IMG/VR virus record: IMGVR_UViG_3300001460_000051
Span: 1 to 42,944 of that record
Direction: 5' to 3' (one strand)
From: a virus
Length of the DNA: 42,944 nt
Shown: positions 1 through 42,944 of the stretch, piece by piece
Numbering within the stretch: position 1 is the stretch's first letter
Layout of the letters: the number at the start of each line of letters is the position of its first letter
Position numbers and translations under genes: made by a program
The notes under the pieces: model-generated
Seen by the model: only the letters and a program-made list of their open reading frames with translations
Database searches by the model: none
What the model was told of the DNA's origin: nothing

Positions 1-560
1 TTATTTTTATTTGATTTAAGTGACATTTCACAAGGTACTGAGCCAATTGAATCCCATAAGAATAATAAATCATAAGGTAAATTACCTTTCTTTTGCTCAT
101 CAATTAAATCTAAAATAAAACCAGAAACATCTTCAATAGAATTAATAGTTTCTCTATCTACATAAACAAAATTACCTGTATAATCTAAAACTTCACCAGT
201 ATCTTCATCAACAACTTCATCTACTTCTAATCCCATTTGGATAGCATGCTCCCAATTCCATTTCATTTCTGTGATAATGAATACAGGAAGAACTTTACGT
301 TTTTGAGCTGACACAGCTGCTTCTAAAAGAGCTGTTGTTTTACCTGTATCTGAATGACCTCTAAGTAAAACAATATGTCCCATAGGAATACCTGGAACTG
401 ATGTAATCTCTTGGTATGCTTCAGAAAGTGGAATCCATTCTTGTTCTTTAAATTTAGCTTTTGATGTTAGTCCTTTTTTAGATTTAAAACTTTCTAAATT
501 AAAATTTGCTTTAATTTCTGAGGAGACTGCCTCCGATAGTGATTTTTTCTTTCTCGCCAT
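1..560 (-). CDS. uvsX: UvsX/RecA-like recombinase, 3' end cut off by the window
   Basis: This is a RecA-family ATPase that would form filaments on single-stranded DNA and drive strand exchange in recombination-dependent replication. I translated it from the ATG at 560-558; 186 codons are open down to the window edge, so the C-terminal part is missing. Residues 68-76 (GHSDTGKTT) form a Walker A loop, and residues 165-172 (LLFLWDSI) form a Walker B strand with the aspartate typical of RecA/UvsX. The lysine-rich N-terminus fits a filament-polymerisation region. The gp32-like SSB gene ends 12 nt upstream on the same strand, the usual partnership of recombinase and ssDNA-binding protein in T4-like phages. 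The leader is A/T-rich (AATAAATAAAATAC) with no Shine-Dalgarno sequence. UvsX is the most likely identity; a RecA-type paralogue cannot be excluded from half a protein. Confidence 0.88.
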   Translation of the reverse strand, partial: MARKKKSLSEAVSSEIKANFNLESFKSKKGLTSKAKFKEQEWIPLSEAYQEITSVPGIPMGHIVLLRGHSDTGKTTALLEAAVSAQKRKVLPVFIITEMKWNWEHAIQMGLEVDEVVDEDTGEVLDYTGNFVYVDRETINSIEDVSGFILDLIDEQKKGNLPYDLLFLWDSIGSVPCEMSLKSNKN

Positions 561-572
561 GTATTTTATTTA

Positions 573-1406
573 TTAAAATGGTAAATCGTCAGATTTCTTA
601 TCATCAGAAAATAAATCATCAAATTGTTGTCCTTTTGATTTTTTAGATGCTGATGTATCTAATGAATAGTTTGATGTTTTATCACTATCAAATGGTACAG
701 CTGGTTCTGATGAAATTGAACCTTCTTCATCCCCACCTTCTGGTGAAATAAATTCTTGTAATGAAGCTTTCATATCATCATAAGAAAGTGGTTTAAATAC
801 TTTCATTGGGTCAGCTTGATCATTTAGCAATGTTTCAACAACTTTTTCATCATCAGATAATGTTGATGTTTTTAAAGATGGTCCAATAGATGTTTTATTA
901 TAAGGTGTTCCTGTTACTTCAGGTCCTACAGTAGATAATTTAATATCTCTACCTCCTACAATATCAGTGTAATCACCAATTTCTTCATCAGCCGCCATAT
1001 TTAAAAATTCTTGATAAACTTCTTTACCAAATTGCCATAGCTTAACACCTTCAGCTTCTTGTCCTCTTACTACAACTGGTGCAAATATACGAGTTTTAGG
1101 ATCTAACTTTTTAGCTAATCTCCAATTTTCTCTATCATTTGTTTGACGTAGTTGTTTTGCAAAATCCATAATTGGATCTTTTTCTCCCCAATTAGATGGT
1201 GAAGCCATTACTCTTTTACTACCAATTCCGTAATAAAATTTCATTTCTGTAAAAGGGAATTTTTTGTTGTATTTGTTAGGAACAACTCTTACGACTTGTT
1301 TACCTACTGAAGGTTTCCAAAATAATTGTTTAGATTGACCACCTGTGTTGTTTTGCGCCTGTTTCTGAAAATCATTAAGGCGTTGTTTAATTGCATTTAA
1401 ATCCAT
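573..1406 (-). CDS. 32: gp32-like single-stranded DNA-binding protein
   Basis: This 277-aa protein is the probable phage ssDNA-binding protein that coats template strands and coordinates polymerase and recombinase. Support comes from the basic, aromatic-rich core (around residues 28-80, with LFWKPSVGKQVVRVVP and KFPFTEMKFYYGIG), the overall length near T4 gp32, and the Ser/Asp-rich acidic C-terminal tail. I see no obvious Cys/His zinc-finger cluster of the kind found in T4 gp32. The protein ends in SDDLPF, very like the partner-binding tip of bacterial SSB proteins (DDDIPF), which is unusual for a gp32 homologue. It lies directly upstream of the UvsX-like gene and downstream of the polymerase, forming a replication/recombination cluster. 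The leader before the ATG is A-rich and lacks a Shine-Dalgarno sequence. Confidence 0.78.
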   Translation of the reverse strand: MDLNAIKQRLNDFQKQAQNNTGGQSKQLFWKPSVGKQVVRVVPNKYNKKFPFTEMKFYYGIGSKRVMASPSNWGEKDPIMDFAKQLRQTNDRENWRLAKKLDPKTRIFAPVVVRGQEAEGVKLWQFGKEVYQEFLNMAADEEIGDYTDIVGGRDIKLSTVGPEVTGTPYNKTSIGPSLKTSTLSDDEKVVETLLNDQADPMKVFKPLSYDDMKASLQEFISPEGGDEEGSISSEPAVPFDSDKTSNYSLDTSASKKSKGQQFDDLFSDDKKSDDLPF

Positions 1407-1468
1407 GTTTTATAACTTTTTTATTTAATAACTATATTAATATACGAACTGCTATCCAAACTACCAAA

Positions 1469-1942
1469 CTATAGTTCAATAATCTTGAATATTTTTGTTT
1501 TTAGTTGCTTTAACTCATCATGTTGAGTTAGGAGAACTGTATTCCTATAATGTTGCCAATCAATAGGAAATTTAGTATCAACTACTCCCCCATTTAACTT
1601 TTTAATTAATTCATTTAAAGCATTAATTGTGTATAATGTATTAGTATCTTTTTTACGATGTACCATAATTGTATTTGCTGGTAAGCCTTCAGTATTACCT
1701 TGCTCTATATTGTAGGTACAAACATATTCGTCATTGCTTTTTATATGCAATACAAATATTTTTTTATATAGAATTGAATAAGTTGTAGATATACGTTCTA
1801 GTAATTCATCTAACCCTTCAAGTGTTGTAAAAGTACAAAATAATTTGTTATTCAAATCTGTAAAATTTAAGTTATTCAACTCCTGAAAGTCGTCTACAGT
1901 ATACATATTAGCATATTTATTTGAAATTGTAAGTGTCTCCAT
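1469..1942 (-). CDS. Protein of unknown function overlapping the polymerase gene
   Basis: I do not recognise this 157-aa protein. It is charged and predicted soluble, with alternating helical and strand segments (for example LEGLDELLERISTTYSILYKK, residues about 41-61), and has no signal peptide or membrane segment. Its first 26 nt overlap the 3' end of the polymerase gene in another frame, so translation is probably coupled to the polymerase. The stop is TAG. Its place between the polymerase and the SSB suggests an accessory replication role, but that rests on position only. A 62-nt A/T-rich gap separates it from the SSB gene. Confidence 0.7.
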   Translation of the reverse strand: METLTISNKYANMYTVDDFQELNNLNFTDLNNKLFCTFTTLEGLDELLERISTTYSILYKKIFVLHIKSNDEYVCTYNIEQGNTEGLPANTIMVHRKKDTNTLYTINALNELIKKLNGGVVDTKFPIDWQHYRNTVLLTQHDELKQLKTKIFKIIEL

Positions 1943-3176
1943 AATTAGTTTTTATTTGTAACTTCTTTTTATTAAATACTTCTTCTATTTTATTTAAAAT
2001 TTCTTTTTCATTACTATCAAAATCAAACAAAAACGAATCGTAAGTATAAAGTACTAACTTTGTTTGCGTGTTTTTTAGCAATTTTAATATCTCCCATAAT
2101 ATACAGACGTTATATGATGTCTCCAAGTTTTGTAGTAGATAATTTAATAGTTTTTGGGGTTTCATATCTTCTAATTCATCTCTAAAGAAAATATGCTTAG
2201 AAATAGGACATTCAATGTAGCCTTCATTTTGAAAATGAGCCCACAACTCATCAGTATATACTTGAACTTTTTTAAAAAATTCCAGATCTTTATATTGATC
2301 AAATACTCCTCCGTATAGTTGTTTAAATGTTAATTCTTTTGCTTTTTTGTAATCAACTCCATACATTTCCGCAAAGGCCATGTGAATGTCTTTACCACCA
2401 AAATCATAATCGACCAACTTAGCCAAAAGAGTAGGATGATAAGCCCCAATGTCAAACTCAATAAAAGTGTTATTACGAGGGATAAAAGAGTTTCTGCTCC
2501 CGTTGTCTTTGTTAAGCGCGGCATAATTTACTCCTTTAAATTTATTGCTTGGTCTTCCTGTAAGGGTTTTAAAGTTGTATTGCGTGTAGGTGATGTCTCC
2601 ATCGATAGCGTGAAAGTGCGATTCAAATTCTTCTCTATTAATTCGTATTCCACTTCGCTCCAAGGCGTTGAATACCACTGTAGTTTTTGTGTTGTTAAAT
2701 TCATTGATTGGTATATTTATTTTATCTTTTAATTCATTATATAAATTTTCACAATACTCATAGTGTTTAACAATTGGTATTATTTTATTTACATCTTTTT
2801 TCTCCTCCATTTTACTATAAAAGTAGGAGTGGGTTTGTGTCCATTGTTGTATATACGTATGAGAGTTTAGTGTTATGTCGTAAAGAGTTTTTAGTGGAAA
2901 ATAATGTAAAAATTCCTTTTTATCACGTACATATAGTTTATTATATTTGTTTAATACGTGTTTAACGTTGTTTATATCAACAGTTAATGTTTCTCCATGT
3001 GATATGGGGATAATATATCCCTTAGTCGCTAATAACGGACGAATATAAATGGCACATACTTCGTTTTTTGTAGGATGAATTCTATTATTATATGGAATAA
3101 TCTCTACAAATGCCTCTTTATAACTACTTTGATAAAACGTCTTTAATTGCTCTTTAGACTCAACTAACCAAAACAT
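1917..3176 (-). CDS. Compact family-A-like DNA polymerase
   Basis: This 419-aa protein reads as a reduced family A (Pol I/T7-type) DNA polymerase, not the family B gp43 usual in T4-like phages. The TGR motif is at residues 206-208. Motif A is FDIGAYHPTLLAKL with the metal-binding Asp at 242. DIHMAFAEMYGV (263-274) matches the Pol I DIH segment. The motif B helix is KKAKELTFKQLYGG (277-290), and motif C is YTYDSFLFDFD with Asp380. In motif A the residue aligned to the Pol I steric-gate Glu appears to be His, and in motif C the usual HDE reads YDS. The first roughly 160 residues (EVCAIYIRPL, GYIIPISHGETL) look like a shortened, degenerate 3'-5' exonuclease domain. The gene sits upstream of the SSB and UvsX genes. 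It may be the replicative polymerase, possibly with a separate exonuclease, or a repair polymerase. Confidence 0.75.
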   Translation of the reverse strand: MFWLVESKEQLKTFYQSSYKEAFVEIIPYNNRIHPTKNEVCAIYIRPLLATKGYIIPISHGETLTVDINNVKHVLNKYNKLYVRDKKEFLHYFPLKTLYDITLNSHTYIQQWTQTHSYFYSKMEEKKDVNKIIPIVKHYEYCENLYNELKDKINIPINEFNNTKTTVVFNALERSGIRINREEFESHFHAIDGDITYTQYNFKTLTGRPSNKFKGVNYAALNKDNGSRNSFIPRNNTFIEFDIGAYHPTLLAKLVDYDFGGKDIHMAFAEMYGVDYKKAKELTFKQLYGGVFDQYKDLEFFKKVQVYTDELWAHFQNEGYIECPISKHIFFRDELEDMKPQKLLNYLLQNLETSYNVCILWEILKLLKNTQTKLVLYTYDSFLFDFDSNEKEILNKIEEVFNKKKLQIKTNYGDTYNFK

Positions 3177-3218
3177 AACTTTTATTTTGGATTAATATAA
3201 GAAACTAAATTAATTAAA

Positions 3219-3228
3219 CCAAATTATA
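3219..3228 (-). promoter_or_regulatory. Possible host-type or middle promoter before the polymerase gene
   Basis: The coding strand reads TATAATTTGG about 42 nt before the polymerase ATG. TATAGTTTGG occurs before the SSB gene (1463-1472). Both resemble the -7 element TAnnTTTG of Bacteroidota promoters, though with one extra base, and neither has the late-type ATATTTATAA. The similarity is weak and I see no clear -33 TTTG at standard spacing. Confidence 0.25.
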
Positions 3229-3877
3229 AGTAAAATTTTGTAAAATTAAATTTTAAAAAACTAGCTAAACCTATTTTTCCGTTTTTTCTTTCTTGAATAA
3301 GAATTATATTGTTATTTGTTTTTCTCACTTCTTCTTCATTACCTGTTATAGTCCATTGAATTTTAAAACATTTATAGGGTTGCCATAAATACTCAGCATC
3401 TTTCTTTTTTAATTTATCGTATGTTTTTTTATTTAATTCTAAATAAATTGGTTGATTAACTTTTACACAAAAATATCTAGTAAATACCCCTAACTCATAA
3501 TCATCTATAGTTGGGGTTGGGTATGATTGGTTAGGTAATAATAATCTTGTTGATTGATCTAAATTAATTTTTTGAAGTTTAGCATAATCTACTACCATAC
3601 CTTCATCATATCCTGGAGTATCTAAACTATTAAATATAGTTGGAAAATCTCCATATGCTATTTGACTTTGAAGAGCATCTGGTTCAAATGTTGTTGCTGT
3701 GTCTTCTACTTCTACTAATTCAACATTAGGTGGATTATTTGGTGTTTTACCTGAAAAATACTTTCCATCAAATTGTTTATAGTAAAATCCCCTATAAAAC
3801 TCTTGAGTTTCTTTAATCATTAGCTTATTATCGCTAGTGTATTGATTAGTTAATATTCTATTCTTTGGTATATACAT
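3224..3877 (-). CDS. Uncharacterised protein at the end of the baseplate operon
   Basis: I do not recognise this 217-aa protein. Its ATG lies one nucleotide after the stop codon of the hub/peptidase gene, so it is almost certainly translated with the baseplate operon and is a candidate baseplate or virion component, or an assembly factor. It is rich in Tyr, Asn and Lys, and contains aromatic stretches such as FYRGFYYKQFDGKYF (residues about 28-42) and a basic C-terminal part. No signal peptide or membrane helix is visible. It is the last late gene before the replication cluster; the 47-nt gap that follows contains no terminator I can see. Confidence 0.65.
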   Translation of the reverse strand: MYIPKNRILTNQYTSDNKLMIKETQEFYRGFYYKQFDGKYFSGKTPNNPPNVELVEVEDTATTFEPDALQSQIAYGDFPTIFNSLDTPGYDEGMVVDYAKLQKINLDQSTRLLLPNQSYPTPTIDDYELGVFTRYFCVKVNQPIYLELNKKTYDKLKKKDAEYLWQPYKCFKIQWTITGNEEEVRKTNNNIILIQERKNGKIGLASFLKFNFTKFYL

Positions 3878-3878
3878 C

Positions 3879-6809
3879 TTATGCTGTTTCTGGGGCTCTA
3901 AATATTAAAATATCCCAATTATCACTTTTTCTTTGTTTATACACCATATCAGTGTTGTAATTAGTTTGTGTTGAGGTTGACCATCCTGAGGTGTTTATAT
4001 TACCTACGTAAATTTGAGCATGCCCATATACATAATGTGAATTACTTCCAGATGATGGTTTATCATTAGCATAGTAAACTACTACATCACCATAACCCCA
4101 AGTTGTATTAGCTACTGTATCTATACATTCTTTACGTGATATACCTGTTGTTTTTGTTTGATTATACCCTAATTTAGTTAAATTATTAAAGAATTCGTTA
4201 TTTTGGTTAGCATTACCTCCAGCTGCTAATTTACTTCCTATATCAGCTTGTTCATTAGCTAAAAATTTAGAATATGCTCTTGCTAAGTTATATGTCCATT
4301 GAGCACACATACCACTAACAGCACCATCTCTTTGGAATACAGCATTATATGCTTTTTGCATTGCATCAAACCTTTCAATTGCTTCGGGATTTAAGGATTC
4401 TGGTGGGTCAACTATTGATTTAGGTGGCAGTGGTTTTGAAGTACCGCTAACATAGTTTTGAGTTGTTTTTAATGATTTTTGTTCTGTAGGTCTTTTTACT
4501 GCGCCCTTACTAGTATTCTTAGGGATTGATAATGTATCTAATTTAGTTATCCAAGCATTAGAATCAATACTATGGTTTACTCCTGTTACTTGTAAATCTA
4601 CATTGTCATCTTGATAAGATGGTGGTAAAATATCATTAGTAATTAAAAACTTTTGATATAATTTAATTCCTGATATTCCATCCATTTCTAATTTTAAATT
4701 AAAGGGTAAAAAGAAGGGTGCATCTAATTGTGCTGCTTCTGCTGCTGTAGCATCTGTTAATATTCCTAATAATAATTTAGCATGGGTTTGATTATGTGAT
4801 GTTAATGCTGAAACATTTTCATCAATAAATTTTAAATTATTATACACATTTGAAAATAAACGAACATTTTCATCTGATTCATTGTAAATATTATAATAAA
4901 AATTTTCTACAGCTTTTTCTTGGGAAGTTGTTTCTTTACCTCCTGTTTCTTCATTTGAAACTGATGAGATTTTTTCTTCAATAATTCTATCTTTTAACCC
5001 AGCACTATAATTTGAAAAAGAAGTTGCATTTGCTGATATTTGATTTGAATTTGCTTGAGCCCCTATTGAAATCATAGTAGCAAAATCATTAGACAAATCT
5101 GCTGTTAAGTTTATGTTTCTAATAAAACTACCATCTACACCGGGTTTTACTCCAAATACATTAAATCTTGTAAATTCTGTATTTGCTGGAGGGTTTGAAA
5201 ATCTTTGTGGTATTTCTTCTATAAATTGAATTTTTAAACCATCTTGAGATAATTTACAATCAAATTTATTAACACCCCCTAAAGCTTCAATTATACCCTT
5301 ATTTAGAGACTTAAGAAAATCTAATAAATAAATATCACCTTCATCATCTTGGGGTTGGGATGTAAAGGTTGATTCTATATACTCAGTATTAACCATTATA
5401 TTAGCTAGTGTTCCTAAATATGGATTCTCGCTTTGGTAAGGATATGAAACTTTATTTAATAATTCATTTAAATCTGTTGATGGGATTGATATTAAAGGTT
5501 CAGCACAATTAGTATAAGGTATTAAACACACTTTAGGGTTACCTGAAAACTGTCCTGGGAATGTTAGTATAACATTTTCATCTTTAGTAAGATCATCAAG
5601 ATTCATATCAAAACTAACAATTGGTGTTTTAGTTTTTTTATTATAAAGTAATAATTTAGATTGAATATAAGCCATTAATGCCCCATATTTCATATAAACT
5701 TGAGGAGTTAAGTTATTTTTTTCATCTGTTGCTTCTACAGGTATGGCTAATAAGGCATTTGGATATAGTGGTGTTTTTATATTTCCTGAAGGATCATATA
5801 AAGAATCTACACCATAATCTAAAAGTGTTGGTTTCCCATCTACAACTCCTTGTGATGCTAGATCATATATGTTAACTAATTCTGTGTTTAACAATGATTT
5901 AAATTTATTAGCAATTAGTGGTGGGTTTGGATTTTCATCTTCTGTTTCTTCACCTTCACTAGTTGTATCTTTATTAGGGTTTGCTATATTCATTTTTAAA
6001 GACTCAATAACATCCCCTACTGATGTTAAATTAACTTGACAATCGTAACTTCCATCAGGGTTAAATTGCCAATTAAATTTTGTTATTTTACCAAATACAG
6101 CATCATAGTTGTACTTATGTTTAGTTTTTTCTTCATCTATTTTTGTATATAAATCATACTGACTAATATCTCCCTTAAGTAAGGAACTTAAAGGACCTGA
6201 ATAGAATTGATCCATTGACACTAGCTCATCATTATTATTTAAATATTGACTCCACCCAAATTCTAATAATAAAGTATAGCCTGGTCTTAGATATAAAACA
6301 TCTAATAATTGAAATTGGGCTTTTGAAAAACATTTAATATTAATTGTTGTTTTGCTTAAAGCACCGTTATTATAAAATGTAATATCTGCATTAGTAATAC
6401 CAGGCATGGGAACATATCCTCTTTCTGATATACCACCCCAACCATAAGCCCCATTAAAGGGTGATTTAACATCATTTAAACCTTTTTGTAACCCTGAATA
6501 ACTATCTTCCCCTGTTGATGATACTACACCACCTTGTAATATAAAATTTCTCGCTAACTTATCATCTGATATTTGTTCTGCTGTTAAACCTTGATTTATT
6601 AATTTTTGATAAACTGAAACATTTAAGGCAGCTCCATCAGTACCTTTATCAGTTACATTTACTGAACTTGCTAGTCTTACAAATGGGGTTTTATTAGTAT
6701 AAGATTTAAGATATTTTTCATCAATATTATTATATTGACCCAAAGCTTTTTGCCTTGTTTCTATTTGTAATTTTACATCTGGGTTAAATGGTAATCCTAA
6801 AAAATTCAT
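3879..6809 (-). CDS. Baseplate hub-type structural protein with C-terminal CHAP-like peptidase
   Basis: This 976-aa protein combines a large structural region with a C-terminal cysteine peptidase/amidase-like domain, and is probably the central baseplate hub that digests peptidoglycan during injection. The N-terminal part has gp27-like hub features (for example LRPGYTLLLEFGWSQYL near residue 175, and FNWQFNPDGSYDCQVNLTSVGDV near 246). A Ser/Thr/Pro-rich linker around 770-805 precedes the enzyme domain. There, Cys835 starts CAQWTYNLARAY, Asp908 lies in WGYGDVVVYY, and His930 lies in YGHAQIYVG: the Cys...His arrangement of CHAP/NlpC-P60-like folds. T4 instead uses a separate lysozyme domain in gp5. 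It is separated by 5 nt from the LysM-like wedge gene and followed after 1 nt by the next gene. The exact family of the structural region is uncertain; the Cys/His pattern of the enzyme domain is clear. Confidence 0.78.
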   Translation of the reverse strand: MNFLGLPFNPDVKLQIETRQKALGQYNNIDEKYLKSYTNKTPFVRLASSVNVTDKGTDGAALNVSVYQKLINQGLTAEQISDDKLARNFILQGGVVSSTGEDSYSGLQKGLNDVKSPFNGAYGWGGISERGYVPMPGITNADITFYNNGALSKTTINIKCFSKAQFQLLDVLYLRPGYTLLLEFGWSQYLNNNDELVSMDQFYSGPLSSLLKGDISQYDLYTKIDEEKTKHKYNYDAVFGKITKFNWQFNPDGSYDCQVNLTSVGDVIESLKMNIANPNKDTTSEGEETEDENPNPPLIANKFKSLLNTELVNIYDLASQGVVDGKPTLLDYGVDSLYDPSGNIKTPLYPNALLAIPVEATDEKNNLTPQVYMKYGALMAYIQSKLLLYNKKTKTPIVSFDMNLDDLTKDENVILTFPGQFSGNPKVCLIPYTNCAEPLISIPSTDLNELLNKVSYPYQSENPYLGTLANIMVNTEYIESTFTSQPQDDEGDIYLLDFLKSLNKGIIEALGGVNKFDCKLSQDGLKIQFIEEIPQRFSNPPANTEFTRFNVFGVKPGVDGSFIRNINLTADLSNDFATMISIGAQANSNQISANATSFSNYSAGLKDRIIEEKISSVSNEETGGKETTSQEKAVENFYYNIYNESDENVRLFSNVYNNLKFIDENVSALTSHNQTHAKLLLGILTDATAAEAAQLDAPFFLPFNLKLEMDGISGIKLYQKFLITNDILPPSYQDDNVDLQVTGVNHSIDSNAWITKLDTLSIPKNTSKGAVKRPTEQKSLKTTQNYVSGTSKPLPPKSIVDPPESLNPEAIERFDAMQKAYNAVFQRDGAVSGMCAQWTYNLARAYSKFLANEQADIGSKLAAGGNANQNNEFFNNLTKLGYNQTKTTGISRKECIDTVANTTWGYGDVVVYYANDKPSSGSNSHYVYGHAQIYVGNINTSGWSTSTQTNYNTDMVYKQRKSDNWDILIFRAPETA

Positions 6810-6814
6810 TTGGA

Positions 6815-7135
6815 TTATTGATTTAATAAATTATAACTGTCTACTATTTGTTGTATATTAACTGGTATTCTAATTTGTGATCCTTCTGTTAAAAATAAAG
6901 AACCCATATTTACTATGTTAGGGTTTGCTATTGCTATTATCCAATATAATGTAACATCTTGATAAAATTGATTTGCTAATAAATCTAACCTATCACCAAA
7001 TTCTGTTTCAACCCAAATATCATTTTCATTAGGTAATACTTCAGGATAAGTAACATCTTTATAATATTGAGTACCAAGAGTTCCTACATACTCATTTTCA
7101 TTTCTTAATTTTTCTATGTTAGCGTATCTATTCAT
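6815..7135 (-). CDS. 53: gp53-like / LysM-like baseplate wedge protein
   Basis: This 106-aa protein has the signature of small LysM-type baseplate proteins such as T4 gp53 and the tail protein X/XkdP families. These show GDRLDLLANQFYQDVTLYWIIAIANP followed by a glycine turn and a final strand reading IRIPVN, here at residues about 47-92. Such proteins are thought to sit at the hub-wedge interface. The gene lies between the 711-aa baseplate protein (3 nt gap) and the hub/peptidase gene (5 nt gap), which fits a baseplate role. Its assignment to gp53 specifically, rather than to another LysM-containing hub protein, is an inference. Confidence 0.7.
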   Translation of the reverse strand: MNRYANIEKLRNENEYVGTLGTQYYKDVTYPEVLPNENDIWVETEFGDRLDLLANQFYQDVTLYWIIAIANPNIVNMGSLFLTEGSQIRIPVNIQQIVDSYNLLNQ

Positions 7136-7138
7136 TCT

Positions 7139-9274
7139 TTACTCCCCTGGAATGTTATTAACTTGATTATTATCTCCATCACCTGTTGCTAGATATTCTC
7201 TATAAGCTGTAGCATAATTACCTCTTGAATTAGGAGCATTTGCTAATGCTATAAATCTAGAATCTGGGTTATTAGCATTATTTGGTTTTTGTGGTAGGAA
7301 TGTATGAATAGGAGTGAACGAAAACCCGCTTACTTTAACCATATGTGGAAGTTCTTTAACTGATGAATCAACCCCACCTTCAGCATTTATAGCTATCTCC
7401 CAAGGTGCTTCTTGAGGAACATCATAAGTTAAACTAGTTATAAATCCTGGTTGTTCATATAAATAGCCCCCTATTGTTAATCTTACTAAATTACCTCTCA
7501 TAAACCCAGCTTGAGTATAATCAGGAGCTAAAGTAGATGCTAAATAATTTAATTTTTTATGCATTGGAATTAACTCTGCTTTTGATTGAGCAAAGCAAGT
7601 AAACCCTAAATTTACAGTTCTACCAAATCCTCCATAATTATATAAAGTGTCACCTCTACCTACATAATTAACATTATTCCAAGTAGATGTATATGAATCA
7701 CTAAAAGAGTCAATATGAGCTCTAAAATGCATATAAACTGCTTCTCTATTAGCACCATCATTATTAATTGCAGCTATTCTAAATTTAACTAAATCGTTTA
7801 TAGCTAAATCAGTATTCGGTCCTGCACTTGTATACATGGGTTGAGCAGTAATTTTATCTAATGCTGTTAATTCATTTGCTGCTATACCATAATCCCAAAC
7901 GTTTTTATTTCCTTCATCTGTATTACTTCTTCCTGGTTGACCCATGTTGAGTCTTCTATCCATGTTTTTAACTTGATAATCTGGTGATAAAGACAACATT
8001 GTTGAGCTTTGATTGCCTCCTGTTCCATCTGCATTTTTAGCTGCAGCACTACCTTCATTTGGACCTGTGTATAATTCTTTTCTAAAATCTTGTGGATAAA
8101 GAATTGGATCTCCTTTACTTACATTTTCTTTATTTTGTAATTGGTTTAAATTGTATGTGAGAGATCTAAAACCACCAATACCTACCAAATCACCATTATA
8201 TAAAACTTTAGGATCAGTTAATAATTCATCACTAGTATCATAATCATAAGAAAATACTGCGTTATTGCTAGTTTGAATTAATCGTGCCCCACCTGAACCT
8301 GCATATGATGGTTGTCCAACAGCTGAAATATAATCTCCACCCATTGAATTTTGAAGCATTACTTTTCCTATAGGAGAAGATTGATTTAAACCTAAAGCTG
8401 CAAGAAATTTATCTGTAGCTTTTAATGAATTAATACTTAAAGGAGTTAATCCTAAGTTTTCTAAACCATCAGCTGCATCTGCTTGATAACCTTGGTAACC
8501 TACTTGGTATGCTTTATTTAAAATACCTGCTCCTTTTGCATTTGCAGCCCCTGTTCTTTGATCTGCAAATTTAATATCTGTTCTACCTATCCCTAAAACA
8601 GCTCCTGGACCTCCACTGTAAGAAAAAATATTTTGATCATTACTTGTACCTTGTTCTTTTGCTCTCTTATTAACAATTACTAACCTATTTCCAGCAGATT
8701 CTTCATTAAATGCTTTAGTAGCAGCTGTGTATGTATTTATTCCTAAATTTCCACCAAATAATGATCCTTCTACAACTCCACTTATAGGTGAAAATGGATC
8801 TATACCAAAAAGATTAGGGTGAAATCCTAATCCATTGCCTAAAGCAGCTGCTAAAGTACTTACAGGAGTATAAACTCCTTGATTTATATTACCTCCTCCT
8901 GTTATTTTTAACCCTTCATCTGAAGGATCAAAAAAATAAGAATCTATTCCACCCCCAGCATATCCTAAACCATAAGATGCTGGTGTTTTAACTGATGTCC
9001 TTGATAATAAATTTTGTTTTGCTAGAAATTTTACTCCTGAAGCTCCATCTATCATGTATTTCCCTAATCTAGCTACATCATCTAATGCATTAGATACAGA
9101 TTTTAACCCACCCCTAATTATAAAATCAGGACCTGATCTTACTGGGAGGTCATCATTACTTAGTCCATCGGGAATATCAGTAGTAATATAAGGTTGATTG
9201 CTGTCACCCCCACCACGTTCATCTCTTCCCCAAGACAAGGATTTTAAATCTGTCTGGAAATTAATTAAAGGCAT
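7139..9274 (-). CDS. Large baseplate/tail structural protein
   Basis: This 711-aa protein is probably a baseplate or tail-tube-initiation component. The N-terminal half is glycine/serine-rich and low in obvious domains. The conserved-looking part lies in the last 230 residues: AVYMHFRAHIDSFSDSY, an aromatic YVGRGDTLYNYGGFGRTVNLGF block, then LAPDYTQAGFMRGNLVRLTIGGY and PWEIAIN. This pattern recalls the tube-like domains of baseplate proteins that cap or initiate the tail tube (gp48/gp54-type or LysM-partner proteins), but I cannot assign a family firmly. It sits directly between a small ORF and the LysM-like wedge gene in the tail operon transcribed from the late-type motif at 9601. The start is preceded by AAATAAAAAGT, an A-rich leader with no Shine-Dalgarno sequence. 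Confidence 0.68.
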   Translation of the reverse strand: MPLINFQTDLKSLSWGRDERGGGDSNQPYITTDIPDGLSNDDLPVRSGPDFIIRGGLKSVSNALDDVARLGKYMIDGASGVKFLAKQNLLSRTSVKTPASYGLGYAGGGIDSYFFDPSDEGLKITGGGNINQGVYTPVSTLAAALGNGLGFHPNLFGIDPFSPISGVVEGSLFGGNLGINTYTAATKAFNEESAGNRLVIVNKRAKEQGTSNDQNIFSYSGGPGAVLGIGRTDIKFADQRTGAANAKGAGILNKAYQVGYQGYQADAADGLENLGLTPLSINSLKATDKFLAALGLNQSSPIGKVMLQNSMGGDYISAVGQPSYAGSGGARLIQTSNNAVFSYDYDTSDELLTDPKVLYNGDLVGIGGFRSLTYNLNQLQNKENVSKGDPILYPQDFRKELYTGPNEGSAAAKNADGTGGNQSSTMLSLSPDYQVKNMDRRLNMGQPGRSNTDEGNKNVWDYGIAANELTALDKITAQPMYTSAGPNTDLAINDLVKFRIAAINNDGANREAVYMHFRAHIDSFSDSYTSTWNNVNYVGRGDTLYNYGGFGRTVNLGFTCFAQSKAELIPMHKKLNYLASTLAPDYTQAGFMRGNLVRLTIGGYLYEQPGFITSLTYDVPQEAPWEIAINAEGGVDSSVKELPHMVKVSGFSFTPIHTFLPQKPNNANNPDSRFIALANAPNSRGNYATAYREYLATGDGDNNQVNNIPGE

Positions 9275-9283
9275 ACTTTTTAT

Positions 9284-9577
9284 TTAAAATGAAGCTCCTT
9301 CTGGTGTATTATTTTTAAATCTGTTTACTGGTTCTTGATAAGCTCTTGCTGATTCACCTAATTGTGAAACTGCAGGTACATTATATCCTGTAGCTCCTGC
9401 TCCAAAATTATCATAAGCTAGATTTGCTGTAGCTGGGTCTCCTTGATTTGAATATTGGTTGTGAAGAGTACCATTAGGATCATTAACACTAGCTTGTGGT
9501 TGAGGACTAGCTGGTGATACAGGGTAACCTAAAGCTGAACCATCAGTATCAAATTGTTTTTTTATTGAATTTGCCAT
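9284..9577 (-). CDS. Small Ala/Gly/Pro/Asn-rich virion-operon protein
   Basis: I do not recognise this 97-aa protein. It is rich in Asn, Ala, Gly, Pro and Gln, and looks extended or disordered (for example SPASPQPQASVNDPNG), with no membrane segment. It is the first gene after the late-type promoter motif at 9601-9610 and lies just downstream of the tape measure gene, so a tail or baseplate role is likely from position alone. The ATG is 23 nt from the motif and 9 nt separate its stop from the next gene. Confidence 0.6.
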   Translation of the reverse strand: MANSIKKQFDTDGSALGYPVSPASPQPQASVNDPNGTLHNQYSNQGDPATANLAYDNFGAGATGYNVPAVSQLGESARAYQEPVNRFKNNTPEGASF

Positions 9578-9600
9578 AATTTTAATTATTAATTGTTTTA

Positions 9601-9610
9601 TTATAAATAT
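9601..9610 (-). promoter_or_regulatory. Late promoter motif before the baseplate operon
   Basis: The coding strand reads ATATTTATAA, ending 23 nt before the ATG of the 97-aa gene and overlapping the first base of the tape measure stop codon. It would drive the baseplate genes down to 3224. Confidence 0.65.
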
Positions 9611-12249
9611 TAACCTATTCTAGAAGTCGCTAAAGCCATTGATCTACCTGCTTTGGCCCCATCAATAAATACATCTCCACCTTCTTTAACAGCTGATATT
9701 AATTCTTTTAATAAAGTAGTAACTTCATTATTATTACTACCTCCTCCAAGATTAGTACCTCCTATTAATAAATCATCTTTATTAAATTTTATAGGAGCTT
9801 GACCTGGTCTTAAAATAAAGTCATTTACTTTTGTGGCTTCATCAGCTGATGGGGATACTTCTATTCCTTTTTCTTTTGCAATTTCATTTAATCTTTCCGC
9901 TTGTCCTTCTTTATATGAATCAGCAACTTCAACTGCAAATAATGAGGAAACTCCTCCAATTAAACCACCTACTACAGCTCCAATAGCTGTACCTACTCCA
10001 GGAATAATAGAACCAATAGCAGCTCCTGTTAAAGCTGCACCTGCTACTACTCCAGCTTTTTCAACCCCTGTAACTTGATCAGAGGCACTTTCTGCTATAT
10101 TTAATTCTTTTTGGCTAACTGAAGATGGATCTGCTTTTGCTTTATCTTGTAATTCTTTTTGTATCCTTTTTGCTTCTCCTTCTTCTACAAAACCTGAAAA
10201 TAATGAACTATCAACTAAACCTGCTAAACCATCAGCTAGTTTATCTAAAACACCACCATCAACTAATCTTGAAAATGCATCTTTAGCTTTTTCAAGTGCT
10301 TTATTAAATTTTTGAGTAGCATCTTCTTCTTGTTTTCTAGCATAAATCTGTTCACCTAAAAGATCCCTTAATTCTTCTTCTGATTTTCCTGCTTTTTGGG
10401 CTGCAATTCTTATTTCAGCTAAAGATGCTGTTTTAATATCAAATTCTTCTGAAAGTAAGGACATTCCATCCTTTCTTAATTTATTTTGTATTTCTAAATT
10501 TTTCTTAGCTAATGCATCGTTTTTGGATTGTGTTTCGTACATATCCGCTAACTCATTAACTTCCATTCCAACAGCTTTAGCTAAAGCTTGACGTTGGATT
10601 ATATTCATTGCTAAGAAATCTTCTTGGCTACCAGCTTGTGCTGAAATTTCTTTCATTAGGGTTTCAGTATCACCCATTAATGCTGCTTCTCTAGCTCTTT
10701 CTAAATTTAACTGCTTTCCAGTTAATAATTCAGCTGCCATTTCATTTTCAATAGAAGATTGGAAATCTAATAAATTTCCAGATATCCCTTCCATTTGAGA
10801 CATATTTAAACCTAATAATTTAGCTTGAAATACTGCTTTTGCTATTGCTTCAGTACTACCACCAAAATTAGCTCTCATATTTCCTGATATACTCGCTGCC
10901 TCTTCAATAACTTTATTTAAATCTAATTGTAAACCTGATTGAGCTGACATTACCCCTAAGGTACCAAACATAGATTTATTCATTTCCTCTAAAGGTACAC
11001 CAGTTTTAGTAGATTCTAAAAATAATTGTTTTGATGCTTTTGCGCTTAAACCAAAATTTACTTGCATTCTAGCAACTTCAGCTACATTCATAGCTGTTTG
11101 TTTACCAAAATCTGAAGCTAAGTTTAATTGCATTCCTAGCTCTTCATTTATACTACTTAAGGCTTTTTGATATGCACTAGCTGATATAGTTACATTACCT
11201 TGTGCTTTTTGAACTTCATTAAATTCTCCAACTATACCTGGTATTGTTGTTGAATATAATTCTTGAGCTGCTTCTCTAGATATTAACATATTTCTAGACA
11301 TATCAGCTGTAGCTTTAGAAGCACCCACCATAGCATCAAAGAAGAATTTTGCTACTTTTACTATAGCTGTGAATATAGCTAAAGGGCCCATTGCTTTTGC
11401 AATCACAGGACCTAATGATTTAAACCCTGCTTTAAAAGCTGACATTGATTTTACTGGGAGTTTACCTACTTTGACTTGTTTAGCATTTAAACCTGTTTTC
11501 TTTAAAGCATCTTGTATACCAACTCCATCTTTTCTTAACTTTTTAAAATCACCGAGTTTTTGATTAACAAGTTTATTATCTATTTTTTGTTGTTTTGAAA
11601 TTCCTTTAGTACTTCCAAAAGTTTCTTTATTATATTGGGATTGTTCTCTAGCTGCTTCAGCAGCTCCTTCAAAGGGTTTTGAAAAATCTTTAATTCCTAA
11701 AAGTTTAGAAAGTTGACCTGCTGCTCCTGCTAAACCACTAAATGATTTAACCCCAAAATTATTACCAATCTCTTCAGATTCTGCATTTATGTTTTCTAAA
11801 TCTGATTTTAAAGATTGTGCTTGTTTAACTTGCATCCCAATAGAGATAGCAATATCATTATTTACTTTTCCTCCTTCAGTATATAATTTATTTTGTTGAG
11901 CTGTAAGTAATTGTATTTTTTTATCTAAATCTGCTTGTAATCCTGTTATTTTAACATTAGTTTTAGATAAACCTAGTTCTTCTTTACTTATAGTAAAAGT
12001 TTCTTCGGATATTTTAGAAATGTCCTTAGATAGTTTTTTAATGAGTCTTTGCTCATTAACTTGGAATTTCATTTCTTTTACTTGATCCTCAATAACATTA
12101 GCTATATCTTGCTGATCATTTAAATTTTCTGCTGATATTCCTCTTCTTCTTTGGAGAAGCTCTACTAACTCCTCTTCAAAAGACTTAGTTTTTTGGACTT
12201 CTGAATTTAAATCTTTTTGATTTTGGACATCTTGTTTACTAGCACTCAT
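9610..12249 (-). CDS. Tail tape measure protein
   Basis: This 879-aa protein sets tail length by spanning the tube lumen during assembly, and may help DNA passage. The N-terminal 170 residues are charged and strongly coiled-coil (EELVELLQRRRG, QVNEQRLIKKLSKDISKI). There are two hydrophobic segments: about 280-310 (AKAMGPLAIFTAIVKVAKFFF) and 732-773 (Gly/Ala-rich, GAAIGSIIPGVGTAIGAVV). Alpha-helical repeats lie between them. The C-terminus (DFILRPGQ, KDDLLIGGTNLGG, IDGAKAGRSMA) resembles the tails of other phage tape measures. It follows the chaperone/frameshift pair, the standard position for a tape measure, and has its own late-type motif at 12265. If the usual ratio of about 1.5 angstrom per residue holds, the tail would be around 130 nm, which is an extrapolation. 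Confidence 0.85.
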   Translation of the reverse strand: MSASKQDVQNQKDLNSEVQKTKSFEEELVELLQRRRGISAENLNDQQDIANVIEDQVKEMKFQVNEQRLIKKLSKDISKISEETFTISKEELGLSKTNVKITGLQADLDKKIQLLTAQQNKLYTEGGKVNNDIAISIGMQVKQAQSLKSDLENINAESEEIGNNFGVKSFSGLAGAAGQLSKLLGIKDFSKPFEGAAEAAREQSQYNKETFGSTKGISKQQKIDNKLVNQKLGDFKKLRKDGVGIQDALKKTGLNAKQVKVGKLPVKSMSAFKAGFKSLGPVIAKAMGPLAIFTAIVKVAKFFFDAMVGASKATADMSRNMLISREAAQELYSTTIPGIVGEFNEVQKAQGNVTISASAYQKALSSINEELGMQLNLASDFGKQTAMNVAEVARMQVNFGLSAKASKQLFLESTKTGVPLEEMNKSMFGTLGVMSAQSGLQLDLNKVIEEAASISGNMRANFGGSTEAIAKAVFQAKLLGLNMSQMEGISGNLLDFQSSIENEMAAELLTGKQLNLERAREAALMGDTETLMKEISAQAGSQEDFLAMNIIQRQALAKAVGMEVNELADMYETQSKNDALAKKNLEIQNKLRKDGMSLLSEEFDIKTASLAEIRIAAQKAGKSEEELRDLLGEQIYARKQEEDATQKFNKALEKAKDAFSRLVDGGVLDKLADGLAGLVDSSLFSGFVEEGEAKRIQKELQDKAKADPSSVSQKELNIAESASDQVTGVEKAGVVAGAALTGAAIGSIIPGVGTAIGAVVGGLIGGVSSLFAVEVADSYKEGQAERLNEIAKEKGIEVSPSADEATKVNDFILRPGQAPIKFNKDDLLIGGTNLGGGSNNNEVTTLLKELISAVKEGGDVFIDGAKAGRSMALATSRIG

Positions 12250-12264
12250 TCAATAATGATTTTA

Positions 12265-12274
12265 TTATAAATAT
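12265..12274 (-). promoter_or_regulatory. Late promoter motif before the tape measure gene
   Basis: The coding strand reads ATATTTATAA, ending 15 nt before the tape measure ATG, in the 34-nt gap after the chaperone-extension ORF. The following bases are TAAAATCATTATTGA. Confidence 0.65.
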
Positions 12275-12283
12275 TAGAAAATG

Positions 12284-12613
12284 TTATTTCTTTGATATTT
12301 TAGTACTATAGTTAGGAGTTGGTCTTTTTAAACTTTTAGATGTGGGGGGATTAAAACCTTTTTTAGGTATATTTGGTTTACTAGGAGAATTTAAATCTAT
12401 ATTAGTTCCTTTACCTTGAGATGCTTTTTTATTAGCTTCAGCTTCTGCATCATACCATTCTTTTATTTTATTAAATGAAAATTTACGTAACCATATAGGC
12501 ATATTATAAACAGTATCATAATCATAGCCTCCTTTACCATGAAATACTACTTCATGTATATGATTAAATACTGATGCTCTATAACGTTGGACCTCTTTTA
12601 GAGATCCGGCCAA
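12284..12613 (-). CDS. Tail-chaperone extension ORF expressed by -1 frameshift (gpT-like)
   Basis: This reading frame encodes 109 residues, basic and Lys/Pro/Ser-rich at the C-terminus (PNIPKKGFNPPTSKSLKRP). Its only upstream start candidate is TTG at 12613-12611, inside a run of eight T; the frame has no ATG before codon 38. It overlaps the end of the preceding gene (12598-13320) in the -1 frame, exactly at a slippery T TTT TTT heptamer followed by a hairpin. The simplest reading is that it is made as a C-terminal extension, giving a fusion of about 345 residues, as with lambda gpG-gpT, whose extension recruits the tape measure. The next gene is indeed the tape measure. The conserved-looking block GGYDYDTVYNMPIWLRKFSFNKIKEW supports real coding. 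Initiation at TTG is possible but less likely. Confidence 0.72.
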   Translation of the reverse strand: MAGSLKEVQRYRASVFNHIHEVVFHGKGGYDYDTVYNMPIWLRKFSFNKIKEWYDAEAEANKKASQGKGTNIDLNSPSKPNIPKKGFNPPTSKSLKRPTPNYSTKISKK

Positions 12614-12619
12614 AAAAAA
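12589..12619 (-). promoter_or_regulatory. Programmed -1 ribosomal frameshift signal
   Basis: On the coding strand the 3' end of the first chaperone ORF reads GGT TTT TTT TGG CCG. The heptamer T TTT TTT occupies 12619-12613 in the correct X XXY YYZ register. A 5-nt spacer follows, then GGATCTCTAAAAGAGGTCC (12607-12589), which folds into an 8-bp stem (seven Watson-Crick pairs and one G-T) with an AAA loop. A -1 slip after the second TTT enters the downstream ORF at TTG. The zero-frame stop TAA at 12600-12598 lies inside the hairpin. All three canonical elements are present and the second ORF lacks an ATG. Confidence 0.8.
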
Positions 12620-13320
12620 CCTAGAGAAATTGGAATTTCAATTTTATCACCATCTTCTGTAGTATAGGTCAAATCAATATTAGGTGAAAGATCTTTAATA
12701 TAATTTCTTAATGCTCTAGAGTCTTGAGCTAATATTTGATTTTCAACAAATGATTTAATATTTGATTTATCATCATCACCACTAATAGATACAATTTGGT
12801 GTTTTAACCTAGTAGTAACTTCACCACCACCTAAATTTTTATATTTATTTAAGGCTTTAAGTTCATTAGCAATTTTATCTTCATCTTTTTCTGTTAAAAT
12901 TTTGAATTTAATTTCAACTCCTGATTTAGGGAAAGTAAAACTTAATAAACCGTCTTCATCTGTCAAACTTTCATCAAACGGTAAAGAATCTATAGTTGAT
13001 AAATCAACAGTATAATCTTTATCTTTAATTGTAAACTTATATTCAGAACCATAACCTAATACTCTAGCAGCTAAAAACATTGCATTTTTATCTCCAGTAC
13101 ATACATCTTTAGTATCAAATTTTTTCATAGTTAATGCCTCCATTAACTTTTCTAATACATTTCCTTTAGATATTAAATTTTGATTTGTTAATATATCCTC
13201 CTCTTTAGCAGTCATATATTTTATTTCAACTTTTCCGCTACGTAATGGGTGATCTTTAGGATAGATTAGTCCTTTTGATGGTAAATCTACAGTTTCTGTG
13301 GGGAATTTAAATTCTTCCAT
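12598..13320 (-). CDS. Tail assembly chaperone / gp26-like (T4 baseplate family) protein
   Basis: This 240-aa protein starts FKFPTETVDLPSKGLIYPKDHPLRSGKVEIKYMTAKEEDIL (read in two parts, residues 4-24 and 25-44). That N-terminus is characteristic of the phage protein family that includes T4 gp26, classed as a baseplate-hub assembly protein. Here the gene sits between the tail tube and the tape measure and ends in a -1 frameshift site, which is the position and architecture of lambda gpG-type tail assembly chaperones. I therefore infer a chaperone that binds the tape measure while tube subunits polymerise. The C-terminus before the frameshift is ISLGFFWPDL. It is preceded by a terminator at 13371-13397 and a near-match late-type motif at 13355, so it starts its own transcription unit. 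Confidence 0.72.
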   Translation of the reverse strand: MEEFKFPTETVDLPSKGLIYPKDHPLRSGKVEIKYMTAKEEDILTNQNLISKGNVLEKLMEALTMKKFDTKDVCTGDKNAMFLAARVLGYGSEYKFTIKDKDYTVDLSTIDSLPFDESLTDEDGLLSFTFPKSGVEIKFKILTEKDEDKIANELKALNKYKNLGGGEVTTRLKHQIVSISGDDDKSNIKSFVENQILAQDSRALRNYIKDLSPNIDLTYTTEDGDKIEIPISLGFFWPDL

Positions 13321-13354
13321 ATAAATTTTATTTAGTTATAACTTAATTGTACGT

Positions 13355-13364
13355 TTATACATAT
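13355..13364 (-). promoter_or_regulatory. Candidate late promoter motif (one mismatch)
   Basis: The coding strand reads ATATGTATAA, one mismatch from the ATATTTATAA consensus found before nine other transcription units. It lies 34 nt before the ATG of the tail-chaperone gene and directly downstream of the terminator that closes the sheath/tube unit, which is where a new promoter would be needed. Confidence 0.4.
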
Positions 13365-13370
13365 CAATAT

Positions 13371-13397
13371 AAAAAAAAGCTTGACCGAAGCCAAGCT
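13371..13397 (-). terminator. Rho-independent terminator after the tail tube gene
   Basis: On the minus strand AGCTTGGC and GTCAAGCT (13397-13378) form an 8-bp stem with one G-T pair, closed by a TTCG tetraloop, followed by a run of eight T (13378-13371). It lies 26 nt after the stop of the tail tube gene. The UUCG loop and the U-tract make this a classical intrinsic terminator. Confidence 0.9.
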
Positions 13398-13422
13398 ATT
13401 TTTAAAAATATGTTGAATTTTT

Positions 13423-13911
13423 TTAGAAATTCAATACGCAGTAATCCATTCCGATTGTTAAATCGATGTTTTGAGCTTCACCATCAGTGTCCCAGTTCAT
13501 GTCTGCAAATGATCCATCTTTAATAAATGCACCTTTTATAATCCATTCTGATACTACATCACCTACTGGTCCTAGTACATCAATTGTTAAATCTTTCTTA
13601 TAGAAATCAGAGTAACCAGCTCTACCTGTTACTGATTCATAATGTAATCTAACCCATTCCATTACTGCCTGAGCACCTGAAGGAGTAATTGGATCAAATA
13701 ATTGCATTGTGATGTCATTCCATCTCAATTTACCTTTTACTTTTCTATAAGTGTTAATATGATTTAATACTATTTCGTCCTGTGCAAATCCTAATCCACT
13801 TATACCTTTAATAATATATGATGGGATACCGTCGACGTACATTACAAACCTATTTGCTACTTTGGGCTCAAAAGCTGTGAAAAATATTTCGTTTGGGTCT
13901 AATACTGCCAT
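13423..13911 (-). CDS. 19: Tail tube protein, gp19-like
   Basis: This 162-aa protein is the probable inner tail tube subunit. Length and order of elements match T4 gp19: an N-terminal FEPKVANRFVMYVDGIPSYIIKGISGLG (residues about 14-41), the LNHINTYRKVKGKLRWNDITMQLFDPITPSGAQAVMEWVR segment, and a C-terminal strand block ending IDLTIGMDYCVLNF. These features are typical of tube proteins with the beta-barrel fold shared with gp5/gp27 and Hcp. It lies directly downstream of the sheath gene, as in T4, has its own late-type motif at 13942, and is followed by a strong terminator, consistent with a very abundant product. Confidence 0.92.
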   Translation of the reverse strand: MAVLDPNEIFFTAFEPKVANRFVMYVDGIPSYIIKGISGLGFAQDEIVLNHINTYRKVKGKLRWNDITMQLFDPITPSGAQAVMEWVRLHYESVTGRAGYSDFYKKDLTIDVLGPVGDVVSEWIIKGAFIKDGSFADMNWDTDGEAQNIDLTIGMDYCVLNF

Positions 13912-13941
13912 TTTGTGTTTTTATTTAATTTTTTTATTCAG

Positions 13942-13951
13942 TTATAAATAT
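13942..13951 (-). promoter_or_regulatory. Late promoter motif before the tail tube gene
   Basis: The coding strand reads ATATTTATAA, ending 30 nt before the tail tube ATG. It matches the motif present before eight other late units. The leader that follows is A/T-only apart from a few bases (CTGAATAAAAAAATTAAAT). Confidence 0.65.
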
Positions 13952-13966
13952 TATATTCTCTAATTC

Positions 13967-16270
13967 TTATGCAGGGAATTCAGCTCCTGTTGGAAGAATG
14001 TTGAAATCTAGGTAAATGAATTCTGCCGTTTTAGTAGGTTGTATGTATATAGCACCTCTTAATTCGTTTCTATCAATTACCTCAGGTCCATTATTTGAAT
14101 CATTCATAACAACTTTAAACGCGTATAAACCTTGTCTTTGTTGTACTGACTCTAGATATGGATTAACTTGTCCTAAAAATACATTTCTGGTAGCTGCTGT
14201 ATTTTGTTCAAATACTAAATTATCAGATATTTGTGAAATATAATTTTTAAGTGCAATTAACAATCTTCTAACATTTACTCTATCTAAAGCACTTGCTTGA
14301 GTTTGTAGAGTTTTCTGTCCAAATACTACAACTCCTCTTCCTGGGAATGTTGCTATTGGATTTACTTTACCTACATATAGAGTATCTCTGTTTGCTTGAG
14401 TTAATTTTCTTTCTGCTTGAACTACTTGACCTAATCCACCTCTGTTTATACCTGCTGGTGCGAACCATGCTTCTGCTGTTCTATCATTAGCTGCATAAAC
14501 TCCTGGGATTAATGTTCCTGCTGGTACCCAAACTCTTTGTGCTGAATCTGGATCTGTTACCATACACCATGGCCAATATGACGCTGCGTATGATGTGTCT
14601 TTTGATGCTGCTGTTCCAACAATTGCTGTTATAGATGAATCATATAATTCAAGATCTAATATTACAATATTATCTCCTCTATTTTCAGTATTTGAAACTA
14701 AAGAATTTAATGGTGTTGAGAATGCAGATTGAACTAATCCTGGGGCTGATATAATATTATATTTGTAATCATCTTTATTAGCTAATAAATTAATTGCATC
14801 CGTGTAATTTCCACCTAATAATCCTTGAGAATCAAGAGCTGAAATTTTATCATAATATAATCCTTTTCCAGTTAATATTGATCCTTGAGCATCTCCAAAT
14901 GCACCCGATGCTGCTACTGGAATAGAAGCTGTAAATTGTGATTTTGCAGTTCCTGAATTGTCAAAATAATTTGGGGTTTTGTAATGTACTTCTTTTACTC
15001 TTAAATATCTTGAAGCGTTTGGATAAGATCCTGTTGTTTGTAAATATGGATCAGCTGTTCCTGCTCCTCTTAATACTTGTGTTTGATCACCAATTATTCT
15101 TGAAATGTAATTTGGTGAAGTTGGATCTAATGATACATTATTAAAACTTTCAAGAACTGATTTTGCTCTTGTTGTATCATTACCTTGTCTTACTATTACA
15201 CTAAATGTACCAGATGAAGTATTTGGTGATGAAATTTCCCATCTTAAATTATCTCTAGTTCCATTTGTTAAAGCACCTTGAGAATTTAAAGCTCCTGCAC
15301 TATTCATAATAGTACCTTGACCTATTGATTCTAATGTGAAAGCATTTGCATCTGTAATATCAGCATCTACTAATGTAAATGTTAAAGCTGTATCTGCATT
15401 ACCAATATTTGCTGCAGCTACTGTAAGTACGTCACCTACTGCGTATCCTGATGCTGCTGTATTTGCTACAATAGCTGTTGGAACTGCTGTTAAATCTGCA
15501 TTTACAATTGTTAATATAAGATCTGTACCACCACTTGTTGTAGCACCTAATGATCCAGATGCTATAATTAATGTATCTCCTGCAACATATCCTGAACCTG
15601 TATTTGCTACTGTAGCTGAAGTGATTGATGTAGGGCTTGCTACTATAACTGTAGCTGTACCACCTGTACCAGTACCTGAACCACTTGTTAAAGCTACTGT
15701 ATAAGAAGCTGCTACCATTCCTGCACCTGGAGTTGATTCTGCTAATACTGCACTTTGGCTAAATTGACCACTACCTGATGATAATGTTACATTAACTTTT
15801 AATCCTGATGATGAACCGCCTGTTGCATCTACGTCATCGAATTGTCCTGCTGTTGCTCCTAAAGCACCACCAATTCCAGTTCCTGCATTATATGAACCAA
15901 ATAAATTAGCTGAAGCTGGTATATCACCGCTTTCTTGATCATTAAATATTGTTGATGAAGTTGCTGCTGTAAATGAACCAGAAGCTACTCTAGTAACAAT
16001 TAAAGAAGTACCTCCATTTTGGAAATAGTTGTAAGCTGAAATAGATGTTAGGAATGTATATTCACTAGTATCATTTGCTGAACCACTTTCAAAGGTAGTA
16101 CCAAAATTAGCTTGATACTCACTATAAGTAGTAATAAGCTTTGGAATATTTACTTGACCTTTTACTGTAGGTCCAATTATCGCTGCACCAGCTTGTATCG
16201 GTTGAGAAGTTATTTGAGATTGATCATTCTCTCTTGCTAATACTCCCGGGGAAATTAATGTTTCTGCCAT
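13967..16270 (-). CDS. 18: Contractile tail sheath protein, gp18-like
   Basis: This 767-aa protein is the tail sheath subunit whose contraction drives the tube through the host envelope. The N-terminus (LISPGVLARENDQSQI, IQAGAAIIGPTVKGQVN) and the C-terminal domain (LGQVNPYLESVQQRQGLYAF, FIYLDFNILPTGAEFP) are typical of gp18 homologues. The insertion at residues about 110-310 (coding positions 15341-15943) is rich in Gly, Ala, Thr and Ser, and holds two related blocks (GYVAGDTLIIASGSLG around 227 and GYAVGDVLTVAAANIG around 275). This is probably a surface-exposed beta-repeat domain added to the sheath core. The gene is followed by the tube gene, as in T4, and preceded by a variant late-type motif. 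Confidence 0.93.
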   Translation of the reverse strand: MAETLISPGVLARENDQSQITSQPIQAGAAIIGPTVKGQVNIPKLITTYSEYQANFGTTFESGSANDTSEYTFLTSISAYNYFQNGGTSLIVTRVASGSFTAATSSTIFNDQESGDIPASANLFGSYNAGTGIGGALGATAGQFDDVDATGGSSSGLKVNVTLSSGSGQFSQSAVLAESTPGAGMVAASYTVALTSGSGTGTGGTATVIVASPTSITSATVANTGSGYVAGDTLIIASGSLGATTSGGTDLILTIVNADLTAVPTAIVANTAASGYAVGDVLTVAAANIGNADTALTFTLVDADITDANAFTLESIGQGTIMNSAGALNSQGALTNGTRDNLRWEISSPNTSSGTFSVIVRQGNDTTRAKSVLESFNNVSLDPTSPNYISRIIGDQTQVLRGAGTADPYLQTTGSYPNASRYLRVKEVHYKTPNYFDNSGTAKSQFTASIPVAASGAFGDAQGSILTGKGLYYDKISALDSQGLLGGNYTDAINLLANKDDYKYNIISAPGLVQSAFSTPLNSLVSNTENRGDNIVILDLELYDSSITAIVGTAASKDTSYAASYWPWCMVTDPDSAQRVWVPAGTLIPGVYAANDRTAEAWFAPAGINRGGLGQVVQAERKLTQANRDTLYVGKVNPIATFPGRGVVVFGQKTLQTQASALDRVNVRRLLIALKNYISQISDNLVFEQNTAATRNVFLGQVNPYLESVQQRQGLYAFKVVMNDSNNGPEVIDRNELRGAIYIQPTKTAEFIYLDFNILPTGAEFPA
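15341..15943 (-). repeat. Coding repeat insertion within the tail sheath
   Basis: This stretch encodes sheath residues about 110-310, a low-complexity Gly/Ala/Thr/Ser insertion. Two copies of a unit of roughly 30-35 residues are visible, each with G-Y-x-x-G-D-x-L and ending in L-T-I-V-N-A-D-L or L-T-F-T-L-V-D-A-D-I. The flanking sheath sequence is not repetitive. Confidence 0.6.
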
Positions 16271-16293
16271 GTTGTTTAATTGTTATATTTTGA

Positions 16294-16303
16294 TAATAAA
16301 TAT
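16294..16303 (-). promoter_or_regulatory. Late promoter motif (variant) before the sheath gene
   Basis: The coding strand reads ATATTTATTA, one mismatch from the ATATTTATAA consensus, ending 23 nt before the sheath ATG. It lies in the 52-nt gap between the small coiled-coil gene and the sheath gene. Confidence 0.55.
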
Positions 16304-16322
16304 ATGAGCTTTTGTCAAAAAT

Positions 16323-16568
16323 TTAATTATTAGGGGAAAATTCACCAGTATCTAAAGAAATTGTTCCTTTGCCATATTTCTCTTCTAATTCTTTAGCTAC
16401 TACGAGTTCTTCTTTTCTTAAATCAACTAAACTCACTTTTAATTCTTCTTTTTGAGCTTGAAGTTGCATTATTTGCACCTCTATAGCTCCTGTTGTTTCT
16501 ACTATTTGGTTAAATTTAATTTTTAAATCACTAACCTTTTTAATTTCTTCTTCTGTTAATTTTGTCAT
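16323..16568 (-). CDS. Small coiled-coil protein
   Basis: This 81-aa protein is almost entirely a charged amphipathic helix (residues about 4-64) with heptad-like hydrophobic spacing, for example VQIMQLQAQKEELKVSLVDLRK, and a short polar tail. I cannot assign a function. It lies between the 506-aa fibre-like gene and the sheath gene, so a tail or fibre-assembly role, perhaps as a chaperone, is plausible from position only. No late-type motif precedes it; it is probably co-transcribed with the upstream gene. Confidence 0.65.
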   Translation of the reverse strand: MTKLTEEEIKKVSDLKIKFNQIVETTGAIEVQIMQLQAQKEELKVSLVDLRKEELVVAKELEEKYGKGTISLDTGEFSPNN

Positions 16569-16607
16569 ATTATACGTATTAAAACTTATTGTTAAAAACT
16601 ATTATTA

Positions 16608-18128
16608 TTATTCTGGTTGTTGAGGAATAAGTGTTATTTCAATTGTTCCCCCAACTGATAAACCAGCACCATTAAATGCATGTCCAGTACCATCATTAAC
16701 TAATCTTACTGAAATTCCTGCTGAAGTTCCGTTATTTGTTAAATAACTAACATCACCACCACCAAATAAGTTAGGTGTTTGATTAACTAGTGTAATTGAT
16801 CCTGATGGATTTGTTCCTATATTCATAGCTCCTCCACCAACACCCAAACAATGGAAACCAAATACAGCTGTTGATTGTAATTGAGCAATTCTACTTGATG
16901 GAGTAGCAAAATCTTCTCCTCTTTCTGCACATAATAAATTTACATTCATCTGGCAAGCATAATTCGTATCGTTTCTTAGCTTAGGTATTGGGTGAAGCCC
17001 AGCATCAGCTAATGGGGTATATAAAAATATAGCTTCACTTGTACTTGTAACATTTTTATTTTGAATAAAAAACTTAGCTGTTTGAATTGCATTTACAACA
17101 TTGTTTTCTAAATCTAAACCATTACCAGCTGCAAAGTAACTTCCTGTTGGTGTAGTTATAGCACTTTGAGCATAAACACTACCACTATAAACATGAAGAT
17201 CATTTGAAGATGAAACTGCTACTTTTGCATTAGCTGCTGATGTGCCACCTACAGCAAATGCAACCCTAGCTGCTCCACTTGTTGATTCATTAGATACATA
17301 AGTATCACCTGCAAAATCAAATCTTGTTTGAGTTGCAGATCTAAAAGCTGTATTAGTACCATCATGAACTTCTAAACCTGTAGATGTTGAAGATCCTGAT
17401 ATATATGCCCCTTCATTAGTAGTTGCAAATCTTCTTACATTATTATAAAATAATTGAACATCAGTATTTTCATTTGCAATTAAAAGAGTTTCATCATTAT
17501 TCATATTTTTTAATATGAATTGATCTGTTTGCCATTGTGTTTTAGCTCCATCCGCACTTTGTGTAAAGAAAAATGTATCACCATCATTATACATTGCAGC
17601 TGATCCTAAAGCACCTACAGCATCATTAAAGTGTAAACTACCTGTTATTTTTGTTGTGTTTGATGTTGACTTTCCTAATTCTGCATTGTTTAATGCGAAA
17701 AAATTTCCTGTAAGAATATCCCCAGATGCCGTTATATTATTTCTTACCTCAAGATTTCCAACAATTATTGCACTTTCAGATGCTGTTATACTACTTACAT
17801 CAATTGAAGTAGCATCTACTTCTCCTGTTACTATAATTCCATTAGTGCTTGTAGCTAATTTAGTAGCTTCATTATATTTTAATATTACATTTCCACCTCC
17901 ACCAGCTGATGCTGTAAAGTTAGATTGTGAAATTGCTGATACATTATCTGTCAATACTAAATCACCTCCTAAAGATACTTTAGAATTGGCTGTAGTTGAT
18001 AATGAACCTGATATTGTTATAGCGTAATCACCTACTCCTGTAAATGCATTAAAAGATTGAGATACTTGAGATGCTAAAACAGGTTGCCCTGTTGTTACAC
18101 CAGCATTTGAAAATGTTAATTTAGACAT
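16608..18128 (-). CDS. Fibre-like virion protein
   Basis: This 506-aa protein looks like a phage fibre or other surface protein. It is Ser/Thr/Asn/Gly-rich and beta-strand-rich, with many repeats of the fibre-type pattern I-T-G-S/A-S-G-x-L (ITISGSLST, ITASGDILTG, ITGSLHFND). The N-terminal segment (FSNAGVTTGQPVLASQVSQSFNAFTG) resembles the attachment segment of baseplate-bound fibres. The C-terminal 150 residues contain a distinct Cys-containing region (CQMNVNLLCAERGED, FHCLGVGGGAMN) that may be the receptor-facing tip. It has its own late-type motif at 18146 and is followed by the small coiled-coil gene. Exact role not known. Confidence 0.68.
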   Translation of the reverse strand: MSKLTFSNAGVTTGQPVLASQVSQSFNAFTGVGDYAITISGSLSTTANSKVSLGGDLVLTDNVSAISQSNFTASAGGGGNVILKYNEATKLATSTNGIIVTGEVDATSIDVSSITASESAIIVGNLEVRNNITASGDILTGNFFALNNAELGKSTSNTTKITGSLHFNDAVGALGSAAMYNDGDTFFFTQSADGAKTQWQTDQFILKNMNNDETLLIANENTDVQLFYNNVRRFATTNEGAYISGSSTSTGLEVHDGTNTAFRSATQTRFDFAGDTYVSNESTSGAARVAFAVGGTSAANAKVAVSSSNDLHVYSGSVYAQSAITTPTGSYFAAGNGLDLENNVVNAIQTAKFFIQNKNVTSTSEAIFLYTPLADAGLHPIPKLRNDTNYACQMNVNLLCAERGEDFATPSSRIAQLQSTAVFGFHCLGVGGGAMNIGTNPSGSITLVNQTPNLFGGGDVSYLTNNGTSAGISVRLVNDGTGHAFNGAGLSVGGTIEITLIPQQPE

Positions 18129-18145
18129 ACTATTCTTTTATTTTA

Positions 18146-18155
18146 TTATAAATAT
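18146..18155 (-). promoter_or_regulatory. Late promoter motif before the 506-aa fibre-like gene
   Basis: The coding strand reads ATATTTATAA, ending 17 nt before the ATG and overlapping the stop codon of the upstream glycosyltransferase gene by one base. The leader downstream is TAAAATAAAAGAATAGT. Confidence 0.65.
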
Positions 18156-19357
18156 CAATAATTTTTTTCTAATTGACGGTTTGTAGCATCTATTACTATT
18201 TGAGATTCAATTGATGTAGTACACTCATAATGTCTATCTGTGTCTTTATGTTCGGGGCACCACTCCCAATCACCCGCGTCTAATTGAACTTTATTAAAAC
18301 ATCCCCCACATTTATCTTTTGGTGCTTCTACCCTTTCACAATCTTCAAACTCACTATAAGCTTCACTAAACCCTGATATCATAACAACAGGTGTTCCTAA
18401 TCCCCATGCTAACCAACTTAACCCACTTCCTATACCAATAAAAGCTTTAGCATTCATTATATCATTAGCTCTTTCACTTAATGGATAATCTCCTGTTTTA
18501 TCAATTACACCTTTTAAAGTACCACCTAATTTAGAATCATGCCATTTATCACCTAAAGGTTCTTGAGTAATCATTACTACTTTATAACCTTTATTATTTA
18601 AATGATCTATTACATCTTGCCAACCACCTTTACGATTCCAATACTTAGCATGAGATGAACCATGAGGTGCTATACAAACATAATCACTATCAATTGTAGA
18701 TCCTGTATTTTTAAATGATAATTTAGGTTTAATTTCTTTATTATCTAATCCTAATATATCGTATGAAGCTCCTTGTAATGGGATTTTTCTAAAATCTAAA
18801 GGATTTCTATTATAGTTAATTTCTTTATCTTTATTATAATGCCAACCAACCTCATACATAGCATATAAATCAAATATTTCTGTAGCTGGTTCTACAAATT
18901 CTATTTCTGGGTATGTGCTTTCAAACCATTTATTATGAAATGTAGAGACTACCAATTTACATTTATGTTTTTTTCTAAATTCTTCAGCATATGGAAACCA
19001 TGCTAAAGTATCACCTATTGCTTTAGAAGCAAAATGAATATACACTTTTTTATCTTCAGCATTATAAAAATCTTCAAAAACTAATTTATTATTTTCTTTA
19101 TCTGTTACTTGAATTTTATAATCAACAAAATATTCTTTTCCAGTTTTACACCACATATTATTAGTTATATCTGATTCGTATACAACTGTATTATTTTTTT
19201 GATCTATAAACTTTACATTATAATTTTTTTTATTTTTACCTAAAACTTCAAATTTACCCCCCATAATATAATTTGATGAAAAGGTATTTTTAGGTAATTT
19301 AAATTTAACTGGTTTTTTAATTAAATTATTATATTCTTTTATTAGAATTTCTTTCAT
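18155..19357 (-). CDS. TibC/BAHT-like protein O-heptosyltransferase
   Basis: This 400-aa protein matches the bacterial autotransporter heptosyltransferase (BAHT, TibC/AAH-type) architecture in order and length. An N-terminal beta-rich domain (1-100) is followed by a GT-B core with AIGDTLAWFPYAEEFRKKHKC (113-133) and APHGSSHAKYWNRKGGWQ (230-247). The donor-site segment is FIGIGSGLSWLAWGLGTPVVM (306-326). At the C-terminus, four cysteines (350, 353, 367, 379; C-x2-C-x13-C-x11-C) fit the metal-binding finger of TibC. Known members transfer heptose to many serines of repetitive surface proteins. Here the gene closes a glycan cassette a few kb from a Ser-rich collagen-like fibre, the obvious candidate acceptor (inference). 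The first 4 nt overlap the upstream gene. The sugar transferred is unknown. Confidence 0.85.
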   Translation of the reverse strand: MKEILIKEYNNLIKKPVKFKLPKNTFSSNYIMGGKFEVLGKNKKNYNVKFIDQKNNTVVYESDITNNMWCKTGKEYFVDYKIQVTDKENNKLVFEDFYNAEDKKVYIHFASKAIGDTLAWFPYAEEFRKKHKCKLVVSTFHNKWFESTYPEIEFVEPATEIFDLYAMYEVGWHYNKDKEINYNRNPLDFRKIPLQGASYDILGLDNKEIKPKLSFKNTGSTIDSDYVCIAPHGSSHAKYWNRKGGWQDVIDHLNNKGYKVVMITQEPLGDKWHDSKLGGTLKGVIDKTGDYPLSERANDIMNAKAFIGIGSGLSWLAWGLGTPVVMISGFSEAYSEFEDCERVEAPKDKCGGCFNKVQLDAGDWEWCPEHKDTDRHYECTTSIESQIVIDATNRQLEKNY

Positions 19358-20064
19358 ATATTAAATTCTTTATTAAATTGTTTTTTATATCTTAAATCAT
19401 CTATAAAAGCTTGACCATAAGGTAAAATATTTCCTCTATCAAAATTATGTATTTGTAAATACCACCTCATATTATAATGGTATTGATTGTGAGGTTTTAA
19501 TTTTGCCCTTTCAGTACCTAATATTTCATTGTTCCAAGGATCTTCATTTGGAAACATAATAGATTTTAAATATTCTACATTCCAAATAGCAGCATTATGA
19601 GTTAATAACCACACAGAATCTTGTTGCATTTTAAGTACTCTATTACCTCCAATAAATTTATCTGATGTTTCAAAATCATACCCCCACCAATGTAATTTTT
19701 CATGTATACGAAGACAATCTGCTTGTTCATTATCCATAAATTTAATAAATTCAGGCATAATATTTTTAATGGATCTTTCAGGCCACATATCATCACACAT
19801 TAATAAAACATATTTTGTTTTTATTTTATCTAAAGCATAAATTAACTTATTTGAAAAATCATATTTTGTATAATCTGGTTTGTTAATACTTAAAGGAATA
19901 ATATTTTTATATTCATAATTAAATTTATTATTATCTGATATAACATATATGTTTAAGTCTAGTCCACTAAGAATTTCCCAACTTAATCCTAAACCTTCCC
20001 AACAATTAGAATAACTATCACAAGTTGGAATTAAAACTGATATTTTATTTTTTAAATTCATCAT
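19354..20064 (-). CDS. Glycosyltransferase, GT-A/GT2-like
   Basis: This 236-aa protein has the outline of a GT-A-fold transferase. An N-terminal strand (KISVLIPTCDSY, residues 7-18) is followed by an acidic, metal/nucleotide-sugar-type motif in YVLLMCDDMWPERS (residues about 85-98) and an aromatic acceptor region (KLHWWGYDF). Length is near that of small phage and capsule-type glycosyltransferases. It overlaps the GT4 gene upstream by 20 nt and the BAHT-like gene downstream by 4 nt, so the three are translationally coupled. It probably adds a sugar to a glycan built by the same cassette. Donor and acceptor cannot be read from the sequence, and the GT family number is uncertain. Confidence 0.7.
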   Translation of the reverse strand: MMNLKNKISVLIPTCDSYSNCWEGLGLSWEILSGLDLNIYVISDNNKFNYEYKNIIPLSINKPDYTKYDFSNKLIYALDKIKTKYVLLMCDDMWPERSIKNIMPEFIKFMDNEQADCLRIHEKLHWWGYDFETSDKFIGGNRVLKMQQDSVWLLTHNAAIWNVEYLKSIMFPNEDPWNNEILGTERAKLKPHNQYHYNMRWYLQIHNFDRGNILPYGQAFIDDLRYKKQFNKEFNI

Positions 20065-20998
20065 ATATTTTAAATAATTCTTTTGTTCTGTTTAACCATG
20101 ATAATTTCTCTGAAGTTTCTAAACATTGTCTTCTATAAGAATTCCAGTTTTTTAGAATATCTTTTAATCCTCTATCCATTTCAAAAATATCACGAGGTGC
20201 TCTCCAACATCCATTTAAATCAACTTCCATTTCCCAATCAGCTATAACAGGTAAACCTGCCGACATAGCTTCTAACATTGTTAAATTAGGATGGCCTGCC
20301 TCCAACATTGTGGGGTGGACAAAAATATCATGAGAATGAAATAAATCTAATAATTCTGTGTTTGGTGTATCAAATACTAAATTTAAATTAGGATAATTTA
20401 ACATCCAAATATGACCATTAAAGAAATTTTTATTATTAGAAGGTCCTGCTATTGTAATTTCTAAATTATTTATCATAGCTAAACCTAATCCATATTCAAA
20501 TCCTTTTCTATCAAATGTTCTATCACCCCCTAACCCATTATTAGCTAACATTAATAATTTTGGGTTTGATGGTTTTTTATTAAATTTAGGATAAAACTCA
20601 TTTACATTAACACCATGTGAAAAATAAACACATTTAGGATGGTTATCAAAATATTTAACTAACCAATTAGCTGGCATTAATGATATTAAAGATCCTTCTA
20701 TTGCTTTTAAATTTTCTCTATATACATGAGAATCTTTACCATAATGTAAAACATGATGATCATGTAGTTGGTAAATATATGGTATACCTCTTTCTTGTAA
20801 ACCAATAGCTAAATTAGCTACATGACAATGTACAATATCAAAATCATCTAATTTAATATCAGATGCCATTTTATGAGTTGAATCATGACCTAATATAGTT
20901 TGATTTACTTCAAATTCCCAAATAATTTTTTCTATCGCTCCCCAATTTTTAGGGGGGATTGATAACCCACAAGCTGGGTCTACATGACATATTTTCAT
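20045..20998 (-). CDS. Glycosyltransferase family 4-type (GT-B)
   Basis: This 317-aa protein has GT4 features. The N-terminal Rossmann half contains DIVHCHVANLAIGLQ and YIYQLHDHHVL. The C-terminal half carries the diagnostic donor-binding segment HDIFVHPTMLEAGHPNLTMLEAMSAGLPVIAD (about 225-256), with the E-x7-E arrangement. It probably extends the sugar chain attached by another member of the cassette. Its start overlaps the FkbM gene end by 4 nt and its end overlaps the GT-A-like gene by 20 nt. No signal peptide or membrane helix is visible, so it is cytoplasmic. Donor and acceptor are unknown. Confidence 0.85.
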   Translation of the reverse strand: MKICHVDPACGLSIPPKNWGAIEKIIWEFEVNQTILGHDSTHKMASDIKLDDFDIVHCHVANLAIGLQERGIPYIYQLHDHHVLHYGKDSHVYRENLKAIEGSLISLMPANWLVKYFDNHPKCVYFSHGVNVNEFYPKFNKKPSNPKLLMLANNGLGGDRTFDRKGFEYGLGLAMINNLEITIAGPSNNKNFFNGHIWMLNYPNLNLVFDTPNTELLDLFHSHDIFVHPTMLEAGHPNLTMLEAMSAGLPVIADWEMEVDLNGCWRAPRDIFEMDRGLKDILKNWNSYRRQCLETSEKLSWLNRTKELFKIYDEFKK

Positions 20999-21876
20999 TT
21001 TAAAAATGCTATATTATTATATCCTTTTTTATCATCTACCCAAATTTTATACCCATTTGAATGTAAAAAGTCTTCTACTTTTATTTCATTAATATCATTA
21101 ACTCTTTCATAAATAATAACTTTAGGCTTTGAAATTTTGTTAAAATCTAAAGCCATTATTAACTCATCATCTATACCTTCTACATCAATATGTAACCAAT
21201 CTAAATTATTAAATTTATTTTCAACTAAAAGTTCATTAATACCTATAGATTCTTTTTCAACTTCTTGTATATTAGAATAAAAATTTAATAAATGTTCTTT
21301 ATCTACAGAATTAGTATGACCTTCACCATCTAAAGCTTCATAAAATTTTACTTTACCTCCTTTTGGAGTAATTAATTTATTTAATAAAGTAACATTTTGA
21401 TCATTATAATTTTGTTTTAATTTTAAAAATGGATCAGTAGATGCTTCAACTAATAATACTTTAGAAAAAAGTTGACGGTGATATAAATGAACCCATTCTC
21501 CTGTTGACCCATCATTTGTTCCTATAGCAACACCTTTAGTATTTAAATTTGAAGCACACCATAAATCAAATGCTATTTCTGATTGAGTTCCATGTTCTAA
21601 ACTATTCCATTGAACTTTACCAACTTCAACTCCTTTAGATGTAGATATTTTTAAAGTACAACCATCAAACCAATTATGCCAACATTTTCTACCTGGGATT
21701 AAATCAACTTCATATAATTTATTATCACCATGAGTTCTAAAAATTTCAACTTTTAAAGGTAAATTATCTTCTGGAAAAAAGAATTTGATATTATCTTTTA
21801 CTGCTACTTCTATTGTAGTTGATGAGCGCAATTGTGCTTGTGCACCTGTAACCTTTATGTCAATAAATTTATTCAT
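20995..21876 (-). CDS. FkbM-family SAM-dependent methyltransferase
   Basis: This 293-aa protein carries an FkbM-type methyltransferase domain in its C-terminal two thirds. Motif I is GVAIGTNDGSTGEW (115-128), the ribose-binding acid follows in LLVEAS (141-146), and LDWLHIDVEGIDDELIMAL (225-243) contains the family's IDVEG signature. The first 110 residues form a separate beta-rich domain of unknown role. Members commonly O-methylate sugars in natural products and surface glycans. In this cassette, flanked by glycosyltransferases with overlapping ends (1 nt and 4 nt), capping or decorating a phage-made glycan is the likely role (inference). Confidence 0.85.
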   Translation of the reverse strand: MNKFIDIKVTGAQAQLRSSTTIEVAVKDNIKFFFPEDNLPLKVEIFRTHGDNKLYEVDLIPGRKCWHNWFDGCTLKISTSKGVEVGKVQWNSLEHGTQSEIAFDLWCASNLNTKGVAIGTNDGSTGEWVHLYHRQLFSKVLLVEASTDPFLKLKQNYNDQNVTLLNKLITPKGGKVKFYEALDGEGHTNSVDKEHLLNFYSNIQEVEKESIGINELLVENKFNNLDWLHIDVEGIDDELIMALDFNKISKPKVIIYERVNDINEIKVEDFLHSNGYKIWVDDKKGYNNIAFLK

Positions 21877-24560
21877 TATATTTTTAAATCTCCTTTAATA
21901 TTAGTTTTACTAATTTTTTTATCTATTAAACTGTACCCCTTTGCTTGAAATACTAAAGGTTCTTTAAAAAATCCTTTGGGTTCATCTCTAAAGTTGTTAG
22001 TTACCCATAAATCAAAAGCATCCCATTTTGAATTATTAATCCTATCGTGTACATTATCAATTTTATTACCTCTAATTATATAAGCATGAGCATCTGTAAA
22101 CATGCCAGCATCAATATGAGTTTCATATTCATGAAATATTTCATAATTGTGGGCAAAACTAAAGAATGTATAATCTTTTTCTTTTGAAATTTTTATTGCT
22201 TCATTTAATTTATTAACAAATTCATTATGGTCTTTTAATAATAAAGCATCACATTCAAAAAATAAATAAACAGTATTATTATCTTTAGGACATGATAATA
22301 TAGCATCTGTATGTGCTTTAAAACACCCATAATGTCCAGGAGCTAATTTATAATAACCAGGTTCCATCTGAACATCATTTGGTCTATTACAATTTTGTGT
22401 TGGTGGTAAATCAGTATAAGGAGTATTAATTACAGATGTATATTCTATATTATCGTATTCTCCTAGTTTGCTGATAGATTCAATTGAACGTATCTCTCTT
22501 TCTTCTTCTGGGTGTGTTAATAAATGTACGATTTTAATTTTTGGATAAGATTCATAATTAATTCTATCACCTTTCCAATTAAACATACCATTATTAGGCA
22601 TTATATTTAAAAAATAATCTTTATTTAAATTAAATTTATGATATTTTACACTTTCTCCTGTATTAGTATCTTTTACATCAAATATGACTGTAATGTTGTC
22701 ATTTAAATCATATTTTACTAAATCCCAAAATTGATATTTACCCCTAACTTCTAATGTTCTATCAATAATAAGTTCTTTATTTTTTTCTACAGTATAATGA
22801 ATATTTTTACTTTCTTTAGCATTTGATATTGTTATCCAAGGACAAAAATGATTCTCTACATCTGTAGGTAGTATAGTATAATATTCAACCATCGAATAAT
22901 CTTCAAACTCAAAATATTTTTCAGCATCAGATTCAAATTTTTCTTTAGGTTCAATATAATTATTAGTATTATTTTTAAATATATGATAATATAAATTTTC
23001 TATACCATTAGATTCAGCACCATGCTTACTCATAAGATTATTATATTGATCTTCTGTTTCTATAAAATGACAATTATTTAAAATTGCTTCTGGTCTTGCC
23101 GCAAAAAAGTATGTATAATAACATTTACCTTCTTGTGCTTTAAATTCACCAAAGAAAGTATCATGTTTATTTAATTTTTTAGATATATAATCTATGTAAC
23201 TACTATCTTTAAGAATATAATCAAAATTAATATAATATAATTTTTTAATATCTAACCCTTTAGCAAATGTAGCTGGGTTGTAAAATGAAGTATAACAAGC
23301 AGGACCATGGTATCTATCATTGTCTTCACCTCTTAAATTAACATAAGTATCATATAAATTATTACTTGCTGTATATCCAGAGTAAAATGTATGTTTAGTT
23401 AATAAATTATTTTTTTCATAAAATACATAATCAACCATATCTTGTAATTCTTTAGGTACAGGACAATGTGCTGATATTATAATTTTTCTATTGCTATTTT
23501 TTCTTAATGATTTAATACACTCTATTGTAGTATCTACTACTGCTTGAGTTTTAGGGTAAGTACAAATTACATATGCTTCTTCTTCTTCTTTAAGAATATT
23601 AATATCATTAAAGTGTTCTTTAATCCTTAAAATATTTTTATCAAAACTATTAAAATCTAAATAATTAATAGAATCATAACTATCAAAATAATTTTGATAA
23701 ACCTCTAAATTATATAATAGTTGTGGAATTTGATATGATAAAGCTTCTCTAATAACTAAGGGCATTGTTTCTTTATCATTTTTACTTCCTCTAGATGTAA
23801 ATAAAAATAAATCCATTGATTGGTAAAAATTATCTACATCTGTTCTTTCATTCCACCATGTAACATTATTTGGTTTATCTTTCATTAATGGCTCCCAATA
23901 CCATTTAAAATTTTCTGCTTGATTTCCTACACTATGAAACTCATACTCAGGTAAAGCTCTAGCATATTCAAAAAATTCTTTTTGATTTTTACGTGATGTG
24001 AATAAACCAATATGTAAAATATGTTTTTTAGTAGGATCTAAATTTAAGCGTTTTAAAGCAATTTCTCTATCAGGTCTAGGAATATATTCAATAGGATATT
24101 CAACTAGTATTTTAGGTATATCTATGTTCTTATATTGCTCTATTTGCCAATTAGATACAAACATAAATTTATCTGGAAAATATAATTTATTATCAGTATT
24201 CATTGAAGAATCATGTGATGTTTCAACTAAAAAATAATTTCTATTTACATTATATAATTTTTGAGCTATATCATCATCCATAAAATATTCAGGAATTTCT
24301 TCTAAATGAATAATATCAGGATTAATTTTTCGAATTATAGTAAATAATTTACTTTTATCTTCATAAAGTGTATAAAAATTTTTCTTTGGAAGTAATTTTT
24401 GAATTTTATTTTTAGTTACTACTAGTTTACCTCCAGTACAGTCTGTCCATTCAATTAAATAAATTTCAAATTCACCTTTTAAAAGTTCTATCTTTTTTGT
24501 TAAATATTGGGGAAGTCCCCCTGTAGATAGGTGGGGTGCAATAAATAAGAGTTTTTGCAT
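21876..24560 (-). CDS. Multidomain glycosyltransferase fusion
   Basis: This 894-aa protein appears to fuse several transferase domains. Residues 1-330 form a GT4/GT-B domain (LLFIAPHLSTGGLPQYL, HILHIGLFTSRKNQKEFFEYA, MPLVIREALSYQIPQLLYN). Residues about 335-560 form a second nucleotide-sugar-type domain beginning AYVICTYPKTQAVVDTTIECI, with the pattern of a GT-A fold. The last 200 residues (IKIVHLLTHPEEEREIRSIE, APGHYGCFKAHTDAILS, TVYLFFECDALLL) look like a third GT25-like domain. A single protein could therefore make several consecutive linkages. It opens the glycan operon, 60 nt downstream of a late-type motif, and its stop overlaps the start of the FkbM gene. The domain limits and the third family are my estimates. 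Confidence 0.75.
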   Translation of the reverse strand: MQKLLFIAPHLSTGGLPQYLTKKIELLKGEFEIYLIEWTDCTGGKLVVTKNKIQKLLPKKNFYTLYEDKSKLFTIIRKINPDIIHLEEIPEYFMDDDIAQKLYNVNRNYFLVETSHDSSMNTDNKLYFPDKFMFVSNWQIEQYKNIDIPKILVEYPIEYIPRPDREIALKRLNLDPTKKHILHIGLFTSRKNQKEFFEYARALPEYEFHSVGNQAENFKWYWEPLMKDKPNNVTWWNERTDVDNFYQSMDLFLFTSRGSKNDKETMPLVIREALSYQIPQLLYNLEVYQNYFDSYDSINYLDFNSFDKNILRIKEHFNDINILKEEEEAYVICTYPKTQAVVDTTIECIKSLRKNSNRKIIISAHCPVPKELQDMVDYVFYEKNNLLTKHTFYSGYTASNNLYDTYVNLRGEDNDRYHGPACYTSFYNPATFAKGLDIKKLYYINFDYILKDSSYIDYISKKLNKHDTFFGEFKAQEGKCYYTYFFAARPEAILNNCHFIETEDQYNNLMSKHGAESNGIENLYYHIFKNNTNNYIEPKEKFESDAEKYFEFEDYSMVEYYTILPTDVENHFCPWITISNAKESKNIHYTVEKNKELIIDRTLEVRGKYQFWDLVKYDLNDNITVIFDVKDTNTGESVKYHKFNLNKDYFLNIMPNNGMFNWKGDRINYESYPKIKIVHLLTHPEEEREIRSIESISKLGEYDNIEYTSVINTPYTDLPPTQNCNRPNDVQMEPGYYKLAPGHYGCFKAHTDAILSCPKDNNTVYLFFECDALLLKDHNEFVNKLNEAIKISKEKDYTFFSFAHNYEIFHEYETHIDAGMFTDAHAYIIRGNKIDNVHDRINNSKWDAFDLWVTNNFRDEPKGFFKEPLVFQAKGYSLIDKKISKTNIKGDLKI

Positions 24561-24596
24561 GTAACTATTAATTTTATAAAACTATGTAATAATATA

Positions 24597-24615
24597 ATGA
24601 TAGTTTTGCTATCAT
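24597..24615 (-). other. Hairpin at the 5' end of the glycan operon leader
   Basis: The coding strand reads ATGATAGCAAAACTATCAT, a perfect 7-bp inverted repeat with a 5-nt loop, starting 5 nt after the late-type motif at 24621. If transcription starts a few bases from that motif, the mRNA would begin with this hairpin, which could protect its 5' end. No T-run follows, so it is a poor terminator for the upstream gene. Confidence 0.45.
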
Positions 24616-24630
24616 CCAAATTATAAATAT
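24616..24630 (-). promoter_or_regulatory. Late promoter motif before the glycan operon
   Basis: The coding strand contains ATATTTATAA at 24630-24621, followed directly by TTTGG. It lies 60 nt before the ATG of the multidomain glycosyltransferase, the longest leader in the window. The overlapping TATAATTTGG (24625-24616) also occurs, as TATARTTTGG, before the polymerase and SSB genes. Confidence 0.6.
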
Positions 24631-24634
24631 AATA

Positions 24635-25327
24635 TTATGAAACTCCTATTACGTTTGCGATATTAGCTGTTGCTACCCCTACAACGTTGCTTATTTTTGC
24701 TGCTGTAACAGTATTAACTTGATTGCCATAACCTGCATCCGCATGTGTTAATTGAATTTGAATTCTATTAGTTCCAGAAGTTAAAAAATTAACTCCTAGA
24801 TAAAAATCTTCTCCAGGTTCATCTTCATCAACATCTTTATCATTTCTAAAAACAACATTAAGATAATTAACATCATTTATATTTGAAACAGCTGTAGCAT
24901 TACAAGAAAAAGATCGCAATTGATTAGTCCCCCAATTTAACTCACCATAATCAGCTGATGAATATAAAGTTGAAGTTACGGCTGGAAAATCATCTGATGA
25001 CAATGTTGAGCCATTATTACCAAAAGCCGTACTTTTATACATTCTAATATTACCTCCATTAGTTCCGCTTGAATATACTTTAACTGTAGCCGCTGTAACT
25101 GTAGTGGTAACAGCACTTGTATCAAAATAAGCATAAGCTCGAGAAACAAAAAATTGACCACCTCCTCTACCTTCTACAAACCCTGCTCTAACACCTAATG
25201 AGTTTGAGGAGTTAGAAGAAACAGTTCCTGAATCCGCTGCTACTGCTTCATCCCACTCTTCGTTTTGAGCTTGAATAAATCCTCTTCCAGTAAGTCCTGT
25301 TGTTGCGTATATAGTAGTTGTTGCCAT
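24635..25327 (-). CDS. Small beta-sandwich surface protein, DNRLRE-like
   Basis: This 230-aa protein is Ser/Thr/Asn/Gly-rich and beta-strand-rich. The segment FVSRAYAYFDTSAVTTTVTAATVKVYSSG (residues about 61-89) and the following strand pattern resemble DNRLRE/carbohydrate-binding-module-like beta-sandwiches found in surface proteins, where a strand reads R-x-x-x-x-F-D-x-S. The C-terminus has two short repeats (ISNVVGVATA and IANVIGVS). It is the last gene of the fibre operon, immediately after the GAMT-like methyltransferase (stop and start adjacent). A virion decoration, fibre tip or receptor-binding role fits but is not shown. Confidence 0.6.
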   Translation of the reverse strand: MATTTIYATTGLTGRGFIQAQNEEWDEAVAADSGTVSSNSSNSLGVRAGFVEGRGGGQFFVSRAYAYFDTSAVTTTVTAATVKVYSSGTNGGNIRMYKSTAFGNNGSTLSSDDFPAVTSTLYSSADYGELNWGTNQLRSFSCNATAVSNINDVNYLNVVFRNDKDVDEDEPGEDFYLGVNFLTSGTNRIQIQLTHADAGYGNQVNTVTAAKISNVVGVATANIANVIGVS

Positions 25328-25891
25328 TTAAAACTGTTTTTTGGGCAAATAATATTGTGTGTGGTTAAAATATGTGTTTGATGGAGGAGTTATATTGTGG
25401 ATATCATATGTTACCTCAGGTATATTATAATAATTATCTGATCCTGTCATTGAATTCCACCAAGTAGCTTTTCCTCCTACTTTTATTAATGATGATAATG
25501 AAGATGAAAAATATTTCATATTCTTATCTCCATAAGTATCCATAAATAAACCATCATAAGTACTTAAAGTATCTTTTACACCATACCAATCACCTTCTAC
25601 TATAGTTACATTAGATTTATCAGCAGCCCATGCTTGAGCTTTTGGAATCATATCTGGGTGGTTTTCTATAATAGTATGTGAATTAATTGTATGTGATTGA
25701 ATATAATTAGCTGATATACCCATTCCAAATCCAATTTCAAGTATATCACCTCCTCCTTCACATATATAAGCTGCTGAAGCTGACATTAGAGGATTTTCCC
25801 AATCCATCATAACTTCAAATTCATTATTTTCTACGTCAGCAAATATTATTTTATCTTCACTAAATGTTAAACTTTGAGATATATAAGACAT
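25328..25891 (-). CDS. GAMT/RMT2-like guanidino N-methyltransferase
   Basis: This 187-aa protein is a class I SAM methyltransferase that closely tracks guanidinoacetate N-methyltransferase (GAMT) and the related RMT2 arginine methyltransferase. VMMDWENPLM (27-36) corresponds to the GAMT block reading ERWETPYM, whose Glu contacts the guanidino group. LEIGFGMGIS (51-60) is motif I, IIEN (74-77) holds the ribose-binding acid, and GLFMDTYGD (114-122) corresponds to the block reading ILYDTY with its catalytic Asp. So both acidic residues that bind the guanidino substrate (here Glu32 and Asp118) appear conserved. The protein is shorter at the C-terminus than GAMT (about 236 aa). It lies between the collagen-like fibre gene (3-nt gap) and a small surface protein. 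The substrate could be a small guanidino compound or arginine side chains of a virion protein. Confidence 0.75.
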   Translation of the reverse strand: MSYISQSLTFSEDKIIFADVENNEFEVMMDWENPLMSASAAYICEGGGDILEIGFGMGISANYIQSHTINSHTIIENHPDMIPKAQAWAADKSNVTIVEGDWYGVKDTLSTYDGLFMDTYGDKNMKYFSSSLSSLIKVGGKATWWNSMTGSDNYYNIPEVTYDIHNITPPSNTYFNHTQYYLPKKQF

Positions 25892-25894
25892 ATT

Positions 25895-28800
25895 TTATGA
25901 ATTTAATACATATGTTTTATCTGGATCAAACCAAATTTGACCTGCTACATCAGTTACTTGTCCTATTATTCTTACATAATCACCAGCTGATGTTGGAGCT
26001 GTTGCTGTTGGGATACCGTTATCACCTACATATAAAGTATCACCTGTACCTAATTCTCCAAAATTTTCTTCGGCAAATACTATACCTCTAACAAACATAC
26101 CATTAGTAGAAGCACTAGCACCCATAGCAATTGCTAATGTTCCTGTTGCTTGGTTAGAAGAATCTTTATCTGCTGTTCTCCATATACCATCTTGTCCTAA
26201 ACAATATATGAGATATGTAGTATTATTAGCTAATTGTGATCCAAAAGTAACTTCATCACCACTAAAACCATCTGTATTTCTTTCTGGATATACTAAATTT
26301 CCTGCACCTAAATCAAGTGATAAAGTTCTACTTTGGTCTAATGTAGCACTTGCGGCACCTGCTATTCTTAAAGGAGCTGTAGTTGTTATTGTAATTGAAG
26401 ATCCTGAACCACCTATTACACCTGAAGATCCAGCTGTTCCTGAAGTACCTGAAGTACCTGATCCACCTGATCCACCTGGTGAACCTCCATTACCTGCTGA
26501 ACCATTTGATCCTGAAGTACCTGATACAGCACTTGCACCTGATCCACCAACTGCTCCATTATTACCAGTTGAACCACTTGATCCTGAAGTACCTGATCCT
26601 TTACTTGCTCCTGATCCACCTGTAGCACCTGTTGAACCTGAAGATCCTGTTGAACCTGAAGTACCTGATAGTCTACTTGCACCTGCTCCTCCTGTATTAC
26701 CATTAGATCCTGTTGAACCTGAAGATCCACTTGTTCCTGATCCTGCACTTTGACCTGATCCACCACCATTACCTGAAGAACCTGTTGTACCGTCTGCTCC
26801 TGAAGATCCTGCTGAACCTGCTGTTCCACTTAATCCTGAAGCACCTGCTACACCATTTGAACCTGAAGATCCACTTGTTCCTGATAATTTACTTGCTCCT
26901 GCTCCACCTGTATTACCACTAGATCCTGTTGAACCTGATGAACCTGAAGTACCTGATAGTCTACTTGCACCTGCTCCTCCTGTATTACCATTTGAACCAT
27001 TTGAACCTGAAGTACCTGATTGGCCACTTTGTGCTGAAGCACCATTATTACCTGTGTCACCACTTGAACCATTAGATCCTGAAGATCCACTTGTTCCTGA
27101 TAATCTACTTGCACCTGCTCCTCCTGTATTACCATTTGAACCATTTGTACCTGATGAACCTGAAGTATTTGATGATTTACTTGCACCTGCTCCACCTGTA
27201 GCACCTGTTGATCCATTTGTACCACTAGATCCTGAAGTATTTGAAGAGGCACTAGCACCAGTTGCACCTGTTATACCTGAAGATCCTGCTGAACCTGAAG
27301 ATCCTGATGTATTAGATGCTCTACTTGCACCTGCTGCTCCTGTGTTACCACTTGAACCATTTGATCCTGAAGTACCTGATTGGCCACTTTGTCCTGAATT
27401 ACCAGTATTACCTGTATTACCATTTGAACCATTTGAACCTGATGTTCCTGATTGACCACTTTGTGCTGAAGAACCTGTACCACCTGTGTTACCGTTTGAA
27501 CCTGTTGTTCCTGTTGAACCTGAAGTACCTGATCCTGCACTTTGACCTGATCCTCCAGAATCACCACTTGAACCTGTAGTTCCATCTGCTCCTGAAGATC
27601 CTGCTGAACCTGCTGTTCCACTTAATCCTGAAGCACCTGCATTACCATTTGAACCATTTGAACCATTAGTACCTGATTGTCCACTTTGACCACTAGCACC
27701 TGTAGCACCTGCTGCTCCATTTGAACCATTTGAACCTGAAGTTCCTGATTCACCACTTACGGCTGAAGCACCTGCATTACCCGCAACACCATTTGAACCA
27801 TTTGTACCACTAGATCCTGAAGTGTTTGATGATCTACTTGCTCCTGCTCCACCTGTAGCACCTGTTGAACCTGAAGTTCCTGTTGAACCTGAAGTTCCTG
27901 ATGCCCTACTTGCACCTGATCCTCCTGTATTACCATTTGAACCGTTTGAACCCGAAGATCCAGAAGTACCTGATCCTGCACTTTGACCTGATCCTCCAGA
28001 ATTACCACTTGAACCTGTAGTTCCATCTCCTCCTGAAGATCCTGCTGAACCTGCTGTTCCACTTAATCCTGAAGCACCTGCTACTCCATTTGAACCATTT
28101 GAACCATTAGTACCTGATTGTCCACTTTGACCGCCAGCACCTGTAGCACCTGCTGCTCCATTTGAACCATTTGAACCTGAAGTTCCTGATTCACCACTTA
28201 CTGCTGAAGCACCTGCTGCACCAGCGTTACCATTTGAACCATTTGTTCCACTAGATCCTGAAGTATTTGATGATTTACTTGCACCTGCCCCACCTGTAGC
28301 ACCTGTTGAACCTGAAGATCCTGTTGAACCTGAAGTACCTGATGCTCTACTTGCACCTGCTCCACCTGTGTTACCGTTTGAACCATTTGATCCTGATGAA
28401 CCTGAAGTTCCTGATCCTGCACTTTGACCTGATCCTCCAGAATTACCTGAAGAACCTGTTGTACCATCAGCACCTGAAGATCCTGCCGAACCTGCTGTTC
28501 CACTTAATCCTGAAGCACCTGCTACTCCACTTGAACCGTTTGAACCATTTGTTCCTGAACCACCACTTTGTCCTGAAGAACCTGAAGTACCACTACCTCC
28601 TGAATCACCTGACGAACCATTTGTTCCACTAGATCCTGAAGTATTTGAAGATGCACTTTGACCTGCTGCACCGGCATTACCAGTTGAACCATTTGATCCT
28701 GATGAACCACTTGTAGCTGATGATTTACTTGCACCTGCTGCACCAGTATTACCATTTGAACCATTTGAACCTGAAGATCCAGAAGTACCTGATCCTGCAC

Positions 28801-31800
28801 TTTGACCTGATCCACCAGCATTACCTGAAGAACCTGTTGTTCCATCTGCCCCACTTGATCCTGATGAACCTGCTGTTCCACTTAATCCTGAAGCTCCTGC
28901 TACACCTGAAGATCCGTTTGAACCATTTGTACCTGAACCACCACTTAAACCTGAAGATCCTGAAGTACCACTTCCACCTGAATCACCAGATGAGCCATTT
29001 GTTCCTGATGAACCACTAGTTGCAGAACCTGCACTTTGACCTGCATTACCTGTATTACCTGAGGAACCATTTGAACCTGAAGATCCTGATGTTTGACTAC
29101 TTCCTGATGACCCTGTTGTTCCTGATGCTTTACTTAAACCACTTGATCCCGTTGAACCCGAAGTTGCACTTTCCCCACTTGATCCTGTTGTTCCATCTGC
29201 ACCACTTTGTCCTGATGAACCAGCTGTTCCACTTAATCCTGAAGCACCTGCTACACCTGAAGATCCATTTGAACCGTTTGTACCTGAACCACCACTCTGT
29301 CCTGAAGAACCTGAAGTACCACTTCCACCTGAATCACCTGACGAACCATTTGTTCCTGAAGATCCTGAAGTGTTTGAAGATGCACTTTGACCAGCATTAC
29401 CTGTGTTACCTGAAGAACCGTTTGAACCTGAAGATCCTGATGTTTGACTACTTCCTGAAGATCCTACTGTTCCTGAACCTCCACTAGCACCTGAAGAACC
29501 AGTTGAACCTGAAGTTGCACTTTCCCCACTTGATCCTGTTGTTCCATCTGCACCACTTTGTCCTGATGAACCCGCAGTTCCACTTAATCCTGAAGCACCA
29601 TCTACTCCACTAGATCCAGCTGAACCATTTGTACCTGAACCACCACTTAAACCTGAAGAACCTGAAGTACCACTTCCACCCGAATCACCTGATGAACCAT
29701 TTGTACCACTAGATCCTGAAGTGTTTGAAGAAGCACTTTGACCCGCATTACCTGTGTTACCTGAAGATCCGTTTGAACCCGAAGATCCTGATGTTTTACT
29801 TTCACCTGAAGATCCTACTGTTCCTGAACCTCCACTGGCACCTGAAGAACCAGTTGAACCTGAAGTTGCACTTGCTCCTGAAGAACCTGTAGTTCCATCT
29901 CTTCCTGAAGAACCTGACGAACCTGCTGTTCCACTTAATCCTGAAGCACCTGCTACTCCACTAGATCCAGCTGAACCATTTGTACCTGATTGTCCACTTA
30001 AACCTGAAGATCCTGAAGTACCGCTTCCACCTGAATCACCAGATGAACCATTTGTTCCTGAAGATCCTGAAGTGTTTGAAGATGCACTTTGACCTGCTGC
30101 ACCCGTATTACCTGAAGATCCGTTTGAACCCGAAGATCCTGATGTTTTACTTTCACCTGATGAACCTACTGTACCACTGCCTCCACTGGCACCTGAAGAA
30201 CCAGTTGAACCTGAAGTTGCACTATCTCCTGAAGAACCAGTAGTACCATCTGCACCACTTGATCCTGATGAACCTGCAGTTCCACTATTACCTGAAGCTC
30301 CTGCTACACCTGAAGATCCAGCTGAACCATTTGTTCCTGATTGTCCACTTTGTCCTGAAGAACCTGAAGTACCGCTTCCACCTGAGTCACCTGATGAACC
30401 ATTTGTTCCTGAAGATCCTGAAGTATTTGAAGAAGCACTTTGACCTGCTGCACCTGTATTACCTGAAGATCCACTCGAACCTGATGACCCTGCTGTTCCT
30501 GATGCTTTACTTAAACCACTTGAACCTGCTGTTCCTGATGCTTTACTTAAACCACTTGATCCTGTTGAACCCGAAGTTGCACTTTCACCTGATGAACCTG
30601 TTGTCCCATCAGCTCCTGAAGAACCTGATGAACCTGCTGTTCCACTATTCCCTGCTACACCTGATACTCCACTAGATCCAGCTGAACCATTTGTACCAGA
30701 TTGTCCACTTAAACCTGAAGAACCTGATGTTCCACTACCTCCTGAATCACCTGAAGAACCATTTGTACCACTAGATCCTGAAGTATTTGAAGATGCACTT
30801 TGACCTGCTGCACCCGTATTACCTGAAGAACCGTTTGAACCCGAAGATCCTGATGTTTGACTACTTCCTGAAGATCCTACTGTTCCTGAACCACCACTGG
30901 CACCTGAAGAACCAGTTGAACCTGAAGTTGCACTATCTCCTGAAGAACCAGTAGTACCATCTGCGCCACTTGATCCTGATGAACCTGCTGTTCCACTTAA
31001 TCCTGAAGCAGCTGATACACCACTTGAACCTTGTGAACCTGAAGTTGCACTTGCTCCCGAAGAGCCTGCTGTTCCACTACCACCTGAATCACCTGATGAA
31101 CCTACAGAACCTGAAGTTCCTGAAGAACCTGAAGTTGCACTTGCTCCTGCTTCTCCTGCATTACCACTTGAACCATTTGAACCTGATGAACCAGCTGTTG
31201 CTGATGCACCTGAAGATCCTACTGTACCACTTCCACCACTTGAACCATTTGTACCTGAAGATCCAGAAGTTTTACTTTCTCCACTTGAACCTGTAGTACC
31301 ATCATCTCCTGAAGAACCTGATGAACCATTAGTTCCACTTAATCCTGAGACACCAGCTAAACCTGATGAACCTGAAGTTCCATTATCTCCTGAAGAACCA
31401 TTTGAACCACTTGTACCTGCTGAGCCTGAAGTTCCACTTCCTCCACTTTCTCCACTTGAGCCTGTTGTTCCATCAGCTCCTGAAGAACCTGATGAACCTG
31501 CTGTTGCTGCTAAACCTGATGCTCCTGCTACACCACTAGATCCCGTAGATCCTGAAGTTGCACTTGCTCCTGAAGATCCTACTGTTCCTGAACCACCACT
31601 TAAACCTGAAGATCCTGTAGATCCTGAAGTTGCACTTTCTCCACTTGAACCTGTTGTACCATCGTCTCCTGATGATCCAGAAGAGCCATTAGTACCACTT
31701 AAACCACTTACACCTGCAAGACCTGATGAACCTGAAGTACCATCATTACCTGAAGAACCGTTTGAACCACTTGTACCTGCTGAGCCTGAAGTATTTGCTT

Positions 31801-33523
31801 GACCTGATAAACCTGCTGAGCCTGTTGTTCCATCAGCTCCTGAAGAACCTGATGAACCTGCTGTTGCTGCTAAACCTGACGCTCCTGCCACACCACTTGA
31901 ACCTTGTGAACCTGATGTCGCGCTTAAACCACTTGAACCTACAGTACCACTACCACCTGATGAACCACTTGATCCTGCTGAACCTGAAGTTTTACTTTCT
32001 CCACTTGAACCCGTTGTACCATCATCTCCTGAAGAACCTGATGAACCATTAGTACCACTTAAACCACTTGCACCTGCAAGACCTGATGAACCATTAGTTC
32101 CATTTCCACCTGAAGATCCATTTGTACCTGAAGATCCTGAAGTTTTACTTTCACCTGAAGAACCCGTAGTTCCATCTGCACCTGATGATCCTGATGAACC
32201 TGCTGTTCCTGCTAAACCTGAAGCACCTGCTACTCCACTTGAACCTTGTGAACCTGAAGTTGCACTTAAACCACTTGAACCTACTGTTCCTGATTCACCT
32301 GAAGATCCACTTGTACCTGCTGAACCTGAAGTTTTACTTTCACCTGATGATCCTGTTGTTCCATCATCACCTGATGAACCTGATGAACCATTAGTTCCAC
32401 TTAATCCTGAAACACCAGCTAAACCTGATGAACCTGAAGTTCCATCTGCTCCTGAAGAACCTGCTGAACCTGTTGTCCCACTTGAACCTGAAGTTCCACT
32501 TGAACCCGAAGTTCCACTTTCTCCACTTGAACCTGTAGTACCATCGTCACCTGATGATCCTGAAGAACCATTAGTTCCACTTAAACCACTTACACCTGCA
32601 AGACCTGAAGATCCATTAGTACCAGTCGCTCCTGATGAACCTGATGAACCACTTGTTCCTGATACACCAGCAGAACCATTTGAACCTGCTACACCACTTG
32701 TACCTGATGATACTTCAACATATCCTATTTTACCAGATCCTGTTGCATATGTTAATACAAAAGGAAAATCTTGTATTGGTGCTGATTCTATTTTAAAATC
32801 ATCTCCTGTTCCACTTATATCAAAAGTACTACTACCTGTTACTGCAAACCCTCCAGCTACTCCTCCAACTGATCCTGTAATCTGAGCTGATCCTGAAAAT
32901 GGGAAACCTTGTCCACTACCTCCAGCACTATCACTTAATGTTCTACCAACATATTGATAAACTGAACATTTTACTGTATCACCTGTAGTAGGTGCTACAT
33001 CTGCATCCACAAACTGTATTACACCTGTTTTATAATCAAACTGATAATTTGATGGGTTTTGTTTAGTACCATTTACTCTAATAGTTACATTATAACCTGG
33101 TGTTAAATCTTCTGTATCAGCATTTGTTAAAGATGGATCCGAATATTTTGGAGAAATAAAACTACCTTGTTGACCTGCTTGTATAATTTGAGGTGTTACT
33201 GCAGTTGCTGGGTTATGTCCTGATGCTGATATTAAAAAGAATACTTCTGTTTTTGAACCATTAACAACATTTGAGGGTGTTAATTGTTCTTGATAATAAT
33301 ATCTTAATAAATTAGCACTACCAGATAACACATATTCTCCATTTTGAGTACTCCCTGAGTATGGTAAACCTGTAGTTGGGATAGCTGCTTGGTCAATATA
33401 AACTTCAGATGCATTGATGTCAAGTACACTTGTGAATGCTTCTTGAGCATCCGAACTTTGTTCCATCGTATACCTCCTACTCGCAAGTAACCTATTTGAT
33501 TTTTTAGTTTTATCTAATGCCAT
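25895..33523 (-). CDS. Giant collagen-like Gly-X-Y fibre protein
   Basis: This 2542-aa protein is probably an extended virion fibre. Residues 1-273 form a globular N-terminal domain, presumably the virion anchor (LDINASEVYIDQAAIPTTGL, YNVTIRVNGTKQNPSNYQF). Residues about 274-2376 are roughly 700 triplets with Gly in the first position and mostly Ser, Thr, Asn or Ala in the other two (GSS, GTS, GTN, GAS). I see only one proline, near the end. Single or paired non-Gly triplets (KTS, ATS, ASS-NTS, RAS-NTS) interrupt the pattern at recurring points. Residues 2377-2542 form a C-terminal tip or trimerisation domain (GDTLYVGDNGIPTATAP, AGQIWFDPDKTYVL), a pattern common at phage fibre ends. Neighbours are a fibre gene (8 nt upstream) and a methyltransferase. 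Ser/Thr density makes it a candidate glycosylation target. Confidence 0.88.
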   Translation of the reverse strand: MALDKTKKSNRLLASRRYTMEQSSDAQEAFTSVLDINASEVYIDQAAIPTTGLPYSGSTQNGEYVLSGSANLLRYYYQEQLTPSNVVNGSKTEVFFLISASGHNPATAVTPQIIQAGQQGSFISPKYSDPSLTNADTEDLTPGYNVTIRVNGTKQNPSNYQFDYKTGVIQFVDADVAPTTGDTVKCSVYQYVGRTLSDSAGGSGQGFPFSGSAQITGSVGGVAGGFAVTGSSTFDISGTGDDFKIESAPIQDFPFVLTYATGSGKIGYVEVSSGTSGVAGSNGSAGVSGTSGSSGSSGATGTNGSSGLAGVSGLSGTNGSSGSSGDDGTTGSSGESGTSGSSGTSGSSGTTGSAGSSGADGTSGSSGLAGVSGLSGTNGSSGSSGDDGTTGSSGESKTSGSAGTSGSSGESGTVGSSGLSATSGSQGSSGVAGASGLAGTAGSSGSSGADGTTGSSGESKTSGSSGTNGSSGGNGTNGSSGLAGASGLSGTNGSSGSSGDDGTTGSSGESKTSGSAGSSGSSGGSGTVGSSGLSATSGSQGSSGVAGASGLAATAGSSGSSGADGTTGSAGLSGQANTSGSAGTSGSNGSSGNDGTSGSSGLAGVSGLSGTNGSSGSSGDDGTTGSSGESATSGSTGSSGLSGGSGTVGSSGASATSGSTGSSGVAGASGLAATAGSSGSSGADGTTGSSGESGGSGTSGSAGTSGSNGSSGDNGTSGSSGLAGVSGLSGTNGSSGSSGDDGTTGSSGESKTSGSSGTNGSSGGSGTVGSSGASATAGSSGSNGSSGNAGEAGASATSGSSGTSGSVGSSGDSGGSGTAGSSGASATSGSQGSSGVSAASGLSGTAGSSGSSGADGTTGSSGDSATSGSTGSSGASGGSGTVGSSGSSQTSGSSGSNGSSGNTGAAGQSASSNTSGSSGTNGSSGDSGGSGTSGSSGLSGQSGTNGSAGSSGVSGVAGNSGTAGSSGSSGADGTTGSSGESATSGSTGSSGLSKASGTAGSSGLSKASGTAGSSGSSGSSGNTGAAGQSASSNTSGSSGTNGSSGDSGGSGTSGSSGQSGQSGTNGSAGSSGVAGASGNSGTAGSSGSSGADGTTGSSGDSATSGSTGSSGASGGSGTVGSSGESKTSGSSGSNGSSGNTGAAGQSASSNTSGSSGTNGSSGDSGGSGTSGSSGLSGQSGTNGSAGSSGVAGASGLSGTAGSSGSSGRDGTTGSSGASATSGSTGSSGASGGSGTVGSSGESKTSGSSGSNGSSGNTGNAGQSASSNTSGSSGTNGSSGDSGGSGTSGSSGLSGGSGTNGSAGSSGVDGASGLSGTAGSSGQSGADGTTGSSGESATSGSTGSSGASGGSGTVGSSGSSQTSGSSGSNGSSGNTGNAGQSASSNTSGSSGTNGSSGDSGGSGTSGSSGQSGGSGTNGSNGSSGVAGASGLSGTAGSSGQSGADGTTGSSGESATSGSTGSSGLSKASGTTGSSGSSQTSGSSGSNGSSGNTGNAGQSAGSATSGSSGTNGSSGDSGGSGTSGSSGLSGGSGTNGSNGSSGVAGASGLSGTAGSSGSSGADGTTGSSGNAGGSGQSAGSGTSGSSGSNGSNGNTGAAGASKSSATSGSSGSNGSTGNAGAAGQSASSNTSGSSGTNGSSGDSGGSGTSGSSGQSGGSGTNGSNGSSGVAGASGLSGTAGSAGSSGADGTTGSSGNSGGSGQSAGSGTSGSSGSNGSNGNTGGAGASRASGTSGSTGSSGSTGATGGAGASKSSNTSGSSGTNGSNGNAGAAGASAVSGESGTSGSNGSNGAAGATGAGGQSGQSGTNGSNGSNGVAGASGLSGTAGSAGSSGGDGTTGSSGNSGGSGQSAGSGTSGSSGSNGSNGNTGGSGASRASGTSGSTGTSGSTGATGGAGASRSSNTSGSSGTNGSNGVAGNAGASAVSGESGTSGSNGSNGAAGATGASGQSGQSGTNGSNGSNGNAGASGLSGTAGSAGSSGADGTTGSSGDSGGSGQSAGSGTSGSTGTTGSNGNTGGTGSSAQSGQSGTSGSNGSNGNTGNTGNSGQSGQSGTSGSNGSSGNTGAAGASRASNTSGSSGSAGSSGITGATGASASSNTSGSSGTNGSTGATGGAGASKSSNTSGSSGTNGSNGNTGGAGASRLSGTSGSSGSNGSSGDTGNNGASAQSGQSGTSGSNGSNGNTGGAGASRLSGTSGSSGSTGSSGNTGGAGASKLSGTSGSSGSNGVAGASGLSGTAGSAGSSGADGTTGSSGNGGGSGQSAGSGTSGSSGSTGSNGNTGGAGASRLSGTSGSTGSSGSTGATGGSGASKGSGTSGSSGSTGNNGAVGGSGASAVSGTSGSNGSAGNGGSPGGSGGSGTSGTSGTAGSSGVIGGSGSSITITTTAPLRIAGAASATLDQSRTLSLDLGAGNLVYPERNTDGFSGDEVTFGSQLANNTTYLIYCLGQDGIWRTADKDSSNQATGTLAIAMGASASTNGMFVRGIVFAEENFGELGTGDTLYVGDNGIPTATAPTSAGDYVRIIGQVTDVAGQIWFDPDKTYVLNS
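26396..32704 (-). repeat. 6.3-kb imperfect repeat array encoding collagen-like triplets
   Basis: This array encodes residues about 274-2376 of the collagen-like fibre as 9-nt Gly-X-Y units. Higher-order copies are visible: a block containing GLSGTAGSSGSSGADGTT recurs many times, with spacing of roughly 60 to 130 residues, each time with small substitutions. Synonymous codons vary between copies, so the DNA is less repetitive than the protein. This suggests an old, selected array, not a very recent expansion. Such arrays can change length by recombination. Confidence 0.9.
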
Positions 33524-33531
33524 CCTTTATT

Positions 33532-36501
33532 TTATGCAATTGTTATATTTATACTTGTTATTGGTGTTGGATCATTTTTATATCTTATTATAACTATAAA
33601 GTCTTGATCTGAAGCATCTAAAACCATACCATCTCCATTTCTCATTGGCATGTTATAATTATTTCCACTTATACTACCACCAACATTACCATATAAAGCA
33701 ATGTTAGATGTAAATGGGTTAATAAAACCATCATTAGCTTGGCTAGCAATAATAAGGTTATCTGTAGTTGCAGTTGGGTCATATATTCTTGGTGGAGTAT
33801 AATTTCCGGTTCCTGAACTTTTAAATATTATTGCTGCTGATATACCATTCGATGTTGAATTCCAAGCTTGTAAAGTAGTACCTAAACTCATTGTTACACT
33901 TCCTGCTCCTGTATTTAAATTTCTTTGAAATGCTCTAGCATAATAAATATAATCTCCTGATGATGGGTTTGCTGGAGACCAATACCCAAATGAACCACCG
34001 GCTTCAACTAAATAGCCAGGTTTTACTTGTAATTCTAAAGGATCTAAAATATATTCATCATATGTAGATGTAGTAAATTTATCACCACCAGCATATGTTC
34101 CTACAAGTAAGTTATTATTAATTTTTATTCTATTATCTTCTCCCGAGAAATTTTCTGTCCATGAAGTTGTTCCAACTAATGCACTTCCGTCATATCCTTG
34201 AGCTCTACCATAATAAGCCATTGAACCTGATGCTACTAAAGCTCCATATGTCCCGGGTTTAAAGAACTCATATGTATTTGTATTTGTATTTATATCAACT
34301 CCATTTCTTCTTCTACACCTATCTTCTGTAGTAAATGTTGTTGGGTTAATTGTAGCTTGTCCTATATTAGTTGTACCTGTAGTACCAGCATCTACTACTA
34401 AACTACCTCCTAATTTTACTAAATCATTTTCTGTTGGGACAGTTCCAATTACTCTAGCAGTTGTTCCTGTAGAATCAAATATAAAATTAGATGTTTGAAC
34501 TGAACCACCATTTGTACTTCCTAAATCAACACCACCTGCTCCATTATTAATTACTAATATTCCATTAGATTCAAATATTCTTGCAAATGTAGTACTTGAT
34601 GCAAACATTGGATCAAATGCATTTGTTATTGAAGCTGAAGATTCCCAAGTTGCTCCTCTTAAATAAGCAGCACCTGATAATGATCTTGATGTTGCTGTTA
34701 ATGATTGACTACCAAAATACCCTATAGCTGGTGTGTTTGTTGATATGCCACTATTAATTGCTGTTGTTGGGGCATAAAATATTTCTTCATTTTGAGCAAA
34801 GAAATCTGAATAATTAGATGAACCTGATTGTACAGCAACTGAAGATGAAAAATAATAATAACCTGATGAAGTTACATTACCTAAACCAACACCACCATTA
34901 TATAATAATTGATCAAAAATACTTACAAATTTACCATCTTGATAAGCATCAGGGATTAAAGCATTACCAGTTGCAATATTTCCTATAGTTAAACCATTTG
35001 CTGTTCCTGGTCCTGTTTTTGATAAAAGATGAACAGAGGTTGAGGTTGCTGTAACTGGACTTTTTGCTGAGTTATTATAAAATATATATTGATCTGATCC
35101 TGATACATTAAATGCTTGTCCTATATTTCCTAAACCAAACAGTTGAGTATCTACTGATGAAGAAACAATTGTTGAACCTCCTGCTACTGATGAATATTCT
35201 TTTTTAAATGATGAATTATTGTAAATTGGGCTAATTCCACTAAATATAGTTGAACCTGGAGTTGCAAATCCTTTTGAATTTAAATAATTAATTACGTCGT
35301 TAGTACTTGATTGAGGCACACGTCCGCTAGGTGCTGTTCCAGTACCATTATTGGATGTAGATACGCCTAAACTCGCGTAAGTACGTGTATTTGGGGCTGC
35401 GTCTGGTGCAGAGGCACTTAATAAACCTGCCATAAACCTTACTATTTCTGCTGTGTCTGTATTATGGTCAAAATTATTAAAATATGAGCCATCTAAATCT
35501 GTTTTCCATGCTTTTGATGTAGGAACTCCTACATTATCTGTATAATGCCATACTGATTCACTTACAGTTAAAGCATATTTAGCTGTTCCCCCTCCTGTTC
35601 CTGCATTTGAAGCTGTTATATTAGCTCCTGTTGTTGTAAATGGTGATTGTTGTATTGTACTTCCTGTTACTTGTAATGAAGAAGTAGTACCAAAAATAGT
35701 ACCTGTTACAACATTAAATATTCCATCTGTAGTAGCACCACCACCACTTCCATATGAACCTGTATAATAAACTAATCCTGTAGATTCATCTCTTACTAAT
35801 ACTCCATATGATTGCCCTGGATTTTCAGATGCACTAATATTTAATAAACCAGAAGCACTTATAGAACCTGTAATAAAAATACCTGAACCTGTAGTTCTAA
35901 ATTTTTCAGAACCACTAAAATATAATTGAACTACACCAGCAAGTGAATCTGCTGTTACTCCTCCTTTAGTTCCTCTAAAATAATTACCACCAAGATTATC
36001 TTCTAATACAAGTGAATTTGCTGCTCTTAAAAATAAAAATCCTTGCCCTTGATCCTCTATGTAACTATTACTACTATCATGATAAATTTTTAAATCACCA
36101 CCACCCCCACCAGCTTTGTCACCTAATCTTATAAAAGTATTATCTGGTAAAGAAAGATCTCCATTAAGACCAAGTGAACCTGTTATTTGTAAATCATTTG
36201 TAGTAGCGTAAAATGAACCAGTTTCAACAAATATACCTGATCCACCACTACCACCTGTAGAATTTATTGTTACTATACCTTTACCATCTGCAGGAGAAAT
36301 TGTAACATTAGATCCGGCTACAATTTGGTTAACTCCACCTGCTCCTGCTATATCTACACTATGTGTAACACTACTGCTAGGAAAGAAAAATGATAAAATA
36401 GATGCAGACAGAGAACTAGAGTAGTAGAGTGACTGGAAATTGCCATCTACTTCTGCGAACGTTAACTCGGAACCTTTGTTCTGTCTTAATATTATACCCA
36501 T
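33532..36501 (-). CDS. Tail fibre-like protein
   Basis: This 989-aa protein opens with GIILRQNKGSELTFAEVDGNFQSL (residues 2-25 read in two parts), the N-terminal signature of many phage tail fibre and baseplate-attached proteins. A beta-rich, Gly/Ser/Thr-rich body follows, with recurrent ITGSLGLNGDL, ITGSISASGLLNIS and DLKIYHDSSNSYIEDQG elements typical of fibre shafts. The C-terminal half (from about residue 330) is less repetitive and could hold the receptor-binding part. It starts the fibre operon 10 nt after a late-type motif and is followed by the collagen-like fibre gene with an 8-nt gap, suggesting that the two products belong to one fibre complex. Confidence 0.8.
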   Translation of the reverse strand: MGIILRQNKGSELTFAEVDGNFQSLYYSSSLSASILSFFFPSSSVTHSVDIAGAGGVNQIVAGSNVTISPADGKGIVTINSTGGSGGSGIFVETGSFYATTNDLQITGSLGLNGDLSLPDNTFIRLGDKAGGGGGDLKIYHDSSNSYIEDQGQGFLFLRAANSLVLEDNLGGNYFRGTKGGVTADSLAGVVQLYFSGSEKFRTTGSGIFITGSISASGLLNISASENPGQSYGVLVRDESTGLVYYTGSYGSGGGATTDGIFNVVTGTIFGTTSSLQVTGSTIQQSPFTTTGANITASNAGTGGGTAKYALTVSESVWHYTDNVGVPTSKAWKTDLDGSYFNNFDHNTDTAEIVRFMAGLLSASAPDAAPNTRTYASLGVSTSNNGTGTAPSGRVPQSSTNDVINYLNSKGFATPGSTIFSGISPIYNNSSFKKEYSSVAGGSTIVSSSVDTQLFGLGNIGQAFNVSGSDQYIFYNNSAKSPVTATSTSVHLLSKTGPGTANGLTIGNIATGNALIPDAYQDGKFVSIFDQLLYNGGVGLGNVTSSGYYYFSSSVAVQSGSSNYSDFFAQNEEIFYAPTTAINSGISTNTPAIGYFGSQSLTATSRSLSGAAYLRGATWESSASITNAFDPMFASSTTFARIFESNGILVINNGAGGVDLGSTNGGSVQTSNFIFDSTGTTARVIGTVPTENDLVKLGGSLVVDAGTTGTTNIGQATINPTTFTTEDRCRRRNGVDINTNTNTYEFFKPGTYGALVASGSMAYYGRAQGYDGSALVGTTSWTENFSGEDNRIKINNNLLVGTYAGGDKFTTSTYDEYILDPLELQVKPGYLVEAGGSFGYWSPANPSSGDYIYYARAFQRNLNTGAGSVTMSLGTTLQAWNSTSNGISAAIIFKSSGTGNYTPPRIYDPTATTDNLIIASQANDGFINPFTSNIALYGNVGGSISGNNYNMPMRNGDGMVLDASDQDFIVIIRYKNDPTPITSINITIA

Positions 36502-36511
36502 CTAATTTTAT

Positions 36512-36521
36512 TTATAAATAT
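36512..36521 (-). promoter_or_regulatory. Late promoter motif before the fibre operon
   Basis: The coding strand reads ATATTTATAA, continuing ATAAAATTAG to the ATG only 10 nt away. If this is a -10-type element, the 5' leader would be a few bases at most. Here the motif also contains TATAAATA in the forward (T4-like) orientation, because the sequence is locally palindromic. Confidence 0.65.
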
Positions 36522-36538
36522 TATGAAATTCAATATTA

Positions 36539-37498
36539 CTATATATTTTCTGTAAATCCTGTAAAATCATTATCACTTTGAATTTCTAATCGTGATGGAT
36601 TATTATTACTATTTTGATTTAACTGCTCTATACTTTGTACTGTTTCCATATTAAATATAATTTGTGAGGGTGTATTAAATTTTCTATTAAGTTTACTTAG
36701 GTGTTTTTGAACTGTATCTGGGACTAAATATCCATATAATTTTAAAGAGAATGTTGCTTTAACTGATCTTTCTCCTTTTTGTTCTATTTGTACTGGAGTA
36801 GCAAAATTATCAATTCTAGCTCTAAATTGATATCTTTCAGGATTACCCCAATATGAATCTGATGCGTAATTTATAGCTTCAATAATTTTATTTAATTGTT
36901 CTACATAATAAGTAGCAATTATAAAATCATAAGTCATATTAACATAATCTGGGACTACTACTGCATAGTTTGTTTTTAATGGTTGTTGATTATTTAATAT
37001 TGCAAAATTATCATATGCATTTTTAGTACTATATTTCTTTTGAAATACATTTACATTATGTGGATTATTTGCATCTAATTTGTTAGCTATATTTCTTACT
37101 TTTTCAATATTATTACGTTTAAAAGTAATTAAAGGTAACATAATTTTGCCTTTTTTATCTCTATAGTAACCATCTTTTTGTACTTGTTTCCATCTTTCAG
37201 GGGAGCCATAAATAAAAGGTACTTGTTGAACTACTCCATTTTGCATAACAGTAGGTTGAATTACTTCTTCCATATAGTACATTATAGCTTCATCAATATC
37301 TTTAATACCTAAAGAAAATGGTTTTGTATTATCATCTCTAAATGATACTTGATTTCCTCTATTAAAAGTACCAGAATCATTAGGATTACCTGTATCCGAA
37401 AAACCAGGTGAACCCGCAGGCGGGTTATATGGTTCAATTTGAGAATTTAATATTTCTCTTTGAGTCTTCGGTATTGGTGTTTTTCCTCTATTAGCCAT
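36539..37498 (-). CDS. 15: Tail completion/terminator protein, gp15-like
   Basis: This 319-aa protein is the probable tail terminator that caps tube and sheath and joins the tail to the neck. The central segment DIDEAIMYYMEEVIQPTV, then VPFIYGSPERWKQVQKDGYYRDKKGKIMLPLITFKR (residues about 67-125), resembles the block in T4 gp15/gp3-type terminators where a V-P-I-x-Y-A/G-S strand is followed by a methionine- or tryptophan-rich helix. The first 55 residues are Pro/Asn/Gly-rich and probably flexible. It overlaps the upstream gp14-like gene by 8 nt. Gene order gp13-gp14-gp15 is as in T4, which supports the call. Confidence 0.68.
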   Translation of the reverse strand: MANRGKTPIPKTQREILNSQIEPYNPPAGSPGFSDTGNPNDSGTFNRGNQVSFRDDNTKPFSLGIKDIDEAIMYYMEEVIQPTVMQNGVVQQVPFIYGSPERWKQVQKDGYYRDKKGKIMLPLITFKRNNIEKVRNIANKLDANNPHNVNVFQKKYSTKNAYDNFAILNNQQPLKTNYAVVVPDYVNMTYDFIIATYYVEQLNKIIEAINYASDSYWGNPERYQFRARIDNFATPVQIEQKGERSVKATFSLKLYGYLVPDTVQKHLSKLNRKFNTPSQIIFNMETVQSIEQLNQNSNNNPSRLEIQSDNDFTGFTENI

Positions 37499-38087
37499 TT
37501 AGTGATGGGTTTGAATTATTTCCTGTATATAATCTTTCTTGTGTTATTCCTACTTTATCAGCTGGTACATAATGTGTTTCACAAATTATAGAAACTGACT
37601 GGCCAAATTGATCTAATCCAGGATTTTGTATTTGTGGTGAATTAGGATAATCTGGATTTTTACCCATAAAATATTGGTTAGCATTAACCACATCTACTTC
37701 ATAGTAACCTTCTTGATATAAAATAATATCACCTACTTCAGGAACTAAATCTGCTCCATATTGATAATTTGTAGGTTCAAAATCTAAATTAAAATCTTCC
37801 ATTTTGCCTAATAAGTCATCTCTTAAAAACTTAAATGTAGCACCCCAAGTAAAGTCAGTACCTAAATCTGTTTCAGGGAAATCTTCATTTGCTCTATCAA
37901 TAAGACAATTTAACAAGACAGGACCCATGTAATATTTTTCCTCAGCTGCTTCACCATATAAATTTACTTTAGTTTCTTCTAATTTAAACTTATAGAATGA
38001 GCATTGTTGAGTAATAACATCTGCCATTAACTCCCTATTTACGTGTCTAAATAGGCTTATGTCTCTTGCTCCTCCAAATAATGCCAT
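37491..38087 (-). CDS. 14: Neck protein, gp14-like
   Basis: This 198-aa protein probably forms part of the neck collar that closes the head and receives the tail. The N-terminal block FGGARDISLFRHVNRELMADVITQQCSFYKF and the segment INLYGEAAEEKYYMGPVLLNCLI (residues about 40-65; the first residues read VNLYGEA) match the pattern of T4-type gp14 neck proteins. VPEVGDIILYQEGYYEVDVVNA is a typical beta-strand hairpin region of such connectors. The stop overlaps the gp15-like start by 8 nt, and the start lies one nucleotide from the stop of the gp13-like gene. The assignment rests on motif resemblance and on gene order. Confidence 0.68.
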   Translation of the reverse strand: MALFGGARDISLFRHVNRELMADVITQQCSFYKFKLEETKVNLYGEAAEEKYYMGPVLLNCLIDRANEDFPETDLGTDFTWGATFKFLRDDLLGKMEDFNLDFEPTNYQYGADLVPEVGDIILYQEGYYEVDVVNANQYFMGKNPDYPNSPQIQNPGLDQFGQSVSIICETHYVPADKVGITQERLYTGNNSNPSLNG

Positions 38088-38088
38088 A

Positions 38089-39249
38089 TTATCCTATATA
38101 AATTGGAAATGGAACTTTTCCTAGTTCTTTTTCCAGGTAATCACCTTCTATTGCTCTTCTTTCTAATAATTTTTCTCTTGACATTTCACCTAAATAAGCT
38201 CTTAATCTGTCAATTAATCTTTCTTTTTCACCTGTTGCGGCTGTAATTAAGTCATTTGCATTTAATGTAACGTTATCTCCTGGTATTGGTACTACCTGAT
38301 ATTTACCTCTAACATATCCTAACATTTCTTTACATACTGCTAAAGCATAATCAAATATCCAAGCTCTACCTATAGAATTAATTTTATCATAATTTGGATT
38401 TTTATAAGGTACATCATAGATATTAGTTATTGTACTACTTCCACCTACTACAAATGAAGCACTTGAACGTTCGGAATTTAGAATATATTCAAACCACATT
38501 GTTTGAGGATGTCCATCAGGTATAGGAAATAATCTTAAATTATTATTATGCATTTCAAATGAATAATTAGATCTTCTAATCATATCATTAAATTCAATTT
38601 GTTGAATTACCTGTAAATCATAATTCATAGGCATTAATACAAAATCAACACCTGCTGGTGAGTAATTACCAAAACCAAATGAATCCATTAAATCCATAGT
38701 ACCCATTCCTGATCCTACATAAGGATCAAAAAATCTTAATAATGCTGGGGGTGCTTCGTAAAACACTCTCATAATTTCTATATCATGTCCTTTATAATGA
38801 GGAATATTTTCATCCGCCCATTTTTCTAAATCATAATCTTGAACACTTTTTGTTAATTGTATTTCACCTTTATGCCATGTAACATTACCCCCAGTACCAG
38901 CTTCAACTCCATATTGCTCAGCAATTTGAATAACTCTTCCTAAATTAGGAATTACAAGTGTTTCTTCAGCATCAAATGTCCCTTCAGCACCGTCATATGT
39001 TAAATAATTATCCCTAACTCTATAAGCATATACTTCGTTAGCATAATCAGTAACTGCTTCCTCTAATGCTGTATAAAAATTAAATTTTTGTAATTCAATA
39101 TCAACTATTGGATAACCTAATCTTTGTGCTGCAAATTTTGCAAACTTATCTGCGTCTTGCTGGAATTCTATATCATTATCATAAAATCCAAAAGGTGTAT
39201 CTCCTGGGTGGAATGAACTAGAACCGGGCCATATTGGTATATTTGCCAT
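38089..39249 (-). CDS. 13: Neck/head-tail connector protein, gp13-like
   Basis: This 386-aa protein probably sits at the portal as a connector. It begins MANIPIWPGSSSF and then has TPFGFYDNDIEFQQDADKFA and RLGYPIVDIELQKFNFYTALEEAVTDYANEVY (residues about 18-76). That is a helical pattern of connector proteins which bind the portal and in which the early part is an alpha-helical bundle. A Met/Phe-rich central part (FFDPYVGSGMGTMDLMDSFGFGNYSP) and a C-terminal helix region (EKERLIDRLRAYLGEMSREKLLERRAIEG) follow. It precedes the gp14- and gp15-like genes, giving T4 order. It is longer than T4 gp13 (about 309 aa). Confidence 0.62.
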   Translation of the reverse strand: MANIPIWPGSSSFHPGDTPFGFYDNDIEFQQDADKFAKFAAQRLGYPIVDIELQKFNFYTALEEAVTDYANEVYAYRVRDNYLTYDGAEGTFDAEETLVIPNLGRVIQIAEQYGVEAGTGGNVTWHKGEIQLTKSVQDYDLEKWADENIPHYKGHDIEIMRVFYEAPPALLRFFDPYVGSGMGTMDLMDSFGFGNYSPAGVDFVLMPMNYDLQVIQQIEFNDMIRRSNYSFEMHNNNLRLFPIPDGHPQTMWFEYILNSERSSASFVVGGSSTITNIYDVPYKNPNYDKINSIGRAWIFDYALAVCKEMLGYVRGKYQVVPIPGDNVTLNANDLITAATGEKERLIDRLRAYLGEMSREKLLERRAIEGDYLEKELGKVPFPIYIG

Positions 39250-39261
39250 ATTATTTTATTT

Positions 39262-39723
39262 TTAAGCGTTAACTACTACGTATTCAACATCAATACTAGA
39301 ACTTAAAGAATAAACAGATATAAATTCTATATCTTGACCAAAAGTTCCATTAAATAAACTACTTGTTACATTAGGGCTTGAAAACATTAAAGATGAAGTT
39401 GGTAAACATTCCATAGTCCAATATTTAGCTCCTCCACCATCATCTGATGATGTAAAATTAACTGCTAAAGATGCTGAATTATCTAAATTAGAAATTCTTA
39501 CATATTTCATACTACTAGATGGAAATGTACCAGCGCCAGGATCAACACCATTAACATTAATTAAATCTATAGATGTTGTTTGAGGTACAGTTACAAATCT
39601 TCTATCCACATTAGTTACATTATCAATTGTAAAAAACGTTTCATTAAGAGTTTTAATATCCTTAACAATATGTTCCTCCTTAATTTTTATTTGAAATTTT
39701 GTTGGAGTTAATGTTGATGCCAT
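39262..39723 (-). CDS. Uncharacterised beta-rich virion protein
   Basis: I do not recognise this 153-aa protein. It is rich in beta-strand-forming and Ser/Thr/Asn residues, with a likely beta-sandwich (SMKYVRISNLDNSASLAVNF, KYWTMECLPTSSLMFSS, FGQDIEFISVYS). This style is typical of small capsid or tail decoration proteins. It starts the neck operon 13 nt after a late-type motif and is followed by the gp13-like gene after 12 nt, which supports a virion role. No signal peptide or membrane segment is present. Confidence 0.6.
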   Translation of the reverse strand: MASTLTPTKFQIKIKEEHIVKDIKTLNETFFTIDNVTNVDRRFVTVPQTTSIDLINVNGVDPGAGTFPSSSMKYVRISNLDNSASLAVNFTSSDDGGGAKYWTMECLPTSSLMFSSPNVTSSLFNGTFGQDIEFISVYSLSSSIDVEYVVVNA

Positions 39724-39736
39724 AATATATTTTTTG

Positions 39737-39746
39737 TTATAAATAT
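39737..39746 (-). promoter_or_regulatory. Late promoter motif before the neck operon
   Basis: The coding strand reads ATATTTATAA, ending 13 nt before the ATG of the 153-aa virion gene. The downstream leader is CAAAAAATATATT, with no Shine-Dalgarno sequence. Confidence 0.65.
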
Positions 39747-39768
39747 ATAAAAAATTATTCCCAATTAT

Positions 39769-40503
39769 TTATTTCCGGGTTTTTCCGCTACTTCCTGAGG
39801 TACCCTTAAACATACCTTTTTCTTCTGCTTCCTCATAGATTTCAATTAAATTATCAACAATAGGATCTCTATGATTTTGCATTAAAGTTATACTAGTCAT
39901 TTTTTTAATTCTTCTAGCAGCAGCATATAAAAATCTAAAACCAGAATCTGCTTTACCTCTTAAATCAATTTGATGATCATCACCACAAACTATCATTTTT
40001 GATCTTAAACCTATACGAGTTGAAATCATTTCCATTTGTTCATGAGTAACATTTTGTGCTTCATCTACTATAATACATGAATCTAAAAATGTTCTACCTC
40101 GCATAAATGCTAAAGGTACTATTTCTATTTTTCCATCTTCAATTAATTTTTCAACTTTAACTTTATCAAACAAAGAATACATATTTTGATAAATTGGTTG
40201 AATCCAAGGATCCATTTTTTCTCTTAAATCACCAGGTAAAAATCCTATTTCTTCTTTTGATACTGTAGGACGTGTAATTACAATTTTTGTGTAATGTCTT
40301 CTTAACAATCCATCTAATGCTATATTACAAGCTAATAATGTTTTTCCTGAACCTGCTCTACCAGCTAATACTGATAATGTGTGATCTAGTATTTTTGCCT
40401 TTGCTTCTTTTTGTTCTTCGTTTAATTGTAATTTAAATTTAATTGGGTTTTTTACTATTCTTTTTTTTCTGAATACTTCGTCCTTATGATGGTTCGATGT
40501 CAT
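39769..40503 (-). CDS. phoH: PhoH-like P-loop ATPase
   Basis: This 244-aa protein is a PhoH-family ATPase, common in marine T4-like phages. Residues 48-55 (GRAGSGKT) form the Walker A loop. KIVITRPTVSKEEIGFLPGDLREKMDPW (73-100) is the family's conserved block, IIVDEAQN (144-151) is Walker B, and GDDHQIDLRG is the sensor region. The family has been linked to phosphate starvation and RNA metabolism; its role in phages is not settled. Its start overlaps the PSD gene by 20 nt, so expression is coupled. The C-terminus ends in a Gly/Ser-rich basic tail (GTSGSSGKTRK), a small echo of the fibre repeats and probably a coincidence. Confidence 0.92.
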   Translation of the reverse strand: MTSNHHKDEVFRKKRIVKNPIKFKLQLNEEQKEAKAKILDHTLSVLAGRAGSGKTLLACNIALDGLLRRHYTKIVITRPTVSKEEIGFLPGDLREKMDPWIQPIYQNMYSLFDKVKVEKLIEDGKIEIVPLAFMRGRTFLDSCIIVDEAQNVTHEQMEMISTRIGLRSKMIVCGDDHQIDLRGKADSGFRFLYAAARRIKKMTSITLMQNHRDPIVDNLIEIYEEAEEKGMFKGTSGSSGKTRK

Positions 40504-41218
40504 TATTCGTTTCTTTAATTTTGATTAATTTATCAAGACCTGCATTTACATGCATTGTATCATCTAGAATGGTCTCAAATTTATATCTAGAATCTAGAGG
40601 TAGAACTAAATCTACTTGTGACCCCCATCTAATCAAACTGAATCTTTCGTTTTGTGTACAAAGATCCCCCTGTTGTTTAAAAGGGGCTATTACATTTACA
40701 TCTTCATCTGCTATTTGTATTATATGATATGTGTAATCTAAAGAAGGAACATACACTTGGTTAGACATCCTTTCATTGTACTTTAAGTACGCCATGTTAT
40801 TCGGATTGATTACTTTATTTAAAATATCCTTCTCTACCGCTAACATTGGTTTGTTTGTAGATTCAATAGGTTCCAAACGTTTATACTTAAGTACACCACC
40901 ATAAGGAATTCTATTAATATGTACATCATAAAATGACATAAATATTCCAATAACTAAAGAAGGTTTATTATAATCGCTATCACCCATTACATCTTGGATA
41001 GTATAATCAATACCTTTTATTTCTAAAACTTGTTCACCAGGTTGAACTAATTTTTGATATAAAATAGTTCCATCTGCTGGACTATAAAAATGTTTATAAT
41101 CTATGTGGGTTGATCTTAAGGGATCTCTAAAAAAGAATGTGTTGCTTAATTCTCCTACTGATAATTTAGATAATTTATTTACTTCACCATTTAACCAATC
41201 TTTTAAAGTCTCAGCCAT
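40484..41218 (-). CDS. psd: Phosphatidylserine decarboxylase, short (archaeal-like) type
   Basis: This 244-aa protein resembles short-type phosphatidylserine decarboxylase proenzymes, which self-cleave at Gly-Ser to form a pyruvoyl cofactor and convert phosphatidylserine to phosphatidylethanolamine. Asp49 lies in YSPADGTI, His100 in GIFMSFYDVHINRIPYGG, and the cleavage pair is Gly199-Ser200 in NERFSLIRWGSQVDLVLP. Position and context of the Asp-His-Ser triad match the family. Short-type enzymes usually act on membrane lipids and carry hydrophobic N-terminal segments; here the N-terminus is only weakly hydrophobic, so membrane docking may be peripheral. It follows the amidinotransferase-like gene with a TAATG overlap and overlaps PhoH. 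Lipid or related head-group remodelling during infection is the likely role, by inference. Confidence 0.85.
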   Translation of the reverse strand: MAETLKDWLNGEVNKLSKLSVGELSNTFFFRDPLRSTHIDYKHFYSPADGTILYQKLVQPGEQVLEIKGIDYTIQDVMGDSDYNKPSLVIGIFMSFYDVHINRIPYGGVLKYKRLEPIESTNKPMLAVEKDILNKVINPNNMAYLKYNERMSNQVYVPSLDYTYHIIQIADEDVNVIAPFKQQGDLCTQNERFSLIRWGSQVDLVLPLDSRYKFETILDDTMHVNAGLDKLIKIKETNNDIEPS

Positions 41219-42132
41219 TAAAGAAGTGATTTAAAATGATCAACTCTGTTTAAATGCATTACCATACAACTTAACATAGCTCCAGATTTCATATATTCTG
41301 ATAGATTAAAAATTACAGGTTCCATCCCTTCATCAGAACATATTTTTTCTAATGAAGCAATTTTATGTTTTTCACCTTCATAAAATTCATCTCCTTTTTT
41401 CATTTCAGAAATATTTGAAGCACATAAAATCATATTACCTAATCTAACAGAATTAGCCATTCCATACATTGAGTCTTCTGCATCTATGTCTATTATGTTA
41501 GTATATTTGCTAATTTGCGCTAACTCGGTTTTATCATATAACTCAGTACAAACCATAGTTGACCGCGTATTTAACGGGAATATACTACAATCTAAATGGT
41601 ACATATACTCATCAACCATTTTAACTTTAATAACTTTCATATTAAAGTTTTCTTCCATCCAATGGTATGTTTTTATATCTGAACGAATATCATATCCCCC
41701 TATATAAACATTATCTTTTAAATATTTTATATCTGCTTCACCTTCCCATTTATGAGGTGATATGTGAGTATTATAACCCATTTGTTTAAAGAATTTTTCA
41801 CCTACATATTCTTCTCCTTGTCTTGGGGGTGAAGTATAATTTGATAATAAAATATGATTTTCATCACAAATATGTGGTAATTGTAATCCTAAATTTGCTA
41901 CATAAATTAAATCTTGGAAATTACCTTCTGCAGGTAATAAATGTACTAATGATTGTCCAGCCATAAAGTTATACAAGTCCATAAACTGCTTATATGCCTT
42001 TGGTCTATTTATTGCTAATTCTTTATCGGACATTTCCTTCATCCAAACATTATTTGGATCATCTGTTGAAAATGTATGTGGGAAATTCATTACGTAACTT
42101 TGAATTGGTAACTGCGAGGGAGTTTCTTTCAT
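41218..42132 (-). CDS. Amidinotransferase/DDAH-type guanidino-modifying enzyme
   Basis: This 304-aa protein has the residue pattern of the amidinotransferase/arginine deiminase/DDAH superfamily, which acts on guanidino groups through a Cys-His-Asp/Glu set. The N-terminus reads SYVMNFPHTFSTDDPNNVWM (12-31). QDLIYVANLGLQL (73-85) is the substrate-binding segment, WEGEADIKYL (129-138) corresponds to the F-E-G-G-D block, and YHLDCSIFPL (178-187) supplies His179. Cys289 in KSGAMLSCMVMHLNR is the expected nucleophile. I cannot tell a transferase from a hydrolase. It opens an accessory operon with psd and phoH, 21 nt after a late-type motif. The window also encodes a GAMT-like methyltransferase, so a link through guanidino chemistry is possible. 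Confidence 0.75.
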   Translation of the reverse strand: MKETPSQLPIQSYVMNFPHTFSTDDPNNVWMKEMSDKELAINRPKAYKQFMDLYNFMAGQSLVHLLPAEGNFQDLIYVANLGLQLPHICDENHILLSNYTSPPRQGEEYVGEKFFKQMGYNTHISPHKWEGEADIKYLKDNVYIGGYDIRSDIKTYHWMEENFNMKVIKVKMVDEYMYHLDCSIFPLNTRSTMVCTELYDKTELAQISKYTNIIDIDAEDSMYGMANSVRLGNMILCASNISEMKKGDEFYEGEKHKIASLEKICSDEGMEPVIFNLSEYMKSGAMLSCMVMHLNRVDHFKSLL

Positions 42133-42153
42133 TTTAATAACTGTTTTGTTTGA

Positions 42154-42163
42154 GTATAAATAT
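42154..42163 (-). promoter_or_regulatory. Late promoter motif before the accessory operon
   Basis: The coding strand reads ATATTTATAC, one base from the consensus, ending 21 nt before the ATG of the amidinotransferase-like gene. It lies between that ATG and the terminator of the capsid gene, which is where a restart promoter is expected. Confidence 0.6.
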
Positions 42164-42192
42164 ACTAAGTACCTACTAGGTAACCAAATAAT

Positions 42193-42219
42193 AAAAAAAA
42201 GCCCCGCTAATGCGGGGCT
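42193..42219 (-). terminator. Rho-independent terminator after the major capsid gene
   Basis: On the minus strand AGCCCCGC and GCGGGGCT (42219-42200) form a perfect 8-bp stem with an ATTA loop, followed by a run of T residues down to 42193. It lies 29 nt after the capsid stop codon. The stem is unusually GC-rich for this AT-rich genome and is the strongest hairpin I see in the window. Confidence 0.95.
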
Positions 42220-42248
42220 CTTAATTACTATTATTTAAAATCTATTGA

Positions 42249-42944
42249 TTAAAGAGTATTTAAACCATTAACAAAGATTTTACCATAGAATTCTGGTCTT
42301 ACGACTTTCTTAGCGTAACGAGTTAATAGACCTTTTCTTGGAGTAAAGGTATTTGGATCGTATACTAATGGAGTCATAATTAACGGAATATATGGAGCAA
42401 ATACAGCACCAGCTTCTAAGAACTGACCTCCTCTAAATCCTAATAGGATTGTGTTTTCAGTCATGTAAGGGTTCTTATAAACAGTATATCTAGAGTTGAT
42501 AGTACCAGCTTTCTGTACACCAAAAGCGTAAGAAGCTTTAGCAGCATCACCATCAGAAGTACTAGCAAATCCTGGTATAGATTCGATAATTGTAGCTACT
42601 GTTGGAGAACATACTAAGAAATTAGCACCACCTCTAAGAGTTTTCTGGTGAATGATATTACTTAACTTTTGGATTTTAGTTCCTAAAGTTTGGAACCATT
42701 GTCCTTGAGAGTTAAAGAACCCTAAGTCAGCATTTACAACACCTGTAGAACCAACTGCTAAGTTGTTCTGAGCACTCCACCATTCTGTACCAGCTGCAGC
42801 TGATTCGATCAACATATCAAGAATTTCTAAGTCAATTTCTAATGAAATGTACTCACTCATGATTGAAGTTAATTCAGCTTCTGCATCTAGAGAATGGTAA
42901 GCGTTAAGATCTTGAGCGAACTCAGGAGTCCAAACTGCTCTTAA
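42249..42944 (-). CDS. 23: Major capsid protein, gp23-like, 5' end outside the window
   Basis: The frame is open from the right edge of the window; an internal Met at 42860 is not the real start. The upstream in-frame codons read LRAVWTPEFAQDLNAYHSLD and then AEAELTSIMSEYISLEIDLE. This matches the gp23 helix where T4 reads A-x-Y-S-x-E-L-A-Q-D-L-K-A-V-H-G-L-D-A. The C-terminal part (NFLVCSPTVATIIES, YTVYKNPYM, GFRGGQFLEAGAVFAPYIPL, GLLTRYAKKVVRPEFYGKIFVNGLN) is typical of T4-type major capsid proteins. About 231 residues are present. The gene ends before a strong terminator, fitting a very abundant product. Its codons are richer in G and C than those of its neighbours (for example CTAGATGCAGAAGCT), as often seen in highly expressed genes. 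Confidence 0.92.
   Translation of the reverse strand, partial: LRAVWTPEFAQDLNAYHSLDAEAELTSIMSEYISLEIDLEILDMLIESAAAGTEWWSAQNNLAVGSTGVVNADLGFFNSQGQWFQTLGTKIQKLSNIIHQKTLRGGANFLVCSPTVATIIESIPGFASTSDGDAAKASYAFGVQKAGTINSRYTVYKNPYMTENTILLGFRGGQFLEAGAVFAPYIPLIMTPLVYDPNTFTPRKGLLTRYAKKVVRPEFYGKIFVNGLNTL

Follow-up and report, generated by a model that had tools for sequence, protein, structure and literature searches.

We find that a viral genome fragment encodes, next to a giant fibre made mostly of glycine, serine and threonine, a set of enzymes that probably hang sugars on that fibre, and that across dozens of related phages the key enzyme and this kind of fibre appear and disappear together. The window, i.e., the whole 42,944-nt stretch that we analysed (IMG/VR record IMGVR_UViG_3300001460_000051), is a fragment of a T4-like myovirus related to Flavobacterium phage immuto. 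A preliminary description, made from the sequence alone, proposed that this phage encodes its own O-glycosylation of a Ser/Thr-rich fibre. Our analysis confirms the underlying observation and supports this interpretation, although it remains a genetic inference since no glycan has been measured.

The fibre gene (25895-33523, minus strand) encodes a 2542-aa protein with three parts, an N-domain (aa 1-273; 32705-33523), a Gly-X-Y shaft (aa 274-2376; 26396-32704) and a C-terminal domain (aa 2377-2542; 25898-26395). The shaft consists of 701 triplets, all in register, of which 629 (90%) start with Gly and 72 lack it. It contains 911 Ser/Thr residues (688 Ser and 223 Thr) but only one Pro in 2103 residues, and it matches the Pfam Collagen family (1e-177). 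While the preliminary description stated that the fibre is mostly Gly-Ser-Ser and Gly-Thr-Ser, GSS is indeed the commonest triplet (162 of 701), but GTS occurs only 40 times and the rest is mixed. The C-terminal domain is 41% identical over 107 aa to the end of gp047, the annotated tail fibre of Flavobacterium phage immuto. A search of a phage database with the N-domain and a search of plasmids with the fibre found nothing, and the structural model of the N-domain was too poor (pLDDT 39) to be used for inferring an attachment site.

As for the enzymes, which lie downstream on the same strand, the key one is a 400-aa protein (18155-19357, minus strand) that had been described as TibC/BAHT-like, which is an understatement. 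It is a true BAHT enzyme, matching the curated equivalog TIGR04414 (hepto_Aah_TibC) with 321 bits against a cut-off of 200, and matching TibC (4rap) with an E-value of 9e-64. Residues D116, K238, R296 and W315 are identical to the catalytic Asp and sugar-binding residues D110, K230, R286 and W305 of TibC, while S234 corresponds to T226. The four Cys of the iron finger are also conserved, C350, C353, C367 and C379 corresponding to C339, C342, C358 and C370 in TibC. These positions are invariant or nearly so in 39 phage homologues, the four Cys being invariant.

The BAHT gene is accompanied by four other cassette genes, all on the minus strand. A 317-aa GT4 glycosyltransferase (20045-20998; Pfam PF00534, 4e-8) belongs to the core of the cassette, since it is syntenic with BAHT in most relatives and is fused to BAHT in one protein in the huge phage LR756501. 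An FkbM-family methyltransferase of 293 aa (20995-21876; PF05050, 3e-8; TIGR01444, 8.5e-9) is a variable member, present in only some relatives. Another variable member is a 236-aa GT-A-like glycosyltransferase (19354-20064), which has no Pfam match and only a below-cut-off match to TIGR04440 (5.7e-5). The last is an 894-aa glycosyltransferase (21876-24560), for which the proposed three-domain organisation holds. Its first domain (about aa 1-320) is GT4 by Pfam (Glycos_transf_1, 1e-10) and Foldseek (BshA/WbnH), and its middle part (about aa 321-665) is GT-A-like by model only. The C-terminal domain (about aa 666-894) appears to be of GT25 type, Pfam GT25 (PF01755) being matched by 9 of 20 homologues (best 2e-5) but not by the window's own copy, with a Foldseek match at low TM-score to the human collagen galactosyltransferase COLGALT1.

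Next, we explored whether BAHT and the Ser/Thr-rich fibre occur together in related phages, because frequent loss of the cassette in relatives that keep the repeats would argue against the interpretation. Where the whole interval between neck gene and tail sheath is on the contig, 12 of 12 BAHT+ phages have a Ser/Thr-rich Gly-X-Y fibre, while 0 of 24 BAHT- phages do (Fisher 8e-10). In a larger set of 63, the figures are 37 of 37 against 0 of 26, with nine changes of each trait on the sheath+tube tree and gains and losses coinciding in 7 of 7 independent pairs on starred branches (p 0.016). Since this larger set included entries picked because collagen was visible, we made two counts to correct for that. 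The first is the strict complete-interval set above, which taken alone gives only four independent pairs (4 of 4, p 0.125). The second is a count without choosing on collagen, in which 33 of 34 BAHT-anchored loci with at least 3 kb upstream of the cassette show a collagen-like tract. Sister phages that lack BAHT have no collagen or a Gln/Pro-type one. For example, locus L261 has BAHT and a Ser/Thr shaft while its sister L273 has no BAHT and a Gln/Pro shaft, and locus L079 has both while its sister L218 has neither. Against this pairing, records G003 and G019 carry a distant BAHT with no collagen on the contig, but both run out before the fibre position, while G024 has a GTS tract cut off by the contig end and no BAHT in 268 kb.

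The pairing recurs in independent lineages. In Microcystis phage Mel-JY01, BAHT forms the end of a 1226-aa protein annotated FkbM, flanked by Ser/Thr Gly-X-Y tracts. The same link is seen in another phage-like contig (L343) and in three gammaproteobacterial loci (L344, L345 and L378), in which Ser/Thr Gly-X-Y lipoproteins lie beside BAHT. Among 369 genomes of that class, only 16 hold the tract pattern, and these include both that have BAHT, on the same contig. Natural fusions, GT4-BAHT and GT-A+GT4+BAHT, also occur.

Together, these findings suggest that the cassette glycosylates the phage's own fibre in the cytoplasm before virion assembly, a reading that we consider probable. In this scenario, the BAHT enzyme would transfer a first sugar to many Ser/Thr of the Gly-X-Y shaft, the GT4, GT25-containing and GT-A-like enzymes would extend it, and FkbM would methylate it. 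BAHT is the step tied to a Ser/Thr-rich shaft, and the other enzymes vary from phage to phage and so would set the identity of the glycan. That the fibre is the acceptor and is in the virion, as well as the order of steps, is inferred, as is the effect, which might be a stiff, hydrophilic, protease-resistant or antigenically variable shaft. One point against is that known BAHT substrates are beta-helical autotransporter passengers that a dodecamer recognises (PMC4358343), and a Gly-X-Y chain is a different shape. No strand-loop-strand repeat model matches the neighbouring proteins tested at E up to 1.

The identity of the sugar is undetermined. Heptose is the default for the family, but it is possible, though only tentatively proposed, that BAHT modifies the fibre with a different sugar from a host or phage nucleotide-sugar pool, which would be a variant of the above reading. 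No GmhA-like gene was found in near-complete relatives, and none of 41 genomes of the presumed host family passes the HldE-C cut-off, which makes the supply of ADP-heptose doubtful. Moreover, the stereoselectivity residue P300 of TibC is Gly here. However, the donor-site residues K230, R286 and W305 of TibC are conserved, and near relatives, as well as a contig identical to part of the window, encode an HldE-C-like nucleotidyltransferase (113 bits, cut-off 181).

We considered whether the enzymes might instead modify the host's O-antigen or surface to block superinfection, lying near the fibre only because both belong to a host-recognition island. This is the usual reading for glycosyltransferases in pelagimyophage host-recognition clusters (PMC7029224), the interval between neck genes and sheath is a variable fibre region, and some of the enzymes (GT4, GT25) resemble LPS enzymes. 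It is nevertheless unlikely, since BAHT is a protein O-glycosyltransferase family and not an LPS one (321 bits for TIGR04414 against 42 bits for RfaQ), and mere co-location does not predict that BAHT tracks the Ser/Thr content of the shaft. Indeed, L273 keeps glycosyltransferase-like and sulfotransferase-like genes but has no BAHT and a Gln/Pro shaft. The late-type motif carried by the cassette, detailed below, also speaks against it.

It is also improbable that the cassette mainly glycosylates another virion protein and that the shaft is a bystander. Candidates would be, for example, the neighbouring genes 33532-36501, 16608-18128 and 24635-25327, but their products have no known substrate repeat, the latter two have no detectable homologue in many BAHT+ relatives, and independent lineages and bacteria share only the Ser/Thr Gly-X-Y protein. 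Least likely is that fibre and cassette are associated by chance or carried together as one inherited block without functional linkage. Although related phages share synteny, changes of both traits coincide repeatedly on the tree, distant BAHT types (30-38% identical, in about 770-aa proteins) also sit by Ser/Thr shafts, and the pairing recurs in bacteria.

One of the closest known systems is the BAHT family itself (TibC/AAH) with the TibA/AIDA-I autotransporters (PMC4358343), in which the enzyme gene also lies beside a repetitive Ser-rich surface protein. Here, however, the enzyme is encoded by a phage, the presumed substrate is a Gly-X-Y fibre, and further glycosyltransferases and a methyltransferase accompany it. 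Mycobacteriophages also have sugars on their own virion proteins, but on the C-termini of capsid and tail-tube proteins (Freeman et al. 2023, as cited in PMC12619734), while the proposed acceptor in these T4-like phages is a collagen-like shaft. In Clostridioides difficile spores, the glycosyltransferase SgtA decorates the collagen-like surface glycoprotein BclA3 (PMC7157674). Virus-encoded glycosylation of collagen-like virion proteins is also known in giant viruses (PMC4691112, PMC9614988), apparently without BAHT, and the distant likeness of the GT25-type domain to COLGALT1 is at the level of fold only. We saw no report of BAHT enzymes in phages in the literature searched, which is not proof of absence. 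If correct, our reading would extend O-glycosylation by BAHT enzymes from bacterial adhesins to a widespread group of aquatic phages and to a new type of substrate. The presence of one enzyme follows the amino-acid make-up of the fibre, which points to the phage's own virion and not the host surface. It also offers a possible answer to how a collagen-like shaft with a single Pro could be stable, and a compact enzyme-substrate pair for making repetitive glycoproteins. About as likely as not, there is a general, undescribed class of BAHT enzymes whose substrates are Ser/Thr-rich Gly-X-Y proteins, spread among T4-like phages of (probably) flavobacteria, a cyanophage, a phage-like contig in an archaeal bin and gammaproteobacterial lipoproteins. 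In phages, such enzymes would build a mucin-like coat on the shaft, with exchangeable extension enzymes that diversify it.

The gene order and the motif in the preliminary description need correcting. The cassette does not follow the fibre directly, since two minus-strand genes lie between them. One encodes a methyltransferase-fold protein of 187 aa (25328-25891; Pfam Methyltransf_25, 5e-5, below cut-off), which is kept in some relatives including L099, a relative that has no cassette, and the other a structural-looking protein of 230 aa (24635-25327) without a family match. After the cassette and before the tail sheath lies a gene for a structural-looking protein of 506 aa (16608-18128, minus strand; phrog_13518, 1.9e-10, unknown function), which is variable in relatives. 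As for the late-type motif said to be carried by both units, TATAAATA itself is not enriched either in the window (12 seen, 10.5 expected) or in the intergenic gaps (1 seen, 0.7 expected). It is the coding-strand form TATTTATA that is enriched in gaps, with 8 seen in 721 bp and 0.5 expected. This motif stands 61 nt before the first gene of the cassette (24622-24629, minus strand) and also before gene 33532-36501 (36513-36520, minus strand). The latter gene (minus strand) encodes a 989-aa protein of no known family just upstream of the fibre, with a gap of 8 nt, and is probably co-transcribed with it, and the fibre seems to share its promoter.

The sequence is a single virus record of 42,944 bases. 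All its main genes read on the minus strand and describe a T4-like myovirus, with a major head protein, PhoH, a neck protein, tail sheath, tube, baseplate and a UvsX-like recombinase. By tail sheath, the nearest cultured phage is Flavobacterium phage immuto (52% identical over aligned pieces). Since close relatives of the BAHT gene turn up in contigs binned with a Flavobacteriales and a Winogradskyella genome, the host is likely, although not shown, to be flavobacterial.

As for the fiber, the gene at 25895-33523 encodes 2542 residues, of which residues 274-2376 form 701 triplets without a single slip of register. Of these triplets, 629 begin with Gly and 72 with Ala, Asn, Lys, Arg or Gln. This collagen-like shaft contains 688 Ser, 223 Thr and only one Pro, with Ser or Thr occupying 57% of X and 69% of Y positions in Gly triplets, and GSS being the commonest triplet (162). 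The C-terminal domain is 41% identical over 107 residues to the end of the annotated tail fiber gp047 of immuto, a phage that has no collagen-like tract in this region and no BAHT.

The sequence analysis of the neighboring enzymes strengthens the preliminary description, which had termed the 400-aa protein TibC/BAHT-like. This protein is a BAHT, matching TIGR04414 at 321 bits (for a cut-off of 200) and TibC with an E-value of 9e-64. D110, K230, R286, W305 and the four iron-finger Cys of TibC, whose roles have been described (PMC4358343), all have identical counterparts, while T226 is replaced by Ser and P300 by Gly. In 39 non-redundant phage homologues, these residues are invariant or nearly so. 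The 894-aa three-domain protein is a GT4 at its N-terminus. Its C-terminus is GT25-type in 9 of 20 homologues, although not in the window's own copy, and Foldseek lists human collagen galactosyltransferase COLGALT1 with an E-value of 3.7e-8, but the TM-scores of merely 0.17 and 0.24 make this a hint only. While the FkbM and GT4 proteins are ordinary members of their families, the GT-A-like protein shows only a weak match.

In contrast to the preliminary description, in which the cassette was transcribed directly after the fiber, two genes (24635-25327 and 25328-25891) separate the two. Moreover, the fiber gene has no promoter gap of its own, since it follows the gene at 33532-36501 (g33) after 8 bases. 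The motif enriched in the 721 bp of intergenic gaps is coding-strand TATTTATA, which was seen 8 times when 0.5 were expected. It stands before many late genes and is a likely late promoter element of this phage group. Since it precedes both the cassette and the g33-fiber unit, the earlier proposal that enzymes and fiber share late expression stands as a sequence-based inference.

Next, we explored whether the cassette and the fiber co-occur in related phages. In relatives, the order three-domain glycosyltransferase, GT4, BAHT, (g16, a structural-looking gene after the cassette), sheath, tube is conserved, with FkbM and the GT-A-like gene coming and going. We used tail-tube proteins to obtain loci chosen without regard to the cassette, searched whole records for collagen and BAHT, and fetched the intervals between homologues of the gene at 36539-37498 and the sheath. 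In the strict set of complete intervals, 12 of 12 BAHT+ phages have a Ser/Thr-rich shaft, and 0 of 24 BAHT- phages do, although this set by itself yields only 4 independent pairs (4 of 4, p 0.125). In a wider set, the table is 37/0 against 0/26, and a tree of sheath plus tube needs nine changes of each trait, always together, with 7 of 7 independent pairs on well-supported branches (p 0.016). As some BAHT+ rows of that wider set were chosen because collagen was visible, we also counted all BAHT-anchored loci with at least 3 kb upstream, of which 33 of 34 show a tract.

The BAHT- phages that still have a collagen-like fiber are informative since their fibers have another composition. In locus L273 (record G030) Ser/Thr is 0.21 with Gln at half of Y, while in L120 (record G035) Ser/Thr is 0.06 and Gln 0.81. 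The least clear case is L099 (record G034), a 33-triplet stump with Ser/Thr 0.53 and Gln 0.43 in Y, which was scored as not Ser/Thr-type because of its Gln. A further possible exception, which is unresolved, is a 97% Ser/Thr GTS tract cut off by the contig end (locus L291 9877-10740, at the end of the 268,739-base record G024) in a record without BAHT. L273 is sister to L261, which has BAHT and a shaft with Ser/Thr at 0.80. L273 also keeps a 2OG-Fe(II) oxygenase, as well as a sulfotransferase-like gene and a glycosyltransferase-like gene recognized by eye, so what tracks Ser/Thr is BAHT itself and not modification genes in general.

We then looked beyond this phage group. In Microcystis phage Mel-JY01, the BAHT domain ends a 1226-aa protein annotated FkbM and is flanked by Ser/Thr Gly-X-Y tracts. 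In this phage (PP395634.1 1-2298, locus L083), minus-strand "hypothetical proteins" are annotated antisense to a plus-strand Gly-X-Y tract that runs off the start of the record, so the fiber gene seems to have been missed. A phage-like contig in a Thermoplasmatales bin has a 790-aa protein with BAHT at its C-terminus and a 749-aa protein with five Ser/Thr Gly-X-Y segments. Huge phage LR756501 has a 725-aa protein joining GT4 and BAHT, beside a homologue of the three-domain enzyme, although only a short Gly-X-Y stretch lies nearby. In three gammaproteobacterial contigs (L344 2439-4128, L345 7805-11113 and L378 837-2422), BAHT stands beside small lipoproteins with Ser/Thr Gly-X-Y tails, which are a likely undescribed cellular substrate class. 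Among 369 genomes of that class of bacteria, only two pass the BAHT cut-off, and both are among the 16 that hold the DNA pattern of such a tract (Fisher 0.0018). However, one of the two is the genome whose BAHT led us to the class, and several of the other 14 are simple DNA repeats by eye. Virion glycosylation is known from mycobacteriophages (Freeman et al. 2023, cited in PMC12619734), BAHT enzymes from adhesins, and glycosylated collagen-like proteins from spores (PMC7157674), whereas we did not find the pairing of BAHT with Ser/Thr Gly-X-Y proteins, in phages and in bacteria, in the papers that we examined.

In the mechanism that we infer, BAHT starts glycans on Ser/Thr of the shaft, while the other enzymes extend and methylate them; effects on stability, protection or adsorption are conjecture. 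The donor is unresolved. Near relatives and a contig identical to part of the window encode an HldE-C-like nucleotidyltransferase (L299 7404-7811; G465:C1:623-1024), at 113 bits for a cut-off of 181, but no GmhA-like gene was found, and none of 41 genomes in the presumed host family passes the HldE-C cut-off. The fiber region of relatives also encodes a sulfotransferase and up to four 2OG-Fe(II) oxygenases (L298 6346-10547; L326 7228-7818), which are possible further fiber-modifying enzymes. Finally, one phage (L295 335-14861) has three successive collagen-like fiber genes of different composition, which are Ser/Thr-type, GPQGPI-type and GPQGPR-type.
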